A stretch of DNA of 64,000 bases from NCBI RefSeq assembly GCF_002937075.1, contig NZ_NHSJ01000045.1:1-64000 (forward strand), read 5' to 3'. Below, piece after piece: positions 1 to 64,000 of this stretch. How positions within the stretch are numbered: the stretch's first letter is position 1; each line of letters starts with the position of its first letter. The translations under genes were made by a program, and so were the position numbers. The notes under the pieces are model-generated. The model was not told the DNA's origin, made no database searches, and saw only the letters and a program-made list of their open reading frames with translations. The stretch comes from Rhodoblastus sphagnicola. GTDB lineage: Bacteria > Pseudomonadota > Alphaproteobacteria > Rhizobiales > Beijerinckiaceae.

Positions 1-173
1 GAGCCGCCGCCGTCTACACACTGGTCGAAACCTGCAAGCTCAACGATATTGACCCGCAGGCTTGGCTCGCCGATCTCCTCGCGCGCCTGCCGGATCATCC
101 CGCCAAACAGATCGACGACCTGTTGCCCTGGAAGTGGAGAGAGCGCCAGCTCGCCGCCACTGTCGCCGCCTGA
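1..173 (+). CDS. IS66-family transposase, C-terminal fragment (cut by window edge)
   Basis: The reading frame is open from base 3 and stops with TGA at 171-173. The 56 residues match the conserved C-terminal tail of IS66 transposases: a K-L-N-D-I-D-P-Q-A-W segment, then L-A-R-L-P-D-H-P and D-D-L-L-P-W. This tail follows the catalytic DDE domain, which lies outside the window, so the element could be complete or broken to the left. I see no clear IS66 terminal inverted repeat just downstream. It marks the left part of the window as mobile-element territory. Confidence 0.85.
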   Translation, partial: AAAVYTLVETCKLNDIDPQAWLADLLARLPDHPAKQIDDLLPWKWRERQLAATVAA

Positions 174-931
174 TCGCTGAAGTGGTCAAATCCGAGGCTG
201 CCTGCGGCGCCGGTCGGATGCGTACGTTGGATGAGCCCTTGTTCTTGATCCGTGCCGGCTCAAGAACAGATGAACGATCCGCATCGTGGCGGATTCTCGT
301 CGGGCTCTGTTTGAGGGAAGGAGTTTTAACCACGCGCCTGCCTCGCGCCCGGCGGAAACCGGGCGGTGAACGGCCTGTTCTCGGCCGCTCGCACGAGCAG
401 ACGTGGGGCAGTGCGACTTGCCGCCTGTCAACGCACCATGCGGACAGACACGGCCTCCCACGAAATGCCTGGCGCTCCGGGATCAGGCATGTGCCCGCGA
501 GCGCCAATTTCCCCTCTGAACCAAAGCGTCGTGCCTATTTTGAACTTGTGGCTCGACACGAACGCGCCAGTAACAGTGTAGCCGCGACAACCCGCCTTTC
601 CAGGCATTGCCCTGAGTTTGCCAAACTTCGGCACGCCTAGCGGATTGTTTCCATGAACGAAATATCCCATGCACACGAGCTTCAGGTCAACGGGAATGAC
701 GATCAAAGTGTTTCCGTTGCGGAAAGTTGGCCAGCCGATCCCGTGGACATGCAGCAAATCGATGCGCCTGCGGGGGTGAGGACGAATGACCGGTGTTGGG
801 CGAACGTCATGCTGGCCAATGGGCCGTTGAGCCATTCGGCCCATGGCCGCCGCCGCAAGCCGGCCGGCGCTTCTTGGCTCGATAGCACATGGTGTCCTCA
901 AGCCAACATTGGCTCGGCCAGCGAGGGATTG
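174..931. other. Gene-poor stretch after the IS66 tail; no confident gene
   Basis: Several overlapping open frames exist on both strands, as expected in GC-rich DNA, but none has a recognisable motif plus a ribosome binding site. The minus-strand frame at 428-901 has a protein-like hydrophobic stretch around 530-720 and could be a decayed gene fragment, which I cannot confirm. The stretch lies between an IS66 remnant and a truncated AAA+ gene, so it probably consists of insertion and deletion debris. Confidence 0.4.
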
Positions 932-1320
932 CTATATGAATCCGATTTTTGATCTCGCTTCCGTAGGCGTGACGGCGATGTCGAGCGCCGCCTTGATGTC
1001 GTCGACCGAGATCGCGGACGAATCTCTTCCAGCGGCGAAGCCGCAGGCGAAGTGCAAACTCTTTCGCATCGTCCGCGGCGATTGGTGCGCCAGTAGCTCG
1101 AAGGCCCCGGCCGGCAGTCGCGGCGTGATTCCAGGTCGATCCCGTAGGAACTTCGCGAAAAGTTCTTCCGCGATACGGCGTCCTTCCGCTAGGCTCGGTC
1201 GCCCGATCGTGACTACGACGCAGCGATCGACGACCGTGGCAGGCAACGTGGCGATCGTATTGGACGTGGCGATCCACATGACGTGGTCGGCGCGCATGCC
1301 GTCCTTGAAGTGCCTCTTAG
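932..1320 (-). pseudogene. Truncated paralogue of the adjacent AAA+ ATPase (C-terminal third)
   Basis: The translated 121 residues from the internal Met at 1297 align along their whole length with the C-terminal third of the intact AAA+ ATPase at 1709-2764. Shared blocks are MRADH, the sensor-1 region (ATSN against ATAN), VDRC/LDRC around the arginine finger, RPSLAEGR, and the final KIGFI/RIGFI. Similarity runs a few codons upstream of 1297 (F-K-D-G against F-R-D-G) and then stops near 1320. The Walker A and B motifs are therefore missing and the piece cannot hydrolyse ATP. It is a partial duplication or the remnant of a second copy. Confidence 0.8.
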
Positions 1321-1708
1321 GTCTGAGCGTTGAGACTTAGCACTAAAACTATCGTGGAAAGCTCACTTTTAGGCATCTTGCCTTGACATGCGCCCTTTGT
1401 GTTCTTCTAATGTTCATGGTCGCTCTCGTTCGCGGCTGTGCGGCCGCTCGCGTTGTTTGGCAAGTAAAAGGTTTTTGTGGTGGCGCGAAACTGATCGTGC
1501 CACCACGATTTCCTGTTCCCTAAAGCCCCCTGCTTTGCCGAGGGATATTTACTCGCAGTTCGAGCTCAGCGCGGGGGACACTCAACTGTTGGCTCGAAAT
1601 CGATTTATTGGTTTTTTTTGAGTCTTTTATGGCCGCCATTGCAGGGGCTCCTGTGGGTTGCCCGTGCGATTGGGCGATATGATTGATTTTTGACGATAAA
1701 CGGCGCCC
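1321..1708. other. Intergenic stretch with a hairpin; no gene seen
   Basis: No convincing coding frame lies between the truncated and the intact AAA+ copies. A perfect 8-bp inverted repeat (GTGGTGGC at 1477-1484, GCCACCAC at 1499-1506) and a run of eight T at about 1611-1619 are visible. The stretch may hold a promoter or terminator for flanking genes, but nothing in it is decisive. Confidence 0.4.
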
Positions 1709-2764
1709 TCAGATGAATCCAATCCGACGAGGCTCAGGCTCCGCGCCCGCCCCAACCATAGCTTCGGCAGCCTCCAGATCAATGACATTCAGCGCGGTCG
1801 CATCCCGGGCTGCGGCGTATCCGGCGGCGACATGAAGAATCCGCCTGACATGACGTGGCGAGTGCCGGGCCAGTACGTCAAGAATCGCTCGGGTAGGGTG
1901 GCCGGCAATGCCCGGCCTGGCCGCAGCGAAATTGCGAAAAAGGCCTTCTGCGATGGCGCGACCCTCTGCGAGACTCGGTCGATCAATGGTCACAACCAGA
2001 CAGCGATCCAGCACCGCCGGGGGGATGTTTTCGATCGAATTCGCCGTCGCAACGAAAAAAATATGGTCCGCTCGCATTGTCAGACGCAGATACCCATCAC
2101 GGAATCGCCGCGCGCTTTCCGCCTCGAAAAGGACGTGGAACAAGTCTAAAGGACGTTCAGAATGCGCGTAGCGTGGTGCTTTCTCGATTTCGTCTAGGAC
2201 AATGATCGGGCATGCCCACGGCTCGTCAAGGAGTGTTCTGGCAATGACGCCAGGGCGGGCGGCTTTCCAGGACATTGTGTGGCCCCCGATGTCACCCACA
2301 TCATCTAACATGGTCATCTCGATCGGCACGAACGCGGTGCCGATGGCGATAGCTAATCGCTTTGCAACATACGTCTTTCCGACACCTGGAGGCCCAAGCA
2401 GTAAGAGCGGGGGCATGGTCATCGGGGAGCCGGTGCGCCGCGACGACATCGCCTCGCGAATGAAAAGCTTGACTAGAGGGCCGAGATTCGGAGCCGCCTC
2501 GCCGAGGCGCTGGAGGTCCCCGATCATTCCATCATCGCCCACCAATAGGGATCGCTCCGGTCCGATGAACGACGTTGCAATGTCTTTCAAATGCGCCAGA
2601 CGCTTCGCTTCTTCTGACGCGGCAGCGCCAAACTCCGTGCTGCCTGCGGCGGTTTCGGCTGCGCGGATAAGCGCGGATAACTCATTTTCGTCATAGAGCG
2701 TCACCGTCGGCCGGATGCGCGTTGCTGTTTTTGTGATCTTTGAAGGTCGTTTTGCAGGGTTCAT
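1709..2764 (-). CDS. AAA+ ATPase of the mobilization region (Lon-like ATPase domain)
   Basis: This 351-residue protein carries a full AAA+ core. Walker A is GPPGVGKT at residues 124-131 and Walker B is IIVLDEIEKA at about 187-196. Sensor 1 is the Asn in ATAN near 242 and a likely arginine finger is in LDRC near 254. A C-terminal helical lid follows. The core resembles the ATPase module of Lon-type proteases, but no protease domain or catalytic Ser-Lys pair is present, so it more likely remodels or moves a protein or DNA partner. It lies 78 bp downstream of the relaxase on the same strand, which suggests co-transcription and a role in transfer or element maintenance. A broken paralogue lies just beyond it. 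Its exact function is unknown. Confidence 0.75.
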   Translation of the reverse strand: MNPAKRPSKITKTATRIRPTVTLYDENELSALIRAAETAAGSTEFGAAASEEAKRLAHLKDIATSFIGPERSLLVGDDGMIGDLQRLGEAAPNLGPLVKLFIREAMSSRRTGSPMTMPPLLLLGPPGVGKTYVAKRLAIAIGTAFVPIEMTMLDDVGDIGGHTMSWKAARPGVIARTLLDEPWACPIIVLDEIEKAPRYAHSERPLDLFHVLFEAESARRFRDGYLRLTMRADHIFFVATANSIENIPPAVLDRCLVVTIDRPSLAEGRAIAEGLFRNFAAARPGIAGHPTRAILDVLARHSPRHVRRILHVAAGYAAARDATALNVIDLEAAEAMVGAGAEPEPRRIGFI

Positions 2765-2842
2765 GTTTTTGGGGTTTCCTTATTTATTATCGGCTCCCCA
2801 AGCAGAGTCCTATTGCCCTAGCCGTCGTGCAAAAACCCGCAC

Positions 2843-5800
2843 CTAACCCCTCCCATTGGCGTTCCTTCCTCCATTTTTCGCCTTTGCTTGCGAAACAGTC
2901 CTGAGCATCGCCTCGACCCCTTCAACGCTGTTGCGCATCACCCCTCTGGGATCGACCTCATTGAAAAGCGCAAGCCTCTCTGCCTTGGAGACTTTCATCG
3001 ACCACCTTTCGACGTCTCGAGTCATGTCGGCGCCCATGGCTCGGCAAACCCTGGTCAGCAGGCTCATAGCGGCAGGGTGGTGGCGGTTGTGATTGAGCAA
3101 TAGAAAAGCCGCGGCCAAGGGCCGTTTCTCTCGGCTCAATGTGCTCGAATATGCGGCAGCGAGCAGCCGTTCGTTGTGATCCGGCGGAAGTGGCTTGATC
3201 GACGGTTTCGATGGATACGGCGGCGCCGATCCAATCTCGGCCTTGATGGTCGCCTCGATGCCGGGCATGGCCGTTCGCGGCGGCGCCATCGGGGGGGCCG
3301 TGAGTTTTTGGTTGGCCTCACGCGCCTTGGGATTTTGAAGCTCGGACATTTCTTCGATCGCGCGCGCCAGAACGGCCTCAAAATCGACATGGCCGCCTTT
3401 GGCAGAAGCCGCGCCTTTGACGGTTTCGATGACGGCAGGCGGGGTAACCGGATCCCGCGATCTGGCCGACGCTGTTTCGGTCATGGTGGCGACTGCGGTT
3501 GTTACGGACAACGGCGTCGTCACGGTTGGCGTCAAGCCCTTTATGGTGTCCGGCGATGGCGCCATCGCGGGGGGGGCCGTGACCTTCGGGTTGGCGTCAC
3601 GAGCCTTGGGATTTTGAAGCTCGGACATTTCTCGAATCGCGCATGCCAGAGCAGCCTCAAGATCGACATAACCGGCTTTGGCAGATGCGGCGCCTTTAGC
3701 GGTTTCGATGACGGCAGTCGGCGCAACCGATCTGGCCAACGCTGTTTCGGTCATGGCGGCGACCGCCGTTGTGACGGGCAACGGCGTCTTCACGGCTGAC
3801 TCCAAACCCTTGAGGATAGTGTCCAGCGATGGCGCCGCACGTTTCGCCCATTGCCGCAACTGGATAGCCGCGCGACGTCGGTGAATGGCGTTGAAAGTTT
3901 CCGGTCTGAAGGTAACCGAGGCCGATGTCGGCGCAACGGGCGGCGTCTCTGCCGTCGACGACGACTCTTTGAGGACAGCGCGCGGCAAAGACGACGCGCG
4001 CTCCGCCCCTTGCAGCAACAACGGGGCTATCGCGTGATCAGGGCGGACGGCGTCGATGGGCTCGGATTGGCCGGCAATCGCGCCAATATCAGGTCGTTCT
4101 GAGTTTGGATGCGGTCCACCTGCGCCTGGATTCCGTTGAGTTTCTTGCAGACCAGGTTCAAGATTTCCATCAAGGATTCGAGCGGATCTTCGCCCTTGGA
4201 CGGCGCCGTCTTCATGAGGGCCAAAACCTCCTCCGACGATTTCGCAGCGCGATAGGCGTTGCGGTCCGCCGCCGCGCTGTTCTTGTCGGCATTCCGCGCC
4301 GCGGTGAGGATCCTGGGGAGTTCGTCGTTCGGTGGATTTTGCGTCGACATTGATTTGCTCCTTATAAGCAACCCCATTTTTTGGGATTTGATCACGCTGC
4401 TTTTCTTCGTCAGATTTCGTGTTCAGCTCGTTCCTGGTTGAGGACATGACAAGCGGATTAGCGCCCTTGGAATTTGTCATCTCCGCCGACATGGTCGCGA
4501 CGGCCGGAGTTGAAGGAATTGCCGGCTCGGTTAACGAGGCGACGGATGGCGGCGCCGCTTGCCCATTCGTGCGCCGGTCGGCGACATCCTCACGATGGCG
4601 ATCAAGCTCTTGGGCCTTGAACTCGATCCAGCGCGGCACGGTCGCCCGGCGCATCTGGGCATTTTGGTTGATTTTGGCAAAGGTCTGACTGCGCTCGGCG
4701 CGAAGCTGTTCCAATTTATGATCGACGATCAGATCGGCCGTCACGTTGATAAACCGGGCGACTTCCGATCTGCGGCCGAGGACGAGGTTGACCAACCGGC
4801 GGCGCAATCTTCCGGTGGTGATGATTTTGTCAAGCCGCTCGGCATATGTCGCCTTTATTTCGCCGATCGCCTTGCTTCGCTCGGTAGCAATATCGGAATT
4901 CGTTTTCCGAGCGGCCTTGAGTGCGTCCTCGAATCGCGCAAACGCGGCGGCAGCATCGAACCGATCGGACAGGGCCGGCTCGACGGCCGCCTTTTCTGCG
5001 CACGGCGAGGATGCGCCCTTGGCGTAAGGCGACTTGCGAATCTTTGGCGGAATAACGGTGAGCAATCCCTCCGGTGGCGGGCCCAATGCCGGAAACTTTT
5101 TGCCGTCGATCTTGCCGCCGCCATTAACAAGGCCCGGCCCACTGAGTTTTTCGTCCGACGTCAGGCTCAATTTCGAGAGCGCCTCGCGCCGGTCGGGATT
5201 GGTTGTGTCGACGACCAGCAGGCCCGCTTCTAGGCGCTGTGATCGTCCCTTCGTTTTTCCGTTAATATAAAGTGAGAAGCCGCGCGTGGCGAAGAGCCCG
5301 ATCAGCGCGCGCCAATCCGCCGCCATGCGGGCGGCAACCAGTTCCTCACGAAAGCTATTGTCCGCATTGAGTTGCTCGCTGATCGCCATGGCGCCGGTTT
5401 GGGCCGCATAACCTCGAAATTCTTGTGTTTTTGCGGGCGGGAGGATTCCGTCGCGAACGACGATGGCGGGACCGAACACGGCAGAGTCGAGCGTATTGAA
5501 ACGGCCTGGAATGATCGAAAAGCCGAGTTCTCTCGCCACGGTCGCGGCGGCGCGCTCGACATATGCGAAATTCCAGGAGTCCAGGGATCGCGCCGTGCGC
5601 CCATCGGGACCGATCTTGCAGACTTCTACATGGACCTCGTAGTGCGACGCGACCGTAGGAAATCTAGAGTGATTGACGGCGACGGCTTTGTGTTCGCTGA
5701 GCCCCAGCGTTTCAAGGAAACGCCTGACCGCCTCGCCCATCGTCTCGCGCGTCGGAGACTCATCGGCTCGAAAGGCAAGAATCAGATGGGCGACGGGCTT

Positions 5801-5968
5801 TTTTACTCGGTGTGATTTTCGCGCCTCCGCCCGCAGTTCGGCGACGGCGGAGTCGAGGCTGGCGATATTGAAGAGCGTGAAGTCGGCGGGGTCGAGATCG
5901 CGGCGCGCGGCGACGAGGTAATTGTGCAACCCGGCAAAATCATCGCCAAAAATCGCCCGCGCAATCAT
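2843..5968 (-). CDS. Relaxase/mobilization nuclease, MOBP-like, with long repetitive tail
   Basis: The first 160 or so residues have the layout of MOBP relaxases, which nick one strand at oriT and lead it into the recipient. His61 opens the central strand (HLILAF), and a histidine-rich metal site follows at His109-Tyr-Glu-Val-His113, then a DGR/SLD segment. The usual third-position His of the HxHxH block is Glu here. The tail to residue 1041 is Pro/Ala/Thr-rich and holds two copies of a 93-residue repeat. Residues about 540-648 read like translated noise because another gene is nested there in a different frame. The start lies 3 bp after the mobC-like stop, so the two are translationally linked. 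Confidence 0.75.
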   Translation of the reverse strand: MIARAIFGDDFAGLHNYLVAARRDLDPADFTLFNIASLDSAVAELRAEARKSHRVKKPVAHLILAFRADESPTRETMGEAVRRFLETLGLSEHKAVAVNHSRFPTVASHYEVHVEVCKIGPDGRTARSLDSWNFAYVERAAATVARELGFSIIPGRFNTLDSAVFGPAIVVRDGILPPAKTQEFRGYAAQTGAMAISEQLNADNSFREELVAARMAADWRALIGLFATRGFSLYINGKTKGRSQRLEAGLLVVDTTNPDRREALSKLSLTSDEKLSGPGLVNGGGKIDGKKFPALGPPPEGLLTVIPPKIRKSPYAKGASSPCAEKAAVEPALSDRFDAAAAFARFEDALKAARKTNSDIATERSKAIGEIKATYAERLDKIITTGRLRRRLVNLVLGRRSEVARFINVTADLIVDHKLEQLRAERSQTFAKINQNAQMRRATVPRWIEFKAQELDRHREDVADRRTNGQAAPPSVASLTEPAIPSTPAVATMSAEMTNSKGANPLVMSSTRNELNTKSDEEKQRDQIPKNGVAYKEQINVDAKSTERRTPQDPHRGAECRQEQRGGGPQRLSRCEIVGGGFGPHEDGAVQGRRSARILDGNLEPGLQETQRNPGAGGPHPNSERPDIGAIAGQSEPIDAVRPDHAIAPLLLQGAERASSLPRAVLKESSSTAETPPVAPTSASVTFRPETFNAIHRRRAAIQLRQWAKRAAPSLDTILKGLESAVKTPLPVTTAVAAMTETALARSVAPTAVIETAKGAASAKAGYVDLEAALACAIREMSELQNPKARDANPKVTAPPAMAPSPDTIKGLTPTVTTPLSVTTAVATMTETASARSRDPVTPPAVIETVKGAASAKGGHVDFEAVLARAIEEMSELQNPKAREANQKLTAPPMAPPRTAMPGIEATIKAEIGSAPPYPSKPSIKPLPPDHNERLLAAAYSSTLSREKRPLAAAFLLLNHNRHHPAAMSLLTRVCRAMGADMTRDVERWSMKVSKAERLALFNEVDPRGVMRNSVEGVEAMLRTVSQAKAKNGGRNANGRG
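3291..3835. repeat. Two-copy in-frame tandem repeat (about 279-bp unit) inside the relaxase gene
   Basis: Two similar blocks start near 3298 and 3577, a spacing of 279 bp or 93 codons. Each encodes, in minus-strand order, a stretch with TTAVA-MTETA, an AVIET-KGAASAK block, a V-D-EA-LA-AI-EMSELQNPKA block and a TAPP-MAP block. The copies differ at many positions, so the duplication is not recent. The shared MSELQNPKA element is the best conserved part. Confidence 0.8.
4027..4350 (-). CDS. Nested small mobilization-type protein encoded inside the relaxase gene (alternate frame)
   Basis: This 107-residue frame lies fully inside the relaxase gene on the same strand but in another frame. The ATG at 4350 is preceded by a textbook AAGGAG eight bases upstream. 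The product starts MSTQNPPNDELPRI and looks like a real helical protein. It has charged N-terminal helices and then a coiled-coil-like heptad stretch (LMEILNLVCKKLNGIQAQVDRI) at about 66-88. The relaxase frame over the same bases is Gly/Arg/Pro-rich and without structure. Nested mob genes are known in ColE1-type plasmids (mbeB and mbeD inside mbeA) and overlapping mob genes in RSF1010. I infer an accessory mobilization factor. I do not recognise a named family. Confidence 0.7.
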   Translation of the reverse strand: MSTQNPPNDELPRILTAARNADKNSAAADRNAYRAAKSSEEVLALMKTAPSKGEDPLESLMEILNLVCKKLNGIQAQVDRIQTQNDLILARLPANPSPSTPSALITR

Positions 5969-5971
5969 CCG

Positions 5972-6361
5972 TCACCCTGCCGATTTAGAAATTTCAACGG
6001 CGATGGCGGAAAGTAAATCAGCGGCCTGGATCAGTTTTGCACGGTCCTGTTCCAACGCCGCGGCGTCCACGCCGCATTCCCGTTTGATCGCCAATGCGAA
6101 CAGACCGCCCAAGGTGCGTTGCTGCGATGCGATCCGGCCCATCTCGCAAAGCAGCGCGTCGCGCTGACGATGGACGTCAGCGTCGATGAAATGATCGGCG
6201 CGGCGGTTGGGATCGCAATAGGACTCAATCGCACGAATGATGACCTCGGTCTTCGAGATGACCGCAGACGTCGATAGGCCGATTTTTTTTTGCTTCTCGG
6301 CAAGAAGGTTCACGTGGTGCTCGGGGAGCCGCACTGTCGTCATGATTGTCGTTCTCGACAT
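5972..6361 (-). CDS. MobC-like relaxosome accessory protein (ribbon-helix-helix)
   Basis: I chose the ATG at 6361 because GGAG sits 9 bp upstream and the ribbon-helix-helix fold starts right there. The 129-residue product begins MSRTTIMTTVRLPEHHVNLL, a beta strand with TVRL followed by helices, as in MobC or plasmid repressor proteins. A longer upstream frame exists but is lysine- and cysteine-rich and lacks a ribosome site. The C-terminal half is helical. The gene ends 3 bp before the relaxase start. Such proteins bind oriT and load the relaxase, and often repress their own operon. Large dyads lie just upstream of it. Confidence 0.7.
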   Translation of the reverse strand: MSRTTIMTTVRLPEHHVNLLAEKQKKIGLSTSAVISKTEVIIRAIESYCDPNRRADHFIDADVHRQRDALLCEMGRIASQQRTLGGLFALAIKRECGVDAAALEQDRAKLIQAADLLSAIAVEISKSAG

Positions 6362-6412
6362 CCTCTTTTCTCCGATAGCGAGCGGCAGCGAGCGAAGGCA
6401 TTGCCCGGTAAG

Positions 6413-6526
6413 GCCAGCCGGTCTTGTATTACAAGACCATTGCTGGCTAAGTAACCGATGTTTTTTTGACGCCATTCTTATTTCATAATACAAGCGTATC
6501 CGCAATACGAATTGCACGAATACGCT
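6413..6526. other. Candidate oriT / operator region: two large dyads upstream of mobC
   Basis: Two strong inverted repeats lie between the divergent mobC-like gene and the gene at 6623. The first is a perfect 19-bp dyad (GGTCTTGTA at 6420-6428, TACAAGACC at 6430-6438) flanked by outer arms GCCAGC (6413-6418) and GCTGGC (6442-6447). The second is a 34-bp dyad with AGCGTATCCG (6493-6502) and CGAATACGCT (6517-6526), 9 of 10 paired, plus inner GCAAT/ATTGC arms. Relaxase operons usually carry oriT exactly here. I see no nic site I can name with confidence. Confidence 0.55.
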
Positions 6527-6545
6527 ATAACTTTTTTATATACAC

Positions 6546-6575
6546 TTGACGCGATAATCATCGGCGCCTCATGAT
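6546..6575 (+). promoter_or_regulatory. Possible sigma-70 promoter for the gene at 6623
   Basis: TTGACG at 6546-6551 is a good -35 match. CATGAT at 6570-6575, 18 bp downstream, is a weak -10 with 4 of 6 matches. A short inverted repeat (CAGGCG at 6585-6590, CGCCTG at 6596-6601) lies in the leader and could be an operator. Confidence 0.3.
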
Positions 6576-6622
6576 CATAGACAACAGGCGATACACGCCT
6601 GCATTTCATAAGGATCGCCGTA

Positions 6623-7222
6623 ATGGCCCGGAAAAATACAGCCTCGTCCGTCGCAATCGATGTCGAAAAATTCAAACAGGCTGTGGCCGCACTTGAAAAA
6701 TTAACTCCAAGCCGCTTCTCTTTAACCCGTCTGCCTCCGTTCTATCTCGAAGCTTTAACGCCGCGATTCCGCGAAGGGTTCTTCGATGAAGAGATCATCG
6801 CGATCATGGAAAAGCACCAAGTCGGCGATGAACATGATTTGCAGGAACTCGTGCAGACGCTTCGGGCGATATTCGAGGCCGCCGAAGCGGCTTCAAAGAA
6901 ACGGGGCGATCAGGCGCCTGCCTCCGCAGCGGGCCAGGCCAAAGCCGACCTCGTCGGCGCCGGCGCCGACGCCGGCGCGACGGCGCTTTCCGGAAAGCGC
7001 GCCAAATCGCAAAAGGTGGCCGCGGCATTGTCGCCGGCCGCAAAAGGGCAGGGTTCGGCGCTATCCAATTTGCCTGAGCGGCCGAGCTCCCAGTCGGGCG
7101 ACCATCCCGTCGACGCAGCCGAAGCGAATGCTGGGGCAGCCGTCTCGATCGACGTGACGACTGGGGTGTCAGCCCCGGAGGAGAGCGAAGAAGAGCTTTT
7201 CAAGATCGGAAGCGGCTCTTAA
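6623..7222 (+). CDS. Hypothetical protein divergent from the mobilization operon
   Basis: The ATG at 6623 has an AAGGA ten bases upstream. The 199-residue product has a folded-looking N-terminal 95 residues (helical, with LEKLTPSRFSLTRLPPFYLEAL and a Phe/Glu-rich block). An Ala/Gly/Ser-rich, probably unstructured tail follows. I do not recognise the family. It is transcribed away from mobC and the relaxase, with the dyad region between them, so it may share control with the transfer genes. It ends at a strong terminator that also serves the opposing exonuclease gene. Confidence 0.6.
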   Translation: MARKNTASSVAIDVEKFKQAVAALEKLTPSRFSLTRLPPFYLEALTPRFREGFFDEEIIAIMEKHQVGDEHDLQELVQTLRAIFEAAEAASKKRGDQAPASAAGQAKADLVGAGADAGATALSGKRAKSQKVAAALSPAAKGQGSALSNLPERPSSQSGDHPVDAAEANAGAAVSIDVTTGVSAPEESEEELFKIGSGS

Positions 7223-7326
7223 GAAGTCGGCAGAAACCGGCGGCGATTTCGAATGCCGTAGGATCATCGCATCGCCATTAATCGCCGACGGCGCGCCCGT
7301 GGGGTTTGATCCCGAAAGCAAAGAAA

Positions 7327-7352
7327 ATGGACGCGGGGTCGCCCGCGTCCAT
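7327..7352. terminator. Strong bidirectional rho-independent terminator
   Basis: A perfect 11-bp stem (ATGGACGCGGG at 7327-7337, CCCGCGTCCAT at 7342-7352) encloses a GTCG loop. CTCTTTT follows on the plus side, and AAAGAAA precedes it, giving T-rich RNA on the minus side. It lies between the convergent genes at 6623-7222 and 7388-8827. Confidence 0.8.
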
Positions 7353-7387
7353 ACTCTTTTATGGTGCCAGATCCACGCGCCAAACGG

Positions 7388-8827
7388 TCAGCCCGCTTTC
7401 CGAATCTTGGCTGCGTGAGGATATTGGGTCGCGACGGTGCGGATTCGGGCGATGCGTTGGACATATTGCTCAAGTTGACGGGCCATGCTCGGTTGCGCAC
7501 GGCGAATCATTTCCGTCACGGCCTGCAGCGCCGTCGGCGCCGGCATCCAGGCCGCATCATTATCCGCGAGAATTCGATCACATTGCCACGCGTGCATCTC
7601 CGCGCGTTCGACATCGGTCAGCAAGTCCGGCCTTTCAGCGTAAATGAGCCGAAGGCCAAACACCCGCAGCCGGTCGTCGCCAATCTGATCCAGGACAAGC
7701 CGACGATCCTCCCATCGCGTCTCATGAAACGTCTCGCATAAGACCTCGTCCGCAGGGTCTATGAAACGGCCATAGATTTGCTCTGCCGGTGCAGCAGAAG
7801 CTGGCGATTTGGCGAAATGACGATCCATTGCGCGCGCAATCCGGGCCTGAAATGTACGATCCTCACGTATGGTTTTTGCACGCTCGGCGAGGGTATTGGC
7901 GCTAATCGTCACCCTGGGTTCACCTGGAAAAACGCCAACCGGGGACAGAATTGGGGCCGAACCGAGCTTGATCGTGCGCAGGATGCGAGGCGAGGCAGAG
8001 AAAGCGCCAACCAATTCGGCATCGGTCAACCGACGGATTGAATCAGGATCATGGGCGAGATCGAAAACACAAAGCGCGTTCGAATTGGACGGCGCGGTGA
8101 CGACGGGGGCCACGATCCGCGAGATCACTCGGCCTGCGTGAACCGCTGAAAATCGAAGAATTTCGTGACTTCGGATCAGGCTCAGAAGCGCCTTTTTGTT
8201 TGAGTTGCGCAGTGTCGCTGCGTAGACGTCCGGCGCGCGATCCGCCATGACGGCCATCAGCCCGCGCATGGCTTCGACATCGTGGAGGGCGTCATGAGCT
8301 GATTCCTCCGGGAACGCGACGCCATTTGCGCGCGCCAACGGCCCGAGTCGGAACGTGGGCTTCCCGTTGAGATCCGGGATCGTCAGCCGACCCGGCGCCA
8401 GGATGGCGCAGGCCTGCGCCATGGTCATCGAGTCGATGCGCTGATTTCCATGGGACTGGGTCAGGAAGGGTCGATGGAGCGTCTGAAAAAGCGCCTGCCG
8501 CAGCATTCGTTCGTCGAACTGAAATCCATTATGGGCGCAAAAAATCGCTGGCGACCAGGCATTGAATGTCTGCTGAGCGGCGCGAACGAGAGCGTAATGC
8601 GAGTGATCGCCGCCATTGCGAATAGTGGCATCGACACCAGTAGCCAGCATTGCTTCGGGGTTTGAAATCACGTGCGGCAGGCGGCGGCAGCGTAGTTCCA
8701 GCCGATCGAGGACATTAAGATGTTCATCGGTCAGCAGAGCGCCGAGCTGGAAAATCTGGTCATAATGAGCGCTAGTTCCTGACGTTTCAACGTCATAGAG
8801 GACATAATTCGTCGTTTCAGTTTTCAT
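7388..8827 (-). CDS. Exonuclease I-like 3'-5' DNA exonuclease (DEDDh)
   Basis: The start is set at 8827 (MKTETTNYVLYDVETSG), which has an AGGA upstream. The 479-residue protein has the full DEDDh set: Asp12 and Glu14 in DVETSG, Asp105 in HNGFQFDE, and His178 and Asp183 in AHDALHDVEA. The C-terminal half follows the layout of E. coli exonuclease I (SbcB). It has an APILSPVGVF segment, an EQIYGRFIDPADE block and a late helical region, and the length matches the family (about 475). It should degrade single-stranded DNA from 3' ends. It is the last gene of the minus-strand cluster that also encodes an HNH nuclease and a glycosylase-like protein, 145 bp after the HNH gene. Confidence 0.8.
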   Translation of the reverse strand: MKTETTNYVLYDVETSGTSAHYDQIFQLGALLTDEHLNVLDRLELRCRRLPHVISNPEAMLATGVDATIRNGGDHSHYALVRAAQQTFNAWSPAIFCAHNGFQFDERMLRQALFQTLHRPFLTQSHGNQRIDSMTMAQACAILAPGRLTIPDLNGKPTFRLGPLARANGVAFPEESAHDALHDVEAMRGLMAVMADRAPDVYAATLRNSNKKALLSLIRSHEILRFSAVHAGRVISRIVAPVVTAPSNSNALCVFDLAHDPDSIRRLTDAELVGAFSASPRILRTIKLGSAPILSPVGVFPGEPRVTISANTLAERAKTIREDRTFQARIARAMDRHFAKSPASAAPAEQIYGRFIDPADEVLCETFHETRWEDRRLVLDQIGDDRLRVFGLRLIYAERPDLLTDVERAEMHAWQCDRILADNDAAWMPAPTALQAVTEMIRRAQPSMARQLEQYVQRIARIRTVATQYPHAAKIRKAG

Positions 8828-8971
8828 GGGATTTTTCCTGCCAAAGGGCAAACCCCAGTCCGAAAATGATCTAAAAACGCTTGGCTCCGTCTATTCCGCG
8901 CTTGATCGCCCTCCTGACGCCTTCACTTCGCCGCCGTCCTGCAAGGCAAAGATTTGCGAGGCATGGGATTG

Positions 8972-9952
8972 CTATGAATCGGATATCGATCGCACGACGC
9001 GGATCAGGCGCCGGAATTCATCATCTCCGTCTGCGCGCTTCCAGCGATTGATGAAGCGGCAAACGATCTGCAGATTTCCCGGTTCATAGTGGCCGGCGCT
9101 GTCGATCCGATCGAGCGAGCAGAGCATTTCAACGTCGTCGTGGTCTCCGTCGAATTGGAGGGCAAGGCCAGTGATTGCGCAAAGTCCCTCCTGCAGTTCG
9201 AGCAAGTCGAGCAGATATTTTTCTAAATCCTGCTGCGAGGCGAAGCCCATGTCCTTGTTCTTGACGGTATGAAGGGCCTTCTGCCCGTTGGCGCCAGCGA
9301 CCGTTCCCATCGCGGTCATCGCCATGCGGGCAGCGGATCGCTGTCGGGCGTTGAAGATTGTCGCAACGCCCTTCTTCCCCTTCGCCTTTTCGATTTTCGC
9401 CTTCCATTCGGGGCGAGAATGCCAGGGGCTAAGATCGTCTCCGTTGATCAATGCGGCGGCATATTCAGCATAATCGTCGCGGAGTTGCTGCAGCGTTCCC
9501 TCGGTGAACAGAAATTCGCACGCCTTTGGATGAAGCGCGTTCCAGTCGAGTCTGTTTCCCGATCGGTTCCTGTTTGACCACGGTTCGGAGGGCTTGTGGC
9601 AGACGATGACGTCGCGCTTCTCGCCCACTGTTTCGTGCTTCGGTTCGAACGTCGGCGTGCTCGAACGCGACGTGGTCCACCAGAGCTGATCCTTTTCGCG
9701 ATGAATCCATAAATCGCCATCGGTTTCGGCGATGATGGTCATCAGGTTGAACCAGCGCGACGCCACCGCCTTGGTTGGAGTGATGCCCGCCGCCGTCTTG
9801 CCTTTCATTTGCAAGTCGATATAGGCGTCGCGGTCACCAGCGGCCCAGAGCTTCTGAAGATCCACACGGTTCATGGTCGCGATCGTTCCGCGCTGCAGGC
9901 AAACCGGCCATTCGTAATTCTCACGGCCGAAATTGGCGATAAACACTTTCAT
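8972..9952 (-). CDS. HNH-type endonuclease with unknown N-terminal domain
   Basis: The last 70 of 326 residues form an HNH-like site. They include LCAITG with Cys258, then S-L-D-R-I-D at about 279-284, a GHYEPGNLQIVC segment with Asn293 and Cys298, and F-I-N-R-W-K with Asn302. This C-x-x-x-G, L-D-R-I-D, G-N-Q-x-V-C order is typical of HNH nucleases that recognise and cut DNA. The N-terminal 250 residues, which contain a WFNLMTIIAETDGDLWIH segment, match no domain I know and may bind a substrate or partner. The gene lies 43 bp downstream of the UDG-like gene and is probably in the same transcript. Confidence 0.65.
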   Translation of the reverse strand: MKVFIANFGRENYEWPVCLQRGTIATMNRVDLQKLWAAGDRDAYIDLQMKGKTAAGITPTKAVASRWFNLMTIIAETDGDLWIHREKDQLWWTTSRSSTPTFEPKHETVGEKRDVIVCHKPSEPWSNRNRSGNRLDWNALHPKACEFLFTEGTLQQLRDDYAEYAAALINGDDLSPWHSRPEWKAKIEKAKGKKGVATIFNARQRSAARMAMTAMGTVAGANGQKALHTVKNKDMGFASQQDLEKYLLDLLELQEGLCAITGLALQFDGDHDDVEMLCSLDRIDSAGHYEPGNLQIVCRFINRWKRADGDDEFRRLIRVVRSISDS

Positions 9953-9995
9953 CGTGGCTCATCCCTCCTTTGATCTGGTTTCTTAAAAAAGCGCC

Positions 9996-10745
9996 TCAGG
10001 CGGCGTGCATCGCGGCGCGGACGCCGGCCTCCGCCATTTTGCGCTTCATGCCGGACGGCGTGGCCATGTCGCCGGCCATCCATTTGGGATGGTGTCCGTT
10101 CAGACCGGAGGGATGGCTGACGTGAACGAAAATGGCGCCGCCGGCGCGATAGCTGACGTCATTTATGTCGGCGTATGTTGATCCGTGGATCGAGCGGATC
10201 AACTTCTTGCAGCTCTTGATGTAGCCGTCCGTCGTGCCGAGCATCAGGACGAGCCGGACGCTGGATGGAAGATTGGTCAGATAGGTTTCGGCGCAGCCCC
10301 TCGTGACGCTGGCGATTTCCTCCGAAAAGGCTTTCGGCATGACCGCGCCCGTGCACTCCAGCCGGCCGTCGTCATTGCTGCGCGCCAGGCTGCACCGCAC
10401 CAGCGACCCGAAGGCGAAGTCCTTTTCATCTGCGCGCATCGTCGGATCGATGGCATGTCCGCGTTGTAGCAGGCCAAGGGCCTGCAGCATTTCGGTCAGG
10501 CGCGGACGCATCCCCTTGAACGGTACGTTCTCGAACTTTCCGGTCTTGTAAGCGCCGGCCTGGGTAAAGCCCTTCGAAAAGCCCAACACCAGAATTCTTG
10601 GCGCCGCCGAGCCCCATGCGCCGGGATCATTGACTGCCTGCCAACGGCCGATGGTCAGGGTTTCATCCGTCGACGCGCCAAAACAGCGGCGGCAGGCGAT
10701 CGGCCCATGGGCGGGAAAGGTCGCAATCGTGGAAAGCAGGCTCAT
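9996..10745 (-). CDS. Uracil-DNA-glycosylase-superfamily-like protein with Fe-S-type cysteines
   Basis: The 249-residue protein keeps the order of landmarks of family 4 UDGs. An N-terminal C-x2-C (ACRRCF) is followed by a motif-A-like strand (RILVLGFSKG). Next come a VRC segment and then GCAETYL, where those enzymes place the other Fe-S cysteines. A LVLMLG strand and a motif-B-like HVSHPSGLN follow. Motif A lacks the usual G-x-A-P-G, so base specificity cannot be assumed. Known family members excise uracil or modified bases. Its place between an HTH-like protein and two nucleases suggests it senses or processes unusual bases in foreign DNA. That role is inference. Confidence 0.5.
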   Translation of the reverse strand: MSLLSTIATFPAHGPIACRRCFGASTDETLTIGRWQAVNDPGAWGSAAPRILVLGFSKGFTQAGAYKTGKFENVPFKGMRPRLTEMLQALGLLQRGHAIDPTMRADEKDFAFGSLVRCSLARSNDDGRLECTGAVMPKAFSEEIASVTRGCAETYLTNLPSSVRLVLMLGTTDGYIKSCKKLIRSIHGSTYADINDVSYRAGGAIFVHVSHPSGLNGHHPKWMAGDMATPSGMKRKMAEAGVRAAMHAA

Positions 10746-10763
10746 GTCAAAATCCTCCTTATA

Positions 10764-11042
10764 TTACTTGCGCTTGAAGCGACGTCGGCGATGGGCGACC
10801 GTAATCAGCGAGCCCTCATCGCTGACGATGGCGTAGACGCCGAGCCATTTCTCGATGCCGGCGATGGATCGGCCGCCGTGGGCGCGGGTCATCCGGTCGC
10901 GCGCAGCCCGGTTGAAGAAAAGCGTGTCGGCGCCGCGACTGCGCTCGACCGCGCCATACTGGTCGAGCAGATTGACGATGACCGGCGGAATGCCGCGTTG
11001 TTGAAGGCGGCGCTGGGCGTGGTGCGTGATTGTCATTTCCAT
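10764..11042 (-). CDS. Small basic protein, possibly DUF4258/RelE-like
   Basis: This 92-residue product starts MEMTITHHAQRRLQQRGIPP and ends in a run of Arg/Lys. The H-A-x-x-R-x-x-x-R-G-I start is reminiscent of DUF4258 and related small toxin-like proteins, but the match is by eye only. Its ATG at 11042 directly abuts the stop of the upstream gene (11043-11045), so the two are translationally coupled. The UDG-like gene follows 18 bp later. It could be the toxin of a pair with the upstream gene or a small subunit of the cluster. Confidence 0.5.
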   Translation of the reverse strand: MEMTITHHAQRRLQQRGIPPVIVNLLDQYGAVERSRGADTLFFNRAARDRMTRAHGGRSIAGIEKWLGVYAIVSDEGSLITVAHRRRRFKRK

Positions 11043-12032
11043 TCAGGCGTCTCCTCCGTCGTTCGTCGCTAGGCCAAGTTCGGCCAGCGTCTTGCGCTGC
11101 CAGGAGACGCCGCTGACGATTCCCCAATTGCCAAGAGCGTTCGGCCGGCGCCATTGCGGGGTCGGCATTTTGGAGAGCCGGTCGAGAGCGGATCGATAAT
11201 CTTCCACTTTCACCTCGGAGCCCTTCTTTCCGATCGTGTAGCCATGCGCGCGGCGGCAGGTCTTGGGGTCGAAAAGGTTGCCGTCCTTGGTGGCGGGAAC
11301 GAAGATCACGTCGTCGAGGTCGTCGCTTTCTTCCTCGACGCGCTCGAAAAGCTCATTGGCTTCGGCCATGTGCCAGATGGACGAACGAAAATCCGAACGG
11401 GCTTCCAGCCAGCGCTTGGCGTCCGCTGACGGAATCTTGCCGTCAGCGTCGAGATTCAGCACCGCGACCCCGCTGCCGGGCGCTAGGAGGTTCTTGACGC
11501 TCTTAAGGCTGAGTTTCGATAGTTCCGCCAACTGCGCGGGGGTCACACCATGTCCGGCGTCGATTGCGAAACGCGCCTCTGCGGCGAGGACGGTGTTCCC
11601 GATGAATTGATTGGAACCCCATCCTGCGGGAATTGCGTCGATCAAGGCACGGCCCTTGGCCACCAAAAACCCAATCCTCTCGATCAACTCTTTTTCCGCG
11701 ACCTGCTTGTCGACAAGGTAAGAGTCTGGGCGCAGTCCCCAGAAACCATAGGCGTTCAGTTCGGTCATCAATTGCGTCGACTTGAGATTGCAGTCGTTGA
11801 AATGGGTCGACCAGAGCTGACGCCAATCGTCGCCGGCAAACTCTTCCGGGACGTCATTGCCGCTCAGAGCGCAATACAAGGCGACCATGATGGTCTCGAC
11901 CGTTTGGCGATCGATAAGTAGCCGCTCCAGCCACTCGCCCGTGGCGATGACGAGGCTGACCAGGTCTTCGCCCTCGCAGTCCGTGTAGCTCTGGCTGAAT
12001 TCTTCGTGGCGCTCCTGATAATTGTTTTCCAA
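11043..12032 (-). CDS. HTH-containing protein, first gene of the nuclease cluster
   Basis: The 329-residue frame starts with TTG at 12032. I accept this because AGGAG lies about 10 bp upstream and no good ATG exists nearby. An acidic N-terminal half is followed at about 178-220 by a helix-turn-helix-like block (TPAQLAELSKLSLKSVKNLL), then a D-G-K-I-P-S-A-D-A-K-R-W-L segment. These resemble the DNA-binding part of excisionase/MerR-type proteins. It heads a five-gene minus-strand run and probably acts as regulator or as antitoxin/partner of the coupled 92-residue protein. No named family recognised. Confidence 0.55.
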   Translation of the reverse strand: MENNYQERHEEFSQSYTDCEGEDLVSLVIATGEWLERLLIDRQTVETIMVALYCALSGNDVPEEFAGDDWRQLWSTHFNDCNLKSTQLMTELNAYGFWGLRPDSYLVDKQVAEKELIERIGFLVAKGRALIDAIPAGWGSNQFIGNTVLAAEARFAIDAGHGVTPAQLAELSKLSLKSVKNLLAPGSGVAVLNLDADGKIPSADAKRWLEARSDFRSSIWHMAEANELFERVEEESDDLDDVIFVPATKDGNLFDPKTCRRAHGYTIGKKGSEVKVEDYRSALDRLSKMPTPQWRRPNALGNWGIVSGVSWQRKTLAELGLATNDGGDA

Positions 12033-12674
12033 CGCTCGCTCCTATCCTGTTAAGGACAGGACGCCGGATGTCCCGCCGCCCCGCTTATGCCTGATGCTTG
12101 AAATAGGAATTTGCGCTCCAAATGGCAAGCAACAAAAATGCTATGGGACAATCTTCGTCCCGTCCTTGCTCGCCCGAGTAACTCGGAGAATTTCGATAAG
12201 CGGAGGGCCAAAGGCCTACAAAATGCGAATAAGACTGCCGGAGTTCGTGTTTTGTGCTACCGTGGTTCTTCGACGGGTTAAGGGCGGTGCCGTAGGAAAT
12301 GCTCATGCTCATTACTCACGTCAGATGTCAGCAGCCGACTGGATTCGTAAGAATATGTGGACTGACGTTTTTCGATTTTTCTTGACTTAAAAATAATTAT
12401 CCAAATTCTTTAAATAAAGCTAAGGCGTATATTACGACAAGCTAGGCGATAGAGCCATTCGCGCCACAATTTTGGGCCAATTCGTAGCGTTTCGGCCAGG
12501 GCCTCGAAAAAAAACAAATGAAAAAATCCATATGGTGCCGGCGTTTTGCGTGGATTAATTGTGCAAAAAAAGTATTTTTTTATGTATAAAAATTATATAC
12601 ATCATTTTTACAGCAACATTTTTCTAGGCGTTAGACAGAACTGTTTTATCCTTGTTCTCAACAAGGAGATCGCC
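12033..12674. other. AT-rich divergent regulatory region; no gene
   Basis: About 640 bp separate the divergent genes at 12032 and 12675. GC content drops sharply from about 12380 on. TTGACT at 12382-12387 could be a -35. A 7-bp dyad (ATGTATA at 12582-12588, TATACAT at 12596-12602) sits about 70 bp before the plus-strand start and could be an operator. A similar TATATACA string occurs near 6537 upstream of the gene at 6623. No credible coding frame is present. Confidence 0.45.
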
Positions 12675-13580
12675 ATGCTGCACGTAAATCCCGATAATTT
12701 CCCACTGACCGATGCACTTGAGAAGGTGCTCAGTCGACTGAAGCGCAAGCGCGCAAGCGCGGCCATGTCCGCCTTCGAAGTTGCTGGTGTCGATCCGCTT
12801 TCCGAAAAATTCGTGGTCGTGATCGGCGCGATGGTCGACGCCGTGACGTGCTCGGATCCGAAAACGCTTGAAAAGTACAGGCTGGCGGGTGAGGCCAGAA
12901 TCATGGCGTTTCTGCCCGACGCCACGTTCACGGCTCAGCCCGCATTAAATGCCCAAGTCCCGATCGCGCCGGGGTCCTCTGTGCCTGAGCCGAAGGAAAT
13001 CAAGGATGCCATAGTCGTTCCGGCGCCGAAAATGGCGGAGAAGATCGAGGCATCCCCCATGCTCGAAGATGATGATCGCATCGTCAAGCTGCTCGCCAGC
13101 GTGCCTCAGCGCCTGGCGCCCGATGACGAGGCTCCGTTGAAGGCGCTTAGGTTGTTCTGCAACGCCAATACGAAAATGAAGAACCCTGGCGACTTCATTT
13201 GGCAAGGCCATGCCAATGTGAAACGCGTCGAGGCGATCGTCTCGAAGTTCGGCGGGAGCGTCGTCGAAGTGCCCAAATCGAAGGCTTTCCAGGATCAACT
13301 TCCGGCAGAGAAGGCCGACCTGTTCGACGAGCAGCAGGGCGTCTCGTCGGAACTCGACAACGCCGCCACGTCCACGGACGTCGAATCGACGGAGTCCGCG
13401 GCGTCGTGCGATGCGGTAAGCGCCGAAAACGCAGAGCCGGTTATCGCCTACGCAAATATCAACCCCAGCGATCCAGCGGCGCAATTGGCTTCGACTGACG
13501 ATGGCAAAGACGTGGACGCCATCATTCAGGCGCATGGCCATGGTGCGCCAACGGATCGCACGGGCCAGATGGCGATCTAG
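12675..13580 (+). CDS. Hypothetical island protein with acidic tail
   Basis: I set the start at 12675 (MLHVNPDNFPLTDALEKVL) because AAGGAG lies about 8 bp upstream. The longer upstream frame is AT-rich non-coding leader. The 301-residue product has a helical, Lys/Arg-rich N-terminal domain of about 90 residues and a Pro/Ala linker. A second block with LRLFCNANTKMKNPGDFIWQ follows, then an acidic Ser/Ala/Glu-rich tail. No family recognised. It stands alone between the nuclease cluster and the Xre-ImmA pair. Confidence 0.6.
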   Translation: MLHVNPDNFPLTDALEKVLSRLKRKRASAAMSAFEVAGVDPLSEKFVVVIGAMVDAVTCSDPKTLEKYRLAGEARIMAFLPDATFTAQPALNAQVPIAPGSSVPEPKEIKDAIVVPAPKMAEKIEASPMLEDDDRIVKLLASVPQRLAPDDEAPLKALRLFCNANTKMKNPGDFIWQGHANVKRVEAIVSKFGGSVVEVPKSKAFQDQLPAEKADLFDEQQGVSSELDNAATSTDVESTESAASCDAVSAENAEPVIAYANINPSDPAAQLASTDDGKDVDAIIQAHGHGAPTDRTGQMAI

Positions 13581-14003
13581 TTTGGGCTCAAGCAAAGCGG
13601 TCGTGGGGGCGCCTGATCTATTTCAGCGACGCCTTAGCGATGGCAGCTACGTCGTCGATGGCGGTCGCCACATCAGCATGCTCGATTGGCTGCTTTCTCG
13701 ATCTCTTTCGGGTCGCCGAAAAGCATCGTCTTGCTTCTAAAAATCATTGAAAATCAAATGCGTGCCGGAAGCAGCCTGACCATAGCTGCGCATAGATACC
13801 CCCTCTTACGCATCAAATCATGGGTACGGTATCATGGTCCGCATGCTGGACGAATTCCGAACCGGGAACCTCAGACAATCAGCTTGATCTGTGGCTGCAG
13901 TTTCCTGGGGAGGAGACCCAGAGCAGGACATTAGATATTTCAAAGTGCAAAATTTCGTGGTATAAATCCGTCATTATGCAATCTCCGTCGATTCGGGGCT
14001 CTT
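13581..14003. other. Intergenic stretch holding the likely promoter of the gene at 14004
   Basis: No gene is evident in these 423 bp. TATAAA at 13961-13966 is a good -10, with a poor -35 (TTTCAA at 13938-13943) 17 bp upstream. The predicted transcript would start about 30 bp before the ATG at 14004. The poor -35 would suit an activator- or repressor-controlled promoter. Confidence 0.4.
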
Positions 14004-14717
14004 ATGACCGACTTCATCAAACGCCGCCTTCGTCTGACGGTGAGCAAGGAACTGTTGATTGACCTTGAAGACCGACTTCGCGCCGAAGCGGTGAAAGCTT
14101 TCGAGATGATCCGCGACCGCGCCGGTCTAAACCGGAAGCGTGCCCGTGAACTGGAAGGACAGGCCCGCTTCCGAATGATGGAAGAGGGGTTCGAGGATGT
14201 CTGTCAGTTGCATGGAGGACGTCTGCTGGACGGTGGAGTAATTCCAAACACTGAGCTGAAAGTTTTCCAACCTTTCATGCGGTTTGAAGTCGAAGGGAAG
14301 GGCATCATCCTCGGGCTGGCGGCGATGCCAGAACCGAAGGCTGTGCCGCACAAGAACATGTCTCGTCAGGCCGGCGTGACAATGAATTACCATTTGTCTC
14401 CACGCCTGGACTTAGATGGGTCAGGCCCCAGGATTGGCGATATCTTCGCGCTCTTCCTGGTAGCGCGCGATCGGGAGAAGGCTGGCCAGATTCAGGAAAT
14501 GGCAATCGGCGTTGTGGACTCGAAATATGAAGGCTTTTTGTATTATGAGCAGATCGACCAGTTCCTGAGCGGCTCTGGCGATGCGCCCGAAACACGCACT
14601 ACGCCGACAGCCGTGCCGCCGGCCTCTTCGGTTTCTCTCAAGGCTAATGTGAAGCCCTTCGTGCCGCCGGAAGCGCGCAAGCCGAAGAAAGAGGACGGTG
14701 GGGCAGGACAGGAATAA
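14004..14717 (+). CDS. Unknown 237-aa protein paired with Xre-ImmA/IrrE peptidase
   Basis: The product begins with a basic helical segment (KRRLRLTVSKELLIDLEDRL). A central mixed region with F-M-R-F-E-V-E-G-K-G-I-I-L-G-L follows, then a DIFALFLVARDREKAGQIQEMAIGVVDSKYEGFLYYEQ domain and a Pro-rich tail. I do not recognise the family. The downstream gene starts 40 bp later on the same strand, so they likely form an operon. Metallopeptidase-linked partners of this kind are often substrates, repressors or toxins controlled by cleavage. That role here is inference only. Confidence 0.6.
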   Translation: MTDFIKRRLRLTVSKELLIDLEDRLRAEAVKAFEMIRDRAGLNRKRARELEGQARFRMMEEGFEDVCQLHGGRLLDGGVIPNTELKVFQPFMRFEVEGKGIILGLAAMPEPKAVPHKNMSRQAGVTMNYHLSPRLDLDGSGPRIGDIFALFLVARDREKAGQIQEMAIGVVDSKYEGFLYYEQIDQFLSGSGDAPETRTTPTAVPPASSVSLKANVKPFVPPEARKPKKEDGGAGQE

Positions 14718-14757
14718 GGCTTCGGCCATCTAAAATTGTTGCAGGTAAAGGTGGAAA

Positions 14758-15954
14758 ATGCGCGTGGGAACGCCCGGATTTATGCCGGAGAGACTAACGG
14801 AAGCGCGGGCTGCGCGGCGCATCGCGAGTAAATCTGCATTGGCGCGGCTTCTGAGTGTCAACGCAAGTACGGTGGCTCGATGGGAAGACGGTTCCAGCTC
14901 GCCTGACACTGAGGCGTTAACGGCTCTTTCCGACGTTCTGCGTGTCCGGCGGGAGTTCTTTCTTCGGCCAATCTACGATAGCGCGCGACCGATGTTTCAT
15001 CGGTCGCTTGCCAGTACGCTTGTCCGCGACATCGATTACCAACATGCGCAAATGCGCTGGCTCCACGAACTCAGTTCGATTTTGCAGCATTACGTCGATT
15101 TCCCTGCGATCGATATTCCCGACGTCCTGGAAGGAAGCAGCTACAAGCAACTTCGTGATGAAGATATCGAGCGCATCGCGCTGGATTTGCGCAGCCATTG
15201 GAAAATCGGGGAAGGCCCGTGCACCGATGTCGTTGCGCTCATGGAGCGCGTTGGCTTCGTGATCAGCACCATCGAGATGGGCACGTCGAAACTTGATGGC
15301 CTTTGCAGTTGGTCGACGGCCGAAGATCGCCCTCACGTATTGCTTGCGAACGATAAAATGTCATTTCCTCGCCGACAAATGGACGCTGCCCATGAAATGG
15401 CGCACGCCATCCTCCACAAGGATGTGACAGTCGCTGAATTAAAGCAGAATCTCAAATTCATCGAGACGCAGGCCTTCAGATTGGCGAGCGCATTCCTGAT
15501 GCCATCCACGACCTATTCGCACGAGGTTTCGCGACCATCGCTCGCCTCGTTCTTGTCGTTAAAAGATCGTTGGCGCGTATCGATCAAAGCCCAAATCAAG
15601 CGCCTGTCCGACTTGGAAATCGTTTCCGGCGACCACCAGGTGGAATTGTATAAGCTCTATTCGGCGAAAGGCTGGAGCCGCGAGGAACCTCTCGATCGGG
15701 CGTGGCCCGTCACTGAGCCGCGCGTGCTGAAGGACGCGATGGAAGTTATCGTTACGTCTGGCATCCGCACCAAGGCAGATTTGCTTGCAGTTGAATTCAC
15801 GATGTCGCCCGGCGATATCGAGAATGTCACCAACTTGCCCGCCGGATGGTTTGCGTTGAAATCTGGCGAGATTGTTCAGCTTCGCAGCGATATCGAGCGG
15901 CGACACAGCAATTCGGATCAGCCCGGCGTCGTCGTGCCTTTCGCTCGAAAATGA
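14758..15954 (+). CDS. Xre-family HTH fused to ImmA/IrrE zinc metallopeptidase
   Basis: Residues about 10-70 form an Xre helix-turn-helix (SKSALARLLSVNASTVARWE). Residues about 140-260 form an ImmA/IrrE (DUF955) domain with the zinc motif HEMAH at 212-216. The C-terminal 140 residues have no clear match. The length, about 398, is normal for this two-domain type. ImmA proteins cleave phage-type repressors, and related Xre/ImmA sets act as toxin-antitoxin or defence switches. The start has AGGTGG just upstream. It is the second gene after the unknown 237-aa protein. Confidence 0.85.
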   Translation: MRVGTPGFMPERLTEARAARRIASKSALARLLSVNASTVARWEDGSSSPDTEALTALSDVLRVRREFFLRPIYDSARPMFHRSLASTLVRDIDYQHAQMRWLHELSSILQHYVDFPAIDIPDVLEGSSYKQLRDEDIERIALDLRSHWKIGEGPCTDVVALMERVGFVISTIEMGTSKLDGLCSWSTAEDRPHVLLANDKMSFPRRQMDAAHEMAHAILHKDVTVAELKQNLKFIETQAFRLASAFLMPSTTYSHEVSRPSLASFLSLKDRWRVSIKAQIKRLSDLEIVSGDHQVELYKLYSAKGWSREEPLDRAWPVTEPRVLKDAMEVIVTSGIRTKADLLAVEFTMSPGDIENVTNLPAGWFALKSGEIVQLRSDIERRHSNSDQPGVVVPFARK

Positions 15955-16101
15955 TGGTCGCTATTTTTGCAGCACGTTCCTTCAAGCGGTTTTAGTCGGG
16001 AGGCGCGAGGATTAAATCGTGATAAAAATATAGCCGGACAGCAAGGCCGCCCGACTACCACTTTCAAATTCTGGCGGGATTACAAAGGCGGAGCAATAAG
16101 T

Positions 16102-16389
16102 TCAGCCACATTCTTTCAGCGCCAGAAGATTGTCCTTCCAGACACCGTCCGCCGTTGACTGGATAAACTTGTTGCCCGTAGCGCTCGTCCGGACGCCGAC
16201 CCAAGCGCTGACGCCGCCTTCACTCGTGTAAAAGCGGTGGGCCTTCTGCTCGATCAGTTGAATCACGTTGGCCACAGTGTCCTTCCACCGGCCCGAGTTA
16301 TCGGGCTTGGGGCCGCCGACATGGGTGATGTGTTCATGAGGGCTATTGCGGTTGGGCTTGTTTATGCAGTCGATTCTGTAATCAGCCAT
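16102..16389 (-). CDS. DUF3892 family protein
   Basis: The 95-residue product matches DUF3892 from memory of the family. It starts MADYRIDCINKPNRNSPHEH with a conserved HITHVGG segment and ends with a VRTSATGNKFIQSTADG-like motif. These small proteins are common on mobile elements and near defence genes, and their function is not known. An AAGGA about 10 bp upstream supports the ATG at 16389. It is transcribed on its own, opposite to the restriction-modification operon. Confidence 0.75.
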   Translation of the reverse strand: MADYRIDCINKPNRNSPHEHITHVGGPKPDNSGRWKDTVANVIQLIEQKAHRFYTSEGGVSAWVGVRTSATGNKFIQSTADGVWKDNLLALKECG

Positions 16390-16512
16390 TTCGGCCAGTC
16401 CTTACAAAAATATGACCAGTCCGAAGCGCCTGGTCATTGATCTTTAAGACGGGGCCAGCTAATTTCGTGGTGTTCAAGACACGATCAGCGGGCTTCGGCC
16501 CCGGTTAATGGA

Positions 16513-16536
16513 AACCGGCTGTTAGCGCAGCCGGTT
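16513..16536. terminator. Hairpin overlapping the stop of the gene at 16522
   Basis: Perfect 9-bp arms AACCGGCTG (16513-16521) and CAGCCGGTT (16528-16536) enclose a 6-base loop that contains the stop codon of the minus-strand gene. The run of T after it on the minus strand is short, so terminator function is plausible but not certain. Confidence 0.4.
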
Positions 16537-16773
16537 CTCCTGCCACGCCGCTTTGGGGGTCAGATACGGCCCCTTCGGCGGAAGCTCATCGGCATCGGCG
16601 GCCTGAACCCCCGGATATCTTGACCCATCCTTGATCTCGGCGACACGGCCCTGATTCACGCCGAAGAACGCCGCGATGTCGTGGTGCCGGTCACCCCTGT
16701 TGATCATTCCTCGGATCAATGCGGCATCCTGTGCCGTCAATGCGAGCCCGCTCGGTTCTGCTCTCGTACCCAT
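16522..16773 (-). CDS. Small HTH-like hypothetical protein
   Basis: The 83-residue product contains a helix-turn-helix-like segment (LIRGMINRGDRHHDIAAFFG followed by VNQGRVAEI), similar to the DNA-binding part of small phage or island regulators. An AAGGA lies upstream of the ATG at 16773. It lies next to the DUF3892 gene on the same strand and about 165 bp from the divergent restriction-modification operon, so it could regulate either. Confidence 0.6.
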   Translation of the reverse strand: MGTRAEPSGLALTAQDAALIRGMINRGDRHHDIAAFFGVNQGRVAEIKDGSRYPGVQAADADELPPKGPYLTPKAAWQENRLR

Positions 16774-16938
16774 GAGTCTGTTCCTTTCTATGCTGCGCCG
16801 TCGAGCTCAAGGCCCGATAGCGCCAAGATGGAGGCGGACTCTGGCAAAATCAAGGCATAATCTAACAATTATTTTACGTAGCCTATTACGGTTCATTTTC
16901 GTATTGACGGCAAATAGCGCTGAGCGCATAAGGGCAAC

Positions 16939-17568
16939 ATGAAACGCTCGCCAATGCAAGCCCCGCCTGCGCCGCCTGTCCGCCTTGTGGATATCTCCGA
17001 GGTCTTCGCGGGTATTGGCGTATCCCGCGAAGATTCGCTTGAACGCCCTGGCGAAAAATTGCCGGTCATTGGCGTTCGCGACCTCCAGGATGGCATGGTG
17101 ACCGAGCGCGAGGCGCTGGACACAGTCGGCTTTCCGGACCCATCTCGCGCCAAGACCTATGCCGTTCGCTCGGACGATGTTCTCGTCACCGGGCGCGGCA
17201 CACTGTTGAAGTTTGGGCTGGTTGGCAATGAGACGGCGGGCGCAATCGCCAGCGGCAACGTCATCGTCGTACGACCCAATCCGGCAACGACCGGCGGCGT
17301 GCTCTTCGCGATCCTATCCAGTGAGGTGTTTCGCCCCAAGATCGAAGTGCTGCGTCGGGGAGCGACCACGTTGTTGTCGCTGTCTCCAAAGGACCTTGCC
17401 AAGCTGGAAATCAATTTGCCGCCGCTGGACGAACAGCAGCGCATCGCCGCGTTCGTCAAGGATGCGCAGACCGCTTACCGCACCGCCATCGAGGCCGCAG
17501 ACATCCGCCGCCGGCTCGCGCGACGTTTGATTGACGCGCGTCTCTTCGGCGGCAACCGAAACTATTGA
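16939..17568 (+). CDS. Half-size type I restriction S-subunit-like protein
   Basis: The 209-residue product looks like one half of an HsdS specificity subunit. It has a single target-recognition-like domain and then the conserved end LSLSPKDLAKLEINLPPLDEQQRIA, followed by a helical coil. Full HsdS proteins have two such halves, and a complete HsdS follows downstream at 19093. AAGGG lies just before the ATG. It ends 8 bp before hsdM, so it is the first gene of the operon. It may pair as a half-subunit, give an alternative specificity, or control the system. Its sequence does not say which. Confidence 0.7.
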   Translation: MKRSPMQAPPAPPVRLVDISEVFAGIGVSREDSLERPGEKLPVIGVRDLQDGMVTEREALDTVGFPDPSRAKTYAVRSDDVLVTGRGTLLKFGLVGNETAGAIASGNVIVVRPNPATTGGVLFAILSSEVFRPKIEVLRRGATTLLSLSPKDLAKLEINLPPLDEQQRIAAFVKDAQTAYRTAIEAADIRRRLARRLIDARLFGGNRNY

Positions 17569-17576
17569 GGGAAAAT

Positions 17577-19103
17577 ATGGCAAAGCTCACGCGCAGCGAA
17601 CTGGAAAGTCATCTCTGGAAATCCGCCGATATCCTGCGCGGCTCCATCGATAGCTCCGATTACAAGATTTACATCTTCGGCTTCCTGTTTCTGAAACGCT
17701 TGTCAGACCGGTTTGAAGAAGAGGCGCAGGAGTGTATCCGCAACGGCTTGTCCAAGGACATCGCCTATAGCGACCCCGATGAGCATGAATTTTTTCTCCC
17801 AGAACGCGCGCGCTGGTCAAAGCTCAAGAAGCTGACAACCGGAATTGGCGACCAACTCAACAAGGCGTGCGCCGCAATCGAAGACGAAAACCCCTCGATT
17901 GAGGGCGTCCTCGCTAATATCGATTTCAATTCCGAATCGCGCCTTGGCGACGCCAAGAACAGAGAAGGAGTGCTTGCGCGACTGATCGATCATTTCTCGC
18001 GCATCGACCTGTCCAACACCTCATTGTCCGAGCCGGACATGCTGGGCCGTGCCTATGAATATCTCATTGACAAGTTCGCCGACGACGCGGGCAAGAAGGG
18101 CGGCGAGTTTTACACGCCCCACCATGTCGTGCGCCTGATCGTCGAATTGCTTGACCCTAAGCCGGGAATGCGCATCAGCGATCCGACCTGCGGTTCCGGC
18201 GGCATGTTGATCGAAAGCGCGCGCCACATTGCTGACATCGAACACAAGCGTCTCGGGGAGCCGATCAACATTACGCTGCACGGGCAGGAAAAGAACCTCG
18301 GCACATGGGCCATCGCAAAGATGAACCTGCTGCTGCATGGGTTGCGCGATGCGCGGATTGAAAAAGGCGACACGATCCGCAATCCCCGGCTTCTCGATGA
18401 AGAGGGCAATCTGATCCTTTACGATCGCGTCATTGCAAACCCGCCTTTCTCACTCGATAGCTGGGGCGCGGATGACGTGTCTGGCGAGAATGAGAAGGAA
18501 AGTTTCAATCGCTTCATCTATGGCATTCCGCCCAAGAATATGGGCGATCTCGCCTTTGTGCAGCACATGGTTGCGACGCTCAACGCCAAGGGCGTGTGCG
18601 GTGTCGTCATGCCACATGGCGTACTGTTTCGTGGCTCTGGCGACGGGCGCATTCGCGAGGCGATGCTGAGAGCGGATTTGTTCGAGGCCGTTATTGGACT
18701 GCCGGAAAACTTGTTCGCGGGCACCGGTATTCCCGCGACCATTCTTATCCTCAACAAGGCGAAGCCTAAGTCGCGCAAAGGCAAGTTGCTGTTCGTCCAC
18801 GGCGCGAAGGAGTTCGAGGAGCGACCCAAGAAGAACATCCTTGGAGAGGGCAACATCACCCGTATCGTCGATGCCTTCCGGGCATGGAAGGACGAAGACC
18901 GCTTCTGTCGTGTTGTCGATATGAAGGAAATTGACGAGAACGATTTCAACCTCAACATCTCCCGTTACATCGACACGCTGGAGCCGGAAAAACCGATCGA
19001 TGTGAAAGCCGAACTGAGCAAGCTCTGGGCTGCCGAGAAGGCGCGGGACGAGGCGGCTGCGCGCATGAACGCCCTCCTGAAGGAGATGGGCTATGCCGGG
19101 TGA
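17577..19103 (+). CDS. hsdM: Type I restriction-modification methyltransferase subunit HsdM
   Basis: I start at the ATG 17577 (MAKLTRSELESHLWKSADIL), which has AGGG upstream, rather than the TTG at 17565. The 508-residue protein has the N-terminal HsdM helical domain and the N6-adenine methylase motifs: DPTCGSGGML near residue 201 for SAM binding and NPPF near 287 for catalysis. With two HsdM and one HsdS it methylates adenine at the target site. Its last 11 bp overlap hsdS, so translation is coupled. Confidence 0.95.
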   Translation: MAKLTRSELESHLWKSADILRGSIDSSDYKIYIFGFLFLKRLSDRFEEEAQECIRNGLSKDIAYSDPDEHEFFLPERARWSKLKKLTTGIGDQLNKACAAIEDENPSIEGVLANIDFNSESRLGDAKNREGVLARLIDHFSRIDLSNTSLSEPDMLGRAYEYLIDKFADDAGKKGGEFYTPHHVVRLIVELLDPKPGMRISDPTCGSGGMLIESARHIADIEHKRLGEPINITLHGQEKNLGTWAIAKMNLLLHGLRDARIEKGDTIRNPRLLDEEGNLILYDRVIANPPFSLDSWGADDVSGENEKESFNRFIYGIPPKNMGDLAFVQHMVATLNAKGVCGVVMPHGVLFRGSGDGRIREAMLRADLFEAVIGLPENLFAGTGIPATILILNKAKPKSRKGKLLFVHGAKEFEERPKKNILGEGNITRIVDAFRAWKDEDRFCRVVDMKEIDENDFNLNISRYIDTLEPEKPIDVKAELSKLWAAEKARDEAAARMNALLKEMGYAG

Positions 19104-20400
19104 ACTGCCGCAGGGCTGGACCACCGCACGCTTCCGCGACGCAATGCGCTTGGAGGAGCGGCGCGAGCAGATTGATCCCAATCGAACTTACAAGTTGCTT
19201 GGAGTTCGTTGGTACGGAAACGGCGCATTCCTCCGAGAAGAGCGTTTGGGCGAAGGGTTGTCCGCACAACATATTTACCGGGTGCAGCCGGGAGACGTGA
19301 TTTACAATCGTCTTTTCGCTTGGAAAGGAGCATTCGGGTTAGTGGGCGACAATCTAGCTGGCTGCTACGTGTCAAATGAGTTTCCGCTTTTTGCAGCGCG
19401 GCAAGATTGCGTCGATCCGCAGTTCCTTCTCCGGATTTTGAAACATCCTAGAACGTCAGAACGAGCCAACGCTTTTTCGACTGGCACGACATCAATCAGC
19501 CGAAACCGGCTAGGTGAAGATGACTTCTTGCACTTCCCACTCAACCTTCCACCGCTCGCCGAACAGCGCTCGATAGCTGAAGTGTTGCTCGCGCTCGAGG
19601 ACACTATCGCTGCCATGGGAGAGCTGATCAGGGCGATTGCAAACGCAAAACACGCGACGATGCGTGAGCTTCTTACCCTTGGTATTCGCCGCACCAAGGC
19701 ACCTCTGAAGAAATTGCCCAACCGTTGGGTTCTGGGGCGCATCACCGAAGGTGTCACCCACATCGCTTGTGACTGGGACCTTGTTACACTCACGAAAGTA
19801 GCGAAACTAGAAAGTGGGCATACGCCTAGCCGCGATCAGCCCGACTATTGGGGCGGCGACATTCCTTGGCTGTCGCTCGCGGACACCGACGCACTTGAAG
19901 CGCTCGAAGTCGACCAAACTTCGGAATATGTGACTTCAAAGGGAATTGCACACTCTTCGGCACGAATTCTACCAAAGGATACTGTCGTCTTCTCGCGTAC
20001 TGCAACAGTTGGCAAGGCAACGCGGATGAAGATACCCATGGCGACCAGCCAAGATTTCGCGAATTGGATATGTGGTCCTACACTGCTCCCGGCCTATCTA
20101 GTGCAAGTATTTCGTCACATGGGTCGCGAATGGGAGCGTCTTCAGGAAGGCAGCACACACCAAACGATCTACATGCCAGTGTTCAAAAAACTGCAAATTT
20201 TGCAGCCGCCAAAGATCGAGCAACAGAAAATCGCTGAGATTGGGGAAGCGTTTGACCATCGCATTTCTTGCGAGCGGGCTGCCCTTGCGGGGCTCCTCCA
20301 CAATCGGGCTGCTCTCTCCCAAGAACTCCTTTCTGGTCGTCTTCGCCTTCCCGAAAGCATTGTCGCGCGTCATCGCGACAAGCCGGAACAAGCCGCATGA
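19093..20400 (+). CDS. hsdS: Type I restriction-modification specificity subunit HsdS
   Basis: The 435-residue product has the expected two-fold layout. TRD1 covers about 1-150 and ends in NLPPLAEQRSIAEVL. A central coiled spacer of about 160-200 follows. TRD2 covers about 220-390 with KLESGHTPSRDQPDYWGGDIPWLS and ends in PPKIEQQKIAEIGE. These domains read the two halves of a split DNA target. It starts inside the end of hsdM (11-bp overlap), and its stop overlaps the hsdR start by ATGA. The DNA target cannot be read from sequence. Confidence 0.93.
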   Translation: MPGELPQGWTTARFRDAMRLEERREQIDPNRTYKLLGVRWYGNGAFLREERLGEGLSAQHIYRVQPGDVIYNRLFAWKGAFGLVGDNLAGCYVSNEFPLFAARQDCVDPQFLLRILKHPRTSERANAFSTGTTSISRNRLGEDDFLHFPLNLPPLAEQRSIAEVLLALEDTIAAMGELIRAIANAKHATMRELLTLGIRRTKAPLKKLPNRWVLGRITEGVTHIACDWDLVTLTKVAKLESGHTPSRDQPDYWGGDIPWLSLADTDALEALEVDQTSEYVTSKGIAHSSARILPKDTVVFSRTATVGKATRMKIPMATSQDFANWICGPTLLPAYLVQVFRHMGREWERLQEGSTHQTIYMPVFKKLQILQPPKIEQQKIAEIGEAFDHRISCERAALAGLLHNRAALSQELLSGRLRLPESIVARHRDKPEQAA

Positions 20401-23366
20401 GCCAGGGGGCCGACCAACTAGAACGCGAATGGGTGGAGGAACCCGCCGCCGATCTGTTGCGCGTGTTGTTCGACTACAAGGCCCTGTCGTCTGCAGACGT
20501 GCGTCGCTTGCGTGAGGGGCTATCCGCCGAGCCAGTGTTAACAGTCCGACTCGCCGAATGTCTCGTGCGGCTCAATCCGTGGTTAGGTGAGGACGGCGTG
20601 CGTCGCGCTGTCGCGGCCGTCACGCGTATCGCCGCCGTCGATTTGATGGAGGCCAACGAGAAGGCTCATACGGCCCTCTCCTACGGCGTCACTGCGCCAC
20701 ACACGGAAAACGGCCGCCGGCAGGATCGCAATGTGCGGTTTTTCGATTTCGACGATCCATCAGCCAATGCGTTCGAATTCGCCCGGCAAGTGCCAATCAG
20801 GGGGCCGCGACAGGACATTATCCCGGACATTGTCGTTTACGTGAACGGGTTGCCGCTTGCCGTGATCGAATGCAAGTCCCCGGCGCTGGCGGACCCGATG
20901 GGCGACGCCATTAGCCAGTTTCGGCGCTACGAAAGCCGCGATGAGTTCTCCGGGCTTGGCGCGCCGCGCCTGTTTGAGACAGCACAATTGTCGATCGCGA
21001 TCGCCCATGACGTGGCGAAATACGGCACGACGCTGACACCGGCGCGACAATGGGCGGAGTGGAAGGACCCCTATCCGCTAACGCTCGATGCGTTAACCGC
21101 GCAACTTGGGCGAACGCCAAGCGGGCAAGACATCTTGCTCGCCGGGCTTCTCGCACCCGCCAATCTCGTCGATCTCGTGCGCAATTTCGTGATGTTCGAA
21201 ACCATCAACGGGCGGCGCATCAAGAAGTTCGCGCGCTATCAGCAGTTTGTTGCCGTGGGCAAGGCGATTGAACGCATTCGCGGGGCGGTCAATCCGCAAC
21301 GGCGTGGCGGCGTCATCCACCACACGCAGGGCTCGGGCAAGTCGCTGACCATGGTGTTTCTGGCGACCAAACTTCGCCGCTTACCGGAGGCTGAAAACCC
21401 GACGTTGGTCATTGTCACCGACCGCACCGACCTTGACGACCAGATTGCCGCGCAATTTAAGCGCTCCGGTTTTGCAAACCCCATTCAAGCCGAGAGCGGC
21501 GAAGCGCTGCGCAAGGCCCTTTCCGGTGGCGCGGGAACAACGGTTCTGACAACCGTGCATAAGTTCCACAGCGCCGTGCCAAGGCGCTCCGCCGTCATTT
21601 CCGATGCGAAAAATGTCTTCATCATGGTGGACGAAGCGCACCGCACGCAATATGGCGCGCTCGCCGCCCGCATGCGGGCCGGTCTGCCCAACGCCTGCAT
21701 GCTCGCCTTCACCGGCACGCCCATCGACAAGAAAGACCGCAGCACGCGGGAGGTGTTCGGCGATTACCTTCACCGCTATCTAATTGACCAGGCTGTGAAG
21801 GACGGTGCGACCGTCCCCATTTTCTACGAGATGCGCGATGCGTGCTTGCGGATCGATGGGCGCAACCTTGAAAGCGATATTCGAAACTCCTTCCCAGAAC
21901 TCTCTGACGAAGAGATTGAGAAGCTGAAGCGCGGAATGCGCCTTCAGGAAAAGCTCGCGGGCGCGCCGCAGCGGGTGGAAGCGATCGCCAAGGACATTCT
22001 GGAACACTATCGCTCGACGATCGCGCCGAACGGCTTCAAAGCGCAAATCGTCACGGCAAGCCGTGATGTCGCCGTGAGCTATGTCGAGGCATTGCGTCGT
22101 TTGGGCGCGCCGGAATGCGCGCTGATCATGTCGACGTCGAACAACGACAGCGCCCGGTTGCAGGCGCATCACCTGTCGAAGCGGGAACGCGATGATCGCA
22201 TTTTCCACTTTAAGAAGCCGGACGATCCGCTCAAAATATTGGTTGTCTGCGACATGCTTCTTACCGGCTTCGATGCGCCGGTCGAACAAGTAATTTATCT
22301 CGACGCGCCCCTGCGCGAACACACCCTGTTGCAGGCCATCGCCCGCGTGAACCGAACGGCTGAAGGCAAGACCTATGGGCTCGTGGTCGACTACTGGGGC
22401 GATAACCGACGCATTAGCAACGCACTAGACCTGTTCTCGGAAGAGGACGGCGTGTTGAATGCGCTTCGTCCACTCTCCGAAAAAATCCAGCTGCTGGAAA
22501 GCCGTCACCGCGCGGCCATGCGCCTGTTCGAGGGCGTTGATCGCGCGGATGAAGCGAAGTGCCTCGCGCTGCTCGATCCCGACGACGTCCGGGCTAAATT
22601 CGAACTCGATTTCCTTCGCTTCGCCGAAGCCATGGACATGGTTCTACCCGATCCGAAGGCGCTCGAAGAACCCTACGTCTCTGATTTGAAATGGCTCGCG
22701 CGGTTGCGTGTGACCGCCCGGCGCGCGCATTATCAAGAGCCTTTCGACCCCAAGGACTACGGCGCGAAGGTTGGTGAAATCATCACCAAGCATCTCTCCG
22801 TAGAAGGCGTTGAACAACTTCTGGTCAAACGCGACATCCTTGACCCGGCGTTCAAGCAGCATCTTGACAGTCTGTCCTCGGCGGAAGCCAAGGCCGCAGA
22901 AATCGAGCACGCTATTCGCCATGAAATCCATGTCCATCGTGACGAAAACCCGATGGCCTACGCGTCCCTTTGGGAGCAGCTAGAGAAGATCGTCAATGAA
23001 AGGCGGGAGGCGCGTGTGTCCGCCGCCAGCGCGTTAGCGCGGCTGGAAGAGATGGCGGCGCAAGTTTCAGGCGTTCGGGCGGGTGGAAGCGGATCGGGTC
23101 ACGGGCTTTCGGGAGCAGCTGGCGCGATTCTACCATTCATCGACGACGGCGCAGATATTGAGATTCGTTCAGGCGCTGCCGCTGACGTCGCCAGGGCTCT
23201 GGAAGGCTATGCCGTTGTCGTCGACTGGCAACACAAGGAAGACGTTCAACGCCAGATGCGGCGCGCAATCAAGGAGCGACTGCGGTCTTTCGGAATGGAG
23301 GCCGCAAAAATCGAGGCCGTCACCGCCAAGGTTATGGACGTTGCGCGCGCGAGGTTTGCGCGATGA
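20397..23366 (+). CDS. hsdR: Type I restriction endonuclease subunit HsdR
   Basis: I start at the ATG 20397, which overlaps the hsdS stop (ATGA). The longer frame only reads hsdS in another phase. The 989-residue protein has a PD-(D/E)xK nuclease core near residues 142-162 (PDIVVYVNGLPLAVIECKSP). Superfamily 2 motor motifs follow: Walker A TQGSGKS near 311, DEAH near 412 and later TGTP. A C-terminal helical region binds the methylase. It translocates and cuts unmodified DNA. It is followed by a metallopeptidase gene, also with an ATGA overlap. Confidence 0.95.
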   Translation: MSQGADQLEREWVEEPAADLLRVLFDYKALSSADVRRLREGLSAEPVLTVRLAECLVRLNPWLGEDGVRRAVAAVTRIAAVDLMEANEKAHTALSYGVTAPHTENGRRQDRNVRFFDFDDPSANAFEFARQVPIRGPRQDIIPDIVVYVNGLPLAVIECKSPALADPMGDAISQFRRYESRDEFSGLGAPRLFETAQLSIAIAHDVAKYGTTLTPARQWAEWKDPYPLTLDALTAQLGRTPSGQDILLAGLLAPANLVDLVRNFVMFETINGRRIKKFARYQQFVAVGKAIERIRGAVNPQRRGGVIHHTQGSGKSLTMVFLATKLRRLPEAENPTLVIVTDRTDLDDQIAAQFKRSGFANPIQAESGEALRKALSGGAGTTVLTTVHKFHSAVPRRSAVISDAKNVFIMVDEAHRTQYGALAARMRAGLPNACMLAFTGTPIDKKDRSTREVFGDYLHRYLIDQAVKDGATVPIFYEMRDACLRIDGRNLESDIRNSFPELSDEEIEKLKRGMRLQEKLAGAPQRVEAIAKDILEHYRSTIAPNGFKAQIVTASRDVAVSYVEALRRLGAPECALIMSTSNNDSARLQAHHLSKRERDDRIFHFKKPDDPLKILVVCDMLLTGFDAPVEQVIYLDAPLREHTLLQAIARVNRTAEGKTYGLVVDYWGDNRRISNALDLFSEEDGVLNALRPLSEKIQLLESRHRAAMRLFEGVDRADEAKCLALLDPDDVRAKFELDFLRFAEAMDMVLPDPKALEEPYVSDLKWLARLRVTARRAHYQEPFDPKDYGAKVGEIITKHLSVEGVEQLLVKRDILDPAFKQHLDSLSSAEAKAAEIEHAIRHEIHVHRDENPMAYASLWEQLEKIVNERREARVSAASALARLEEMAAQVSGVRAGGSGSGHGLSGAAGAILPFIDDGADIEIRSGAAADVARALEGYAVVVDWQHKEDVQRQMRRAIKERLRSFGMEAAKIEAVTAKVMDVARARFAR

Positions 23367-24103
23367 ACAGCGGCGAATCGCATCATTTGGATTTTGGCGG
23401 CGAGCTCATCAATTTCTCGATAGAGCGAACGTTACGGCGAAAGACTGTTGCTATTTCAGTCGGCTATGATGGCGTCCGCGTGCTCGCTCCCTTCGATCTC
23501 GATGACGATCGCGTCATTGCAATTGTCCGCCAAAAAGGCCCCTGGCTGTTGCGAAAACAGGCTGGATATCGCGAGCTAGGCGGGACGCCTTCCACGCGTG
23601 AATTCGTCAGCGGCGAGACGTTCCACTATTTGGGTCGACCTTACCGGCTCAAAGTCGTCCCCGACGAGAAGGCGGTCATCACGCGCATTGTCGCACGAGG
23701 GTCGTCACTCCTGGCTCCTGTCTTGCCGAATGCCGGCGCGCCAGTGCGTCGCGCAGCGGTTCGAAGCGCGCTGAGGCATTGGTATCGCGACCATGCAAAA
23801 ATGCATTTTTTGGCGCGGGCAAAAGCAATGGCCGAGCTCCTTGGAATTCCGACGCCAGCGGTGCAAGTCGTCGATCAGTCCAAGCGCTGGGGCAGCTGCG
23901 ACGCCTATGGACGCATCCGGCTGAATTGGCGGCTGATCATGGCATCAATGAAGTCGGTCGATTATGTGATCGCCCATGAGGCTTGTCATATCCTTGAGCA
24001 CAATCATTCTCGACGCTTCTGGAGGTCATTGGAAATAATAATGCCCGACTATCAGATGAGATTGCGCGAACTTGATCGGCAAGGCCATTTATTCATTTGG
24101 TGA
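23363..24103 (+). CDS. YgjP/DUF45-type zinc metallopeptidase of the type I RM operon
   Basis: The 246-residue protein has the YgjP-like (DUF45) fold. It contains an N-terminal beta-rich part, WGSCD near 175-180, and the zinc motif HEACH near 206-210 followed by ILEHNHS and FW. This family sits next to hsdR in many type I systems. It may process or control a subunit, but its role is not established. The ATG overlaps the hsdR stop by four bases, so it belongs to the operon. Confidence 0.85.
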   Translation: MNSGESHHLDFGGELINFSIERTLRRKTVAISVGYDGVRVLAPFDLDDDRVIAIVRQKGPWLLRKQAGYRELGGTPSTREFVSGETFHYLGRPYRLKVVPDEKAVITRIVARGSSLLAPVLPNAGAPVRRAAVRSALRHWYRDHAKMHFLARAKAMAELLGIPTPAVQVVDQSKRWGSCDAYGRIRLNWRLIMASMKSVDYVIAHEACHILEHNHSRRFWRSLEIIMPDYQMRLRELDRQGHLFIW

Positions 24104-24153
24104 AAAAGACTTTGGGCGCGACCTGTCGATATGGGCGACGAAGAGAGTGAGAC

Positions 24154-24912
24154 ATGAAGACGCAGCCAAGGGCGAGAAATGATCATCGCGTGGATGATCG
24201 CGACGCGGATCACGACATCGTGTGCCTCGCACAGCGAATCCAGGACGTGGATCTCGACGCCGTCGCCAGCTTGGCTGCGGCCAGGATTGAGGAAACGGCG
24301 CAGCAATGGCTTGCGAAAAAACCCCTCGATCCCAATGATCCCACCAGCCCCCTGCGGGTCATGGAAGCTTTCGCGCTCGCGAGCTTTCTGACCCTGTTCT
24401 CATCTTCGCTGCTGGGCGTCTCCCCACTCGAACGTTTCATCCGTCAGCGCCGCGCCGACGCCGACGACCTTTGGGGGGAGACGGCCAGGGACAGCACGCT
24501 CCGCTTTGTTTTTTTCGGCCTGCCCGCGGATGTCGAAGCCGCGCATTATCTCCATGACCTGATTGTCGCGACGTTTGAGACCGAGACAACGCGGTTCAAG
24601 CGCGCGGCGCTTGCGGACGCGGGGGACGGGCGGCGGGTTTCGGCGCATTCGTTTCAGATCGGGCTGGCCCATGGGATTTGCGAAAAACTGACGGGCCTCA
24701 AGGCGGAACGCGACGCCGCGAACAGGCGCGCGACCGGCCGCGACCTCGTACCGCTGAAAACGTCGGTCATCGAAGAGGAACTGGAAAAGCTCGGGCTGTC
24801 GTTCCGCGCCAAATCGCAAAACCGCAAGCGAAAGGTGGCCCCAGACGCCTATAACGCGGGCCGTGCGGCCGGCCGGAAATTCGAGCCGCACCGTAGCGTT
24901 TCCGAAACTTGA
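24154..24912 (+). CDS. DUF2786-like mobile-element protein
   Basis: The 252-residue protein carries the conserved block of the DUF2786-related proteins common on plasmids and islands. The visible parts are LRFVFFGLPADVEAAHYLHD, an E-T-x-x-F-K-R stretch, SFQIGLAHGI and then GRDLVPLKTSVIEEEL. The usual N-terminal DUF2786 helical hairpin is not obvious, so I place only the C-terminal part with confidence. Function is unknown. The tail (about 215-252) is Lys/Arg-rich. It lies 50 bp after the RM operon on the same strand and might be read through from it. Confidence 0.65.
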   Translation: MKTQPRARNDHRVDDRDADHDIVCLAQRIQDVDLDAVASLAAARIEETAQQWLAKKPLDPNDPTSPLRVMEAFALASFLTLFSSSLLGVSPLERFIRQRRADADDLWGETARDSTLRFVFFGLPADVEAAHYLHDLIVATFETETTRFKRAALADAGDGRRVSAHSFQIGLAHGICEKLTGLKAERDAANRRATGRDLVPLKTSVIEEELEKLGLSFRAKSQNRKRKVAPDAYNAGRAAGRKFEPHRSVSET

Positions 24913-25171
24913 TCCCGAGGGATGGTCCTTGCCTATCCGGTTAACGTATACACCTACTATATGTAGAGGGATCGCGCGTTTGGTCGAAGGCAGAGAGCGG
25001 CGGAAAAGAGCCATCCCCCCCCTTTGGTCTGACGTTAAATTCGACACCTGCGAAATTAGCGTTTTGAAGCAGATTTCTTTTTGAACGTCGCCCATGCAAG
25101 TTCTTGACGGTTCCCGCGACTCGGCAACTCTTCCATGGGCGTTAGCGTCGCTTTAGAATTGTGAGACAGAG

Positions 25172-25876
25172 ATGGATGAAACTTTTATTCCGCTGCGCCT
25201 TAAGGCATGGAGCCAAACGGCCTACGGATTGTTAATCGCTATTCAAAAATTGAAACGAAGCAAGCCCAATGGGGATATAAATGTATCTGAGATAATTGAG
25301 AGCATTATGAATGGACAAGAATCGCGAATAGGATTTAAATCCGCAATTAAAACCAAACATATTAAGCGGAAATCTATCACTTACTCAATCAAAGATGGTG
25401 CTGCGCAAAAACTGTTCGAAGACGCAGTCAGGTTATTGGTGGCCGATCTTGTCGTCCTATTCGACGACCTCTCATCTGAAATTCTTGCAGCAAACGGCTT
25501 CCTGAACGTCCCAAACGACCCCGGCTCGAAGGCAACATTTCTGCTCGCCCGCCTCAAGGAGAAAGTTGAAAAAGAGGAAACAATCATCCGCCTGAAAGCG
25601 AAAAATGAGCATATAGCAAAGAAGGAAACCGCTCTTAAGGTATGGAGCGCCATAGGGATGATAGAACTAATCGCAATTAGGAATATCATCGTCCATAATA
25701 AGGGCGTGTGGAATGAAACTGCAATCAATTTACTGGCCAAATCTGGGGTCGTCACCCTGCCGAATATAGGGTCGTGCGTCCAATTTACGATGTCAGACCT
25801 GCTCATGTATCGTAGAGCAGTAAGGACGCTTTTGAACAAGGCTATGAGCTTGAGACCCGGAGACTGCGACACATAA
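25172..25876 (+). CDS. HEPN-domain protein, probable ribonuclease or abortive-infection factor
   Basis: The 234-residue protein is helical and Lys/Ile-rich, with base composition clearly more AT-rich than its neighbours, a sign of recent transfer. Residues 170-175 read R-N-I-I-V-H, the Rx4H catalytic motif of HEPN RNases, in the helix context ELIAIRNIIVHNKGVW that is typical of stand-alone HEPN proteins. Such proteins often act as toxins or in phage defence. No obvious MNT antitoxin gene lies next to it, so it may work alone or with a partner elsewhere. Confidence 0.65.
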   Translation: MDETFIPLRLKAWSQTAYGLLIAIQKLKRSKPNGDINVSEIIESIMNGQESRIGFKSAIKTKHIKRKSITYSIKDGAAQKLFEDAVRLLVADLVVLFDDLSSEILAANGFLNVPNDPGSKATFLLARLKEKVEKEETIIRLKAKNEHIAKKETALKVWSAIGMIELIAIRNIIVHNKGVWNETAINLLAKSGVVTLPNIGSCVQFTMSDLLMYRRAVRTLLNKAMSLRPGDCDT

Positions 25877-26086
25877 AATCAAGCGCAAGCTCGACCGCGT
25901 TCCCGTGTCTTGTGGAGGTCGGCTTAGAGCCGAACCCGGTCGATCAGGCCTCTCAATCTGGCTCGCCGCAGGTCTACATGTGAGTGGGTGTATGCGGGAA
26001 CGGATCGTACTTCGCCCGTTTCTTTCACGTTTTTGCGCGTTTGCGGGAAATTTCCCAACGATCACAGTGCCCATCTATATCCCGAC

Positions 26087-26133
26087 TGGCGCACCCGACA
26101 GGATTCGAACCTGTGGCCTCTGCCTTCGGAGGG
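26087..26133 (-). other. tRNA-Arg 3'-half fragment, likely attachment-site relic
   Basis: On the minus strand these 47 bp read from the anticodon loop (CTCCGAA, anticodon CCG) through a complete T-arm (CAGGTTCGAATCCTG) to the acceptor end and CCA of a tRNA-Arg. Upstream of the loop (plus side, after 26133) the match ends abruptly, so there is no 5' half and no functional tRNA. Integrases commonly use exactly this 3' half of tRNA genes as att core. It therefore marks an island border or former border, at the switch from accessory to core-like genes. Confidence 0.75.
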
Positions 26134-26659
26134 AGGCGAGCGCCGGCGTGTGGTCATGCCAAGAATTTTGGATGTGACAGCCATACAGAATTTCGATCAC
26201 GTACGCTCTCGCGACCTATCTCTTGCCTGTACCCCGATGTGTGCGCTACTCTGTGCGCGAGCGCAAGTACCTACGACGAATCAATAGGTTAGCCTAATTT
26301 GTGATTGAGGCGGGGTTCCTGCCGCCCCAGCCAAAATGGCCCATGGTTTCGGTCTTTGCGGGTTGGGGCGGGACTGTCACGCTTTGGCTTCAAACAGCAA
26401 TTTGAGATGGTTGCCTGTCCCCGCAACCATCGTTATCAAACAAGCCTCGTCCATCACAGGACGGGGCTTTTCGCGTCCGCGTCCCCCACCGCCATGATGC
26501 TGCCAGTTCCCCGATAAGGTGGTCAAAGTTCCATCCTGAGTGGCGCGTCATGTGGGGTCAAACTACGAACACGCACGAGATTGAATCGTCACTATTGAAA
26601 GGTCGCCGTGACAGGAACGGTGAAGGCTGTCTGTGCGCTTGAAGCCCGTCCCATGCGTT
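26134..26659. other. Junction region without genes; two hairpins
   Basis: No credible gene lies between the tRNA fragment and the end of the SNF2 gene. Frames here that translate to TRQDSNLWPLPS-type peptides are artefacts of antisense tRNA sequence. A perfect 9-bp hairpin (GATGGTTGC at 26406-26414, GCAACCATC at 26423-26431) contains a CTGTCCCCGCAACCA string like a tRNA 3' end. It is followed by a terminator at 26442-26469. Confidence 0.5.
26442..26469. terminator. Rho-independent terminator
   Basis: An 11-bp stem with one G-T pair (AAGCCTCGTCC at 26442-26452, GGACGGGGCTT at 26459-26469) encloses ATCACA, and TTTT ends the plus side at 26471. On the minus side a T-rich run also follows. It could end the SNF2 transcript from the right or a transcript from the island. 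Confidence 0.65.
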
Positions 26660-28254
26660 TCATCCCCGGATCAGGTTCAGCAAGTCCTCGTCGGTGAGGC
26701 GGGCGCTCATTTCCGCGCCTTCAAGGAGATCGCTGGCCAAGTCTCGCTTGGCGCGGTGCAGGTCCAGGATCTTTTCCTCGATGGAGTCGCTGACGATCAG
26801 GCGATAGATCGTCACCGGACGCAACTGGCCGATGCGGTGGGCGCGGTCGCTGGCCTGATCCTCGACGGCGGGATTCCACCAGGGATCGAGATGAATGACA
26901 TAATCGGCGGCGGTGAGGTTGAGGCCCGAGCCGCCCGCCTTGAGGCTGATCAGGAACAGGTCGCCCTCGCCGGCCTGAAAGGCCTCGACGCGTCGGGCGC
27001 GTTCCGGCGCCGGCGTGTGGAGCCGTCGAGATATTGGAAGGCGATGCCGCGCTTGCGCACGACCTCGGCGACCCGCTCCAACTGGCCGACGAACTGGCTG
27101 AACACCAGCGCCTTGTGGCGGTTGCGGATCAAATCCTCGACCAACTCCAGAAAGGCTTCGAGCTTGGCGCCGGGCAGCACGGTCTCGGGATCGACCAGGC
27201 CGGGATGGCAGCAGGCGCGGCGTAATCTGGTGATTTCCGCGAGAATATGGATGCGGTTCTGGCCGGGCTTGCCGCCGCCTTCGTTGAGTTGCGCCAGCGC
27301 TTCCAGCGCGCGCAGCCGCATCGCCTCGTAAAAGGCGCGCTCTTCGTCGGGCAGGTCGATCTCCAGCGTGACCTCGGTGCGCGACGGCAATTCAGCCAGC
27401 ACGGCGCTCTTGACGCGGCGCAGGATGAAAGGCCGGATCAGGGCGCGCAGGGCCTGCAAGGCGGCTGAATCGCGGTTGCGTTCGATCGGCGTGGCGAAAC
27501 GGCGGACAAAGCGCTCGCGCGAGCCGAGCAGGCCGGGATTGATGATATTGAACAGGCTCCACAGCTCTTCGAGATAATTTTCGATTGGCGTGCCGGTCAG
27601 GGCGAGGCGGAAATTGGCCTTCAACCTTTGTCCCGCCTGGGCGCGGCGGGTGTCGGCGTTCTTGATCGCCTGCGCCTCGTCGAACACCACCATGCGCCAG
27701 CCGATTTCCGCGAGCCGGTCGGCCTCCTGATGCAGCAGGCCATAGCTGATCACCAGCACATCCATCGCCTTGAGCCCGGAGACGATTTCGGCGCGGCCCG
27801 CCGTCGTGCCGAACTTGAGCACGGCGAGGCTCGGCGCGAACCGGCTCAGCTCCTTCTCCCAATTGTGGCAGACGGAGGTGGGTGCGATCACCAGACAGGG
27901 GCCGTGCGGCGCCTGTTCGAGCATCACCGCTATCGCCTGCACGGTCTTGCCCAGGCCCATGTCATCGGCCAGACAGGCGCCCGCCTGCCAATGCGACAGC
28001 CGCGACAGCCATTGGAAGCCCTCAAGCTGGTAATCGCGCAGCTCGGCCTGAAGCGTGGTCGGCGGTTGCGGCTGGCGCGAGTCCGCCGCGTTCAGTCGCG
28101 CGACAAAAGCTTTCCATTCCTTGTCGGCCTTGCGCGACGCGCGCGCAAATCCCGGTGGATAATGCGGGCCTGTGGCCGGCGCCTCGCGCCGACGTTTCTG
28201 CTGTGATCCTCGCGACTCCAGATTTGGAAATGTGCGAAATCGCGACGCGACCAA
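26660..28254 (-). pseudogene. SNF2-family helicase, N-terminally truncated and frameshifted
   Basis: The minus strand encodes the SNF2/Rad54 motor: ADDMGLGKT (Walker A region), DEAQ and LTGTPIENYLEELWSLFNI, then helicase C-terminal motifs. The frame breaks at 27015-27018, where GTGT on the plus strand is one GT too many. Removing two bases restores [15 protein letters not shown], and the rest runs through [19 protein letters not shown] to LLNLIRG and a stop at 26660. The usual long N-terminal region of about 1000-residue relatives is absent. It is a decayed gene at the island border, or the frameshift is a sequencing error. Confidence 0.8.
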
Positions 28255-28273
28255 AAGCGAATGGCCGCGTCAT

Positions 28274-28305
28274 CGATCCAAAGGATTTTCGATCCAAAGG
28301 ATTTT
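28274..28305. repeat. 16-bp perfect tandem duplication
   Basis: CGATCCAAAGGATTTT occurs twice in a row (28274-28289, 28290-28305), just upstream of the start of the truncated SNF2 frame. Each unit contains the short palindrome ATCC-AAA-GGAT. It may mark the breakpoint that removed the helicase N-terminus. Confidence 0.8.
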
Positions 28306-28463
28306 TGGATCGTCGGGAGACGCCGGCATAGCGAAATGAGACGCCGACCTGCGCGTTCAAAATTAAAAAACGCCTTGCCAACGCGGCCGTCCACGTAGCC
28401 CGCGCAAAGTTTGAACCATCGCGGTGGTCAGCGCCGCCCGCCGATGTTAAGAGGGCGCCAATC

Positions 28464-29066
28464 ATGAAGGGCGGCGGCATCAGGATGTTCGAAAAACTTT
28501 ACAACTGGACGATTTCCCTCTCCGAGAGCCGCCACGCCACATGGGCGCTCGCCGGAGTCGCCTTCGCCGAAAGCTCGTTCTTTCCGCTGCCGCCGGACCT
28601 GATCCTGCTGCCGATGTCGCTGGCCAAGCCGCAAAAGGCATGGTTTTACGCCGCCGTCTGCACCGTCGCCTCCGTCCTGGGCGGCGCCGCCGGATATGCC
28701 ATCGGCGCGCTGCTCTATGACACCCTCGGCCAGTGGATCATCAATCTCTACGGCTATGCGTCAAAAATCGACGCGCTGCGCGCCTTTTACGCGCAATGGG
28801 GCTGGGCCTTCATCCTCGTCAAGGGCATGACCCCCATCCCCTTCAAGCTCGTCACCATCGTCAGCGGTCTGCTCGCCTATAATTTCGCTCTGTTCATGGC
28901 GCTTTCTCTGGTCACGCGCGGCGCGCGCTTCTTTCTCCTGGCGGCGGCGATGAACACGTTCGGCGACTTCTTCCGTCATTTCCTGGAAAAGCATTTCGGC
29001 GCCTTCATGGCTGGCCTGCTGGCGATTGTCGTGTTCGGCTTTTACATGGCCGCGCGGATGGCGTGA
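28464..29066 (+). CDS. DedA/YqaA-family inner-membrane protein
   Basis: The 200-residue protein has four to five membrane segments and the SNARE-associated/DedA signature. FAESSFFPLPPDLILLPMSL at about 34-53 includes the acidic membrane-embedded residue, and a late FILVKGMTPIPFKLVTIVSG provides the second half. YqaA-like members help membrane homeostasis, possibly as lipid scramblases. An alternative ATG lies at 28485 (MFEKLYNW). The stop overlaps the GTG before dsbB, so the two genes are coupled. Confidence 0.8.
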   Translation: MKGGGIRMFEKLYNWTISLSESRHATWALAGVAFAESSFFPLPPDLILLPMSLAKPQKAWFYAAVCTVASVLGGAAGYAIGALLYDTLGQWIINLYGYASKIDALRAFYAQWGWAFILVKGMTPIPFKLVTIVSGLLAYNFALFMALSLVTRGARFFLLAAAMNTFGDFFRHFLEKHFGAFMAGLLAIVVFGFYMAARMA

Positions 29067-29068
29067 CC

Positions 29069-29584
29069 ATGGCCTCGCGCGATCGCCCTAAAACCCTGCT
29101 GGCGGCGAGCCTGATTCTCGTCGCCGCCGCGCTTACGCTGATCGCCGCCTGGACCTTGCAATCGCTGGGTTTTCAGCCGTGCGAATTGTGCCTGAAGGAG
29201 CGCTACGCCTTCTATGCCGCCTTGCCGGTCGCGGCGGCGGCGATTTTCCTCGCCCGCAACGCGCCGCCGGCCGCCGCCAGGACCGCCCTCGCGCTGCTCG
29301 CATTGATCTTCGCCGCCAATGCCGCGTTGGCGTTTTATCATGCGGGGGTCGAGTGGAAGCTTTGGGCCGGTCCGACGGATTGCACCGGCGATTTCGTCAA
29401 GCCGGCGACGATGGAAGACTTCCGGCGCCAGTTGCAGACGGTAAAAGTGGTGCGCTGCGACGAACCCGCGCTGAAAATCCTGGGGCTTTCGCTCGCCTTC
29501 TGGAATTTCCTTGTCTCATCGGCCCTCGGGGCGGTCGCGGCTCTTAGAGCGTTTTCCAGCGAAGTGGATGCCAGTTCGCGTTAA
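29069..29584 (+). CDS. dsbB: Disulfide bond formation protein DsbB
   Basis: The 171-residue protein has four membrane helices. The first periplasmic loop carries C-E-L-C (about 38-41). The second carries the Cys pair in TDCTGDF and VVRCDEP, as expected for DsbB, which re-oxidises DsbA with quinone. The start could also be the GTG at 29063 that overlaps the upstream stop. The last codons (from about 29544) lie in a dispersed intergenic repeat, so the C-terminal tail SEVDASSR is repeat-derived. Confidence 0.88.
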   Translation: MASRDRPKTLLAASLILVAAALTLIAAWTLQSLGFQPCELCLKERYAFYAALPVAAAAIFLARNAPPAAARTALALLALIFAANAALAFYHAGVEWKLWAGPTDCTGDFVKPATMEDFRRQLQTVKVVRCDEPALKILGLSLAFWNFLVSSALGAVAALRAFSSEVDASSR

Positions 29585-29650
29585 GAAAACGCGTAAAAAC
29601 AAAAAAACTAGAGCCCCGATCCGATTCAATCGGATCGGAATAGGCTCTAG
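29544..29650. repeat. Dispersed Hyphomicrobiales-type repeat with terminator hairpin
   Basis: The stretch starts TTAGAGCGTTTTCCAGCGAA and ends in a strong hairpin. Outer arms are CTAGAGCC (29608-29615) and GGCTCTAG (29643-29650); inner arms are GATCCGATT (29618-29626) and AATCGGATC (29628-29636). From memory, very similar elements are scattered between genes in this bacterial order. Here it provides the dsbB stop and probably ends transcription from both convergent genes. Confidence 0.75.
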
Positions 29651-29665
29651 CGCTGCGTCAAAAAG

Positions 29666-30529
29666 CTAGATCTGGCTCTTGTCGCCGAGCACGCTGGACA
29701 GCGGCGCCCGCGCCGAACCGGGCGTCAGCGGTTTTTGCTGGCTTTCATGCGGCGCCCAGCCGGACAGCCACAGGATTTCGACGGTGGCGCGGATGCGGCC
29801 GTCGGGATCGGCGAAATCGGTCTGATACAGTTCGGCGGCGCGCAACAGCACGGATCGCTTCAACGGTCGCCGCGCGCCGGCCGTGAGAACATTCGTCGCG
29901 CCCATCTGGCGCAAGTCGCGCAGCAGGGCGAACATGTCGTCGTAGCGCACGGCGATGGCGTCGCAATCGGTCACCGGCAGGGCGAAACCGGCGCGTTGCA
30001 GCAGGCCGCCGAGATCGCGCAGATCGACGAAGGGAAAGACGCGCGGGCTGGCGCCGCCTTCAATTTCCTCCTGCGCCCGCGTGAGACAATGACGCAGCTC
30101 CAGAAAACTCATGCCGCCGACCATGGCCGCGAGAAACAGGCCGTCCGGCGCGAGACTCCGGCGTATCTGGGCGAACACGCCGGGCAGGTCGTTGACCCAT
30201 TGCAGCGACAGCGCGCTGAACACAAGGTCGAAATTTTCGGGCGCGAAGGGCGAGAATTCCTCGTCGAGGACGAGATCGGCGCCTGCTGCGGTTTCGCGGC
30301 TGGGCGCGGCGCGCAAGAGCGTTCGCCCCCGGCCGGACAGCGCCCTGGCCGCCGCCGGATGCGGCGAGCCATAATCCAGAGCGCGCGGAAAGGCGCGGGA
30401 GACGCCGGAAAGCCGATAAACCAAATCCTCCGCGACCCGGTTCGCCAGAAAATCGCAAGGGCCGCGCGCGGCGCGGGCGAGGCGGCGGCGCAACAGGGCG
30501 CGATCGAAAATTTGCGGCGGAGCTGACAC
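29666..30529 (-). CDS. SAM-dependent methyltransferase-like protein (NDUFAF5/BioC-like)
   Basis: The 287-residue protein follows the NDUFAF5-type class I methyltransferase plan: FDRALLRRRLARAA at the start, then DLVFSALSLQWVNDLPGVF and GLFLAAMVGGMSFLELR. Motif I, normally D-x-G-x-G-x-G, reads DYGSPHPAAARAL, which would weaken SAM binding. In eukaryotes the homologue hydroxylates a complex I subunit rather than methylating. It is divergent from comF, a pairing seen often in this group. Confidence 0.75.
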   Translation of the reverse strand: MSAPPQIFDRALLRRRLARAARGPCDFLANRVAEDLVYRLSGVSRAFPRALDYGSPHPAAARALSGRGRTLLRAAPSRETAAGADLVLDEEFSPFAPENFDLVFSALSLQWVNDLPGVFAQIRRSLAPDGLFLAAMVGGMSFLELRHCLTRAQEEIEGGASPRVFPFVDLRDLGGLLQRAGFALPVTDCDAIAVRYDDMFALLRDLRQMGATNVLTAGARRPLKRSVLLRAAELYQTDFADPDGRIRATVEILWLSGWAPHESQQKPLTPGSARAPLSSVLGDKSQI

Positions 30530-30614
30530 GCCCCTTTATGCGCCCGAAGTTTTTTCGCGTCAAAAGCTGTCCCCGCGCCAACCGACCCGGTCCAAAGGTG
30601 TTAGACATGACGCC

Positions 30615-31433
30615 ATGTCGCACGGCCCGCGCCTCCTGCTTGCCTCCGGCCTTGACGCGATCAAGCGCGCCGGCCTGTTCAGACGCGTCCGCGCTTTGGC
30701 GCTCGACCTGCTCTATCCGCCCGTCTGCCTGTCCTGCCGGCGCGCCATCGCCGCCGATGGCGGTCTGTGCGCGGCGTGCTGGCGCGCCGTGCGCTTCATC
30801 GAAAGGCCTTATTGCGAGCGGCTGGGGACGCCGTTCGAGGCCAGTCTCGGCGCGGACGAGAGCGGCCGGACCGTGTCGCTCGAAGCGCGGGCCGATCCGC
30901 CGGTGTTTTCGCGGCTGCGCGCCGTCGCCTGTTTCGAGGAGGGGCCGGCGCGCACGCTGGTTCACCGGCTGAAATATGGCGACCGGCACGAAATCGCGGC
31001 GCCGATGGGCCGCTGGATGGCGCGGGCCGGCGCGGAGCTGCTCGACGACGCCGACCTGCTGATTCCCGTCCCCCTGCATCCCCGGCGCCTGGCGCAACGC
31101 CGCTTCAACCAGTCGGCCGCCCTGGCGCGGGAAATCGCCAGGCATTGCGGCGCGCCCGTGGAAACCGGCCTGCTGTCGCGCGTAAAACCGACGCCGCCGC
31201 AAGTCGGCTTGAACCGCAGGTTGCGCGCCCTGAACATGCAGGGGGCCTTCGCGGCTGATCCGCGCCGAAAGGGCGAGTTGGCCGGCCGGCGCCTGGTGCT
31301 GGTGGACGATGTCGCCACCTCCGGGGCGACCTTGAACGCGGCCGCCCGCGTCCTGCTGCGCGCCGGGGCGGAGCGGGTGGACGCTTTGGTCTTCGCAAGA
31401 GTTGTGACAGAAACGCGAAACGAGTCTATATAG
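30615..31433 (+). CDS. comF: ComF-family phosphoribosyltransferase-like protein
   Basis: The 272-residue protein has the ComF layout. An N-terminal zinc-ribbon-like C-x2-C (CLSC) and C-x2-C (CAAC) are followed by a phosphoribosyltransferase fold with the PRPP loop LVLVDDVATSGATL near 233-246. ComF helps DNA uptake in naturally competent bacteria and may handle single-stranded DNA or nucleotides. A middle R-L-A-Q-R-R-F-N-Q-S motif is also conserved. grxC follows after 68 bp. Confidence 0.88.
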   Translation: MSHGPRLLLASGLDAIKRAGLFRRVRALALDLLYPPVCLSCRRAIAADGGLCAACWRAVRFIERPYCERLGTPFEASLGADESGRTVSLEARADPPVFSRLRAVACFEEGPARTLVHRLKYGDRHEIAAPMGRWMARAGAELLDDADLLIPVPLHPRRLAQRRFNQSAALAREIARHCGAPVETGLLSRVKPTPPQVGLNRRLRALNMQGAFAADPRRKGELAGRRLVLVDDVATSGATLNAAARVLLRAGAERVDALVFARVVTETRNESI

Positions 31434-31501
31434 CCGCTGTAAACGCCGAGCTTCAGGAGATCGGCGCGAGATCGAGAGCGCGCGGGAGAGCGTTGCCGCC
31501 T

Positions 31502-31768
31502 ATGCCGAAAGTCGAGATTTATACCACCGCGACCTGCCCCTATTGCATGCGCGCGAAAATGTTGCTGGCCGAGAAGAACGTCGCTTTCACGGAGATTGCC
31601 GTGGACGGCGACCAGATTCTGCGCGGCAAGATGACGGAGCGCGCCCATGGTCAAACCACCGTGCCGCAAATCTTCATCGACGGCCGGCATATCGGCGGCT
31701 GCGACGATATTTACGCGCTCGATGCGCAGGGCGCCCTCACCCCCCTCTTGACCGGCTTGGCGCCATGA
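31502..31768 (+). CDS. grxC: Glutaredoxin 3 (GrxC)
   Basis: The 88-residue protein has the redox site C-P-Y-C at 12-15, the cis-proline block TVPQIFIDG and the GGCDD motif. It uses glutathione to reduce disulfides in the cytoplasm. I use the ATG at 31502 instead of the in-frame TTG at 31493. Its stop overlaps the next start (ATGA), so it is coupled to the DUF1178 gene. The gshA gene elsewhere in the window makes the precursor of its cofactor. Confidence 0.93.
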   Translation: MPKVEIYTTATCPYCMRAKMLLAEKNVAFTEIAVDGDQILRGKMTERAHGQTTVPQIFIDGRHIGGCDDIYALDAQGALTPLLTGLAP

Positions 31769-32211
31769 TCCGCTTCACCCTTGTCTGCGATAACGGACAT
31801 GAGTTCGACAGCTGGTTCGCCAGCAACGAGTCCTATGAATTCCAGATCGACGCCGATCTGGTGGCCTGTCCCCATTGCAACAGCGTCAAGGTCAGCAAGG
31901 GCGTGATGGCCCCGGCGGTCGCGCGCACGGATCGTGGCCAAAAGCACGTCGAGCCGATCAAGCAGAGTGTGGCGCTGGTCAGCGATTCCGGCGGCGAATT
32001 GCGCCGGCTGGCGCGCGAGCTGCACGAGAAGATCGTCGCCTCCACAGTGGATGTCGGCGAGAAATTCCCCGACGAGGCGCGCCGCATTCACGGCGGCGAG
32101 GCGCCGGACCGCGCCATTCGCGGCCAGGCCTCGCTGGAAGAGGCCCGCGCCCTGATCGAGGACGGCGTCGCCATCATGCCCGTGCCGATCCTGCCCGAAA
32201 AACTCGGGTGA
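31765..32211 (+). CDS. DUF1178 family protein
   Basis: The 148-residue protein starts MIRFTLVCDNGHEFDSWF and has C-P-H-C near 36-39, which together look like a zinc site. The late PDEARRIHGGEAPDRAIRG segment is the DUF1178 hallmark. The family is almost restricted to alpha- and some betaproteobacteria and often sits next to grxC. The function is unknown. The ATG overlaps the grxC stop. Confidence 0.88.
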   Translation: MIRFTLVCDNGHEFDSWFASNESYEFQIDADLVACPHCNSVKVSKGVMAPAVARTDRGQKHVEPIKQSVALVSDSGGELRRLARELHEKIVASTVDVGEKFPDEARRIHGGEAPDRAIRGQASLEEARALIEDGVAIMPVPILPEKLG

Positions 32212-32286
32212 TTCGTTAGGAGGCCTTGATTTCGGGGTAAGAACAAAGTATGAACATTGCAGTGATAGCGCGAAGAGGAGGCGTGA

Positions 32287-32544
32287 TTGGCCCGCAGCGC
32301 CCTGACCCTGCATCCCGGCGGCGGACGCCCCCTGCCGACCGATTGGCGACTCTGGCTGAACCTTCTGCCGGATGACCTGCGCGACGCCTACGAGGAGCGC
32401 GCGGCCCTGATCGAATATGACGGCGGCGAGAAACGCCGCACGGCCGAGCGTCGCGCCTTCGAATGCGTGGTGTGGCGTAACGAGGCGGCGCGCGGTTTTA
32501 TCGAGGCTTGCTGTGCGCAAGCGCGGCCCGGGGCTGGCGCCTGA
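32287..32544 (+). CDS. Small conserved hypothetical protein, TTG start
   Basis: The frame starts with TTG at 32287, supported by GAGGAGG about 8 bp upstream, the strongest ribosome site in the area. The 85 residues include DWRLWLNLLPDDLRDAYEERAALIEYDGG and end near CCAQARPGAGA. No domain recognised. It lies between the DUF1178 gene and the cytosine methyltransferase on the same strand and may be translated with the latter. Confidence 0.55.
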   Translation: MARSALTLHPGGGRPLPTDWRLWLNLLPDDLRDAYEERAALIEYDGGEKRRTAERRAFECVVWRNEAARGFIEACCAQARPGAGA

Positions 32545-32598
32545 GCGGCGCCTGTGACCTGATGGGAAAGCTGATTCGCTCATCCCTTCGCGCGAGAC

Positions 32599-33768
32599 AT
32601 GGCCGGAAAAACGTTTTACGAATTCTTCGCCGGCGGCGGCATGGCGCGGCTCGGACTCGGGTCCGACTGGACCTGCCTGTTCGCCAATGACTTCGATCCC
32701 GAAAAAGCCCAGAGCTACCGCGCCAACTGGGGCGATGAAGAATTTTTTTGCGGCGATCTCGCCAAGGTGCGGGCGGAGCAATTGTCGGGCGCGGCCGATC
32801 TCGCCTGGGCGTCCTTTCCCTGCCAGGATTTGTCGCTTGCCGGCAATGGCAAGGGCATGGGCGCCGCGCAGGATGAAGTGAGGACGCGCTCCGGCGCCTT
32901 CTGGCTGTTCCACGACAAGATGCGCGCGTTGTCGGCGCAAAGCCGCGCGCCAAAACTTATCGTGCTGGAAAATGTTCCCGGCGTTCTCACCTCCCATGGC
33001 GGACGCGATTTTTGCGCTGTTGTCTCGGCCTTGAGCGATCTGGGCTATCGCACCGGCGCCTTTGTGCTCGACGCTCGGCATTTTACCCCGCAGTCGCGGC
33101 CCCGCGTGTTCTTCGTCGCCGCGCGCGCCGACGCGATGCAGGACGCTTCGGTCCGCTCAGGCGCCGCGCCAGAAAAGTTCTGGACGCCGCCGGCGCTGAT
33201 CGCCGCGCACGCGAAACTGCCGCCGGAACTCGCGGCGCGATGGGTGTGGTGGCGCCTGCCGCAACCGGCGCGGCGCAATACCGAATTGATCGATCTTCTT
33301 GAAGTCGAGCCGAAGCAGGCGCTGTGGCGCCCGCCCGCCGCGACGAAAAAATTGCTGGACCTGATGGCGCCCGCCCATCTCGAAAAAATCCGGGAGGTTC
33401 AGGCCTCGGGCCGGCGCGCCGTCGGCGCCGTCTACCGGCGCACGCGGATCGACGAACATGGACAAAAGGCGCAACGCGCGGAAGTCCGCTTCGATGGCGT
33501 GGCTGGCTGCCTGCGCACGCCGGGCGGGGGCTCGTCGCGCCAGATTCTGCTGGAGGTTCACGGCGAGACCGTGCGCTCGCGCCTGCTGTCGCCGCGCGAG
33601 GCGGCGCGATTGATGGGTCTGCCGGACAGCTACATCCTGCCGCGCAACGCGACCCTGGCGTACAAGCTCTGCGGCGACGGCCTTTGCGTCCCGGTCATCC
33701 GCCATCTCGCCGAACACTTGCTCGCGCCCCTGCTCGACGGCGACGCGCGACTTGAGGCGGCGGAATAA
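32599..33768 (+). CDS. DNA (cytosine-5) methyltransferase, no restriction partner seen
   Basis: The 389-residue protein has the C5 methylase motif order: F-A-G-G-G-M (motif I) at 10-15, the catalytic P-C-Q-D with Cys75, E-N-V at 124-126, and Q-S-R-P-R-V-F (motif VIII). A target-recognition region and a late motif X follow. It would methylate cytosine at C5 in a specific sequence. No endonuclease gene lies on either side, so it appears to be an orphan, possibly for gene control or protection. A long hairpin follows the stop. Confidence 0.92.
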   Translation: MAGKTFYEFFAGGGMARLGLGSDWTCLFANDFDPEKAQSYRANWGDEEFFCGDLAKVRAEQLSGAADLAWASFPCQDLSLAGNGKGMGAAQDEVRTRSGAFWLFHDKMRALSAQSRAPKLIVLENVPGVLTSHGGRDFCAVVSALSDLGYRTGAFVLDARHFTPQSRPRVFFVAARADAMQDASVRSGAAPEKFWTPPALIAAHAKLPPELAARWVWWRLPQPARRNTELIDLLEVEPKQALWRPPAATKKLLDLMAPAHLEKIREVQASGRRAVGAVYRRTRIDEHGQKAQRAEVRFDGVAGCLRTPGGGSSRQILLEVHGETVRSRLLSPREAARLMGLPDSYILPRNATLAYKLCGDGLCVPVIRHLAEHLLAPLLDGDARLEAAE

Positions 33769-33777
33769 TCACCTCCG

Positions 33778-33823
33778 CGCTAAGCAAACATTCGTTGGCT
33801 CGCCAACGAATGTTTGCTTAGCG
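33778..33823. terminator. 22-bp perfect inverted repeat between convergent genes
   Basis: The arms at 33778-33799 (starting CGCTAAGCAAACATTC) and 33802-33823 pair perfectly over 22 bp around a two-base centre. TTCTTTG follows on the plus side. The position between the convergent methyltransferase and DUF1614 genes suits a bidirectional terminator, although a cruciform or protein site is possible. Confidence 0.6.
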
Positions 33824-33844
33824 TTCTTTGTTTGAGCAGGATTT

Positions 33845-34576
33845 TTATCCGAAAACCGGAGGCCACTTTTCGGAAATCCTGCTTAGGCTCGCGAGCAGCG
33901 CCGCGAGCAGGCCCGTGACGAAAATCCCGTCAAAAGTCCCGGCGCCGCCGATCGACGCGACCGGCGCGCCGAGCGTCGACAGCAGGCCGAGGTTGAGCAC
34001 GTCGGCGCCCAGCAGCACCCCGAGGCTGCCGCCGACATAGGCCAGCGGCGCGAGTTCCTCCCACGACACGATGGCCGCGACCAGAGCGGCGGCGATGGGG
34101 GGAACGAAGATCGGCAGGGCGATGCCGACGCCGCGAACGGGCTGCGCCAGCATGTGGCAGATGACCGTGATCACGGCGGTCGTGACCAGCGCGCGGCCCC
34201 AGATCCCCCGCGTGGCCATCAGATAAAGCGAAAGCAGCGTGGGGATGAGCGCGCCGCCGACATTGATCGCGAGGACCACGCCGGGTTCGTCGATAAATTC
34301 GGGAACCGGATAGCGCATGCCCAGGAAGGACACGTCGCCCGGCGCGACAAGATCGCCGCCGGACAATTCGGCGATGGGAATGTCGATGGAGGAGCCAAGC
34401 AGCGAAGCGGCGAGCAGCGCCAGCGCCCAACCGGAGGAGACGCCCAGACTCATATAAGCGAAACGCAGGATGCGGATCTGAACGAGCAGCAGCAACAGCC
34501 CGAGGCAGAGAGCCAGAATCGCCAAGAAAGGCCACGCCAGCGGGATGTAATGGAGATAGGCCGAATGGGCGGCCAT
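33845..34576 (-). CDS. DUF1614 family multipass membrane protein
   Basis: The 243-residue protein has about seven hydrophobic segments. It contains the conserved block IDIPIAEL near 67-75, and a late AYVGGSLGVLLGADVLNL followed by SIGGAGTFDGIF, which I associate with DUF1614. I prefer the ATG at 34576 (MAAHSAYLHYIPLAWPF) to the GTG at 34591. The function is unknown. It starts 16 bp after the stop of the small gene upstream. Confidence 0.75.
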   Translation of the reverse strand: MAAHSAYLHYIPLAWPFLAILALCLGLLLLLVQIRILRFAYMSLGVSSGWALALLAASLLGSSIDIPIAELSGGDLVAPGDVSFLGMRYPVPEFIDEPGVVLAINVGGALIPTLLSLYLMATRGIWGRALVTTAVITVICHMLAQPVRGVGIALPIFVPPIAAALVAAIVSWEELAPLAYVGGSLGVLLGADVLNLGLLSTLGAPVASIGGAGTFDGIFVTGLLAALLASLSRISEKWPPVFG

Positions 34577-34591
34577 GAGGCCTCGTGACAC

Positions 34592-34834
34592 TCAGGCGGA
34601 AGCTTTTTCACCCACCGCCGGCTCGAACGCCTCGGCCGGCGCGCCCCACACGACCAGTCCGGGACCAAATTGCACATCAAGCTTCTGTGCGGACCGTCCG
34701 CCGCGCAAAAGGCTGTAACGGCACATCACCGCCCCCACGGCCTCTCTCGGAAGATTGAGGCGTCTCGCGAGAGGCGACGCCGTTTTCAGGCGAACTGTTT
34801 CACCAGTGATCATGACAATGGCTCTCGTTCGCAT
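34592..34834 (-). CDS. Small conserved hypothetical protein
   Basis: The 80-residue frame contains VRLKTASPLARRLNLPREAV and CRYSLLRGG, then a beta-rich GLVVWGAPAEAFEP. A shorter start at 34813 (MITGETVRLK) is equally possible. I cannot name a family. It probably shares a transcript with the downstream DUF1614 gene, 16 bp away. Confidence 0.55.
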   Translation of the reverse strand: MRTRAIVMITGETVRLKTASPLARRLNLPREAVGAVMCRYSLLRGGRSAQKLDVQFGPGLVVWGAPAEAFEPAVGEKASA

Positions 34835-34915
34835 TTTTCTGGCGCGACGTTAAACCGCAGCAGATTTAACTTTTATATTATTACCGCAGCGCAGCATGTC
34901 CAGCCCAAATTTAGG

Positions 34916-35587
34916 TCAAGCCGTAAATTTAATCACTTTTTCAACAGATCGCTTAAGCTCTGGCAGCACTTCGGCCTCAAACCAGGGATTGCGCCGGAGC
35001 CAACCGGTGTTGCGCCAGGAGGGATGGGGCAGGACGATGAGGCGCGGCGCCGCCTCCCGCCCCGCCGCGAAATGCCGCACGCATTCCGCCATGAGCGCCT
35101 TGCGGTCATAAGCGCGTCCCAATCTTCGCGCGTGAAAATCCTGCGCGGCGCGCCCCACGGCAACCACCAGTTCGACCTGCGGCATCAGCGCGAACAAGGC
35201 GTCATGCCAGCGCGCGCGACATTCGGGACGCGGCGGTCGGTCGGCCCCGCGCGCGTCATAGCCCGGAAAACAGAAACCCATCGCCGCGACGGCCACACGC
35301 GACACATCGTAGAACCGTTCGCGGTCAAGCCCCAGCCAGTCCCGCAGGCGGTCGCCCGAAGGGTCATCAAAGGGCAGTCCGCTGGCGTGAACGCGCGCGC
35401 CGGGCGCCTGACCCGCGATCAGCAGTCGCGCCGTCCCGGACACCCGCACCACCGGGCGCGGCGCATGCGGCAGCGGCGCGCCGATGGGGTGCTCGACACA
35501 GATGCGGCAGGCGCCGATCCGCTCGACCAAGGCGGCGAGTTGATCCGCCGCCGCGGGCGACGTCGGTTGCGCCGCGCATTCGTCCAT
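34916..35587 (-). CDS. Uracil-DNA glycosylase family protein
   Basis: The 223-residue protein has C-R-I-C near the N-terminus, motif A GQAPG with a DDPSGDRLRDWLG follow-up, and motif B LPHPSWRNTGW. These are the marks of the bacterial UDG superfamily enzyme that removes uracil or related lesions. I start at the ATG 35587, one base after the GST stop. The longer open frame upstream is an out-of-phase reading of the GST gene. The operon with a glutathione S-transferase suggests a stress-repair context. Confidence 0.85.
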   Translation of the reverse strand: MDECAAQPTSPAAADQLAALVERIGACRICVEHPIGAPLPHAPRPVVRVSGTARLLIAGQAPGARVHASGLPFDDPSGDRLRDWLGLDRERFYDVSRVAVAAMGFCFPGYDARGADRPPRPECRARWHDALFALMPQVELVVAVGRAAQDFHARRLGRAYDRKALMAECVRHFAAGREAAPRLIVLPHPSWRNTGWLRRNPWFEAEVLPELKRSVEKVIKFTA

Positions 35588-35588
35588 C

Positions 35589-36200
35589 TCAGGCCGCCGC
35601 GCTCGGGCGGGACGACACCTCCGCGCGCCAGCGGGCGAAATGCCCGAGGTCGTCGGCAAACGCAATGCGCGCCGGCCTGGCGAAGTCGGCCGCCACCAGC
35701 GCGGTGATATCGGCGATGGTGAAGACATCGCCCGCGATATAGCGCCGTTGCGCCAGTTCGGCGTCGAGGAAACGGGCGAATCTTTCGGCGCGCGGCTTGT
35801 TCGCCTCCGCCCATTCGGCGATTTGCGGCTGCTCCATCTCCCGCATGGCCGGATGGCTGTGGCGGAAGGCATGGATGATCGGCGCCAAAAACTCAAATTC
35901 GATGCGGCGCTGCCACATTTCCACCCGCGCCCGCTCCAGCGCGTCGCGGCCGAACAGCGGCGGTTGCGGATAAAGTTCCTCGAAGTAGCGGCAGATCGCC
36001 ACGGATTCGGTGAGGATTTCGCCGGAGTCCAGCTCCAGCGCCGGCGTGCGTCGCAGCGGATTGACGGCCGAAAACTCCGCGCCCTTCTGCTCCAGTCGGC
36101 CGAGATCGACGCTGACCATGGGGAGCGAGACGCCCTTTTCGGCCAGAAAGATGCGCACCCGCCGGGGATTGGGCGCATGGGGGGAATCATAGAGCTTCAC
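35589..36200 (-). CDS. Glutathione S-transferase
   Basis: The 203-residue protein has the thioredoxin-like N-terminal domain (MKLYDSPHAPNPRRVRIFLA) with the E-S-V-A-I glutathione-binding turn near 66-70. The all-helical C-terminal domain has the GDVFTIADITALVA capping motif. It should conjugate glutathione to electrophiles in the cytoplasm. The UDG gene starts one base after its stop. The subclass is not clear. Confidence 0.9.
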   Translation of the reverse strand: MKLYDSPHAPNPRRVRIFLAEKGVSLPMVSVDLGRLEQKGAEFSAVNPLRRTPALELDSGEILTESVAICRYFEELYPQPPLFGRDALERARVEMWQRRIEFEFLAPIIHAFRHSHPAMREMEQPQIAEWAEANKPRAERFARFLDAELAQRRYIAGDVFTIADITALVAADFARPARIAFADDLGHFARWRAEVSSRPSAAA

Positions 36201-36345
36201 GAACGCCTCCTGTTCGCCAAGGCAGGGCGCCGCCGCCCGTCCGCCGTGGATGGTCTTCCATTTCTAACCGGGCGGCAGGCGATCCTTAAGCATTTTCGCC
36301 CATGGTCGATGAACGGTTTCTTGAGTGTGTCTGGTTCGCGTCGGT

Positions 36346-37884
36346 ATGGAGAATGTCACGGCAGATATGATCGCGCGCGGCCGGTTCGACGGGCGCTCGA
36401 CCGAACGACGGCGCATGGCCAATCGCCTGCGGGAAGCGCGGGAAAAACTGAGTTCGGCCGGCGCCGGCAATGTAAATTTCGATATCGAACTGCTGCGCCT
36501 CTACGCGGAAGGGCGCATGGCGGCGATTCTGCCCCAAATCATGCTCTGCCAGGCCATAGCGGCGATGACGACGCTGTGGCTGCCCACGCTGGTCGTTCTC
36601 ATCTGGCTCAGCTTCACGCTGAGCGCGCTGGCGCTCGCCTGCCTGCTCGCTCGCCGCTTCCTGAAACTCAACCGCGCCGATCTCGACGCCCGCTCCTGGT
36701 ACGCGCGCTTCACCTTCGCCGAAGCGGTCAACGGCGTCGCCTGGGCCTCGTTCGCCATTCTCATGGCGGGGGTCAACGACCATTGGGCGACCACCTATGT
36801 CATGGTGGTGTTCATGCTGGCGGCGGCCATCCATACCGTGGTGGCGGCTTTCGTGCCCGGCGCGGTTTACGCCGTCCTCACGCCGCTCGCCGCAGGCGTG
36901 GTGTTCTACATGTCGCCCACCAGCTTGCAGGGGCCGGTGGCGCCGCTCACCCTGCTCGCCTGCTCCACCCTGCTTTATTTCGTGATTCTCGCCCGCCGCA
37001 TTTACGCCAGCCATGTCGATTCGCTGGCGTTCCAATCGGAAAAGGACATGCTGATCGCCGAACTGGAGCAGGCCAAGGCCAATTCCGACGAGGCGCGCCG
37101 CCGCGCCGAAGAGGCGAGCCTGGCGAAATCCCGCTTCCTCGCCACCATGTCGCATGAATTGCGCACGCCGCTGAACGCCATCCTCGGTTTTTCGGAAGTG
37201 ATGAAGAGCGAGTTGTTCGGCGCCCATGCGGTTGCGGCCTATCGCGACTATTCCAACGACATCCATTCCAGCGGCGAGCATTTGCTGAGGCTCATCAATG
37301 AAATCCTCGACCTGTCGCGCGTCGAGGCCGGCCGCTACGAGTTGAAGGAGGAATCGGTCTCGCTGCCTGGCGTGATCGACGACTGCCTGCGCCTGCTGAC
37401 GCTGCGCGCCCGCAAGCGCGAGGTGACCATGACCGATGTGGTCGAGCCCAACATGCCGCGCATCTGGGCCGACGAGCGCGCGGTGCGCCAGATCGTGCTG
37501 AATCTCCTGACCAATGCGATCAAATTCACGCCGCCCGGCGGCCAGGTCATCGTCAAGGTCGGCTGGACCAAGGTCGGCGGCCAGTATTTTTCCGTGCGCG
37601 ACAACGGTCCGGGCATTCCGGAAGACGAAATCCCCATCATCATGTCCTCGTTCGGACGCGGCTCGATGGCGCAGAAGAACGCCGACGAAGGCACAGGACT
37701 CGGCCTTCCCATCGTCAAGGGGCTGGTCGAGTTGCACGGCGGCACATTCACCTTGCGCTCGAAACTGCGCGAGGGCACGGAAGTGCTGGTCATCCTGCCG
37801 CCGGAGCGGGTGATGAACTCGCTGCCGCAGATGGAAGCCCCCGTCAACGCCGAGCGCAGGCAGGGTCTGCGCGGCGCGGCCTGA
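36346..37884 (+). CDS. Membrane sensor histidine kinase (PleC/DivJ-like HisKA type)
   Basis: From the ATG at 36346 the product has 512 residues. About six membrane helices (about 60-215) precede a coiled segment (LEQAKANSDEARRRAEEASLAKS). The H-box SHELRTPLNAILG follows near 268, with an F-S-E-V-M-K-S tail that is typical of alphaproteobacterial PleC/DivJ/PdhS-like kinases. The N-box NLLTNAIKF is near 386, G1 DNGPGIP near 419 and G2 GTGLGLPIVKG near 449. No response regulator gene adjoins. The signal and partner are unknown; control of cell cycle or polarity is a possibility. Confidence 0.85.
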   Translation: MENVTADMIARGRFDGRSTERRRMANRLREAREKLSSAGAGNVNFDIELLRLYAEGRMAAILPQIMLCQAIAAMTTLWLPTLVVLIWLSFTLSALALACLLARRFLKLNRADLDARSWYARFTFAEAVNGVAWASFAILMAGVNDHWATTYVMVVFMLAAAIHTVVAAFVPGAVYAVLTPLAAGVVFYMSPTSLQGPVAPLTLLACSTLLYFVILARRIYASHVDSLAFQSEKDMLIAELEQAKANSDEARRRAEEASLAKSRFLATMSHELRTPLNAILGFSEVMKSELFGAHAVAAYRDYSNDIHSSGEHLLRLINEILDLSRVEAGRYELKEESVSLPGVIDDCLRLLTLRARKREVTMTDVVEPNMPRIWADERAVRQIVLNLLTNAIKFTPPGGQVIVKVGWTKVGGQYFSVRDNGPGIPEDEIPIIMSSFGRGSMAQKNADEGTGLGLPIVKGLVELHGGTFTLRSKLREGTEVLVILPPERVMNSLPQMEAPVNAERRQGLRGAA

Positions 37885-37947
37885 GTCGGGTTGGCGGACT
37901 GAGGGCTCCTCGCGGGCCTGATCGTCCAGGGCAGCATGGCCGCTTGC

Positions 37948-38988
37948 TTACGCCTTGTTATCCACGCCCGCCGAGGCGAAAGTCGCCATGTCGCGGTGGC
38001 AGGCCACCGCCGCCTTGACCAGGCCGATCGCCAGGGCCGCGCCCGAGCCCTCGCCGAGACGCATCCCCAAGTCGAGCAGCGGCTTCTTGCCGAAGCGCTT
38101 CAAAATTTCGGCGTGCGCGCCCTCCGGCGAGAGATGGCCGGCGAGGCAATGGTCGAGGCTCGACGGATCGATGGCGTGCAGGATCGCGGCGGCGGAGCAG
38201 ACGACATAGCCGTCGAGCAGAACCGGGATGCGCTCCTGGCGCGCGGCGAGAATCGCGCCGGCCATGGCCGCGATCTCGCGCCCGCCGAGCCGCCGCAGCA
38301 CTTCCCAGGGGTCGGTGAGATCGGGCTTGTGCAGGGCGACGGCGCGCTCCACCGCCGAAACCTTGCGCTTCAGCCCGGCGTCATCGAGGCCGGTGCCGCG
38401 CCCCACCCAATCCGAGGCCGCGCCGCCGTAGAGCGCGTGATAGATGGCGGCGGCGGAGGTGGTGTTGCCAATGCCCATTTCGCCGAGCACGAGCAAGTCG
38501 GCGCCGCCGGCGATCGCCTCCATGCCGAACGCGACCGTCGCCGCGCATTCGCGCGCGTCCATCGCCGGGGCTTCGCAGAAATCCTTGGTCGGGATTTGCA
38601 GCGCCAGTTCAAACACTTTCAGTCCCGCCCCCCAGGTGGCGCAGATCTGGTTGACCGCCGCGCCGCCGGCGGAAAAATTCTTCAGCATCTGCTCGGTGAC
38701 GCTGGCGGGAAAGGGCGAGACCCCTTGCGCGGTCACGCCGTGATTGCCGGCGAACACGACGACCGTCGGGCGCTCGATGGTGGGACGTTCCTTTTCCTGC
38801 CAGGCGGCGAGCCATTCCACGATCTCTTCGAGGCGGCCCAGCGCGCCCGGCGGCTTGGTCAGTTGCGCGTCGCGCGCGCGCACCGCCGCCACGGCCCGGG
38901 CTGACGGCCCCGGCATCTGCTTGATCAGGATGTTGAAGGCGTCGAAGGGAAGGTCGCTGGACATGTCGGCTCGCGCATTGGGACTCAT
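37948..38988 (-). CDS. cobT: Nicotinate-nucleotide--dimethylbenzimidazole phosphoribosyltransferase CobT
   Basis: The 346-residue protein matches CobT in length and motifs. They are PPGALGRLEEIVEWLA, FAGNHGVTAQGVSPFP, LLVLGEMGIGNTTSAAAI, GRGTGLDD and the catalytic-Glu region HLSPEGAHAEILK near the end. It activates dimethylbenzimidazole for the lower ligand of vitamin B12. An internal ATG at 38964 could be the true start. No other cobalamin gene lies nearby. Confidence 0.93.
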   Translation of the reverse strand: MSPNARADMSSDLPFDAFNILIKQMPGPSARAVAAVRARDAQLTKPPGALGRLEEIVEWLAAWQEKERPTIERPTVVVFAGNHGVTAQGVSPFPASVTEQMLKNFSAGGAAVNQICATWGAGLKVFELALQIPTKDFCEAPAMDARECAATVAFGMEAIAGGADLLVLGEMGIGNTTSAAAIYHALYGGAASDWVGRGTGLDDAGLKRKVSAVERAVALHKPDLTDPWEVLRRLGGREIAAMAGAILAARQERIPVLLDGYVVCSAAAILHAIDPSSLDHCLAGHLSPEGAHAEILKRFGKKPLLDLGMRLGEGSGAALAIGLVKAAVACHRDMATFASAGVDNKA

Positions 38989-39070
38989 GCGCCGCTCTTA
39001 AAACATGAGCGCGCAAAGGGAAATGCTCCGGCGCAAACGCGGGGGCTTTTGATGTCGGTCAAGGTCGCAG

Positions 39071-39919
39071 CTACATTTCGCGACAGGACCGCAGGGCGCG
39101 CGCGATCGCGACGCCGCGCGCCTCCCGCAGCGCCTCCAGCGCGCTTTCGTCGGGGTCATCTGGGCATTCGAGCCCGACACAGGCCTGGCGCGCCGCGTCG
39201 AGCAGCGCCGCCTTGGGATAATCAGCGCCGGAGTGGCCGGGATAGGCGCGATAATCGCACGCGCACACCATCATGAAGGTTTCGAAACGCTCCGGCGCGT
39301 CGAACGCCCCGTTGCGTTCGAGCAGCAGCGCAACCGGGCCCGCGCGCATTTTCGTGACGCGGTGCGCGCGTTCGCATTCGAGCAGGGCCTGCAAGGCCAG
39401 CGCGCGGCAATCCGCTGGCGCGTCAAGGCGCGCCGCGATGGCGAGAATGCGCGGCGCGCCGCGCTCGACATGCCGGTAATGCGCCGGCAGATGCTCCCTG
39501 GGAGAATCGGATTTGCCGACATCCTTCACGAGCAGGGCGAACCGGGCGGACAGCGGGGCCGCGATTTTCGCCGCCTCGTCGAGCGCCGCCTCGATCAAGG
39601 CGCCGAGATCGACGCTGGCCGGTTTGGCGGCGATTTGCGGCACGCCATGCAGCGCGGCGACCTCGGGCAGAATCTGTTCCAGCGCGCCGATTTCATGGAG
39701 ATAATGTAGCATGCGTCCAGGCGCGGGGCCCATCAGCCCGCGCGAAAACTCCGGCCAGATGCTTTCAGGCGGCGTGTCGAGCAGAAAACCCGCGTCGATC
39801 CGTTCGGCGAGAAGTTCGAGTTCATCCTGGTCGGGCGCGCCATCGCCCTCGGCGAGCAAGGCGACATGGCGCAGCAGGCCAAGACCCGGATGCAGTTGCG
39901 CGAAGGATTGCACGTTCAC
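39071..39919 (-). CDS. Stand-alone HD-like C-terminal half of a CCA-adding enzyme, catalytically degenerate
   Basis: The sequence follows the C-terminal half of E. coli-type tRNA nucleotidyltransferase. It has IWPEFSRGLM, LHEIGALEQILPEVAALHGVPQ, SARFALLVKDVGKSDSP, LPAHYRHVERG, and SGADYPKAALLDAARQA at the end. The nucleotidyltransferase half is missing. The HD motif that should read C-H-D-L-G-K reads V-K-D-V-G-K, so the metal site is broken. No ATG suits; GTG at 39919 is the likeliest start, since the frame upstream is a minisatellite. It may be a relic or a tRNA-binding protein with a new role. Confidence 0.6.
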   Translation of the reverse strand: MNVQSFAQLHPGLGLLRHVALLAEGDGAPDQDELELLAERIDAGFLLDTPPESIWPEFSRGLMGPAPGRMLHYLHEIGALEQILPEVAALHGVPQIAAKPASVDLGALIEAALDEAAKIAAPLSARFALLVKDVGKSDSPREHLPAHYRHVERGAPRILAIAARLDAPADCRALALQALLECERAHRVTKMRAGPVALLLERNGAFDAPERFETFMMVCACDYRAYPGHSGADYPKAALLDAARQACVGLECPDDPDESALEALREARGVAIARALRSCREM

Positions 39920-39997
39920 GGATCGCCTCCAGGGATCGCCTCCAGGGATCGCTTCCAAGTATCGCTTCCAAGTATCGCTTCCAAAGATCGCCTTCAG
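39920..39997. repeat. 13-bp minisatellite, six units
   Basis: Six consecutive 13-bp units run from 39920 to 39997. The first two are identical (GGATCGCCTCCAG), the next three read GGATCGCTTCCAA or GTATCGCTTCCAA, and the sixth is AGATCGCCTTCAG. The array abuts the start of the CCA-like gene. Unit number could vary between strains by slippage. Confidence 0.9.
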
Positions 39998-40043
39998 GAC
40001 TCGGACTGTCCCGGTCGCTTGCAAGCGCCTTGCCAGAACGCAA

Positions 40044-40104
40044 GATCGCTGCGCGATCCGCGGGAGATCGCTGCGCGATCCGTGCGCGAGATCGCTTTGC
40101 GATC
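40044..40104. repeat. Three copies of a GATCGC palindrome
   Basis: GATCGCTGCGCGATC occurs at 40044-40058 and 40066-40080, and a variant with TTT in the loop at 40090-40104. Each is a 6-bp inverted repeat GATCGC/GCGATC. They lie directly after the ispH stop region and share the GATCGC core with the minisatellite next door, so both may derive from the same seed. Confidence 0.85.
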
Positions 40105-40111
40105 CGCGGGG

Positions 40112-41071
40112 TCAGGCGACCTCTTCGCGAAGCTGGCGCGGCAGCGGGAACGAGACATCCTCGGTGGCGGTGGTCACGGTCTCGATATCCAGCTCGAACT
40201 TTTCCGCGAAAGCGTCGAGGATTTCCTCCACCAGCACTTCCGGCGCGGAGGCCCCGGCGGTGACGCCCAGGGAGCGGATGTTCTCAAGCTTCGACCAATC
40301 GAGGTCGCCCGCCCGCAGCACGAGTTGTGACGTCGGACAGCCGCTGCGCTCCGCCACTTCCCTGAGCCGCTGCGAATTGGATGAATTGGGCGACCCCACC
40401 ACGACAAAGGCGTCGACTTTGTCGGCGATGGCCTTCACAGCCGCCTGGCGGTTGGTGGTGGCGTAGCAGATATCCTGCCGGTGCGGTCCGATGATGTTGG
40501 GATAGCGCGCCTGCAACGCGGCCACCACCGCCGCCATGTCGTCAATCGACAGGGTGGTCTGCGTCACATAGGCGAGGGCGTCGTCCGGCGAAAAGGGAAG
40601 CGCCGCGACATCCTGGGCGCTCTCCACCAGAATCACCGAGCCTTCCGGCAATTGCCCCATGGTGCCGACCACTTCCGGGTGTCCCTTGTGGCCGACGAGG
40701 ATGATTTTCAAGTCGCGGCGATAGTGGAGCTCGGCTTCGAGATGCACCTTCTTGACCAGCGGGCAGGCCGCGTCGATCGCCAGGAGGTTGCGGCGTTCGG
40801 CCTCGGCGGGCACGTCCTTCGGCACGCCATGGGCGGAAAACACCACGGGCTGGCCGCCATCGGGCACCTCGTCGAGTTCCTCCACGAAGACCGCGCCCTT
40901 TTTCTTTAAAGCGTCCACGACGTAACGGTTATGGACGATTTCGTGACGCACATAGACCGGCGCCCCGAATTTGGACAGAGCCTGTTCGACGACATTGATC
41001 GCCCGGACCACGCCCGCGCAAAAACCGCGCGGCGCGCAAAGGAGGATTTTCAGGGTCGGCTTCTGGCTCAT
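40112..41071 (-). CDS. ispH: 4-hydroxy-3-methylbut-2-enyl diphosphate reductase IspH
   Basis: I start at the ATG 41071 ([20 protein letters not shown]) with GAGG upstream. The longer frame is out of line with the family. The 319-residue protein has the three Fe-S cysteines Cys12, Cys103 (ACPLVKK) and Cys202 (CYATTNRQ), plus the V-G-H-x-G-H-P-E-V block at about 127-135. It makes IPP and DMAPP in the last step of the MEP isoprenoid pathway. It is divergent from the antiporter gene. Confidence 0.95.
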
Positions 41072-41220
41072 CGCGTCCTCGTATTTGGCCCTGTTTTCAG
41101 CGGGGCGCGGGTCGGTGTCAAGCGGAAGCTTGGTCGCGGCGCGCTCCGCCCCCCTTTTGCCCAGTTCTCGCTTTAAGCCATGCAGGCGGCGATTCGACCG
41201 CGCCCAGCAACCCAATCTCC

Positions 41221-43086
41221 ATGCAAGATCTGACCGGCGAGACCTCCTTCCTCGTTCCGACCCTCATCCTGCTCGCCTCGGCGGTGATCTTCGCGCCCCT
41301 GTTCCGCCTCGCGGGACTGGGGTCGGTGATCGGCTATCTCGCGGCGGGCATGATCATCGGACCCTCCGGGCTGGCGCTGGTCGCCGACCCGCGCCTGACC
41401 CTGAACATTTCGCAGCTTGGCGTCGTGCTGCTGCTGTTCCTGATCGGCCTGTCGCTGAAGCCGGCGCGGCTGCGCGCCATGCGCCGCGACATCGTCCTGA
41501 TCGGCGTGAGCCAGATGGCGCTCACCGCGCTGCCGATCGGCCTCGCCGCCTGGAAGCTGCTGGGCCTGAGTCCGTTCGGGTCGGTCGCGACCGGCGTCGC
41601 CCTGGCCTTTTCGGCCACGGCCATCGCCATGCAATTGCTGGAGGAGCGCGGCGACGCGCAGACCGCCTATGGCCGCCGCGCCTTCGCCGTGCTGCTCGCG
41701 CAGGACATAGCCGTGGCGCCTCTGCTGGCGGCCATTCCTTTTTTCGGCGACGGTTCGTCGCTGACCGGCGCCATGCATGACGCCCTGATCGATCTGTCCA
41801 AGGCTTTCGCGGCGCTGGCCTTCGTCATCCTCGCCGGCCACTGGGCGCTCAATCCATTGTTCCGCCTGCTGGCGCGCACGGGCGCGCGCGAAATTCTCAC
41901 CGCCGCCGCCCTGCTCATCGTGCTCGGCGCGGCCGTGCTGATGCAATCGGTCGGCATGTCCATGGCGCTCGGCGCCTTCCTCGCCGGGATTCTGCTGTCG
42001 GAATCCAATTTCCGCCACCAGCTTGAAGCCGATATCGAACCGTTTCGCGGCCTGCTGATGGGCCTGTTCTTCATCTCCGTCGGCATGTCGGTGGACCAGC
42101 ATCTCATCGTCGAGCACATTGGCTGGCTGGCCGGCGCCTCGGCGGCGCTGCTGGTGGTGAAGACGGCGATCATGTTCGCCCTGTTTCGGCTCAACGGCTC
42201 TTCCAGCCGGGAATCGCTGAGCGCGGCGGGCGTGCTGACCCCGGCGGGCGAATTTTCCTTCGCCATTTTTCCACTCGCGGCCCAGACCGCGCTGATTCCC
42301 GCCGCCGATTCCAGCCTGCTGTCCGCGCTCGCCGCCATCGCCATGGTGGTCGGCCCGTTCCTGGCGAAATCAACGGATTTCCTGGTCGCGCGCTTCGCCC
42401 CCGCGCCTGCGCCGCCCGATGAGCCCGACGCGCCGCCGCCGGTCATTCCCAAGGCCCGGCGTGGAAAGATTCTGGTGGTCGGCTTCGGCCGCTTCGGCCA
42501 GATCGCCGTGCAGCCGCTGCTCGCCGAACGCATCGATGTCACCGTGATCGACACCTCCGTCGAGCGCATCCGCAACGCCGGCCGGTTCGGCTTCAAGGTC
42601 TATTACGGCGACGGCTGCCGGCTCGATGTGCTGCGCTCCGCCGGCGCCGGCGAAGTCAGGATCATCGCCGTCTGCGTCGGCGAGCGCCAGACCGCCAATG
42701 AGATCGTCGACCTGTGCCGAGAGCACTTTCCCGTCGCGAAAATCTTCGTGCGCGCCTATGACCGCATCCACGCCATCGACCTGCTCGAACGCGGCGTCGA
42801 TTTCCAGATGCGCGACACGCTGGAATCCGCCTTCGCCTTCGGCGGCGCCGCGCTCAGCGAACTGACCGGCGACGCCGACCGCGCGCGCGAAGGCGTCGAG
42901 GCGGCGCGCAGCCGCGACCTAGACCGTCTGGCGATCCAGCAGGCCGGCGGCCCGACGCCGCCCTATCTGCCGCCCGACCAGCCGCGCTTTTCGCCTGAAC
43001 CGCTGGTCAAGCCCGCAGGCAAGTCGCGCGGCCTCACCAAGGAGAGCCAGGACATCGTGGAAAGCGGCGACCTTAAAAAGTTGTGA
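41221..43086 (+). CDS. KefC-like monovalent cation:proton antiporter (CPA2) with TrkA-N domain
   Basis: The 621-residue protein has an N-terminal CPA2 exchanger domain of about 12 membrane helices (1-385), with [17 protein letters not shown] and FLIGLSLKP early. A Pro-rich linker follows. The cytosolic TrkA-N Rossmann domain has [20 protein letters not shown] near 418-437 and a [23 protein letters not shown] continuation. Relatives exchange K+ for H+ and are often gated by glutathione adducts. No KefF/KefG-type ancillary gene is next to it. Confidence 0.88.
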
Positions 43087-43205
43087 CAAATTGGCGCCTT
43101 GTCGCAAGGTCGCGCCCGCGATGCTCGTCAAGGGCTTCTTTTTGCGCTAACGTCGCAGCGCAACGTTCAAGTAGAGAACGCCTATGAATGGCTCGAGAGG
43201 CGCAA

Positions 43206-43985
43206 ATGGTTGATCTTCCTTCCCTTGTTCAGGCCGCGCATGGCGGCGAAGTCGTTGGCAACCTCGCCCAGCAGTTCGGCCTCTCTTCGGAACAGACCAA
43301 GGCCGCGATTGATTCGCTGACCTCCGCCATCGCGCAGGGCGTGCACAATCATATTCAAAGCGATGAAACCCGCGGCCAGGTGATCGAGGCCCTCAACGAC
43401 CCAACACACCAGCAGGCCTATGCCGATCCGGCCGCCGCGCAAACGCCGCAAGCCTCGGAAGCGGGCCAGAATCTTCTCAACCAGCTTTTCGGCGCGCAGG
43501 GGCTTGGCCAGATCGTCAGCCACGTCTCGACCGAAACCGGAATCGACGCGACCACCCTGAGCGCATTGGCGTCCACGGTCGCCTCCGTCGTCGCGGGCGG
43601 CGTCGCCAAGGTTCTGGCGGAAAGCGGATTCGGTTCGGCGGCGCAAGTCGGCGTCGCGCCCGTCGAACCGGAGGTTGACGCGGAAGAACCGAAACCCGAA
43701 GTTTCGAACACCCAGAAGGTCAAGGGCGTTGGGCCGGGCGCGGCCGTCGGCAGTATCGTCAACCCGCTGTTCAACGCCTTGTTCGGCGCGCTGTTCAAGG
43801 GAAAAATCGCGCCTGCGCGCACGCCTTCCCCTGGCCCTGTCGCCGCGCCCGCGCCCGAACCGGCGGCGGCCTCGGTCGGCGCCGATCTGCAAACCGGCCT
43901 TACCGCGCTTGGCGATCTGCTCAAGTCGTCGCAGGCGTCCGAAGCGCTACAGGGCGTGCTTGGCCAGATTTTCGCCAAGCGCTGA
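43206..43985 (+). CDS. DUF937 family protein
   Basis: I start at the ATG 43206 (MVDLPSLVQAAHGGEVVGNL), with GAGAGG about 8 bp upstream. The 259-residue protein has the DUF937 pattern of Gly/Ala-rich amphipathic helices (LAQQFGLSSEQTKAAIDSLT, then GGVAKVLAESGFG). A Pro-rich linker near 205-220 and a final helical block LLKSSQASEALQGVLGQIF follow. The function of the family is not established. Confidence 0.7.
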   Translation: MVDLPSLVQAAHGGEVVGNLAQQFGLSSEQTKAAIDSLTSAIAQGVHNHIQSDETRGQVIEALNDPTHQQAYADPAAAQTPQASEAGQNLLNQLFGAQGLGQIVSHVSTETGIDATTLSALASTVASVVAGGVAKVLAESGFGSAAQVGVAPVEPEVDAEEPKPEVSNTQKVKGVGPGAAVGSIVNPLFNALFGALFKGKIAPARTPSPGPVAAPAPEPAAASVGADLQTGLTALGDLLKSSQASEALQGVLGQIFAKR

Positions 43986-44167
43986 ACGGGCGGATCCGAC
44001 GCAAGTCTGGCTTGCGTCGATGCAAGATTGCGCAAATCGCGGCCACGCTTTATCTAAGGGCAGTGGCGTAAAGGCGTCGGCGCTCGCCGGCGCCTTTGCT
44101 TTCATGCGGAATGTCGGGGCGTCGCCCCGAAGTTCCGCGCCTTGGGAAAACGTGTCGAAAGAGTTTC

Positions 44168-45568
44168 ATGGCCCGCGACGTTATCGATGAACAGGTCATT
44201 TCGTCGCGCGACGAACTGGTTGGCTGGTTCGAGGCCGGCTCCAAGCCCAACGGTCCGTTCCGCATCGGCACGGAACACGAGAAAATTCCCTTCTACCGCA
44301 TCGACGACCGCCCGGTGCCCTATGGCGGGAGGCTGGATTGCGCGACCTGCGGCATCTCCTCCCTGCTGGAGGCCTTGCGCGTGGCGCAGGGCTGGGAGCC
44401 AATCGAGGACGAGGGCGCGCTGATCGGGCTTTTTGACCCGATCGGCGGCGGCGCGATTTCGCTGGAGCCCGGCGGCCAGTTTGAATTGTCCGGCGCGCCG
44501 TTCGACAACACCCACGAAACCGCCGCCGAACTGGACGCCCATTTCGCCGCCTTGGCGCCCGCCGCCCAAAGCTGCGGCATCGGCTTCCTCGATCTCGGCA
44601 TGAGCCCGCTGTGGCCGCGCGCGGAAACGCCGGTCATGCCCAAGCAGCGCTACGGCATCATGGCGCGCTACATGCCAAAGGTCGGCTCTTACGGCCTCGA
44701 CATGATGTTCCGCACCTCGACGGTGCAGACCAACATCGACTTCGCCTCCGAGGCCGACATGGTGGCCAAGTTGCGCCTGGGCCTGAGCCTGCAACCGCTG
44801 ATCACCGCTTTGTTCGCCAACTCGCCCTTCACCGACGGCAAGCCCAACGGTTTTCAGTCGATGCGGTCGCAAATCTGGACCGACACCGACAAGGCGCGCA
44901 CGGGCATGCTGCCCTTCGCGTTCCAGTCAGGCATGGGCTTTGAAGCCTTTGTCGATTACGCGCTGGACGTGCCGCTCTATTTCGTCAAGCGCGGCGACGT
45001 CTATCACGATGTCGCCGGCGCTTCGTTCCGCGACCTGCTGGCGGGCAGGCTCGCGGCGCTGCCGGGCGAGCGCGCGACCATGTCGGACTGGGCCAATCAC
45101 CTCTCGACCATTTTCCCGGAGGTGCGGCTGAAGCGCTATATCGAGATGCGCGGCGCCGATGTCGGGCCGAAAAGCCATATTCTGGCGCTCACCGCCTTTT
45201 GCGCGGGGCTGTTCTATGACGCGCAAGCCAGCGAAGCGGCCTGGGATCTGGTTAAGCACTGGAGCGACGAAGACCGCCAGACTCTTCGCGGCGCCGTTCC
45301 GCGCGAGGGCCTGGCGGCTCGGGTCGCGGGGATGAGCCTGCTCGATCTCTCGCGGAAAATCCTGCCGCTGGCGCGTCAAGGGCTGGAGCGGCGCGCCCGC
45401 GTCGACGCGTCCGGCCGCGACGAAGCCATTTATCTGGAACCGCTGGAGGAGATTGCCGCCAGCGCCCAGACTCTCGCCAGCCGGAGGCTCGCCCTCTACC
45501 ACGGCGACGTTTCGGCGGGGGGCTGGGGCCGCGACATCAAACGCGCGTTTATCGACTGCGTTTACTGA
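44168..45568 (+). CDS. gshA: Glutamate--cysteine ligase, plant/alphaproteobacterial type
   Basis: From the ATG at 44168 the product has 466 residues, normal for the class 3 enzyme. Motifs are FRIGTEHEKIPFY near 32-44, EPGGQFELSG near 101-110 and an M-A-R-Y-M-P block near 164-169. A TSTVQTNIDF segment follows, then IEMRGAD near 329-335. It makes gamma-glutamylcysteine, the first step of glutathione synthesis. The last 7 bp overlap the end of a convergent small gene. Confidence 0.93.
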   Translation: MARDVIDEQVISSRDELVGWFEAGSKPNGPFRIGTEHEKIPFYRIDDRPVPYGGRLDCATCGISSLLEALRVAQGWEPIEDEGALIGLFDPIGGGAISLEPGGQFELSGAPFDNTHETAAELDAHFAALAPAAQSCGIGFLDLGMSPLWPRAETPVMPKQRYGIMARYMPKVGSYGLDMMFRTSTVQTNIDFASEADMVAKLRLGLSLQPLITALFANSPFTDGKPNGFQSMRSQIWTDTDKARTGMLPFAFQSGMGFEAFVDYALDVPLYFVKRGDVYHDVAGASFRDLLAGRLAALPGERATMSDWANHLSTIFPEVRLKRYIEMRGADVGPKSHILALTAFCAGLFYDAQASEAAWDLVKHWSDEDRQTLRGAVPREGLAARVAGMSLLDLSRKILPLARQGLERRARVDASGRDEAIYLEPLEEIAASAQTLASRRLALYHGDVSAGGWGRDIKRAFIDCVY

Positions 45569-45858
45569 TCGCCGACAAAATTCATCTGCTTCAGCCGCAC
45601 GCGCTGTTCGGGCGCGTAGGCGCTGACGGCGCGTGAACCGCTTCGGCTGAAATCCGGCCCTGGAGGCAGCGGCGCCGCAAACAGGCTGCGCGCGTCGGTC
45701 GCCAGACCCGCACGCAGGCCGCTTTCGAGCCGCACGCGACCATGGTCCTGCGCGAGAACGGGCGCGGCGAAGAAGGCAAGGGCTGAGCAGGCGAGCATTG
45801 AGCAGGCGAGCAATTTGCGTAGCGGAAGGGCAGTCATGCGGACAGCATTCATGCTCAT
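45562..45858 (-). CDS. Small exported hypothetical protein
   Basis: The 98-residue product has a clear signal peptide: Arg/Lys near the start, then LLACSMLACSALAFFAAPVLA with a cleavage site near residue 36. The mature part is about 60 residues, Arg-rich and without a known domain. It ends in the convergent overlap with gshA. No family recognised. Confidence 0.5.
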   Translation of the reverse strand: MSMNAVRMTALPLRKLLACSMLACSALAFFAAPVLAQDHGRVRLESGLRAGLATDARSLFAAPLPPGPDFSRSGSRAVSAYAPEQRVRLKQMNFVGDQ

Positions 45859-45910
45859 GTTTCAACGCAACAAGATGGCGAGATCATGTCGGCGCGTCTC
45901 CCCGCCGGGG

Positions 45911-46657
45911 TCAGCCCGCCAAATCTCCCAGAACCGTCTGAACCAGGGTCAAGGCCGCCACCGCCGCGGTATCGGCGCGCAACACGCGCGGCCCCAGCGA
46001 TAACGGCGCGACCGGCGCCAATTCGCGCAATCGGGCGCGTTCGGTTTGGTCGAACCCGCCCTCCGGGCCAATCAGCACGGCGAATTTTTCAAAACCGGCG
46101 CCCGCCGCGCGCAAGGCCGCGACGGGATCGGCGATGGCGGCGGCTTCGTCGCAAAAAATCAGCAGGCGATCATCAGGCCATTGGTCCAGCACGCGATCGA
46201 GCTTCTCCTCGGGGAAAATTTCAGCCAGGGCGATGATGCCGCATTGCTCCGCCGCCTCGATGGCGTTGGCGCGCAGGCGGTCGAGATTGATCCGGCTGGC
46301 CTGGGTGCGCCGGGTCAGCACCGGGCGCAGCCGCCGCGCGCCCATTTCCACCGCCTTCTGCGCCATATAGTCGAGCCGGGCGTGTTTCAGCGGCGCGAAC
46401 AGGTAGTCCACGTCCGGCAAAAACTCCTGTTCGCGCGTGCGCGTCTCGACCGTCAGCGTCGCCGCCTTTTTCGCCGCATGGGCCAGGGCGCGCCACTCGC
46501 CGTCGCGGCCGTTGAAGACCAGCAGGCGCGCGCCTTCGCTCAAGCGCAGCACGTTGAAGAGATAGTTGCCCTGCTCGCGGCTGAGTTCGACCCGCGCGCC
46601 TTCGCTCAAGGGCGCATCGACGAACAGGCGCTGGGAGGTGAAATCGAGACGGGTCAT
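45911..46657 (-). CDS. rsmE: 16S rRNA (uracil-1498-N3)-methyltransferase RsmE
   Basis: The 248-residue protein has an N-terminal PUA-like domain (1-75) and a SPOUT knot with LLIFCDEAAA, IGPEGGFDQTE and LSLGPRVLRADTAAVAAL near the end. These are the RsmE hallmarks. It methylates U1498 of 16S rRNA in the 30S subunit. The ATG overlaps the stop of the upstream DsbD-like gene by four bases. Confidence 0.93.
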   Translation of the reverse strand: MTRLDFTSQRLFVDAPLSEGARVELSREQGNYLFNVLRLSEGARLLVFNGRDGEWRALAHAAKKAATLTVETRTREQEFLPDVDYLFAPLKHARLDYMAQKAVEMGARRLRPVLTRRTQASRINLDRLRANAIEAAEQCGIIALAEIFPEEKLDRVLDQWPDDRLLIFCDEAAAIADPVAALRAAGAGFEKFAVLIGPEGGFDQTERARLRELAPVAPLSLGPRVLRADTAAVAALTLVQTVLGDLAG

Positions 46658-47415
46658 TTCAAGTCCAGTGAAAACTCGACCGGCGCCGCGCCAGCCAGTG
46701 TGAAACGCAGGGAAGGCGGCGCGTCGGATGCAGGCCGCTGGTCGAGAGTGAGCAGAACGCCTTCCGGCGTTCTTTGGCTCTCAACGTGAACGCCCGCCGG
46801 CGCTTCGACAAACACGTCGGTCACCCCCGTTGTTGTGCGCAGAAACCATTGCGCCGCGCCGGCGCGCGCGACCGAAGCGAAGCCTGAAGTCTCCCGCGCA
46901 TCCAGCGGGCGCGGGATGCGCGCGAAATACTCGGCGAAACCGGGGGGCGCCACGCCCTGCGGCGGCAGATCGAGGCGCAGATCGGCATGGGCGGGAATGC
47001 AGAGCTGCGCGCAAACGGCGTAATCCACCGCGACCGCCAGCCCGATCGTCCCGGCCGGGTCTTTTGCGCTCAGGCGCAGCAGAAAAACCACCTCATGCTT
47101 GTAGCCGATGGCTTGAAACCCCGCCTCGTCGAAGCGCGCTGGAACCGGAAACAAAGCTTCGGCCGAACCGAGATTGTCGGATTTCGAGAAATCGAAGTTT
47201 GGGGCGACGCCGGCGTCGCCGGGATCGCGCCAGTAGGTCAGGGCGTCGCCGGGCAGGCGGATGCGCAGGCCGGCGTAACGGCCGGAGGACGCCAGGCCGC
47301 CGTCGATCAGTTGCGCGTCGGCGACCGGCGCGGCGCCGGCTTGCCCAGGCAAGGGCGCCAGCGCCGAAATTATGAGAACAAAAAGAATCGCCGGGGGTTT
47401 TCTTTGCGCGTCCAT
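46654..47415 (-). CDS. Exported DsbD N-terminal (DsbD-alpha) domain protein
   Basis: The 253-residue product has a signal peptide (about 1-28) and a periplasmic immunoglobulin-like domain. DYAVCAQLCIPAHAD near 130-145 contains the C-x3-C pair of DsbD-alpha, the part of DsbD that passes electrons to periplasmic thioredoxin-like partners. The membrane and C-terminal DsbD domains are absent, so it needs a partner such as a CcdA/ScsB-type protein that is not in the window. It is translationally coupled to rsmE. Confidence 0.75.
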   Translation of the reverse strand: MDAQRKPPAILFVLIISALAPLPGQAGAAPVADAQLIDGGLASSGRYAGLRIRLPGDALTYWRDPGDAGVAPNFDFSKSDNLGSAEALFPVPARFDEAGFQAIGYKHEVVFLLRLSAKDPAGTIGLAVAVDYAVCAQLCIPAHADLRLDLPPQGVAPPGFAEYFARIPRPLDARETSGFASVARAGAAQWFLRTTTGVTDVFVEAPAGVHVESQRTPEGVLLTLDQRPASDAPPSLRFTLAGAAPVEFSLDLK

Positions 47416-47555
47416 CCTTTAGCATGCTCTTTCAGGAAAGTTGCGGGGCCGCACGGCCGTTCTGGATCGCGATTCGGCCGCATTCAGAATAGAAGTCCTT
47501 GTTTTCGCATGGTCTTGCGAAAGTTTGCGTTCACTCCGCCGCGCCGCTCGATGGG

Positions 47556-48161
47556 ATGCACGACGTGACCGGTACGATTGGCAAAAAATTCCTGGACGGG
47601 CAATGTCTCGTGGCCATGCCGACCCTGCGGGAGCAGATTTTCGAGCGTGCGGTGGTCTATATCTGCGCGCATTCCGAGGACGGCGCCATGGGATTGATCC
47701 TCAATCATCCCTCGCCCGGCGTGAGCCTGCGCGAGCTGCTGCTGCAGCTCAAGGTGATCGAGACGCCCGGCCACGCCCGCCTCAGCCCCGACCTGGAGGT
47801 GATGCGGGTGTTGAACGGCGGTCCGGTGGAAACCACGCGCGGCTTCGTGCTCCATTCCGCCGATTATAAAGGCGGCGAGACGACGCTCCCCATCGACCGG
47901 GACGTCTGCCTGACGGCGACGCTGGACATTTTGCGCGCCATGGCGCTGAACGAGGGTCCGCGCCAGGCGGTGCTGGCGCTTGGCTATGCCGGCTGGTCGG
48001 CGGGGCAGTTGGAGAGCGAAATCCTGGCCAATAGCTGGATGATCGTTCCGGCGGACCCCGACCTGTTGTTCGACCAGGACCACGAAACCAAATATGAGCG
48101 GGCGCTGCACGCCATCGGGGTCAATCTCGGCTTTTTGTCGGAGCAGGCCGGGCACGCATGA
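47556..48161 (+). CDS. YqgE/AlgH family protein
   Basis: The 201-residue protein (ATG at 47556, MHDVTGTIGKKFLDGQCLVA) matches UPF0301/YqgE. It has the early F-L-x-G-x-x-L-V-A-M-P, YICAHSEDGAMGLILNHP, VLNGGPVETTRGFVLHS and LGYAGWSAGQLESEI motifs. It is cytosolic and its molecular role is not settled; in pseudomonads AlgH affects alginate genes. A REP-like element follows the stop. Confidence 0.9.
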   Translation: MHDVTGTIGKKFLDGQCLVAMPTLREQIFERAVVYICAHSEDGAMGLILNHPSPGVSLRELLLQLKVIETPGHARLSPDLEVMRVLNGGPVETTRGFVLHSADYKGGETTLPIDRDVCLTATLDILRAMALNEGPRQAVLALGYAGWSAGQLESEILANSWMIVPADPDLLFDQDHETKYERALHAIGVNLGFLSEQAGHA

Positions 48162-48169
48162 TTTCCCAT

Positions 48170-48225
48170 TAGCCCTCATGGCGAGGAGGAGGCGCGGCCT
48201 CCGTCTCGAACCAGGAGGGCGGTCC
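48170..48225. repeat. REP-like intergenic element, copy 1
   Basis: The stretch starts TAGCCCTCATGGCGAGGAGG and runs through GCGGCCTCCGTCTCGAA to GGAGGGCGGTCC. It is an imperfect palindrome. The second copy at 59653-59710 shares the TTAGCCCTCAT start, the GTCTCGAA centre and the GAGGGCGGTCC end. It lies between yqgE and the GGDEF-EAL gene. Confidence 0.7.
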
Positions 48226-48326
48226 ACAGGTAACCGGATCCAAAGAGAATTCTCCCTTCGAGACGGGAGTTCGCGGGGCCTCCTCTGGGTGAGGGGATTG
48301 TGGCGGCGGCAAGGATTCGCGGCGCC

Positions 48327-51227
48327 TCAAGCCACTGGTTCGGCCGCCGCGCCGACCAGTTTGCGCGCGTCGGCGCCGCTGAGCGGCTGGCCGAAAGCAA
48401 AACCTTCCGCATATTCGCAGCCGATCTGCGACAGTTCGATCACGTCGGACTCGCTCTCCGCGCCTTCCGCGATCACGTCCATGCCGAAATCATGGGCCAG
48501 CGACACGATGGAGCGCAGCATCACCGCGCGGTCGCCGCCGCCGTCCTGGCGCACGAAGGCGCGGTCGATCTTGATGGAATCGAACGGGAAGCGCTGCAAA
48601 TAGGCCAGCGACGAATAGCCGGAGCCGAAATCGTCCAGCGACAGGCCCGCGCCGACCTCTTTCAGCCGGTTCATCAATTGGACGGAGAATTCGGGATTTT
48701 CCATCGCCAGCATTTCGCTCAGCTCCAGCCGGAAGGAGTTGGGCGCGACATGGGCGCGGGTCAGGACATTTTTCACGTCGGTGACCAGATCGTTGCGCAG
48801 GAGCTGCCGCGACGAAATGTTGACGGTGACGAAGATCGGAGGATCGACCACCAGCGCCCGCTGCCAGGCGGCGAGTTCGCGCGCGGCGCGCTGCAACACG
48901 AACAGGCTGAGATCCACGGTCAGGCCGGTTTCCTCGGCCAGCGGCAAAAAGTCCGCCTGCTCGATCTTGCCGATGCGCGGATGTTGCCAGCGCAACAGCG
49001 TCTCAAAACCCGCGACGGTGCGATCCTGCAAGCGCACGACCGGCAGGAAGCAGAGCTTGATTTCGTCGCGGTCGATGGCGCGGCGCAATTCGCTCTCCAG
49101 CGCCTGCTGGTTGGAGGTCTGCGAGCGCATGGACGGGCGGAACACCTCGATGCGGCCGCCGCCGTCGCGCTTGGCGTAGCGCATGGCGATTTCGGCGTCC
49201 TTGAGCATGTCCTCGCGCTTGGGATGCCATTGCGGATCGTAAAGCGCGATGCCGATGGATACGGAAAGGCCGATTTCCCGGTTCGCAAAAGTCACCGGGG
49301 TGGACAGGGTGCGGCGGATGCGTTCGGCGAGCGCGACAATGGCCTCGGTCTGATCCTCCGAGACCAGAATGACCGCGAACAGATCGTTGGAAATGCGCGC
49401 CAGCGTGTCGCGTGGCTGTAGCAGGCGGCCAAGCCGGCGCGCCACGGTGAGCAGGATGGAATCGCCGGCGGAGACCCCGACGGAATCGTTGATCTTCTTG
49501 AACCGGTCGATGTCGATGCACACCACGGTGGGGCGATGACCCTGCTGGCCCTGGCTGTCCTGGCTCTCGGCAAGAGTCAGCGACATGTCGAGCCGGTCGA
49601 AGAAGATTTCGCGATTCGGCAGGCCCGTCAGATTGTCGTGGACGGAATCGTGCAGCAGGCGTTCGAGGGCGTTCTTCTGGTCGGTGACATCGGCCAGCGT
49701 GCCCACCAACCGCACCACCTGCCCGTCCGGCCCGACCACGGGACGGGCGCGCAGCCGGAACCAGAAATAATGGCCATCGGCGGCGTGAAGGCGGAAATCC
49801 TGGGCCAGCCGTCCGCGCCTTTGCGCGATCACCGTGTCGAGGCAGGCGCGGTAACGGTCGCGGTCCTGCGGATGCAGCACATTGATCCAGGACGACGCCG
49901 ACCCTTCCAGGGCGCCCCGGCCCAGGCCCAACTGCTCCTCGATCTCGGAGCTGACATAGATCAGGTCGGCGATCACGTCCCAGTCGAAGATGATTTCGTT
50001 GGCGCCGGTCAGAGCCAGCGCCTTGCGCTCGACGTCGGTGATGGCGCCATGGGCGACGCCCCCGGAGGCGAAGGCGCTTTGCATGATGGTGAAGCCGATC
50101 AGCATGACCAGCAGCACCAGGCCCCCGAGCAGAGCCGGCGAGGCCAGATCGTTGTTGATCGCGCCATTGACGGTGAAACCCGCCGCCGACACCCAGACCA
50201 TCAGCAGCAGCCAGGTCGGGATCAGCATGACCGCGCGCTCGACGCCGTGGGTGGCGAGATAGACCACCAGAATGAAGCCGACCCCGGCTATGGTGGCGAG
50301 CGAAATGCGGGCCACGCCGGCCGCGACCGGCGCGTCGTAAACGGCGAGCCCGGCCAGCGCCAGCAGGAAGACGATCCAGACGCCCGCGAGTTGCGAGGCG
50401 CGGACATGCCAGCGGCTCAGGTTGAGATAGGCGAACAGGAACACCACCAGCGTGGCCGCCAGCACGGTTTCGGCGCCGGCGCGCCAGATGCGGTCGGCAT
50501 TGGCCTCGGTTCCGAACACCTTGGACCAGAAACCGAAATCGATGCAGACATAGGCCAGCACCGCCCAGGCCAGAGCGGCGGCGGCGGGGAAGATCACCGC
50601 GCCCTTGACGACGAAAACGATGGTCAGGAACAGGGCCAGCAGCCCGCCTATGCCGATGACAATGCCCTTGTAGAGCATCAGCCCGGTGGTCTTGTCCTTG
50701 TAGGCCTCGGGCTCCCATAAATAGAGCTGCGGCAGTTTCGGCGTCTTCAGCTCGGCGACATAAGTGACCGTGGCGCCCGGATCGAGCGTCAGCCGGAACA
50801 CATCGGCGTCGGCCATGTCCTGCTTTTCCGGCGCTATGCCCTGCGACGCGGTGATTTCGGCGATGCGCTCGGCGCCCAGGTCGGGCCAGATCACGCCTGA
50901 ATTGACGAGGCGATAATGCGGGGCGACGATCAGGCGCTCCATCTGCTCGTCGGTGTCGTTGGTCAGGGCGAACACGATCCAGGACGGACGCGCGCCCTGT
51001 TCGCGCGCGTGAACCTCGATGCGACGGACGATGCCGTCCGAGCCCGGCGCGGTGGAAACCTGGATGCGGTCGCCCTGGTTGGAATAGTTCTCGACCCAGT
51101 GCGTCAGATCGATCGCCTGGGCGTCGGGCGGCACGCGCACGGATTCCACCGCTCCCGCCGGAACGGAGACGGTCAGCCACGCGACAACAGGAAGAATGAG
51201 CAGGAGAACCAGACGAAACAGGCGCAC
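48327..51227 (-). CDS. Membrane GGDEF-EAL protein with PAS domain; cyclase site degenerate
   Basis: The 966-residue protein has a signal peptide, a periplasmic 7TMR-DISM-like sensor domain (about 30-180) and about eight membrane helices (about 185-400). A PAS domain follows at about 405-520, then GGDEF and EAL domains. The GGDEF signature is replaced by S-N-D-L-F in RISNDLFAVIL, so it should not make c-di-GMP. The EAL motif reads E-T-L (FETLLRW), but NISSRQL, ELSE, DDFGSGYSS, KID and AEGAE remain, so c-di-GMP breakdown is plausible. The C-terminus ends near LSGADARKLVGAA. Confidence 0.88.
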   Translation of the reverse strand: MRLFRLVLLLILPVVAWLTVSVPAGAVESVRVPPDAQAIDLTHWVENYSNQGDRIQVSTAPGSDGIVRRIEVHAREQGARPSWIVFALTNDTDEQMERLIVAPHYRLVNSGVIWPDLGAERIAEITASQGIAPEKQDMADADVFRLTLDPGATVTYVAELKTPKLPQLYLWEPEAYKDKTTGLMLYKGIVIGIGGLLALFLTIVFVVKGAVIFPAAAALAWAVLAYVCIDFGFWSKVFGTEANADRIWRAGAETVLAATLVVFLFAYLNLSRWHVRASQLAGVWIVFLLALAGLAVYDAPVAAGVARISLATIAGVGFILVVYLATHGVERAVMLIPTWLLLMVWVSAAGFTVNGAINNDLASPALLGGLVLLVMLIGFTIMQSAFASGGVAHGAITDVERKALALTGANEIIFDWDVIADLIYVSSEIEEQLGLGRGALEGSASSWINVLHPQDRDRYRACLDTVIAQRRGRLAQDFRLHAADGHYFWFRLRARPVVGPDGQVVRLVGTLADVTDQKNALERLLHDSVHDNLTGLPNREIFFDRLDMSLTLAESQDSQGQQGHRPTVVCIDIDRFKKINDSVGVSAGDSILLTVARRLGRLLQPRDTLARISNDLFAVILVSEDQTEAIVALAERIRRTLSTPVTFANREIGLSVSIGIALYDPQWHPKREDMLKDAEIAMRYAKRDGGGRIEVFRPSMRSQTSNQQALESELRRAIDRDEIKLCFLPVVRLQDRTVAGFETLLRWQHPRIGKIEQADFLPLAEETGLTVDLSLFVLQRAARELAAWQRALVVDPPIFVTVNISSRQLLRNDLVTDVKNVLTRAHVAPNSFRLELSEMLAMENPEFSVQLMNRLKEVGAGLSLDDFGSGYSSLAYLQRFPFDSIKIDRAFVRQDGGGDRAVMLRSIVSLAHDFGMDVIAEGAESESDVIELSQIGCEYAEGFAFGQPLSGADARKLVGAAAEPVA

Positions 51228-51392
51228 GTGACCTTGAGCGAGGGTTTAGCCATTGTAGGGCGGGGCGGGGCGGAACGCCTGCGCCTTGTTCGTGTCGAAT
51301 GTGTGTCCAGCTTAGCCTTAGAAGCGATGGGCCTCCGCGTCCAGAGGCGCTGAGCAAAAGGCGCCGGATTCATTGCTATTTTCTGTCGATTT

Positions 51393-51998
51393 TTAACGGT
51401 CGGGCGGCGCGGAGCCGAGGAAGTCGCTTTCGAGCAAGCCAAACAGGAGGTGGTCCTGCCAGGCGCTGTCGATCAGCAGGTAGGCGCGGGCGAAGCCCTC
51501 ATGCTGGAATCCGAGCCGCTCCAGCAGGCGCCGGGAGCGTTCGTTGTGCGGCGCGCAGGCGGCCTCGACCCGGTGCAGCCGCAAGTCGGTGAAAGCGTGG
51601 CGCAAGGCCGCGTGGACGCCTTTGGACATATAGCCCTGGCCGGCGAAGGCCTCGCCCATCCAATAGCCGAGCGTGGCGCACTGGGCGACGCCGCGCCTGA
51701 TATTGCCAAGCGTCAGGCCGCCGAGCAGCGCGTGGTCCTGTTCGCGGAACAGCAGGAAGGAATAGGCCTGATCGTCCTGACGGTCGCGGTCCTGACGCAG
51801 CAAGCGGCGGCGAAAACCGGCGCGGCTGAGATCGTCGGCGGGCCAGCGCGGCTCCCAGGGTTTCAGGAACGCCCGGCTGTCGGCGCGCAAGTCGCGCCAG
51901 CACTCGAAATCCCTGTTCATGGCGGGGCGCAGATAGACCCCCTCGCCAGGGATGACCTGTTCGGCGGGCTTGCGGCGCGACAGCGTGAAAAAGCTCAT
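51393..51998 (-). CDS. GNAT acetyltransferase, RimJ/RimL type
   Basis: From the ATG at 51998 (MSFFTLSRRKPAEQVIPGEG) the product has 201 residues. It shows the RimJ-like order YLRPAMNRDFECWRDLR, then GYWMGEAFAGQGYMSKGVHA (acetyl-CoA loop), HRVEAACAPHNERSRRLLERLGF and GFARAYLLIDSAWQDHLLF. Such enzymes acetylate protein N-termini, for instance ribosomal protein S5 by RimJ. It is the third gene on the minus strand after thrC and the M16 gene. Confidence 0.9.
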   Translation of the reverse strand: MSFFTLSRRKPAEQVIPGEGVYLRPAMNRDFECWRDLRADSRAFLKPWEPRWPADDLSRAGFRRRLLRQDRDRQDDQAYSFLLFREQDHALLGGLTLGNIRRGVAQCATLGYWMGEAFAGQGYMSKGVHAALRHAFTDLRLHRVEAACAPHNERSRRLLERLGFQHEGFARAYLLIDSAWQDHLLFGLLESDFLGSAPPDR

Positions 51999-52067
51999 AA
52001 CGGGCGGCTGCGAAGGCATTTGTTCTTTTTGGCGCGACGACGGAACGCCATCTCGTCCCCGGTTAAT

Positions 52068-53330
52068 CTACACGCCCGCGAGGCGCGCGGCTATGTCTCC
52101 CGTCGTCACGGGCTTCTTCACCGCGCCGAGAATGGCGACGGTTGGCGGCGTGCGCAGCAGGGATGCGCCGGCCGCGCGCACAGCCTCCAGCGTCAGCGCG
52201 TCGATTTTCCCGATGACCTCGGCCTGGGAAAGAACGCGTCCAAAAATCATGGTCTGCCGCGCGATCTGTTCGGCGCGCGACGACGAGCTTTCCAGCGCGG
52301 TGAGCAGGGCGACCTTGGTCTGCGCCTTGGCTCTGAGCATGTCGGTTTCGCTTAGGGATTGTGCCGCCTCCCCCAGAACGTCCACGCCGACCGCGATGAG
52401 TTCGCGCACGTCGCCGGCATTGGCGCCGGCTTCAAAGCCGAACAGGCCCGCGTCGAGGAACGACCAGTGGAAGGCCGACACGCCATAAGCGAGGCCGCGC
52501 TTTTCCCGCACCTCCTGGAACAGCGGCGAGGCCATGCCGCCGCCCACAGCATTGGCGAAAATATGCGCCGCGTAATTGGACGGGTCGGCATAGGACAGGC
52601 CGGCAAAGCCGATCACGACCTGGGTCTGCTCCAGCTTCTTGGAGACGAGGATCTCGCCGCCGAGATAGTTCGCGGGCGCGAGCGGGGACGCATCGTGACC
52701 CGGCAAGGTGGCGAACAGGGATTCGGCATGGGCGCGGATCGCGGCGTGATCGACCGCGCCCGCGGCGGCGATCACGCAATTTTTCGCGGTGTAGTGACGG
52801 TCGAGATAGGCCTGGATCGTCCCGCGCGAGAAAGCCTTCACCCCCTTCGCCGTGCCGAGGATCGGACGTCCGATCGGCTGGTCCGGGAAGGCGGCGGCGT
52901 TGAACAGGTCGAACACCAGTTCTTCCGGCGAATCCTGCATGGCGGCGATTTCTTGCAGGATCACCTGCTTTTCCCGCTCCAGCTCCTTGGCGTCAAACAG
53001 GCTCCGCGTGAGAATGTCGGCCAGCACGTCCATCGCCAGCCCGCAATCCTCGCGCAAAACCTTCGCGTAATAGGCGGTGTTTTCGACTGATGTCGCGGCG
53101 TTGAGGTCGCCGCCGACATTTTCGATGGATTCGGCGATGGCGCGGGCGTCGCGCCGCGCTGTGCCCTTGAAGGCCATATGTTCGAGCAGATGCGACAGGC
53201 CATGCTCGGCCACGCTCTCATGGCGCGACCCCGCCGCGAAATAGACCCCCAGCGAAGCGGTCTCAAGGCCGGGCATGGCGTCGGTGACGACGCGCAGGCC
53301 GCCGGGAAGTTCGGTGGTTTCAACCGCCAT
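52068..53330 (-). CDS. M16-family zinc protease (mitochondrial-processing-peptidase-like)
   Basis: The 420-residue protein has the inverted zinc motif H-L-L-E-H at 47-51 in GLSHLLEHMAFKGT and the distal Glu in the ENTAYYAKVL stretch. Two M16 half-domains are visible, the second with GGGMASPLFQEVREKRGLAYG. It is the bacterial counterpart of the beta subunit of the mitochondrial processing peptidase. The length is typical. The start overlaps the end of thrC by 11 bp, a conserved pair in this order. Confidence 0.93.
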   Translation of the reverse strand: MAVETTELPGGLRVVTDAMPGLETASLGVYFAAGSRHESVAEHGLSHLLEHMAFKGTARRDARAIAESIENVGGDLNAATSVENTAYYAKVLREDCGLAMDVLADILTRSLFDAKELEREKQVILQEIAAMQDSPEELVFDLFNAAAFPDQPIGRPILGTAKGVKAFSRGTIQAYLDRHYTAKNCVIAAAGAVDHAAIRAHAESLFATLPGHDASPLAPANYLGGEILVSKKLEQTQVVIGFAGLSYADPSNYAAHIFANAVGGGMASPLFQEVREKRGLAYGVSAFHWSFLDAGLFGFEAGANAGDVRELIAVGVDVLGEAAQSLSETDMLRAKAQTKVALLTALESSSSRAEQIARQTMIFGRVLSQAEVIGKIDALTLEAVRAAGASLLRTPPTVAILGAVKKPVTTGDIAARLAGV

Positions 53331-54738
53331 GTTTTTGGGTCACGGCGCGGGCGCGGGATTTGATGAAACCGGCGATCTTTTCCGAATCATTGGGCAAAAT
53401 GTCGAACTTTTCACGGCGTGAGAACAGGTCGGCGAGATGGGCGGGCAAGGGCGCGGACACGCCAATCGCCGCCTTGACCGCGTCGGGGAATTTGGCGGGA
53501 TGCGCCGTGCCCAGCGCGACCATGGGGGTTTTGGGATCGCGCGCCAGATGCTCTCGCGCCACATGGACAGCGACCGCCGTGTGGGGGTCCAGAATATAAT
53601 CGCATTCGCGATAGGTGCGGGCGATCTCTTGCGCCGTGTCGGCCTCGCTGGCGGACCCGGCGGCGAAATTTTGGCGGATCGCGGCCAGCGCCGGGGCGGG
53701 AATGTCGAAGGCGCCGGACTGGTCAAGGCTCGCCATCAAGCCGCGAAGCACGGAAGCGTCGCGCCCCACCGCGTCGAACAGCAGGCGCTCGAAATTGGAG
53801 GACACCTGAATGTCCATCGAGGGCGATTGGGTGGCGTGGACGCCGCGCACCTCATAGCGTCCGGTTTCCAGCGCGCGCGCCAGAATGTCGTTGGAATTGG
53901 TGGCGACCACCAGTTTTGACACCGGCAGGCCCATCCGCCTCGCCATATGGCCGGCGAGAATGTCGCCGAAATTGCCGGTCGGCACCGTGAACGAGATTTC
54001 GCGGCCGGGACCGCCGAGCACGGCGGCGGCGGTGAAATAATACACCATCTGCGCCACGACGCGGGCGAAATTGATGGAATTGACCCCGGACAGCCCCAAT
54101 TCCTCGCGCAGCGGCGCATTGCGGAAAAAGGTCTTGAGCATGGCCTGGGCGTCGTCGAACGTGCCTTCCAGCGCGATGGCGTGGATGTTGGCGTCGGCCA
54201 CGGTCGTCATCTGCTTGCGCTGCACGTCGGACACGCGGCCGTGCGGGTAGAGGATGAAGACATCGACTTGATCGAGGCCGCGAAACGCCTCGATGGCCGC
54301 GGCGCCGGTGTCGCCCGAGGTGGCGCCGACGATGGTTGCGCGGCGCCCCTGCGCTTTCAGCGCCTTGTCCATGAGACGGGCGAGCAGTTGCATGGCGACG
54401 TCCTTGAAAGCCAGCGTCGGCCCGTGGAACAGCTCCAGCACGAACAGATTGTCGTCAATCTGCGCCAGCGGCGTCACCGCCTTGTGGCGGAAGGTTTTAT
54501 AGGCGCCCTCCAGCATGGCGCGGAATTCGGCCGGGGCGAGGCCGCCGTCGAGAAAGGGCGAAATCACCGCCTGCGCCACATCGACATAGGGTTTTCCCGC
54601 GAAACCGCGCAAAACCTCGGCCGACAGGGTCGGCATTTTCTCCGGCACATAGAGGCCGCCGTCGGGCGCGAGCCCGGCGAGCAGGGCTTCGGTGAACGTT
54701 CTTACGGGCGCCTGTCCGCGCGTGGAAATATAGGTCAA
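53320..54738 (-). CDS. thrC: Threonine synthase
   Basis: The 472-residue protein matches the longer ThrC type. It has the N-terminal MTYISTRGQAPVRTFTEALL, the PLP lysine Lys112 in HGPTLAFKD, GATSGDTGAAAIEAF and the late PTGNFGDILAGHMA block. It turns phosphohomoserine into threonine. Its last 11 bp overlap the M16 gene, so translation is coupled. Confidence 0.95.
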   Translation of the reverse strand: MTYISTRGQAPVRTFTEALLAGLAPDGGLYVPEKMPTLSAEVLRGFAGKPYVDVAQAVISPFLDGGLAPAEFRAMLEGAYKTFRHKAVTPLAQIDDNLFVLELFHGPTLAFKDVAMQLLARLMDKALKAQGRRATIVGATSGDTGAAAIEAFRGLDQVDVFILYPHGRVSDVQRKQMTTVADANIHAIALEGTFDDAQAMLKTFFRNAPLREELGLSGVNSINFARVVAQMVYYFTAAAVLGGPGREISFTVPTGNFGDILAGHMARRMGLPVSKLVVATNSNDILARALETGRYEVRGVHATQSPSMDIQVSSNFERLLFDAVGRDASVLRGLMASLDQSGAFDIPAPALAAIRQNFAAGSASEADTAQEIARTYRECDYILDPHTAVAVHVAREHLARDPKTPMVALGTAHPAKFPDAVKAAIGVSAPLPAHLADLFSRREKFDILPNDSEKIAGFIKSRARAVTQKHGG

Positions 54739-54887
54739 GGTTCTCGATCCGCTGCTGTCGCCGCACCTTTAGACGCTTGCGCGGCGAAATCCAAGGCTTT
54801 GGCTTGAACACGCCCCGCCTGTTTGCTAGGCCTGTCCCGCCTGAAGGCGGCTCCCTTGCTGCGCCGCCCTAGATTTCTGGAGTCGTC

Positions 54888-55394
54888 ATGGCGCGCGAAA
54901 ACATGTTCCGGGCTGTCCTGCTGGCGTTCGGCCTGCTTCTGGGCCTTGCCGCCCCCGCGAGCGCCCAGGGCGTGGCCAAGGGCAAGTTCGGCGATTGGGA
55001 AATGCGCTGCGAGACGCCGCCGGGCGCCGCGCGCGAACAATGCGCGTTGATGCAGAGCGTCGCCGCCGACGACAAGCCTAACGTCAATCTCGTGGTGATC
55101 GTGCTGAAGACGGCCGACGGCAAGAGCAAGCTGTTGCGCGTGATCGCCCCCTTGGGCGTGCTGCTGCCTTCCGGCCTTGGCCTGAAAGTGGACCAGACCG
55201 ACATTGGCCGCGCCGGCTTCGTGCGCTGCCTGCCCTCCGGTTGCGTCGCGGAAGTGGTGATGGACGACAAACTGCTCGACCAGATGCGCGCCGGGACCAC
55301 CGGCACCTTCATCATCTTCCAGACCCCGGAGGAGGGCATCGGCATCCCGCTCACGCTGACCGGTTTTAAAGACGGTTTCGAAAAGCTGCCTTGA
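54888..55394 (+). CDS. IalB-family exported protein
   Basis: The 168-residue protein has a signal peptide (about 1-26, ending ASAQG). The invasion-associated locus B pattern follows: FGDWEMRCE, EQCALMQSV, LLRVIAPLGVLLPSGLGLKVD, FVRCLPSGCVAEVVMDD and IFQTPEEGIGIPL. Cysteine pairs probably form disulfides in the periplasm. The family is widespread in Hyphomicrobiales and its function outside Bartonella is not known. It is divergent from thrC. Confidence 0.9.
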   Translation: MARENMFRAVLLAFGLLLGLAAPASAQGVAKGKFGDWEMRCETPPGAAREQCALMQSVAADDKPNVNLVVIVLKTADGKSKLLRVIAPLGVLLPSGLGLKVDQTDIGRAGFVRCLPSGCVAEVVMDDKLLDQMRAGTTGTFIIFQTPEEGIGIPLTLTGFKDGFEKLP

Positions 55395-55440
55395 CTTGGG
55401 ACGCCGTTTCGGGCGACTTGATCCAAGTCAGTAAAAAACT

Positions 55441-55640
55441 CCGCGGAAGAGTTCAGCCGTAAAAAGCTGACGCCGAAGGCGCAACCGCCCCGGAAACGCT
55501 CAGGCCCAAAGGACCGCGCGAGAGATGACGCTCTGGAAAGAGACGGACGTTTCGTCTGTCCACCGACGAGGGTAACCCGGCAAAAAATCCGGGGAAATCT
55601 TTCAGGTCTGCGAGACAGAGGGGGCGAGACGCGGAGGGGT
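55441..55640 (+). promoter_or_regulatory. Glycine riboswitch, tandem aptamers, upstream of gcvT
   Basis: The first aptamer core is visible as CCGCGGAAGAG, GCCGAAGGCGCAAC, CGGAAACGCTCAGGC and AAAGGACCG. It closes with CTCTGGAAAGAG near 55531-55542. A second aptamer follows with CCACCGACGAGGGTAAC, AATCTTTCAGGTCTG and GACAGAGGGGG. This is the glycine riboswitch layout, which turns on the glycine cleavage operon when glycine is high. A small GCGGA/TCCGC hairpin near 55631-55647 precedes the gcvT ribosome site AGGA and may be the expression platform. Confidence 0.92.
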
Positions 55641-55669
55641 TTTCCGCAGAATCGCTTTAGGATGTCCGC

Positions 55670-56770
55670 ATGATCGCTTCGCCCACTCCCTTGCACGCGC
55701 TGCACCTCGGCCTTGGCGGTCGCATGGTCGCCTTCGCCGGCTACGACCTGCCGGTGAACTATCCCGCCGGCATCATCGCCGAACATCTTTGGACCCGCGA
55801 AAACGCCGGCCTGTTCGACGTCTCTCACATGGGGCAGGCTTTTGTCAGCGGCCCCGGCGCGGCCGCGCGGCTGGAAACCCTGCTGCCCGGCGACCTCCAG
55901 GGCCTCGCGTGCAAAAGAATCCGCTACAGCCAGTTCACCAACGCGGACGGCGGCATTTTGGACGATCTGATGGTGACGAAGCTGGATGAGGCCGGCGACA
56001 AGCTGTTTCTGGTCGTCAACGCCGCCTGCAAGACCCAGGACTTTTCCCTCCTGCAAGCCAACCTGCCCGATCTGAAACTGGAAATTCTGCAAGACCGCGC
56101 CCTGCTCGCGTTGCAAGGGCCTTTGGCCGCGCGGGCGCTGGAGCGCCACATCCCCGGCGTCTCCGCGCTAAAATTCATGGCGCAACAGGATTTCGTCTGG
56201 CGCGGCGAGACCCTGTTCGTCAGCCGCTCCGGCTATACCGGCGAGGACGGGTTTGAAATCTCGATTCCCGCCGATTTCGCTGAAAATCTCGCCGAAAGCC
56301 TGCTGGCTGAAGAGGAAGTGCAGGCCATCGGCCTGGGCGCCCGCGATTCGCTGCGGCTCGAAGCCGGCCTGTGCCTTTACGGCCACGACATTGATGCGAC
56401 CACCAGCCCGATCGAGGCCGGCCTGAACTGGTCGATCTCGAAACGCCGCCGCGAACAAGGCGGTTTTCCCGGCGCCGCGCGCGTCCAGCGGGAACTTGGC
56501 CAGGGCGTGGCGCGTCTTCGCGTCGGGCTGATTCTCGACGGCAAGGCGCCCGCGCGCGAGGGCGCGGAGATCGTTGACTCAACCGGCGCGATTGTCGGCC
56601 GCGTCACCTCCGGCGGGTTTTCGCCCAGCTTGAGCAGGCCCATCGCCATGGGCTATGTCGCGCCAAAATGCGCCGCGCCGGGAACGCCGCTGTCGCTGAT
56701 CGTGCGCGGCAAACCCCTACCGGCCCACGTCAAAACCCTTCCCTTTGTTCCCAACCGCTATCAGCGCTGA
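55670..56770 (+). CDS. gcvT: Glycine cleavage system T protein (aminomethyltransferase)
   Basis: The 366-residue protein has the GcvT folate-binding fold. It contains PLHALHLGLGGRMVAFAGYDLPVNY, then NAGLFDVSHMGQ, a D-D-L-M-V-T-K stretch, SRSGYTGEDGFEI, GLGARDSLRLEAGLCLYGHD and a late VGRVTSGGFSPSLSRPIAMGYV. It transfers the methylene group of glycine to tetrahydrofolate. It is controlled by the glycine riboswitch just upstream, and gcvH follows 15 bp later. gcvP is not in the window. Confidence 0.96.
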   Translation: MIASPTPLHALHLGLGGRMVAFAGYDLPVNYPAGIIAEHLWTRENAGLFDVSHMGQAFVSGPGAAARLETLLPGDLQGLACKRIRYSQFTNADGGILDDLMVTKLDEAGDKLFLVVNAACKTQDFSLLQANLPDLKLEILQDRALLALQGPLAARALERHIPGVSALKFMAQQDFVWRGETLFVSRSGYTGEDGFEISIPADFAENLAESLLAEEEVQAIGLGARDSLRLEAGLCLYGHDIDATTSPIEAGLNWSISKRRREQGGFPGAARVQRELGQGVARLRVGLILDGKAPAREGAEIVDSTGAIVGRVTSGGFSPSLSRPIAMGYVAPKCAAPGTPLSLIVRGKPLPAHVKTLPFVPNRYQR

Positions 56771-56785
56771 CAACAGGAGCCTTCC

Positions 56786-57163
56786 ATGACCAAAATCCTG
56801 TTCACCAAGGATCACGAATATATTGTCGTCGAGGGCGACATCGGCGCGGTCGGCATCACCGATTTCGCGCAAGGCCAGCTTGGCGACGTGGTCTTTGTCG
56901 AACTCCCCGAAATCGGCAAGGTCACAAAACCCGGCGATCAGGCCGGCGTGGTCGAATCGGTCAAGGCGGCCAGCGACGTGTTCGCGCCGATCGCCGGCGA
57001 AGTGGTGGAAGTCAACAAGGCGCTGGAGGAGAACCCGGCCCTCGTCAACGAGGACGCGCAGGGCGCGGGCTGGTTCTACAAGGTCAAGATCGGCAATCCC
57101 GCCGAACTCGACGCGTTGCTCGACGAGGCCGCCTACAAGGCCCATTTGGAATCGCTCGCCTGA
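56786..57163 (+). CDS. gcvH: Glycine cleavage system H protein
   Basis: The 125-residue protein has the lipoyl domain with the modified lysine Lys60 in [12 protein letters not shown], and D-F-A-Q[11 protein letters not shown] before it. It carries the aminomethyl group between the P, T and L proteins. AGGAG lies about 9 bp upstream. Its TGA overlaps the ATG of the DTW gene (TGATG). Confidence 0.96.
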
Positions 57164-57846
57164 TGATTGAAGACACCCCCGTCTGCCCCCATTGCGCCAA
57201 GCCGGACTTCTTGTGCGTCTGCGCCGAGGTTTCCCCGGTCAAGACGCGCACCAGCCTGCTGATCCTGCAACACCCGCAGGAGCAGGATCGGCTGCTCGGC
57301 ACCGCGCGCGTCACCGAGCGCGGCTTGAGCAATTGCGTCGTAAAAGTCGGCCTGTCCTGGCCGAGCCTCGCCAAGGCGCTGGGCCGCGACGCGGACCCGA
57401 GCCAATGGGGGATTCTGTTTCTGGGGGCGACGCGGGCCGCCGACCTGCCGCGCGACCGCGAACTGGTGGTTTTGGACAAGAAGGGCGCCGCTCTGGACAA
57501 CCAGGACACTGCGCTGAAGGGCCTGAGAGGCGTCGTGGTGTTCGACGGCTCGTGGAGCCAGGCGAAAACCCTGTGGTGGCGCAATCCCTGGGTCTTGAAG
57601 GCGCGGCGCCTGGCGCTGAATCCGCGCGCGAAATCGCTTTATGGCAATCTGCGCCGCGAACCGCGCCGCGAGGCTTTGTCCACGCTGGAGGCCGCCGCGC
57701 TGGCGGTCAGCCGGCTCGATGGCAAGCCGGAGATCGAGACGGCGCTGCTGAAAGATTTCGGGCTGATGCTCGACAAATATCGCGCCGCCCTTGCCGACGG
57801 ACTCGTCGCGCCGGAAAAAAAGAAGTCAGCGTCGCCGGCCGCCTGA
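57163..57846 (+). CDS. DTW-domain protein, tRNA-uridine aminocarboxypropyltransferase-like
   Basis: The 227-residue protein begins with a zinc-like cluster (CPHCAKPDFLCVC) and contains QHPQEQDRLLGTAR, ILFLGATRAADLP, the DTW-site variant F-D-G-S-W-S-Q-A-K and LYGNLRREPRREALSTLEA. DTW proteins such as E. coli TapT (YfiP) add an acp group to uridine in tRNA. The start overlaps the gcvH stop, which is unusual and may put it under the glycine riboswitch. Its end overlaps a convergent gene by 21 bp. Confidence 0.85.
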   Translation: MIEDTPVCPHCAKPDFLCVCAEVSPVKTRTSLLILQHPQEQDRLLGTARVTERGLSNCVVKVGLSWPSLAKALGRDADPSQWGILFLGATRAADLPRDRELVVLDKKGAALDNQDTALKGLRGVVVFDGSWSQAKTLWWRNPWVLKARRLALNPRAKSLYGNLRREPRREALSTLEAAALAVSRLDGKPEIETALLKDFGLMLDKYRAALADGLVAPEKKKSASPAA

Positions 57847-58242
57847 TTTTTTTTCCGCTGGCCCCAACACCCGATCCAGCCCATAGGCGCCGGCGAGGCC
57901 CGCGGCATAGGCGACAAAATTCCATGCGGAGAACACCCGGCCGAGGGTCCAGGCGCCGGTCGCGGTCATGCGGAACACGTCCAGGGCCGGCGTATGGACC
58001 AGTTTTACAAACTCGATCAGCGCGCAGATCAGGGCGGCGATATAAAGCACCTGCGCGCGCGGGCGGGAGCGCAGCAGCAGCGCGAAGAAAAAGAAATACA
58101 TCGCCGCCCACAGCGCCGAGCCGCCATATTTGACCCAAAAGGCGGGGACGCCGTATTTGTGGCCGTAGGCGCGCAGGACGACGCCCCCGGCGATGATCAA
58201 GGCCAGGGCGAGCGTGCGTTTGAGTGGAATCGAGACGGTCAT
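57826..58242 (-). CDS. DUF2809-like membrane protein
   Basis: The 138-residue protein has four membrane helices (AGGVVLRAYGHKYG, ALWAAMYFFFFALLL, VLYIAALICALIEFVKL and the last near 108-128). It carries the family-like Y-x-G-x-x-L-W-A-x-M-Y-F and Q-V-L-Y-I-A-A segments. A charged tail follows. I assign DUF2809 from memory of the pattern. The function is unknown. It is convergent with the DTW gene. Confidence 0.65.
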   Translation of the reverse strand: MTVSIPLKRTLALALIIAGGVVLRAYGHKYGVPAFWVKYGGSALWAAMYFFFFALLLRSRPRAQVLYIAALICALIEFVKLVHTPALDVFRMTATGAWTLGRVFSAWNFVAYAAGLAGAYGLDRVLGPAEKKSGGRRR

Positions 58243-58342
58243 GGTCCTTTAGTGGTCGATGGCGCTGAATCGCGCAAGGTTTTGCATGCGGCCGTTTCGT
58301 GGTACAAGCGCGCAATTCTTCCTCGAAATACAGGGATTCCGC

Positions 58343-59557
58343 ATGGAGCGGATCGACGAGGCCGCGCCGCAAGGCCCGGTCGCCACGGAAATTTTTTCGC
58401 CGAACACAAAACCCTCGCTGGTCGGCCTGACCCGCGCCCGGCTGGCCGAATCCCTGCGCGGCATCGGGACGCCCGAGCGCGAAATCCGCATGCGCGTGGC
58501 GCAACTCTGGCACTGGATGTATTTCCACGGCGTCCGCGAATTCGACGCCATGCTGAATGTGTCAAAAGTGATGCGCGCAAAACTCGCCGAGCATTTTACG
58601 CTGGCGCGGCCGGTGGTGGCGGAAGAGCAGGTGTCCGCCGACGGCACCCGCAAGTGGCTGATCCGCATGCCGCCGGTGGACGCGCTCGACAAGGGCGCGG
58701 AAGTGGAGTGCGTTTACATTCCCGAGAGCGACCGGGGCACTTTGTGCGTTTCAAGCCAGGTCGGCTGCACGCTCAACTGCACCTTTTGCCATACCGGCAC
58801 GCAAAAGCTGGTGCGCAACCTCACGACGCAGGAAATTGTCGGGCAACTCATTGTCGCGCGTGAGCGCCTGGGCGATTTCACCGGCCTGACGCGTCCGGAC
58901 GACGACGGCCTGATCCCCTCGGGGGAGGGCGCGCGCGCCGTGTCCAACATCGTGTTCATGGGCATGGGCGAGCCGCTGTATAATTTTGAAAATGTTCGCG
59001 ACGCCGTGGAAATTCTGTCCGACGGCGACGGCCTGTCGCTGTCGAAACGCCGCATCACCGTCTCGACCTCCGGCGTCGTGCCGGAAATCGAGCGGCTCGG
59101 CGAGGAGGCCGGCGCGGCGCTGGCCATTTCGCTCCATGCGGTGCGCGACGAGTTGCGCGACAAGCTGGTGCCGCTCAACAAGAAATATCCGATCAAGCAG
59201 TTGCTTCAGGCCTGCCGCGACTATCCCGGCGCCTCCAACGCCCGGCGCATCACCTTTGAATATGTCATGCTCAAGGGCGTGAACGATTCCCCCGCCGAGG
59301 CGCGCGAACTGGTGCGGCTGCTCAAGGGGATACCGGCGAAAATCAATCTGATCCCGTTCAATCCCTGGCCCGGCGCGCCCTATGAGTGCTCGGACTGGGA
59401 GACGATCGAGAAATTTTCCGACATCGTTTTCAATGCCGGCTACGCTTCGCCGGTGCGGACGCCGCGCGGCCGCGATATTCTGGCGGCTTGCGGGCAGTTG
59501 AAGAGCGAGACGGAAAAGCTGCGGGCAAGAGCAAGGCTGGCGGCGGAACTGGAGTAA
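58343..59557 (+). CDS. rlmN: Dual-specificity RNA methyltransferase RlmN
   Basis: From the ATG at 58343 the product has 404 residues. The radical-SAM cluster is Cys142, Cys146 and Cys149 in [46 protein letters not shown] and NVPFN-like LIPFNPWPG follow. A late Cys in ILAACGQL takes part in methyl transfer. It methylates A2503 of 23S rRNA and A37 of some tRNAs. An alternative start lies at 58259, but it adds an unrelated stretch. Confidence 0.95.
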
Positions 59558-59652
59558 AACAGCCGTCAGCCATTCGTACCGGGGCCATGGTTCGAGACGC
59601 CGCTATCGCGGCCCCTCACCACCAAGATTTTCTTTAAGTCGAAACAATATAT

Positions 59653-59710
59653 TAGCCCTCATCCTGAGGAGCCTGCGCAGCAGACGTCTCGAAGGACGAG
59701 GGCGGTCCGC
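59653..59710. repeat. REP-like intergenic element, copy 2
   Basis: The stretch runs from TTAGCCCTCATCCTGAGGAG through GCGCAGCAGACGTCTCGAA to GGACGAGGGCGGTCC. It is an imperfect palindrome with paired CCCTCATCC and GGACGAGGG ends. It matches copy 1 at 48170-48225 and, from memory, elements scattered in related genomes. It lies between convergent rlmN and ohr. Confidence 0.75.
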
Positions 59711-59721
59711 GGTTGGAGCGG

Positions 59722-60159
59722 TCACGCCCCCACAACCTCCAGCTCAAACGGAATGTTGCCCCGAGTCGCGTGGCTGTAAGGGCACACCTTTTCGTGCGCC
59801 TCTTCAACGATTTTGCGCAACTCTTCGGTCGGAACGCTTGCGGACTCGACCTTGATCTTGACCGCAATGCCAAAACCGCCGGCGTCGCGCGGGCCGACAT
59901 CGACCTTGCAGGTCACTTTGGCGTCGGGAATTTTCACCTTGTGCTGCGAAGCAACAAAATCCACCGCGCCGCCGAAGCAGGCGGCATAGCCCGCCGCGAA
60001 CAGGTGTTCCGGCGTGGTCGTGCCCGGTTTGCCCGGCCCGCCCATGCCTTTGCGCACGGAGAGATCGACCGAGACCGAGCCATCGTCGGTTTCGGAATGG
60101 CCGTTGCGGCCTCCGGTGGAGGTGGCTGTGGCGGATTCCAGCGATTTTATTTTGGACAT
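59722..60159 (-). CDS. ohr: Organic hydroperoxide resistance protein (Ohr/OsmC family)
   Basis: I start at the ATG 60159 (MSKIKSLESATATSTGGRNG) with GAGAGGA upstream. The 145-residue protein has the two redox cysteines of Ohr in GYAACFGGAV and EKVCPYSHATRGN. The length and N-terminal G-R-N-G fit Ohr rather than OsmC. It reduces organic peroxides through lipoylated proteins. No OhrR regulator gene is adjacent. Confidence 0.93.
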   Translation of the reverse strand: MSKIKSLESATATSTGGRNGHSETDDGSVSVDLSVRKGMGGPGKPGTTTPEHLFAAGYAACFGGAVDFVASQHKVKIPDAKVTCKVDVGPRDAGGFGIAVKIKVESASVPTEELRKIVEEAHEKVCPYSHATRGNIPFELEVVGA

Positions 60160-60286
60160 AGGCGTTCCTCTCCGGCTGAGACTGTGCGGATAACGCTTTA
60201 CCACGTCGCGGGTTTCGTCAATGTCACGCTGTAGCCTTTCCTTTCATGTCGATGTTCTATAAAAGTTCCGCTTTCGAGAGGTTTTG

Positions 60287-61381
60287 ATGGCGTGGTCGGC
60301 GCAGCAGGAAAAGGCATTGAAGGCGGTGGCGGAATGGGTCGAGGACTCAGGATCGCCGCAGGTTTTCCGGTTGTTCGGCTATGCCGGAACCGGCAAGACC
60401 ACGCTCGCGCGGCATCTCGCCGAACAGGTCGATGGCGACGTGCAGTTCGGCGCCTTCACCGGCAAGGCCGCTCTGGTTTTGCGCTCGAAGGGCTGCGACG
60501 ATGCGCGCACCATCCATTCCATGATCTATCGCCCCAAGGATATGGACACGGAGGAGCCAAGCTTCGTCCTTAACGAGGACGCGCCCGCCAGCAAGGCCAG
60601 CCTGATCGTGATCGACGAATGCTCCATGGTCGATGAGGACCTTGGCCGCGACCTGCTGTCGTTCGGCAAGAAAGTTTTAGTGCTCGGCGATCCCGCGCAA
60701 TTGCCGCCGATCAAGGGCGGCGGCTTTTTTACGGAACAGACCCCTGACATGATGCTGACAGAGGTGCACCGACAGGCGGCGGACAATCCCATCGTGCGCC
60801 TGTCCATGCAGGTGCGCGCCGGAGAACGGCTGGATTTTGGCGATTATGGCGCGTTAAAGGTGGTGTCGCGCAAGGCGATCGACGCGGAACTGGTGAAAAA
60901 GGCCGATCAGGTTCTGGTCGGACTCAACAAGACGCGGCGCGCCTACAACAAGCGTCTGCGCGAATTGTTCGGCTTCAAGACCGCGACGCCCGAGGTGGGC
61001 GAAAAGCTGGTCTGCCTGCGTAACGACAAGACCAAGGGCCTGCTCAACGGCGCGGTGTTCCGCGTCCACAAGTCTTCGGGACTGCGGCGGGCGCGCCTGC
61101 GCATGTCGCTCATTCCCGAGGAAACGCCGAGTGCAAAACCCATCAGGGTCGGCGTGCTCCCGTCCTTCTTCGAGGGGACGGAAGAAACCCTGCCCTATGC
61201 GCAGCGCCGCGAGTCCGACGAATTCGACTATGGCTACGCGCTCACCGTCCATAAGGCGCAGGGTTCGCAATGGGATGATGTCGTGCTGTTTGACGAAAGC
61301 TACGCTTTTCGCGAGAACCGCGAGCGCTGGCTCTACACCGGGGTCACCCGAGCGGCCAAAAGCCTGACGGTCGTGATCTGA
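60287..61381 (+). CDS. RecD/Dda-like SF1B DNA helicase
   Basis: The 364-residue protein (ATG at 60287, GAGAGG upstream) has SF1 motifs. They are Walker A GYAGTGKTT near 32-40, Walker B VIDECSMVD near 108-116, DPAQLPP near 135-141, L-T-V-H-K-A-Q-G-S-Q (motif V) near 319-328 and TGVTRA (motif VI) near 350-355. It resembles T4 Dda-like and short RecD2-like helicases that move 5' to 3' on single-stranded DNA. A terminator hairpin follows. Confidence 0.88.
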   Translation: MAWSAQQEKALKAVAEWVEDSGSPQVFRLFGYAGTGKTTLARHLAEQVDGDVQFGAFTGKAALVLRSKGCDDARTIHSMIYRPKDMDTEEPSFVLNEDAPASKASLIVIDECSMVDEDLGRDLLSFGKKVLVLGDPAQLPPIKGGGFFTEQTPDMMLTEVHRQAADNPIVRLSMQVRAGERLDFGDYGALKVVSRKAIDAELVKKADQVLVGLNKTRRAYNKRLRELFGFKTATPEVGEKLVCLRNDKTKGLLNGAVFRVHKSSGLRRARLRMSLIPEETPSAKPIRVGVLPSFFEGTEETLPYAQRRESDEFDYGYALTVHKAQGSQWDDVVLFDESYAFRENRERWLYTGVTRAAKSLTVVI

Positions 61382-61386
61382 AACAA

Positions 61387-61412
61387 GAACCGCAGGCTAA
61401 AGCCGGCGGTTC
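61387..61412 (+). terminator. Likely terminator after the RecD-like gene
   Basis: Arms GAACCGC (61387-61393) and GCGGTTC (61406-61412) pair, with a further GGCT/AGCC pair inside the loop. GCTGTTTG follows, so the T-run is weak. It starts 5 bp after the helicase stop. Confidence 0.5.
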
Positions 61413-61485
61413 GCTGTTTGAAATGAACTTGCTTGCCAACGAGCCTCTTGCACCTGCGCCTGCGGTTCTCTCTGTTGTTCAGGAA

Positions 61486-61514
61486 TGGCGCGCCCGCCAG
61501 GAATCGAACCCCAA
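61486..61514 (-). other. Possible tRNA-Arg 3'-end relic
   Basis: The plus strand reads TGGCGCGCCCGCCAGGAATC then GAACCCC. On the minus strand this matches the T-loop (TTCGATT), acceptor strand and CCA of a tRNA-Arg-like gene. The T-stem is imperfect and nothing upstream folds as tRNA, so it is at most a short decayed fragment. It resembles the longer fragment at 26087-26133 in order and orientation, but the two are not identical. Confidence 0.4.
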
Positions 61515-61578
61515 CCCGATCAGGCCGATTGTTCGCGCTGATTTTAACGATGTGTTTGGCTCGCGCGCCGTCCGTCGC

Positions 61579-63039
61579 TCAGTTGGCTACGATCTTGCAG
61601 ACGTCTCCGGGCTTCACCCCGGCCTCGGCAATCTCGTTGAGCATCTCGAACTGCTCGACAGCGTGATCGCCAACCGCCATTCGCGCCGCCAGCGTGGCGA
61701 GCGTGTCCCGCGCGCCCGCGGCGACGATGCGCAGGCGCAAGGCCGAGGCGGTCTTGATCTCCTCCGGCGCCAGGGCGCGAAAACTTCCGATCGAGGTGGT
61801 GAAGTTCTGCCGCGCTTCCGGCGTCAGCGCCTTCACGGCGAAAATGATGCGGTAGAGATCGTCGCGATACGCGATCACGGCGACCCTGAAATTCCATTCG
61901 CCGGCGCGCGCGTCGGCGAAGACGGCCGGGAGGCCGTTGACCTGGCCGGTTTCGATGGTGGAGGACAGCAAACCGTCGATCCAGCCGGAGGTCAGATAGT
62001 CGCTGAGACTCTTGCCCTCGGGGGCGCGCACGCTGTCAAGCCGCAGGGCTTCGGCGCCGCCATTGGCGACGCCCAGCACCGCCGCATGGGAATTTTCCAG
62101 TGCGAAACCCTCGGGCGCCTCGAAGGCGAAACCCAGACGCGGATGGACGAAGCGGCGCCCGGAGATGGCCCCGTCCTTGGGGTCATCGCCAAAAGTCATC
62201 CCGTCGAGGGCGGCGAGATAGGGCGCGCGCGCCGCCTCGCCAATGCCGGGCGCGCCGATCTGCCGCGCCTCTCCGAGCGCCGCCGAGATGCGCTCCGGGG
62301 TCGAGGGATGGGTGGAAAGCAGATCGGGCTTGTCGCTCTTTTGGCCGGTCATTTCATTGCGCAGTTCGGACGCGCGCTCCAGCGAATTGAGGAACCGCGC
62401 GGCGCCGAACGGGTCGTAGCCCGCGCGCGCCGCCGCCCTGATGCCGATCCGGTCCGCCTCCAGCTCCTGCTGGCGGGAAAATCCGGCCAGGGACAGGGCT
62501 GAGGTGGTCTCGACCTGTTCGCCCTTCTGCCGGTTCTGGATCACCGTCGCCGCGCGCGTGATCACCTGAGCGGTTTTTTCCTGCTCGGCGCGCAGAAAGG
62601 CGTGGCGGGCGGTGACATGACCAATCTCATGCGCCATCACGGCGGCGATCTCCGCCGTATCGTTGGCCAGCGCCAACATGCCCCTGGTGACGAACAGATC
62701 GCCGGACGGCAGGGCGAAGGCGTTGATGACGCCTGAGTTGAGGATGGTGACGCGATAGGGCTGGTTCGGCGTGTCGCTGGACCGCGCCAGCTTGTTCAGC
62801 ACGTCGTTCAGATAATTTTCCGCCTTCGGCCAGCGATATTCGCCGCCGAACAGGGCGATCAGCTTCTTGCGCTCGGCGGTATCGACCACCGTGGGTTTGG
62901 GCGGCGCCGGAGCCGGCGTTTCGACCGCTCCGACCACGCCCTGACGCTCCAGCGTCGAACATCCGGACACCAACAGAAGCGTTGCAAGGGATGACCCAAG
63001 GCCGGAAATTCGCCACGCCTGCCTTAGCTTCGCCGCCAT
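61579..63039 (-). CDS. M48-family zinc metallopeptidase lipoprotein (BepA/LoiP-like)
   Basis: The 486-residue protein begins with a lipoprotein signal ending LLLVSGCS, so it should be anchored in the membrane and face the periplasm. The M48 core has HEIGH in MAHEIGHVTARHAF near 137-141 and E-L-E-A-D near 194. A STHPSTPERI element follows. The C-terminal 200 residues include a final LysM-like part (VEQFEMLNEIAEAGVKPGD). It probably degrades misfolded envelope proteins. The SNase-like gene lies 48 bp upstream on the same strand. Confidence 0.88.
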   Translation of the reverse strand: MAAKLRQAWRISGLGSSLATLLLVSGCSTLERQGVVGAVETPAPAPPKPTVVDTAERKKLIALFGGEYRWPKAENYLNDVLNKLARSSDTPNQPYRVTILNSGVINAFALPSGDLFVTRGMLALANDTAEIAAVMAHEIGHVTARHAFLRAEQEKTAQVITRAATVIQNRQKGEQVETTSALSLAGFSRQQELEADRIGIRAAARAGYDPFGAARFLNSLERASELRNEMTGQKSDKPDLLSTHPSTPERISAALGEARQIGAPGIGEAARAPYLAALDGMTFGDDPKDGAISGRRFVHPRLGFAFEAPEGFALENSHAAVLGVANGGAEALRLDSVRAPEGKSLSDYLTSGWIDGLLSSTIETGQVNGLPAVFADARAGEWNFRVAVIAYRDDLYRIIFAVKALTPEARQNFTTSIGSFRALAPEEIKTASALRLRIVAAGARDTLATLAARMAVGDHAVEQFEMLNEIAEAGVKPGDVCKIVAN

Positions 63040-63087
63040 GTCCTCTTTCGCCTGTTTCGGGCTTGAGCCGTCAAGAATTCTGGGCCG

Positions 63088-63891
63088 TCAAAATTTCCGA
63101 TCGGACGCTTTCGCCGCGTCGCGCGGCGGCTCATCCATAAACTCGATTTGCTCGGGATGGAACAATTCCATGTGGGGTCCGCGCTCCAAATCGACAATCC
63201 CGCGCAGGCGAAGCTTTCCCGCGCGTAAATTCGCTTCGGAAAAGCCGGCGCGCTCGAAAGCCGGCCAATTGCGCTTGGCGATGGAGGCATGGAAACCGCC
63301 CCATGCGCCGAAATTCAGGTAAGTGCGCGGCGGCGTGCGGCCGATGGAGGCGATTCGCCCCTCGACGACGGCCAGGACGCCGTCACGTCCGGCGAAATCT
63401 TGCGGCCGGTCCGCCGCGAGCACAGCGAAGGCCGGATCGGCCCACAGGCCGAGCGCGGCGTCGCGCGCAGCGTTTTCGGCCGCGCGCGCGTCATCCTCGC
63501 AGGGCGCCGCGCCCGCGCCGCGCATCGCCAGACCCGCGCCGAGGAGGAGTTCGTCCACAGGCTCGTCCTGGTCCGGCAGGAACAGCCGCGCCGGGACGCG
63601 CCCCCAGCGGTCGGCGGCGCCAAGCGGCTGCAAGAACACGATCTTGCCTTGCAACAGCGCCTGAACCTGCGCTGTGGTGGTCCTGACGCGTTCGGGCTCG
63701 GCGGGACTGGCGCGCGGCGGCTCGAGAGCGGGAAAGGCGATCAGACGCCCATCGGCAAGGAGAATGTCCAACCGATCGCCGACGGAAACGACCTCGACGC
63801 GCTCGCGCTTCACATCCGGGCAGGCCGCGCCCGCGGCGGGGCTTGCGGAGCCGGCGATCAAACAGGTGAGGACAACGATCAGTGAGCGCAT
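63088..63891 (-). CDS. Exported thermonuclease (SNase)-like protein
   Basis: From the ATG at 63891 (MRSLIVVLTCLIAGSASPAA) the product has 267 residues with a signal peptide of about 22. A SNase-like OB fold follows: VGDRLDILLADGRLIAFPAL, then GKIVFLQPLGAADRWGRVPARLF and LLLGAGLAMRGAGAAPCEDD with ENAARDAALGLWAD. The typical catalytic Arg-Glu-Arg set is only partly visible, so nuclease activity is uncertain. It is upstream of the M48 gene, 48 bp apart, and likely in one operon. Confidence 0.75.
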   Translation of the reverse strand: MRSLIVVLTCLIAGSASPAAGAACPDVKRERVEVVSVGDRLDILLADGRLIAFPALEPPRASPAEPERVRTTTAQVQALLQGKIVFLQPLGAADRWGRVPARLFLPDQDEPVDELLLGAGLAMRGAGAAPCEDDARAAENAARDAALGLWADPAFAVLAADRPQDFAGRDGVLAVVEGRIASIGRTPPRTYLNFGAWGGFHASIAKRNWPAFERAGFSEANLRAGKLRLRGIVDLERGPHMELFHPEQIEFMDEPPRDAAKASDRKF

Positions 63892-64000
63892 GGGCGCAAA
63901 CTTAACCGCCTTCCGCCGCGCGAAATGTTTTTCCAGGAACAATTTTGTGGTAGAGCGTGGACCCGTGATCGGACGTCGGTTTCCTCGGCGGTCCCGCGTC

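Follow-up and report, generated by a model that had tools for sequence, protein, structure and literature searches.

The locus studied here comprises five consecutive open reading frames on the minus strand of Rhodoblastus sphagnicola, located within a stretch of 64,000 nucleotides (the window). The genes and features of the window are listed in Table 1. The five ORFs lie at the coordinates given in an earlier note on this DNA. The gaps of 0, 18 and 43 bp reported there stand, and the last gap, given as 145 bp, is 144 bp when it is measured from the in-frame ATG at 8827, the likely start of the ExoI-like ORF. The defence-island setting described for the 249-aa protein was also confirmed, as the RosmerTA pair and a type I restriction–modification (R-M) system are located on the same stretch.

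Table 1. Genes and features of the locus. Positions are those of the window.
Feature	Position	Strand	Basis or remark
Gene 1, 329-aa putative DNA-binding protein	11043-12032	minus	ORF; weak HTH matches of relatives; recurrence with UDG-superfamily genes
Gene 2, 92-aa basic protein	10764-11042	minus	DUF4258-like sequence below cut-off; weak BECR-fold model
Gene 3, 249-aa UDG-superfamily protein	9996-10745	minus	Modelled fold; conserved residues
HNH neighbour (gene 4), 326-aa endonuclease VII-like nuclease	8972-9952	minus	PHROG; outside the conserved module
ExoI/SbcB-like exonuclease neighbour	7388-8851	minus	Pfam, NCBIfam, PADLOC; probable backbone of mobilizable element
Terminator-like hairpin, 11 pairs and T-rich tail	7327-7352	minus	Downstream of ExoI-like gene; pattern match only
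Element backbone	1712-6367	minus	AAA-type protein, relaxase, RHH-like protein; order repeated in second element
AAA-type protein	1712-2764	minus	TRIP13-type AAA, 4.3e-11
Relaxase	2843-5968	minus	PF03432, 2.6e-14
RHH-like protein	within 5972-6517	minus	Named by eye
RosmerTA pair (probable cargo)	14004-15951	plus	PADLOC
RmrT of RosmerTA	14004-14714	plus	PADLOC, 9.3e-106
RmrA of RosmerTA	14758-15951	plus	PADLOC, 5.6e-206
Type I R-M (probable cargo): specificity-like 209-aa ORF, HsdM, HsdS, HsdR	16939-23363	plus	PADLOC
ORF after type I R-M	within 16939-24100	plus	No PADLOC match

Terminator-like sites numbered eight, against 6.5 expected in shuffles. Genes 3 and 4 are separated by a hairpin with a T tail, but its folding is not superior to that of shuffled sequence (z 0.30). 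A promoter scan of 7000-12600 gave four sites against 2.2 expected, none of them upstream of gene 1 on the gene 1 strand.

The earlier note took the 249-aa protein of gene 3 for a UDG-like protein with Fe-S-type cysteines and an altered motif A, and the present results agree with this description. The predicted structure (pLDDT 89.9) has the UDG fold, and its best 32 PDB matches all belong to the UDG superfamily; searching the PDB by sequence gave nothing credible. No credible match was found for genes 1–3 in Pfam, NCBIfam, PADLOC or PHROG, and the gene 3 protein of the window does not reach the Pfam UDG family PF03167. Cysteines C18, C21, C118 and C151 are invariant in 31 of 31 aligned sequences. 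The Fe-S-type assignment refers to these four conserved residues, and the [4Fe-4S] cluster is putative. Motif A reads GFSKG. According to the comparison with the family-4 letters, the acid/amide of GExPG is absent, and the catalytic acid/amide positions are occupied by F56 and S57. Family 4 UDG/UdgX has an Asn at the position of S114 and shows less than 20% identity with gene 3 in structure alignments. Other forms of motif A among the UDGs are GxNPG and GQDPY. The motif B histidine is kept (H211, 31/31), and the pocket aromatic residue F/Y76 is present in all the aligned sequences. Motif B has HPS in seven of the 31, including the window protein, which reads HPSGLN.

The description of gene 1 as an HTH protein is weakly supported: HTH matches below the cut-off were detected in its relatives, and the window protein has no family match of its own. 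Gene 1 is composed of a helical N-terminus, a central HTH-like segment (assigned by eye) and a C-terminal domain at about residues 236-316, for which the name WRRPN was coined in this analysis. In five of the ten scanned relatives an HTH match of Xre type was obtained (E 2e-4 to 8e-3, each below the cut-off). These matches are C-terminal, in a region unlike the C-terminus of the window protein. One scanned relative shows a central HTH_17 match (E 0.028), and one relative carries the annotation HTH regulator. Variants with weak Xre-type HTH matches at the C-terminus in place of WRRPN occur with gene 3 (L014, L026) and with the second UDG family described below (L097, L100, L103). The gene 2 protein is basic, as claimed earlier. 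It resembles PF14076 DUF4258 below the cut-off (E 0.034, 14.9 versus 25 bits), and its model is a weak match to the RelE/BrnT/colicin-E5-like (BECR) fold. Residues H8, R12, Q14, R16, T81 and H84 are invariant across six aligned sequences.

Relatives of gene 3 were found at 31 loci across 84,980 species genomes, in two of the 384 other genomes of the class, in three of 59 related genomes (in one of them as a 33-residue fragment) and in ten plasmid records. Among the 31 genome loci, gene 1 is present in the same order in eight and gene 2 in five, with less than 1 kb of upstream sequence at three of the loci. Genes 1, 2 and 3 are all present on two Roseomonas plasmids. Gene 1 matches were obtained in 15 other genomes, five among the 384 of the class and ten among 296 of the order. 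A UDG-superfamily gene is located beside gene 1 in ten of these 15, which represent eight genera (G244, G383, G233, G587, G045, G483, G532, G610, G599 and G624); the count takes in a truncated gene 3 (G483) and a truncated gene 1 (G383). In the other five genomes, gene 1 is accompanied by GIY-YIG-like and DnaQ exonuclease genes (G498), has a TIR protein gene as the nearest recognised gene (G586), is accompanied by gene 2 only (G241), is present as the C-terminal domain only (G140) or lies at a contig end (G570). If the rate per locus is assumed to be 0.16%, the binomial probability of ten in 15 by chance is 3e-25, and for an assumed rate of 1% it is 3e-17; these values are only indicative because the rates are assumed and two genome pairs share a genus. 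The ORFs of unannotated loci were mapped with crude length- or GC3-based pickers, and names assigned by eye there are leads unless family-scanned. We conclude that genes 1–3, encoding an HTH protein, a small protein and a UDG-like protein, are a recurring unit.

Genes 1 and 2 might be regarded as an ordinary toxin–antitoxin pair that keeps the island, with gene 3 as an unrelated passenger. The RelE/ParE–BrnT (BECR) toxins, as presented in PMC11980606, share with gene 2 the small size, the basic character and a putative DNA-binding gene directly upstream, and the weak model of gene 2 resembles their fold. DUF4258 members are called undescribed in that paper; gene 1 before a DUF4258-like gene is the antitoxin–toxin order listed for the family, and locus L095 has genes 1 and 2 with no recognised UDG. 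The module, however, adds a third, UDG-superfamily gene to such pairs, and the presence of this gene, from two families, beside gene 1 in ten of 15 genomes makes a mere passenger quite unlikely.

The ten UDG-superfamily neighbours of gene 1 are divided into three of the gene 3 family and seven of a second family. Six of the seven were aligned. They do not conserve the four cysteines of gene 3, and they read G(L/I/V)TPG at motif A and HPSGAN at motif B, with HSSGAN in a single case. Their invariant residues Q70, S142 and R145 match Q62, S114 and R117 of gene 3. The member at L088 passes the Pfam UDG family PF03167 (28.8 versus a cut-off of 24.3 bits), and three further members scanned are just under it at 19.2-24.0 bits. 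Comparison of the profiles of the two families gave E 4.4e-4 over 171 columns (probability 33.5). The second family is present in 32 plasmid records, of which four were examined. A Thauera plasmid carries a gene 1 relative, 135 aa, gene 2 and the UDG gene; a Caballeronia plasmid carries gene 2 and the UDG gene at the record start; and a Sphingomonas plasmid carries gene 2, an unrecognised 364-aa gene and the UDG gene.

A broader reading, which we put forward only tentatively, is that the HTH and RelE-fold proteins form a general control unit for exchangeable DNA-damaging effectors, and that with a UDG the unit would provide base-excision immunity with an RNase as the second line. If true, the control unit with a UDG would be a system distinct from the single-gene Brig proteins. 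The exchangeable effectors would be both of the UDG-superfamily families and a protein with a GIY-YIG nuclease label (L046; the label is the NCBI annotation, and no Pfam or PHROG match was found). Gene 1 alone also adjoins a GmrSD-type enzyme in one setting and a pair of GIY-YIG-like and DnaQ exonuclease genes in another.

The two remaining genes of the locus were identified as nucleases, as proposed earlier. The ExoI-like exonuclease matches PF08411 (8.3e-18) and PF00929 (5e-7). The match to the NCBIfam exodeoxyribonuclease I has 7.9e-44, yet it is below the cut-off (150 < 260 bits). PADLOC RTasSbcB was matched at 2e-81, and this SbcB-like partner is the only component of the DRT system that was matched. 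The 326-aa HNH protein has no Pfam match, and residues ~245-322 match the PHROG families endonuclease VII (6.4e-13), endonuclease (3.1e-11) and HNH (2.9e-4).

The earlier note joined all five genes into one pathway, in which the glycosylase would leave abasic sites, the HNH nuclease would cut and ExoI would trim. The common strand and the short gaps agree with this proposal. Three loci, L031 (15 bp upstream), L089 and L101, have HNH proteins of other families close to the UDG-like gene, and the last, a Bosea locus, also has an ExoI-like gene. In G483, an ExoI-like gene lies ~23 kb from gene 1 on one contig, and DnaQ-type exonucleases adjoin gene 1 in L092 and L100. However, the co-occurrence analysis does not support the pathway: the five-gene set does not recur, and only genes 1–3 do. 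An iterative HMM search detected no HNH or ExoI-like homologue in the 40 other gene 3 loci (L002-L041, 1.9 to 20.8 kb each), which include one place twice (L003 and L016), the near-identical L008 and L009 and the fragments L004 and L010. The HNH protein was found in four of the 296 other genomes of the order. Genes 1–3 and the ExoI-like gene are absent around these four genes (up to 6 kb per side, less at contig ends), and two of the four adjoin type I R-M genes identified by eye (L132, L133). The ExoI-like protein was found in 16 of the 296, and none of genes 1–4 is present within 1.5 kb per side of these genes. Genes 1–3 are likewise absent within 1.5 kb per side of a second copy in the same genome as the window.

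This second copy is located on contig 105, and the gene order there (AAA-type, relaxase, RHH-like, a divergent small gene, ExoI-like) is the same as that of the window. The identities are 75% for the AAA-type protein, 46% for the relaxase (residues 1-460), 36% for the RHH-like protein and 44% for the ExoI-like protein, and the ORFs downstream were assigned by eye to a type III R-M system. Because the order AAA–relaxase–RHH–ExoI is identical in this second element, the ExoI-like gene probably belongs to the element backbone. Genes 1–3, the HNH gene, RosmerTA and the type I R-M system are probably cargo of the mobilizable element. The GC3 of the ExoI-like gene (0.62) is lower than those of genes 1–3 (0.74-0.80), and the HNH gene is intermediate (0.71). 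A distant blastn comparison of the 4.8-kb cluster with plasmid records gave no match of 80% coverage (best 9%), and the 14 matches are single-gene pieces. Five-gene co-occurrence was rejected on these grounds, with no HNH or ExoI-like homologue at the 40 other gene 3 loci and no plasmid record covering 80% of the cluster. A single five-gene pathway is highly improbable, and the adjacent HNH and ExoI-like genes are regarded as separate neighbours that the module would not require.

The settings of gene 3 recognised in other hosts point to defence and are given here as examples, not as a rate. In Thauera propionica (L018), gene 3 has a PglX-type gene on either side, and a PsyrT-like helicase comes after them. 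The Arenimonas gene (L021) begins 1 bp past the gene of a type III methyltransferase (PADLOC E 0). In Gluconobacter (L034), a methyltransferase gene ends 3 bp ahead of gene 3 and a helicase gene starts 6 bp behind it, both identified by eye. The gene of Roseobacter MED193 (L024) is 207 bp downstream of a ZacC-type helicase. Pannonibacter and Silicibacter, like the viral contigs L056 and L058, have a tyrosine integrase (by eye) ~30 bp ahead of gene 3. A single-sequence scan of viral contigs detected no relative of gene 3, an alignment scan detected five (L055-L059), of which L056 and L058 were read, and 50,697 phage records gave no match. These settings also bear on a role of gene 3 as a DNA-repair glycosylase that guards the element or the host from a damaged base. 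Such a role would suit a member of the UDG superfamily, and the host genome has four further UDG-superfamily genes. However, the rarity of gene 3 in the class and its location on plasmids and, in other hosts, next to R-M and BREX genes argue against it, and we regard it as very unlikely.

From these results, we consider, with a probability of about 0.5, that 9996-12032 is a three-gene defence module carried as island cargo, in which an HTH protein and a RelE-fold protein act with a glycosylase that excises a modified phage base. The HTH protein of gene 1 would probably repress the operon and may keep the gene 2 protein inactive. The gene 2 protein, as judged from its modelled RelE/BrnT fold, is probably an RNase-type toxin. 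The gene 3 protein, of the UDG superfamily according to its model and of Fe-S type, would be the DNA effector. Most likely, the glycosylase would flip out and excise a non-canonical base in the invading DNA. The abasic sites would then halt replication, an outcome that has been reported with Brig1 and Brig3, and the RelE-fold protein would cause growth arrest if infection continues.

The main doubt about this mechanism is the lack of the motif A acid/amide, so a reader role of gene 3 is possible. As a non-catalytic reader of foreign or modified DNA, the protein would trigger the RelE-fold toxin as the effector. The residues F56 and S57, the retained pocket aromatic residue and motif B histidine, and the modelled toxin fold of gene 2 are consistent with reading. 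However, gene 2 was not detected at 26 of the 31 gene 3 loci, and family-5 UDGs are active without the motif A acid. We consider the reader role rather unlikely.

The proposed module of regulator, toxin-fold protein and glycosylase is comparable with known systems. Brig1 (PMC11078745) and Brig3–BapA (PMC13160076) are UDG-superfamily antiphage DNA glycosylases acting on modified phage bases. By description, not by sequence, they resemble the module in the superfamily fold, the defence islands and the short operons; unlike the module, they are described in the available parts of these papers without an HTH or RelE-fold partner. Brig1 is reported to have E147, whereas gene 3 has S114, at the family-4 Asn position. 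Brig2 and Dag1/Dag2 (Getz et al., preprint 10.1101/2025.10.29.685425) are cited as antiviral glycosylases that target modified thymine and guanine; these may include one or both of the UDG families found here, which would then be already described. The R.PabI restriction glycosylases (PMC10273834) use base excision as restriction, as proposed for gene 3, and their self recognition depends on a methylated base; they have the HALFPIPE fold in contrast to the modelled UDG fold. No description of an operon of HTH protein, small protein and UDG was found in the open-licence PMC literature, which is a weak negative.

Antiphage base excision by the UDG superfamily was shown only recently (Brig1, 2024). 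The module would extend it across Proteobacteria, with two divergent UDG families in one operon slot and a toxin-fold partner, and the relatives that other hosts carry next to BREX and type III R-M genes add to that reach. Adjacency in a mobile island, as seen for the ExoI-like and HNH genes, can hint at a pathway that comparison fails to support. The module would also provide a small set of proteins on which base specificity could be examined directly.

The AAA-relaxase-RHH-ExoI gene order of the island is also found in a second mobilizable element of the same genome, on contig 105 (see the table), and the cargo of that element is type III R-M-like. The two elements appear to belong to one element family, and the ExoI-like exonuclease is probably part of its backbone. 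In the window, RosmerTA, a toxin-antitoxin family described as antiphage (PMC10440598), is represented by one pair. A type I R-M system carries an additional specificity-like ORF ahead of HsdM, which perhaps has a role in switching of specificity. Within the window's core portion lies an ordinary UDG-superfamily gene, and the motifs GQAPG and HPSWRN were recognized in it by eye.

Features of the window and related loci
Feature	Location	Evidence or remark
Second mobilizable element	L134 (G000 contig 105), 3552-17559	AAA-relaxase-RHH-ExoI order
RosmerTA pair (RmrT, RmrA)	window, 14004-15951	PADLOC E 9e-106 and 6e-206
Type I R-M	window, 16939-23363	209-aa specificity-like ORF ahead of HsdM
UDG-superfamily gene, ordinary type	window, 34952-35434	PF03167 1.3e-23
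'WRRPN' domain, gene 1 C-terminus	window, 11046-11327	
'WRRPN' domain fusions	L042, 5785-6246; L043, 4729-6225; L044, 5491-6228	

Relatives of gene 3, the 249-aa UDG-superfamily protein, have various neighbours. In L018 (66-8176), the relative is flanked by two PglX-type genes, with a PsyrT-like helicase downstream, and this site is possibly an exchange site in BREX. In an Acetobacter locus (L005), a gene annotated dpdA (14545-15903), a name linked to 7-deazaguanine DNA modification, lies about 4 kb from the relative. The Acetobacter persici plasmid L006 carries gene 3 twice (7172-7876, shortened to 203 aa, and 9959-10750), and type I-F CRISPR genes are located about 5 kb from these copies.

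Gene 1, the putative DNA-binding protein, also occurs with other enzymes. In L046 (1-8073), genes 1 and 2 and a protein annotated as a GIY-YIG nuclease are back to back with genes whose annotations (cysteine desulfurase, DUF4007, PAPS reductase family) match those of phosphorothioation (Dnd) loci. In L051 (4776-7808), a gene 1 relative is followed by a GmrSD-type enzyme (PF03235, PF07510); this family of nucleases is associated with modified DNA. The C-terminal domain of gene 1, named 'WRRPN' here, is a mobile domain. Its other fusion partners are an HTH_31 regulator (E. coli plasmid), a DnaQ exonuclease and an ASCH domain. Nothing in Pfam matched the 'WRRPN' region, and the domain is possibly a DNA reader.
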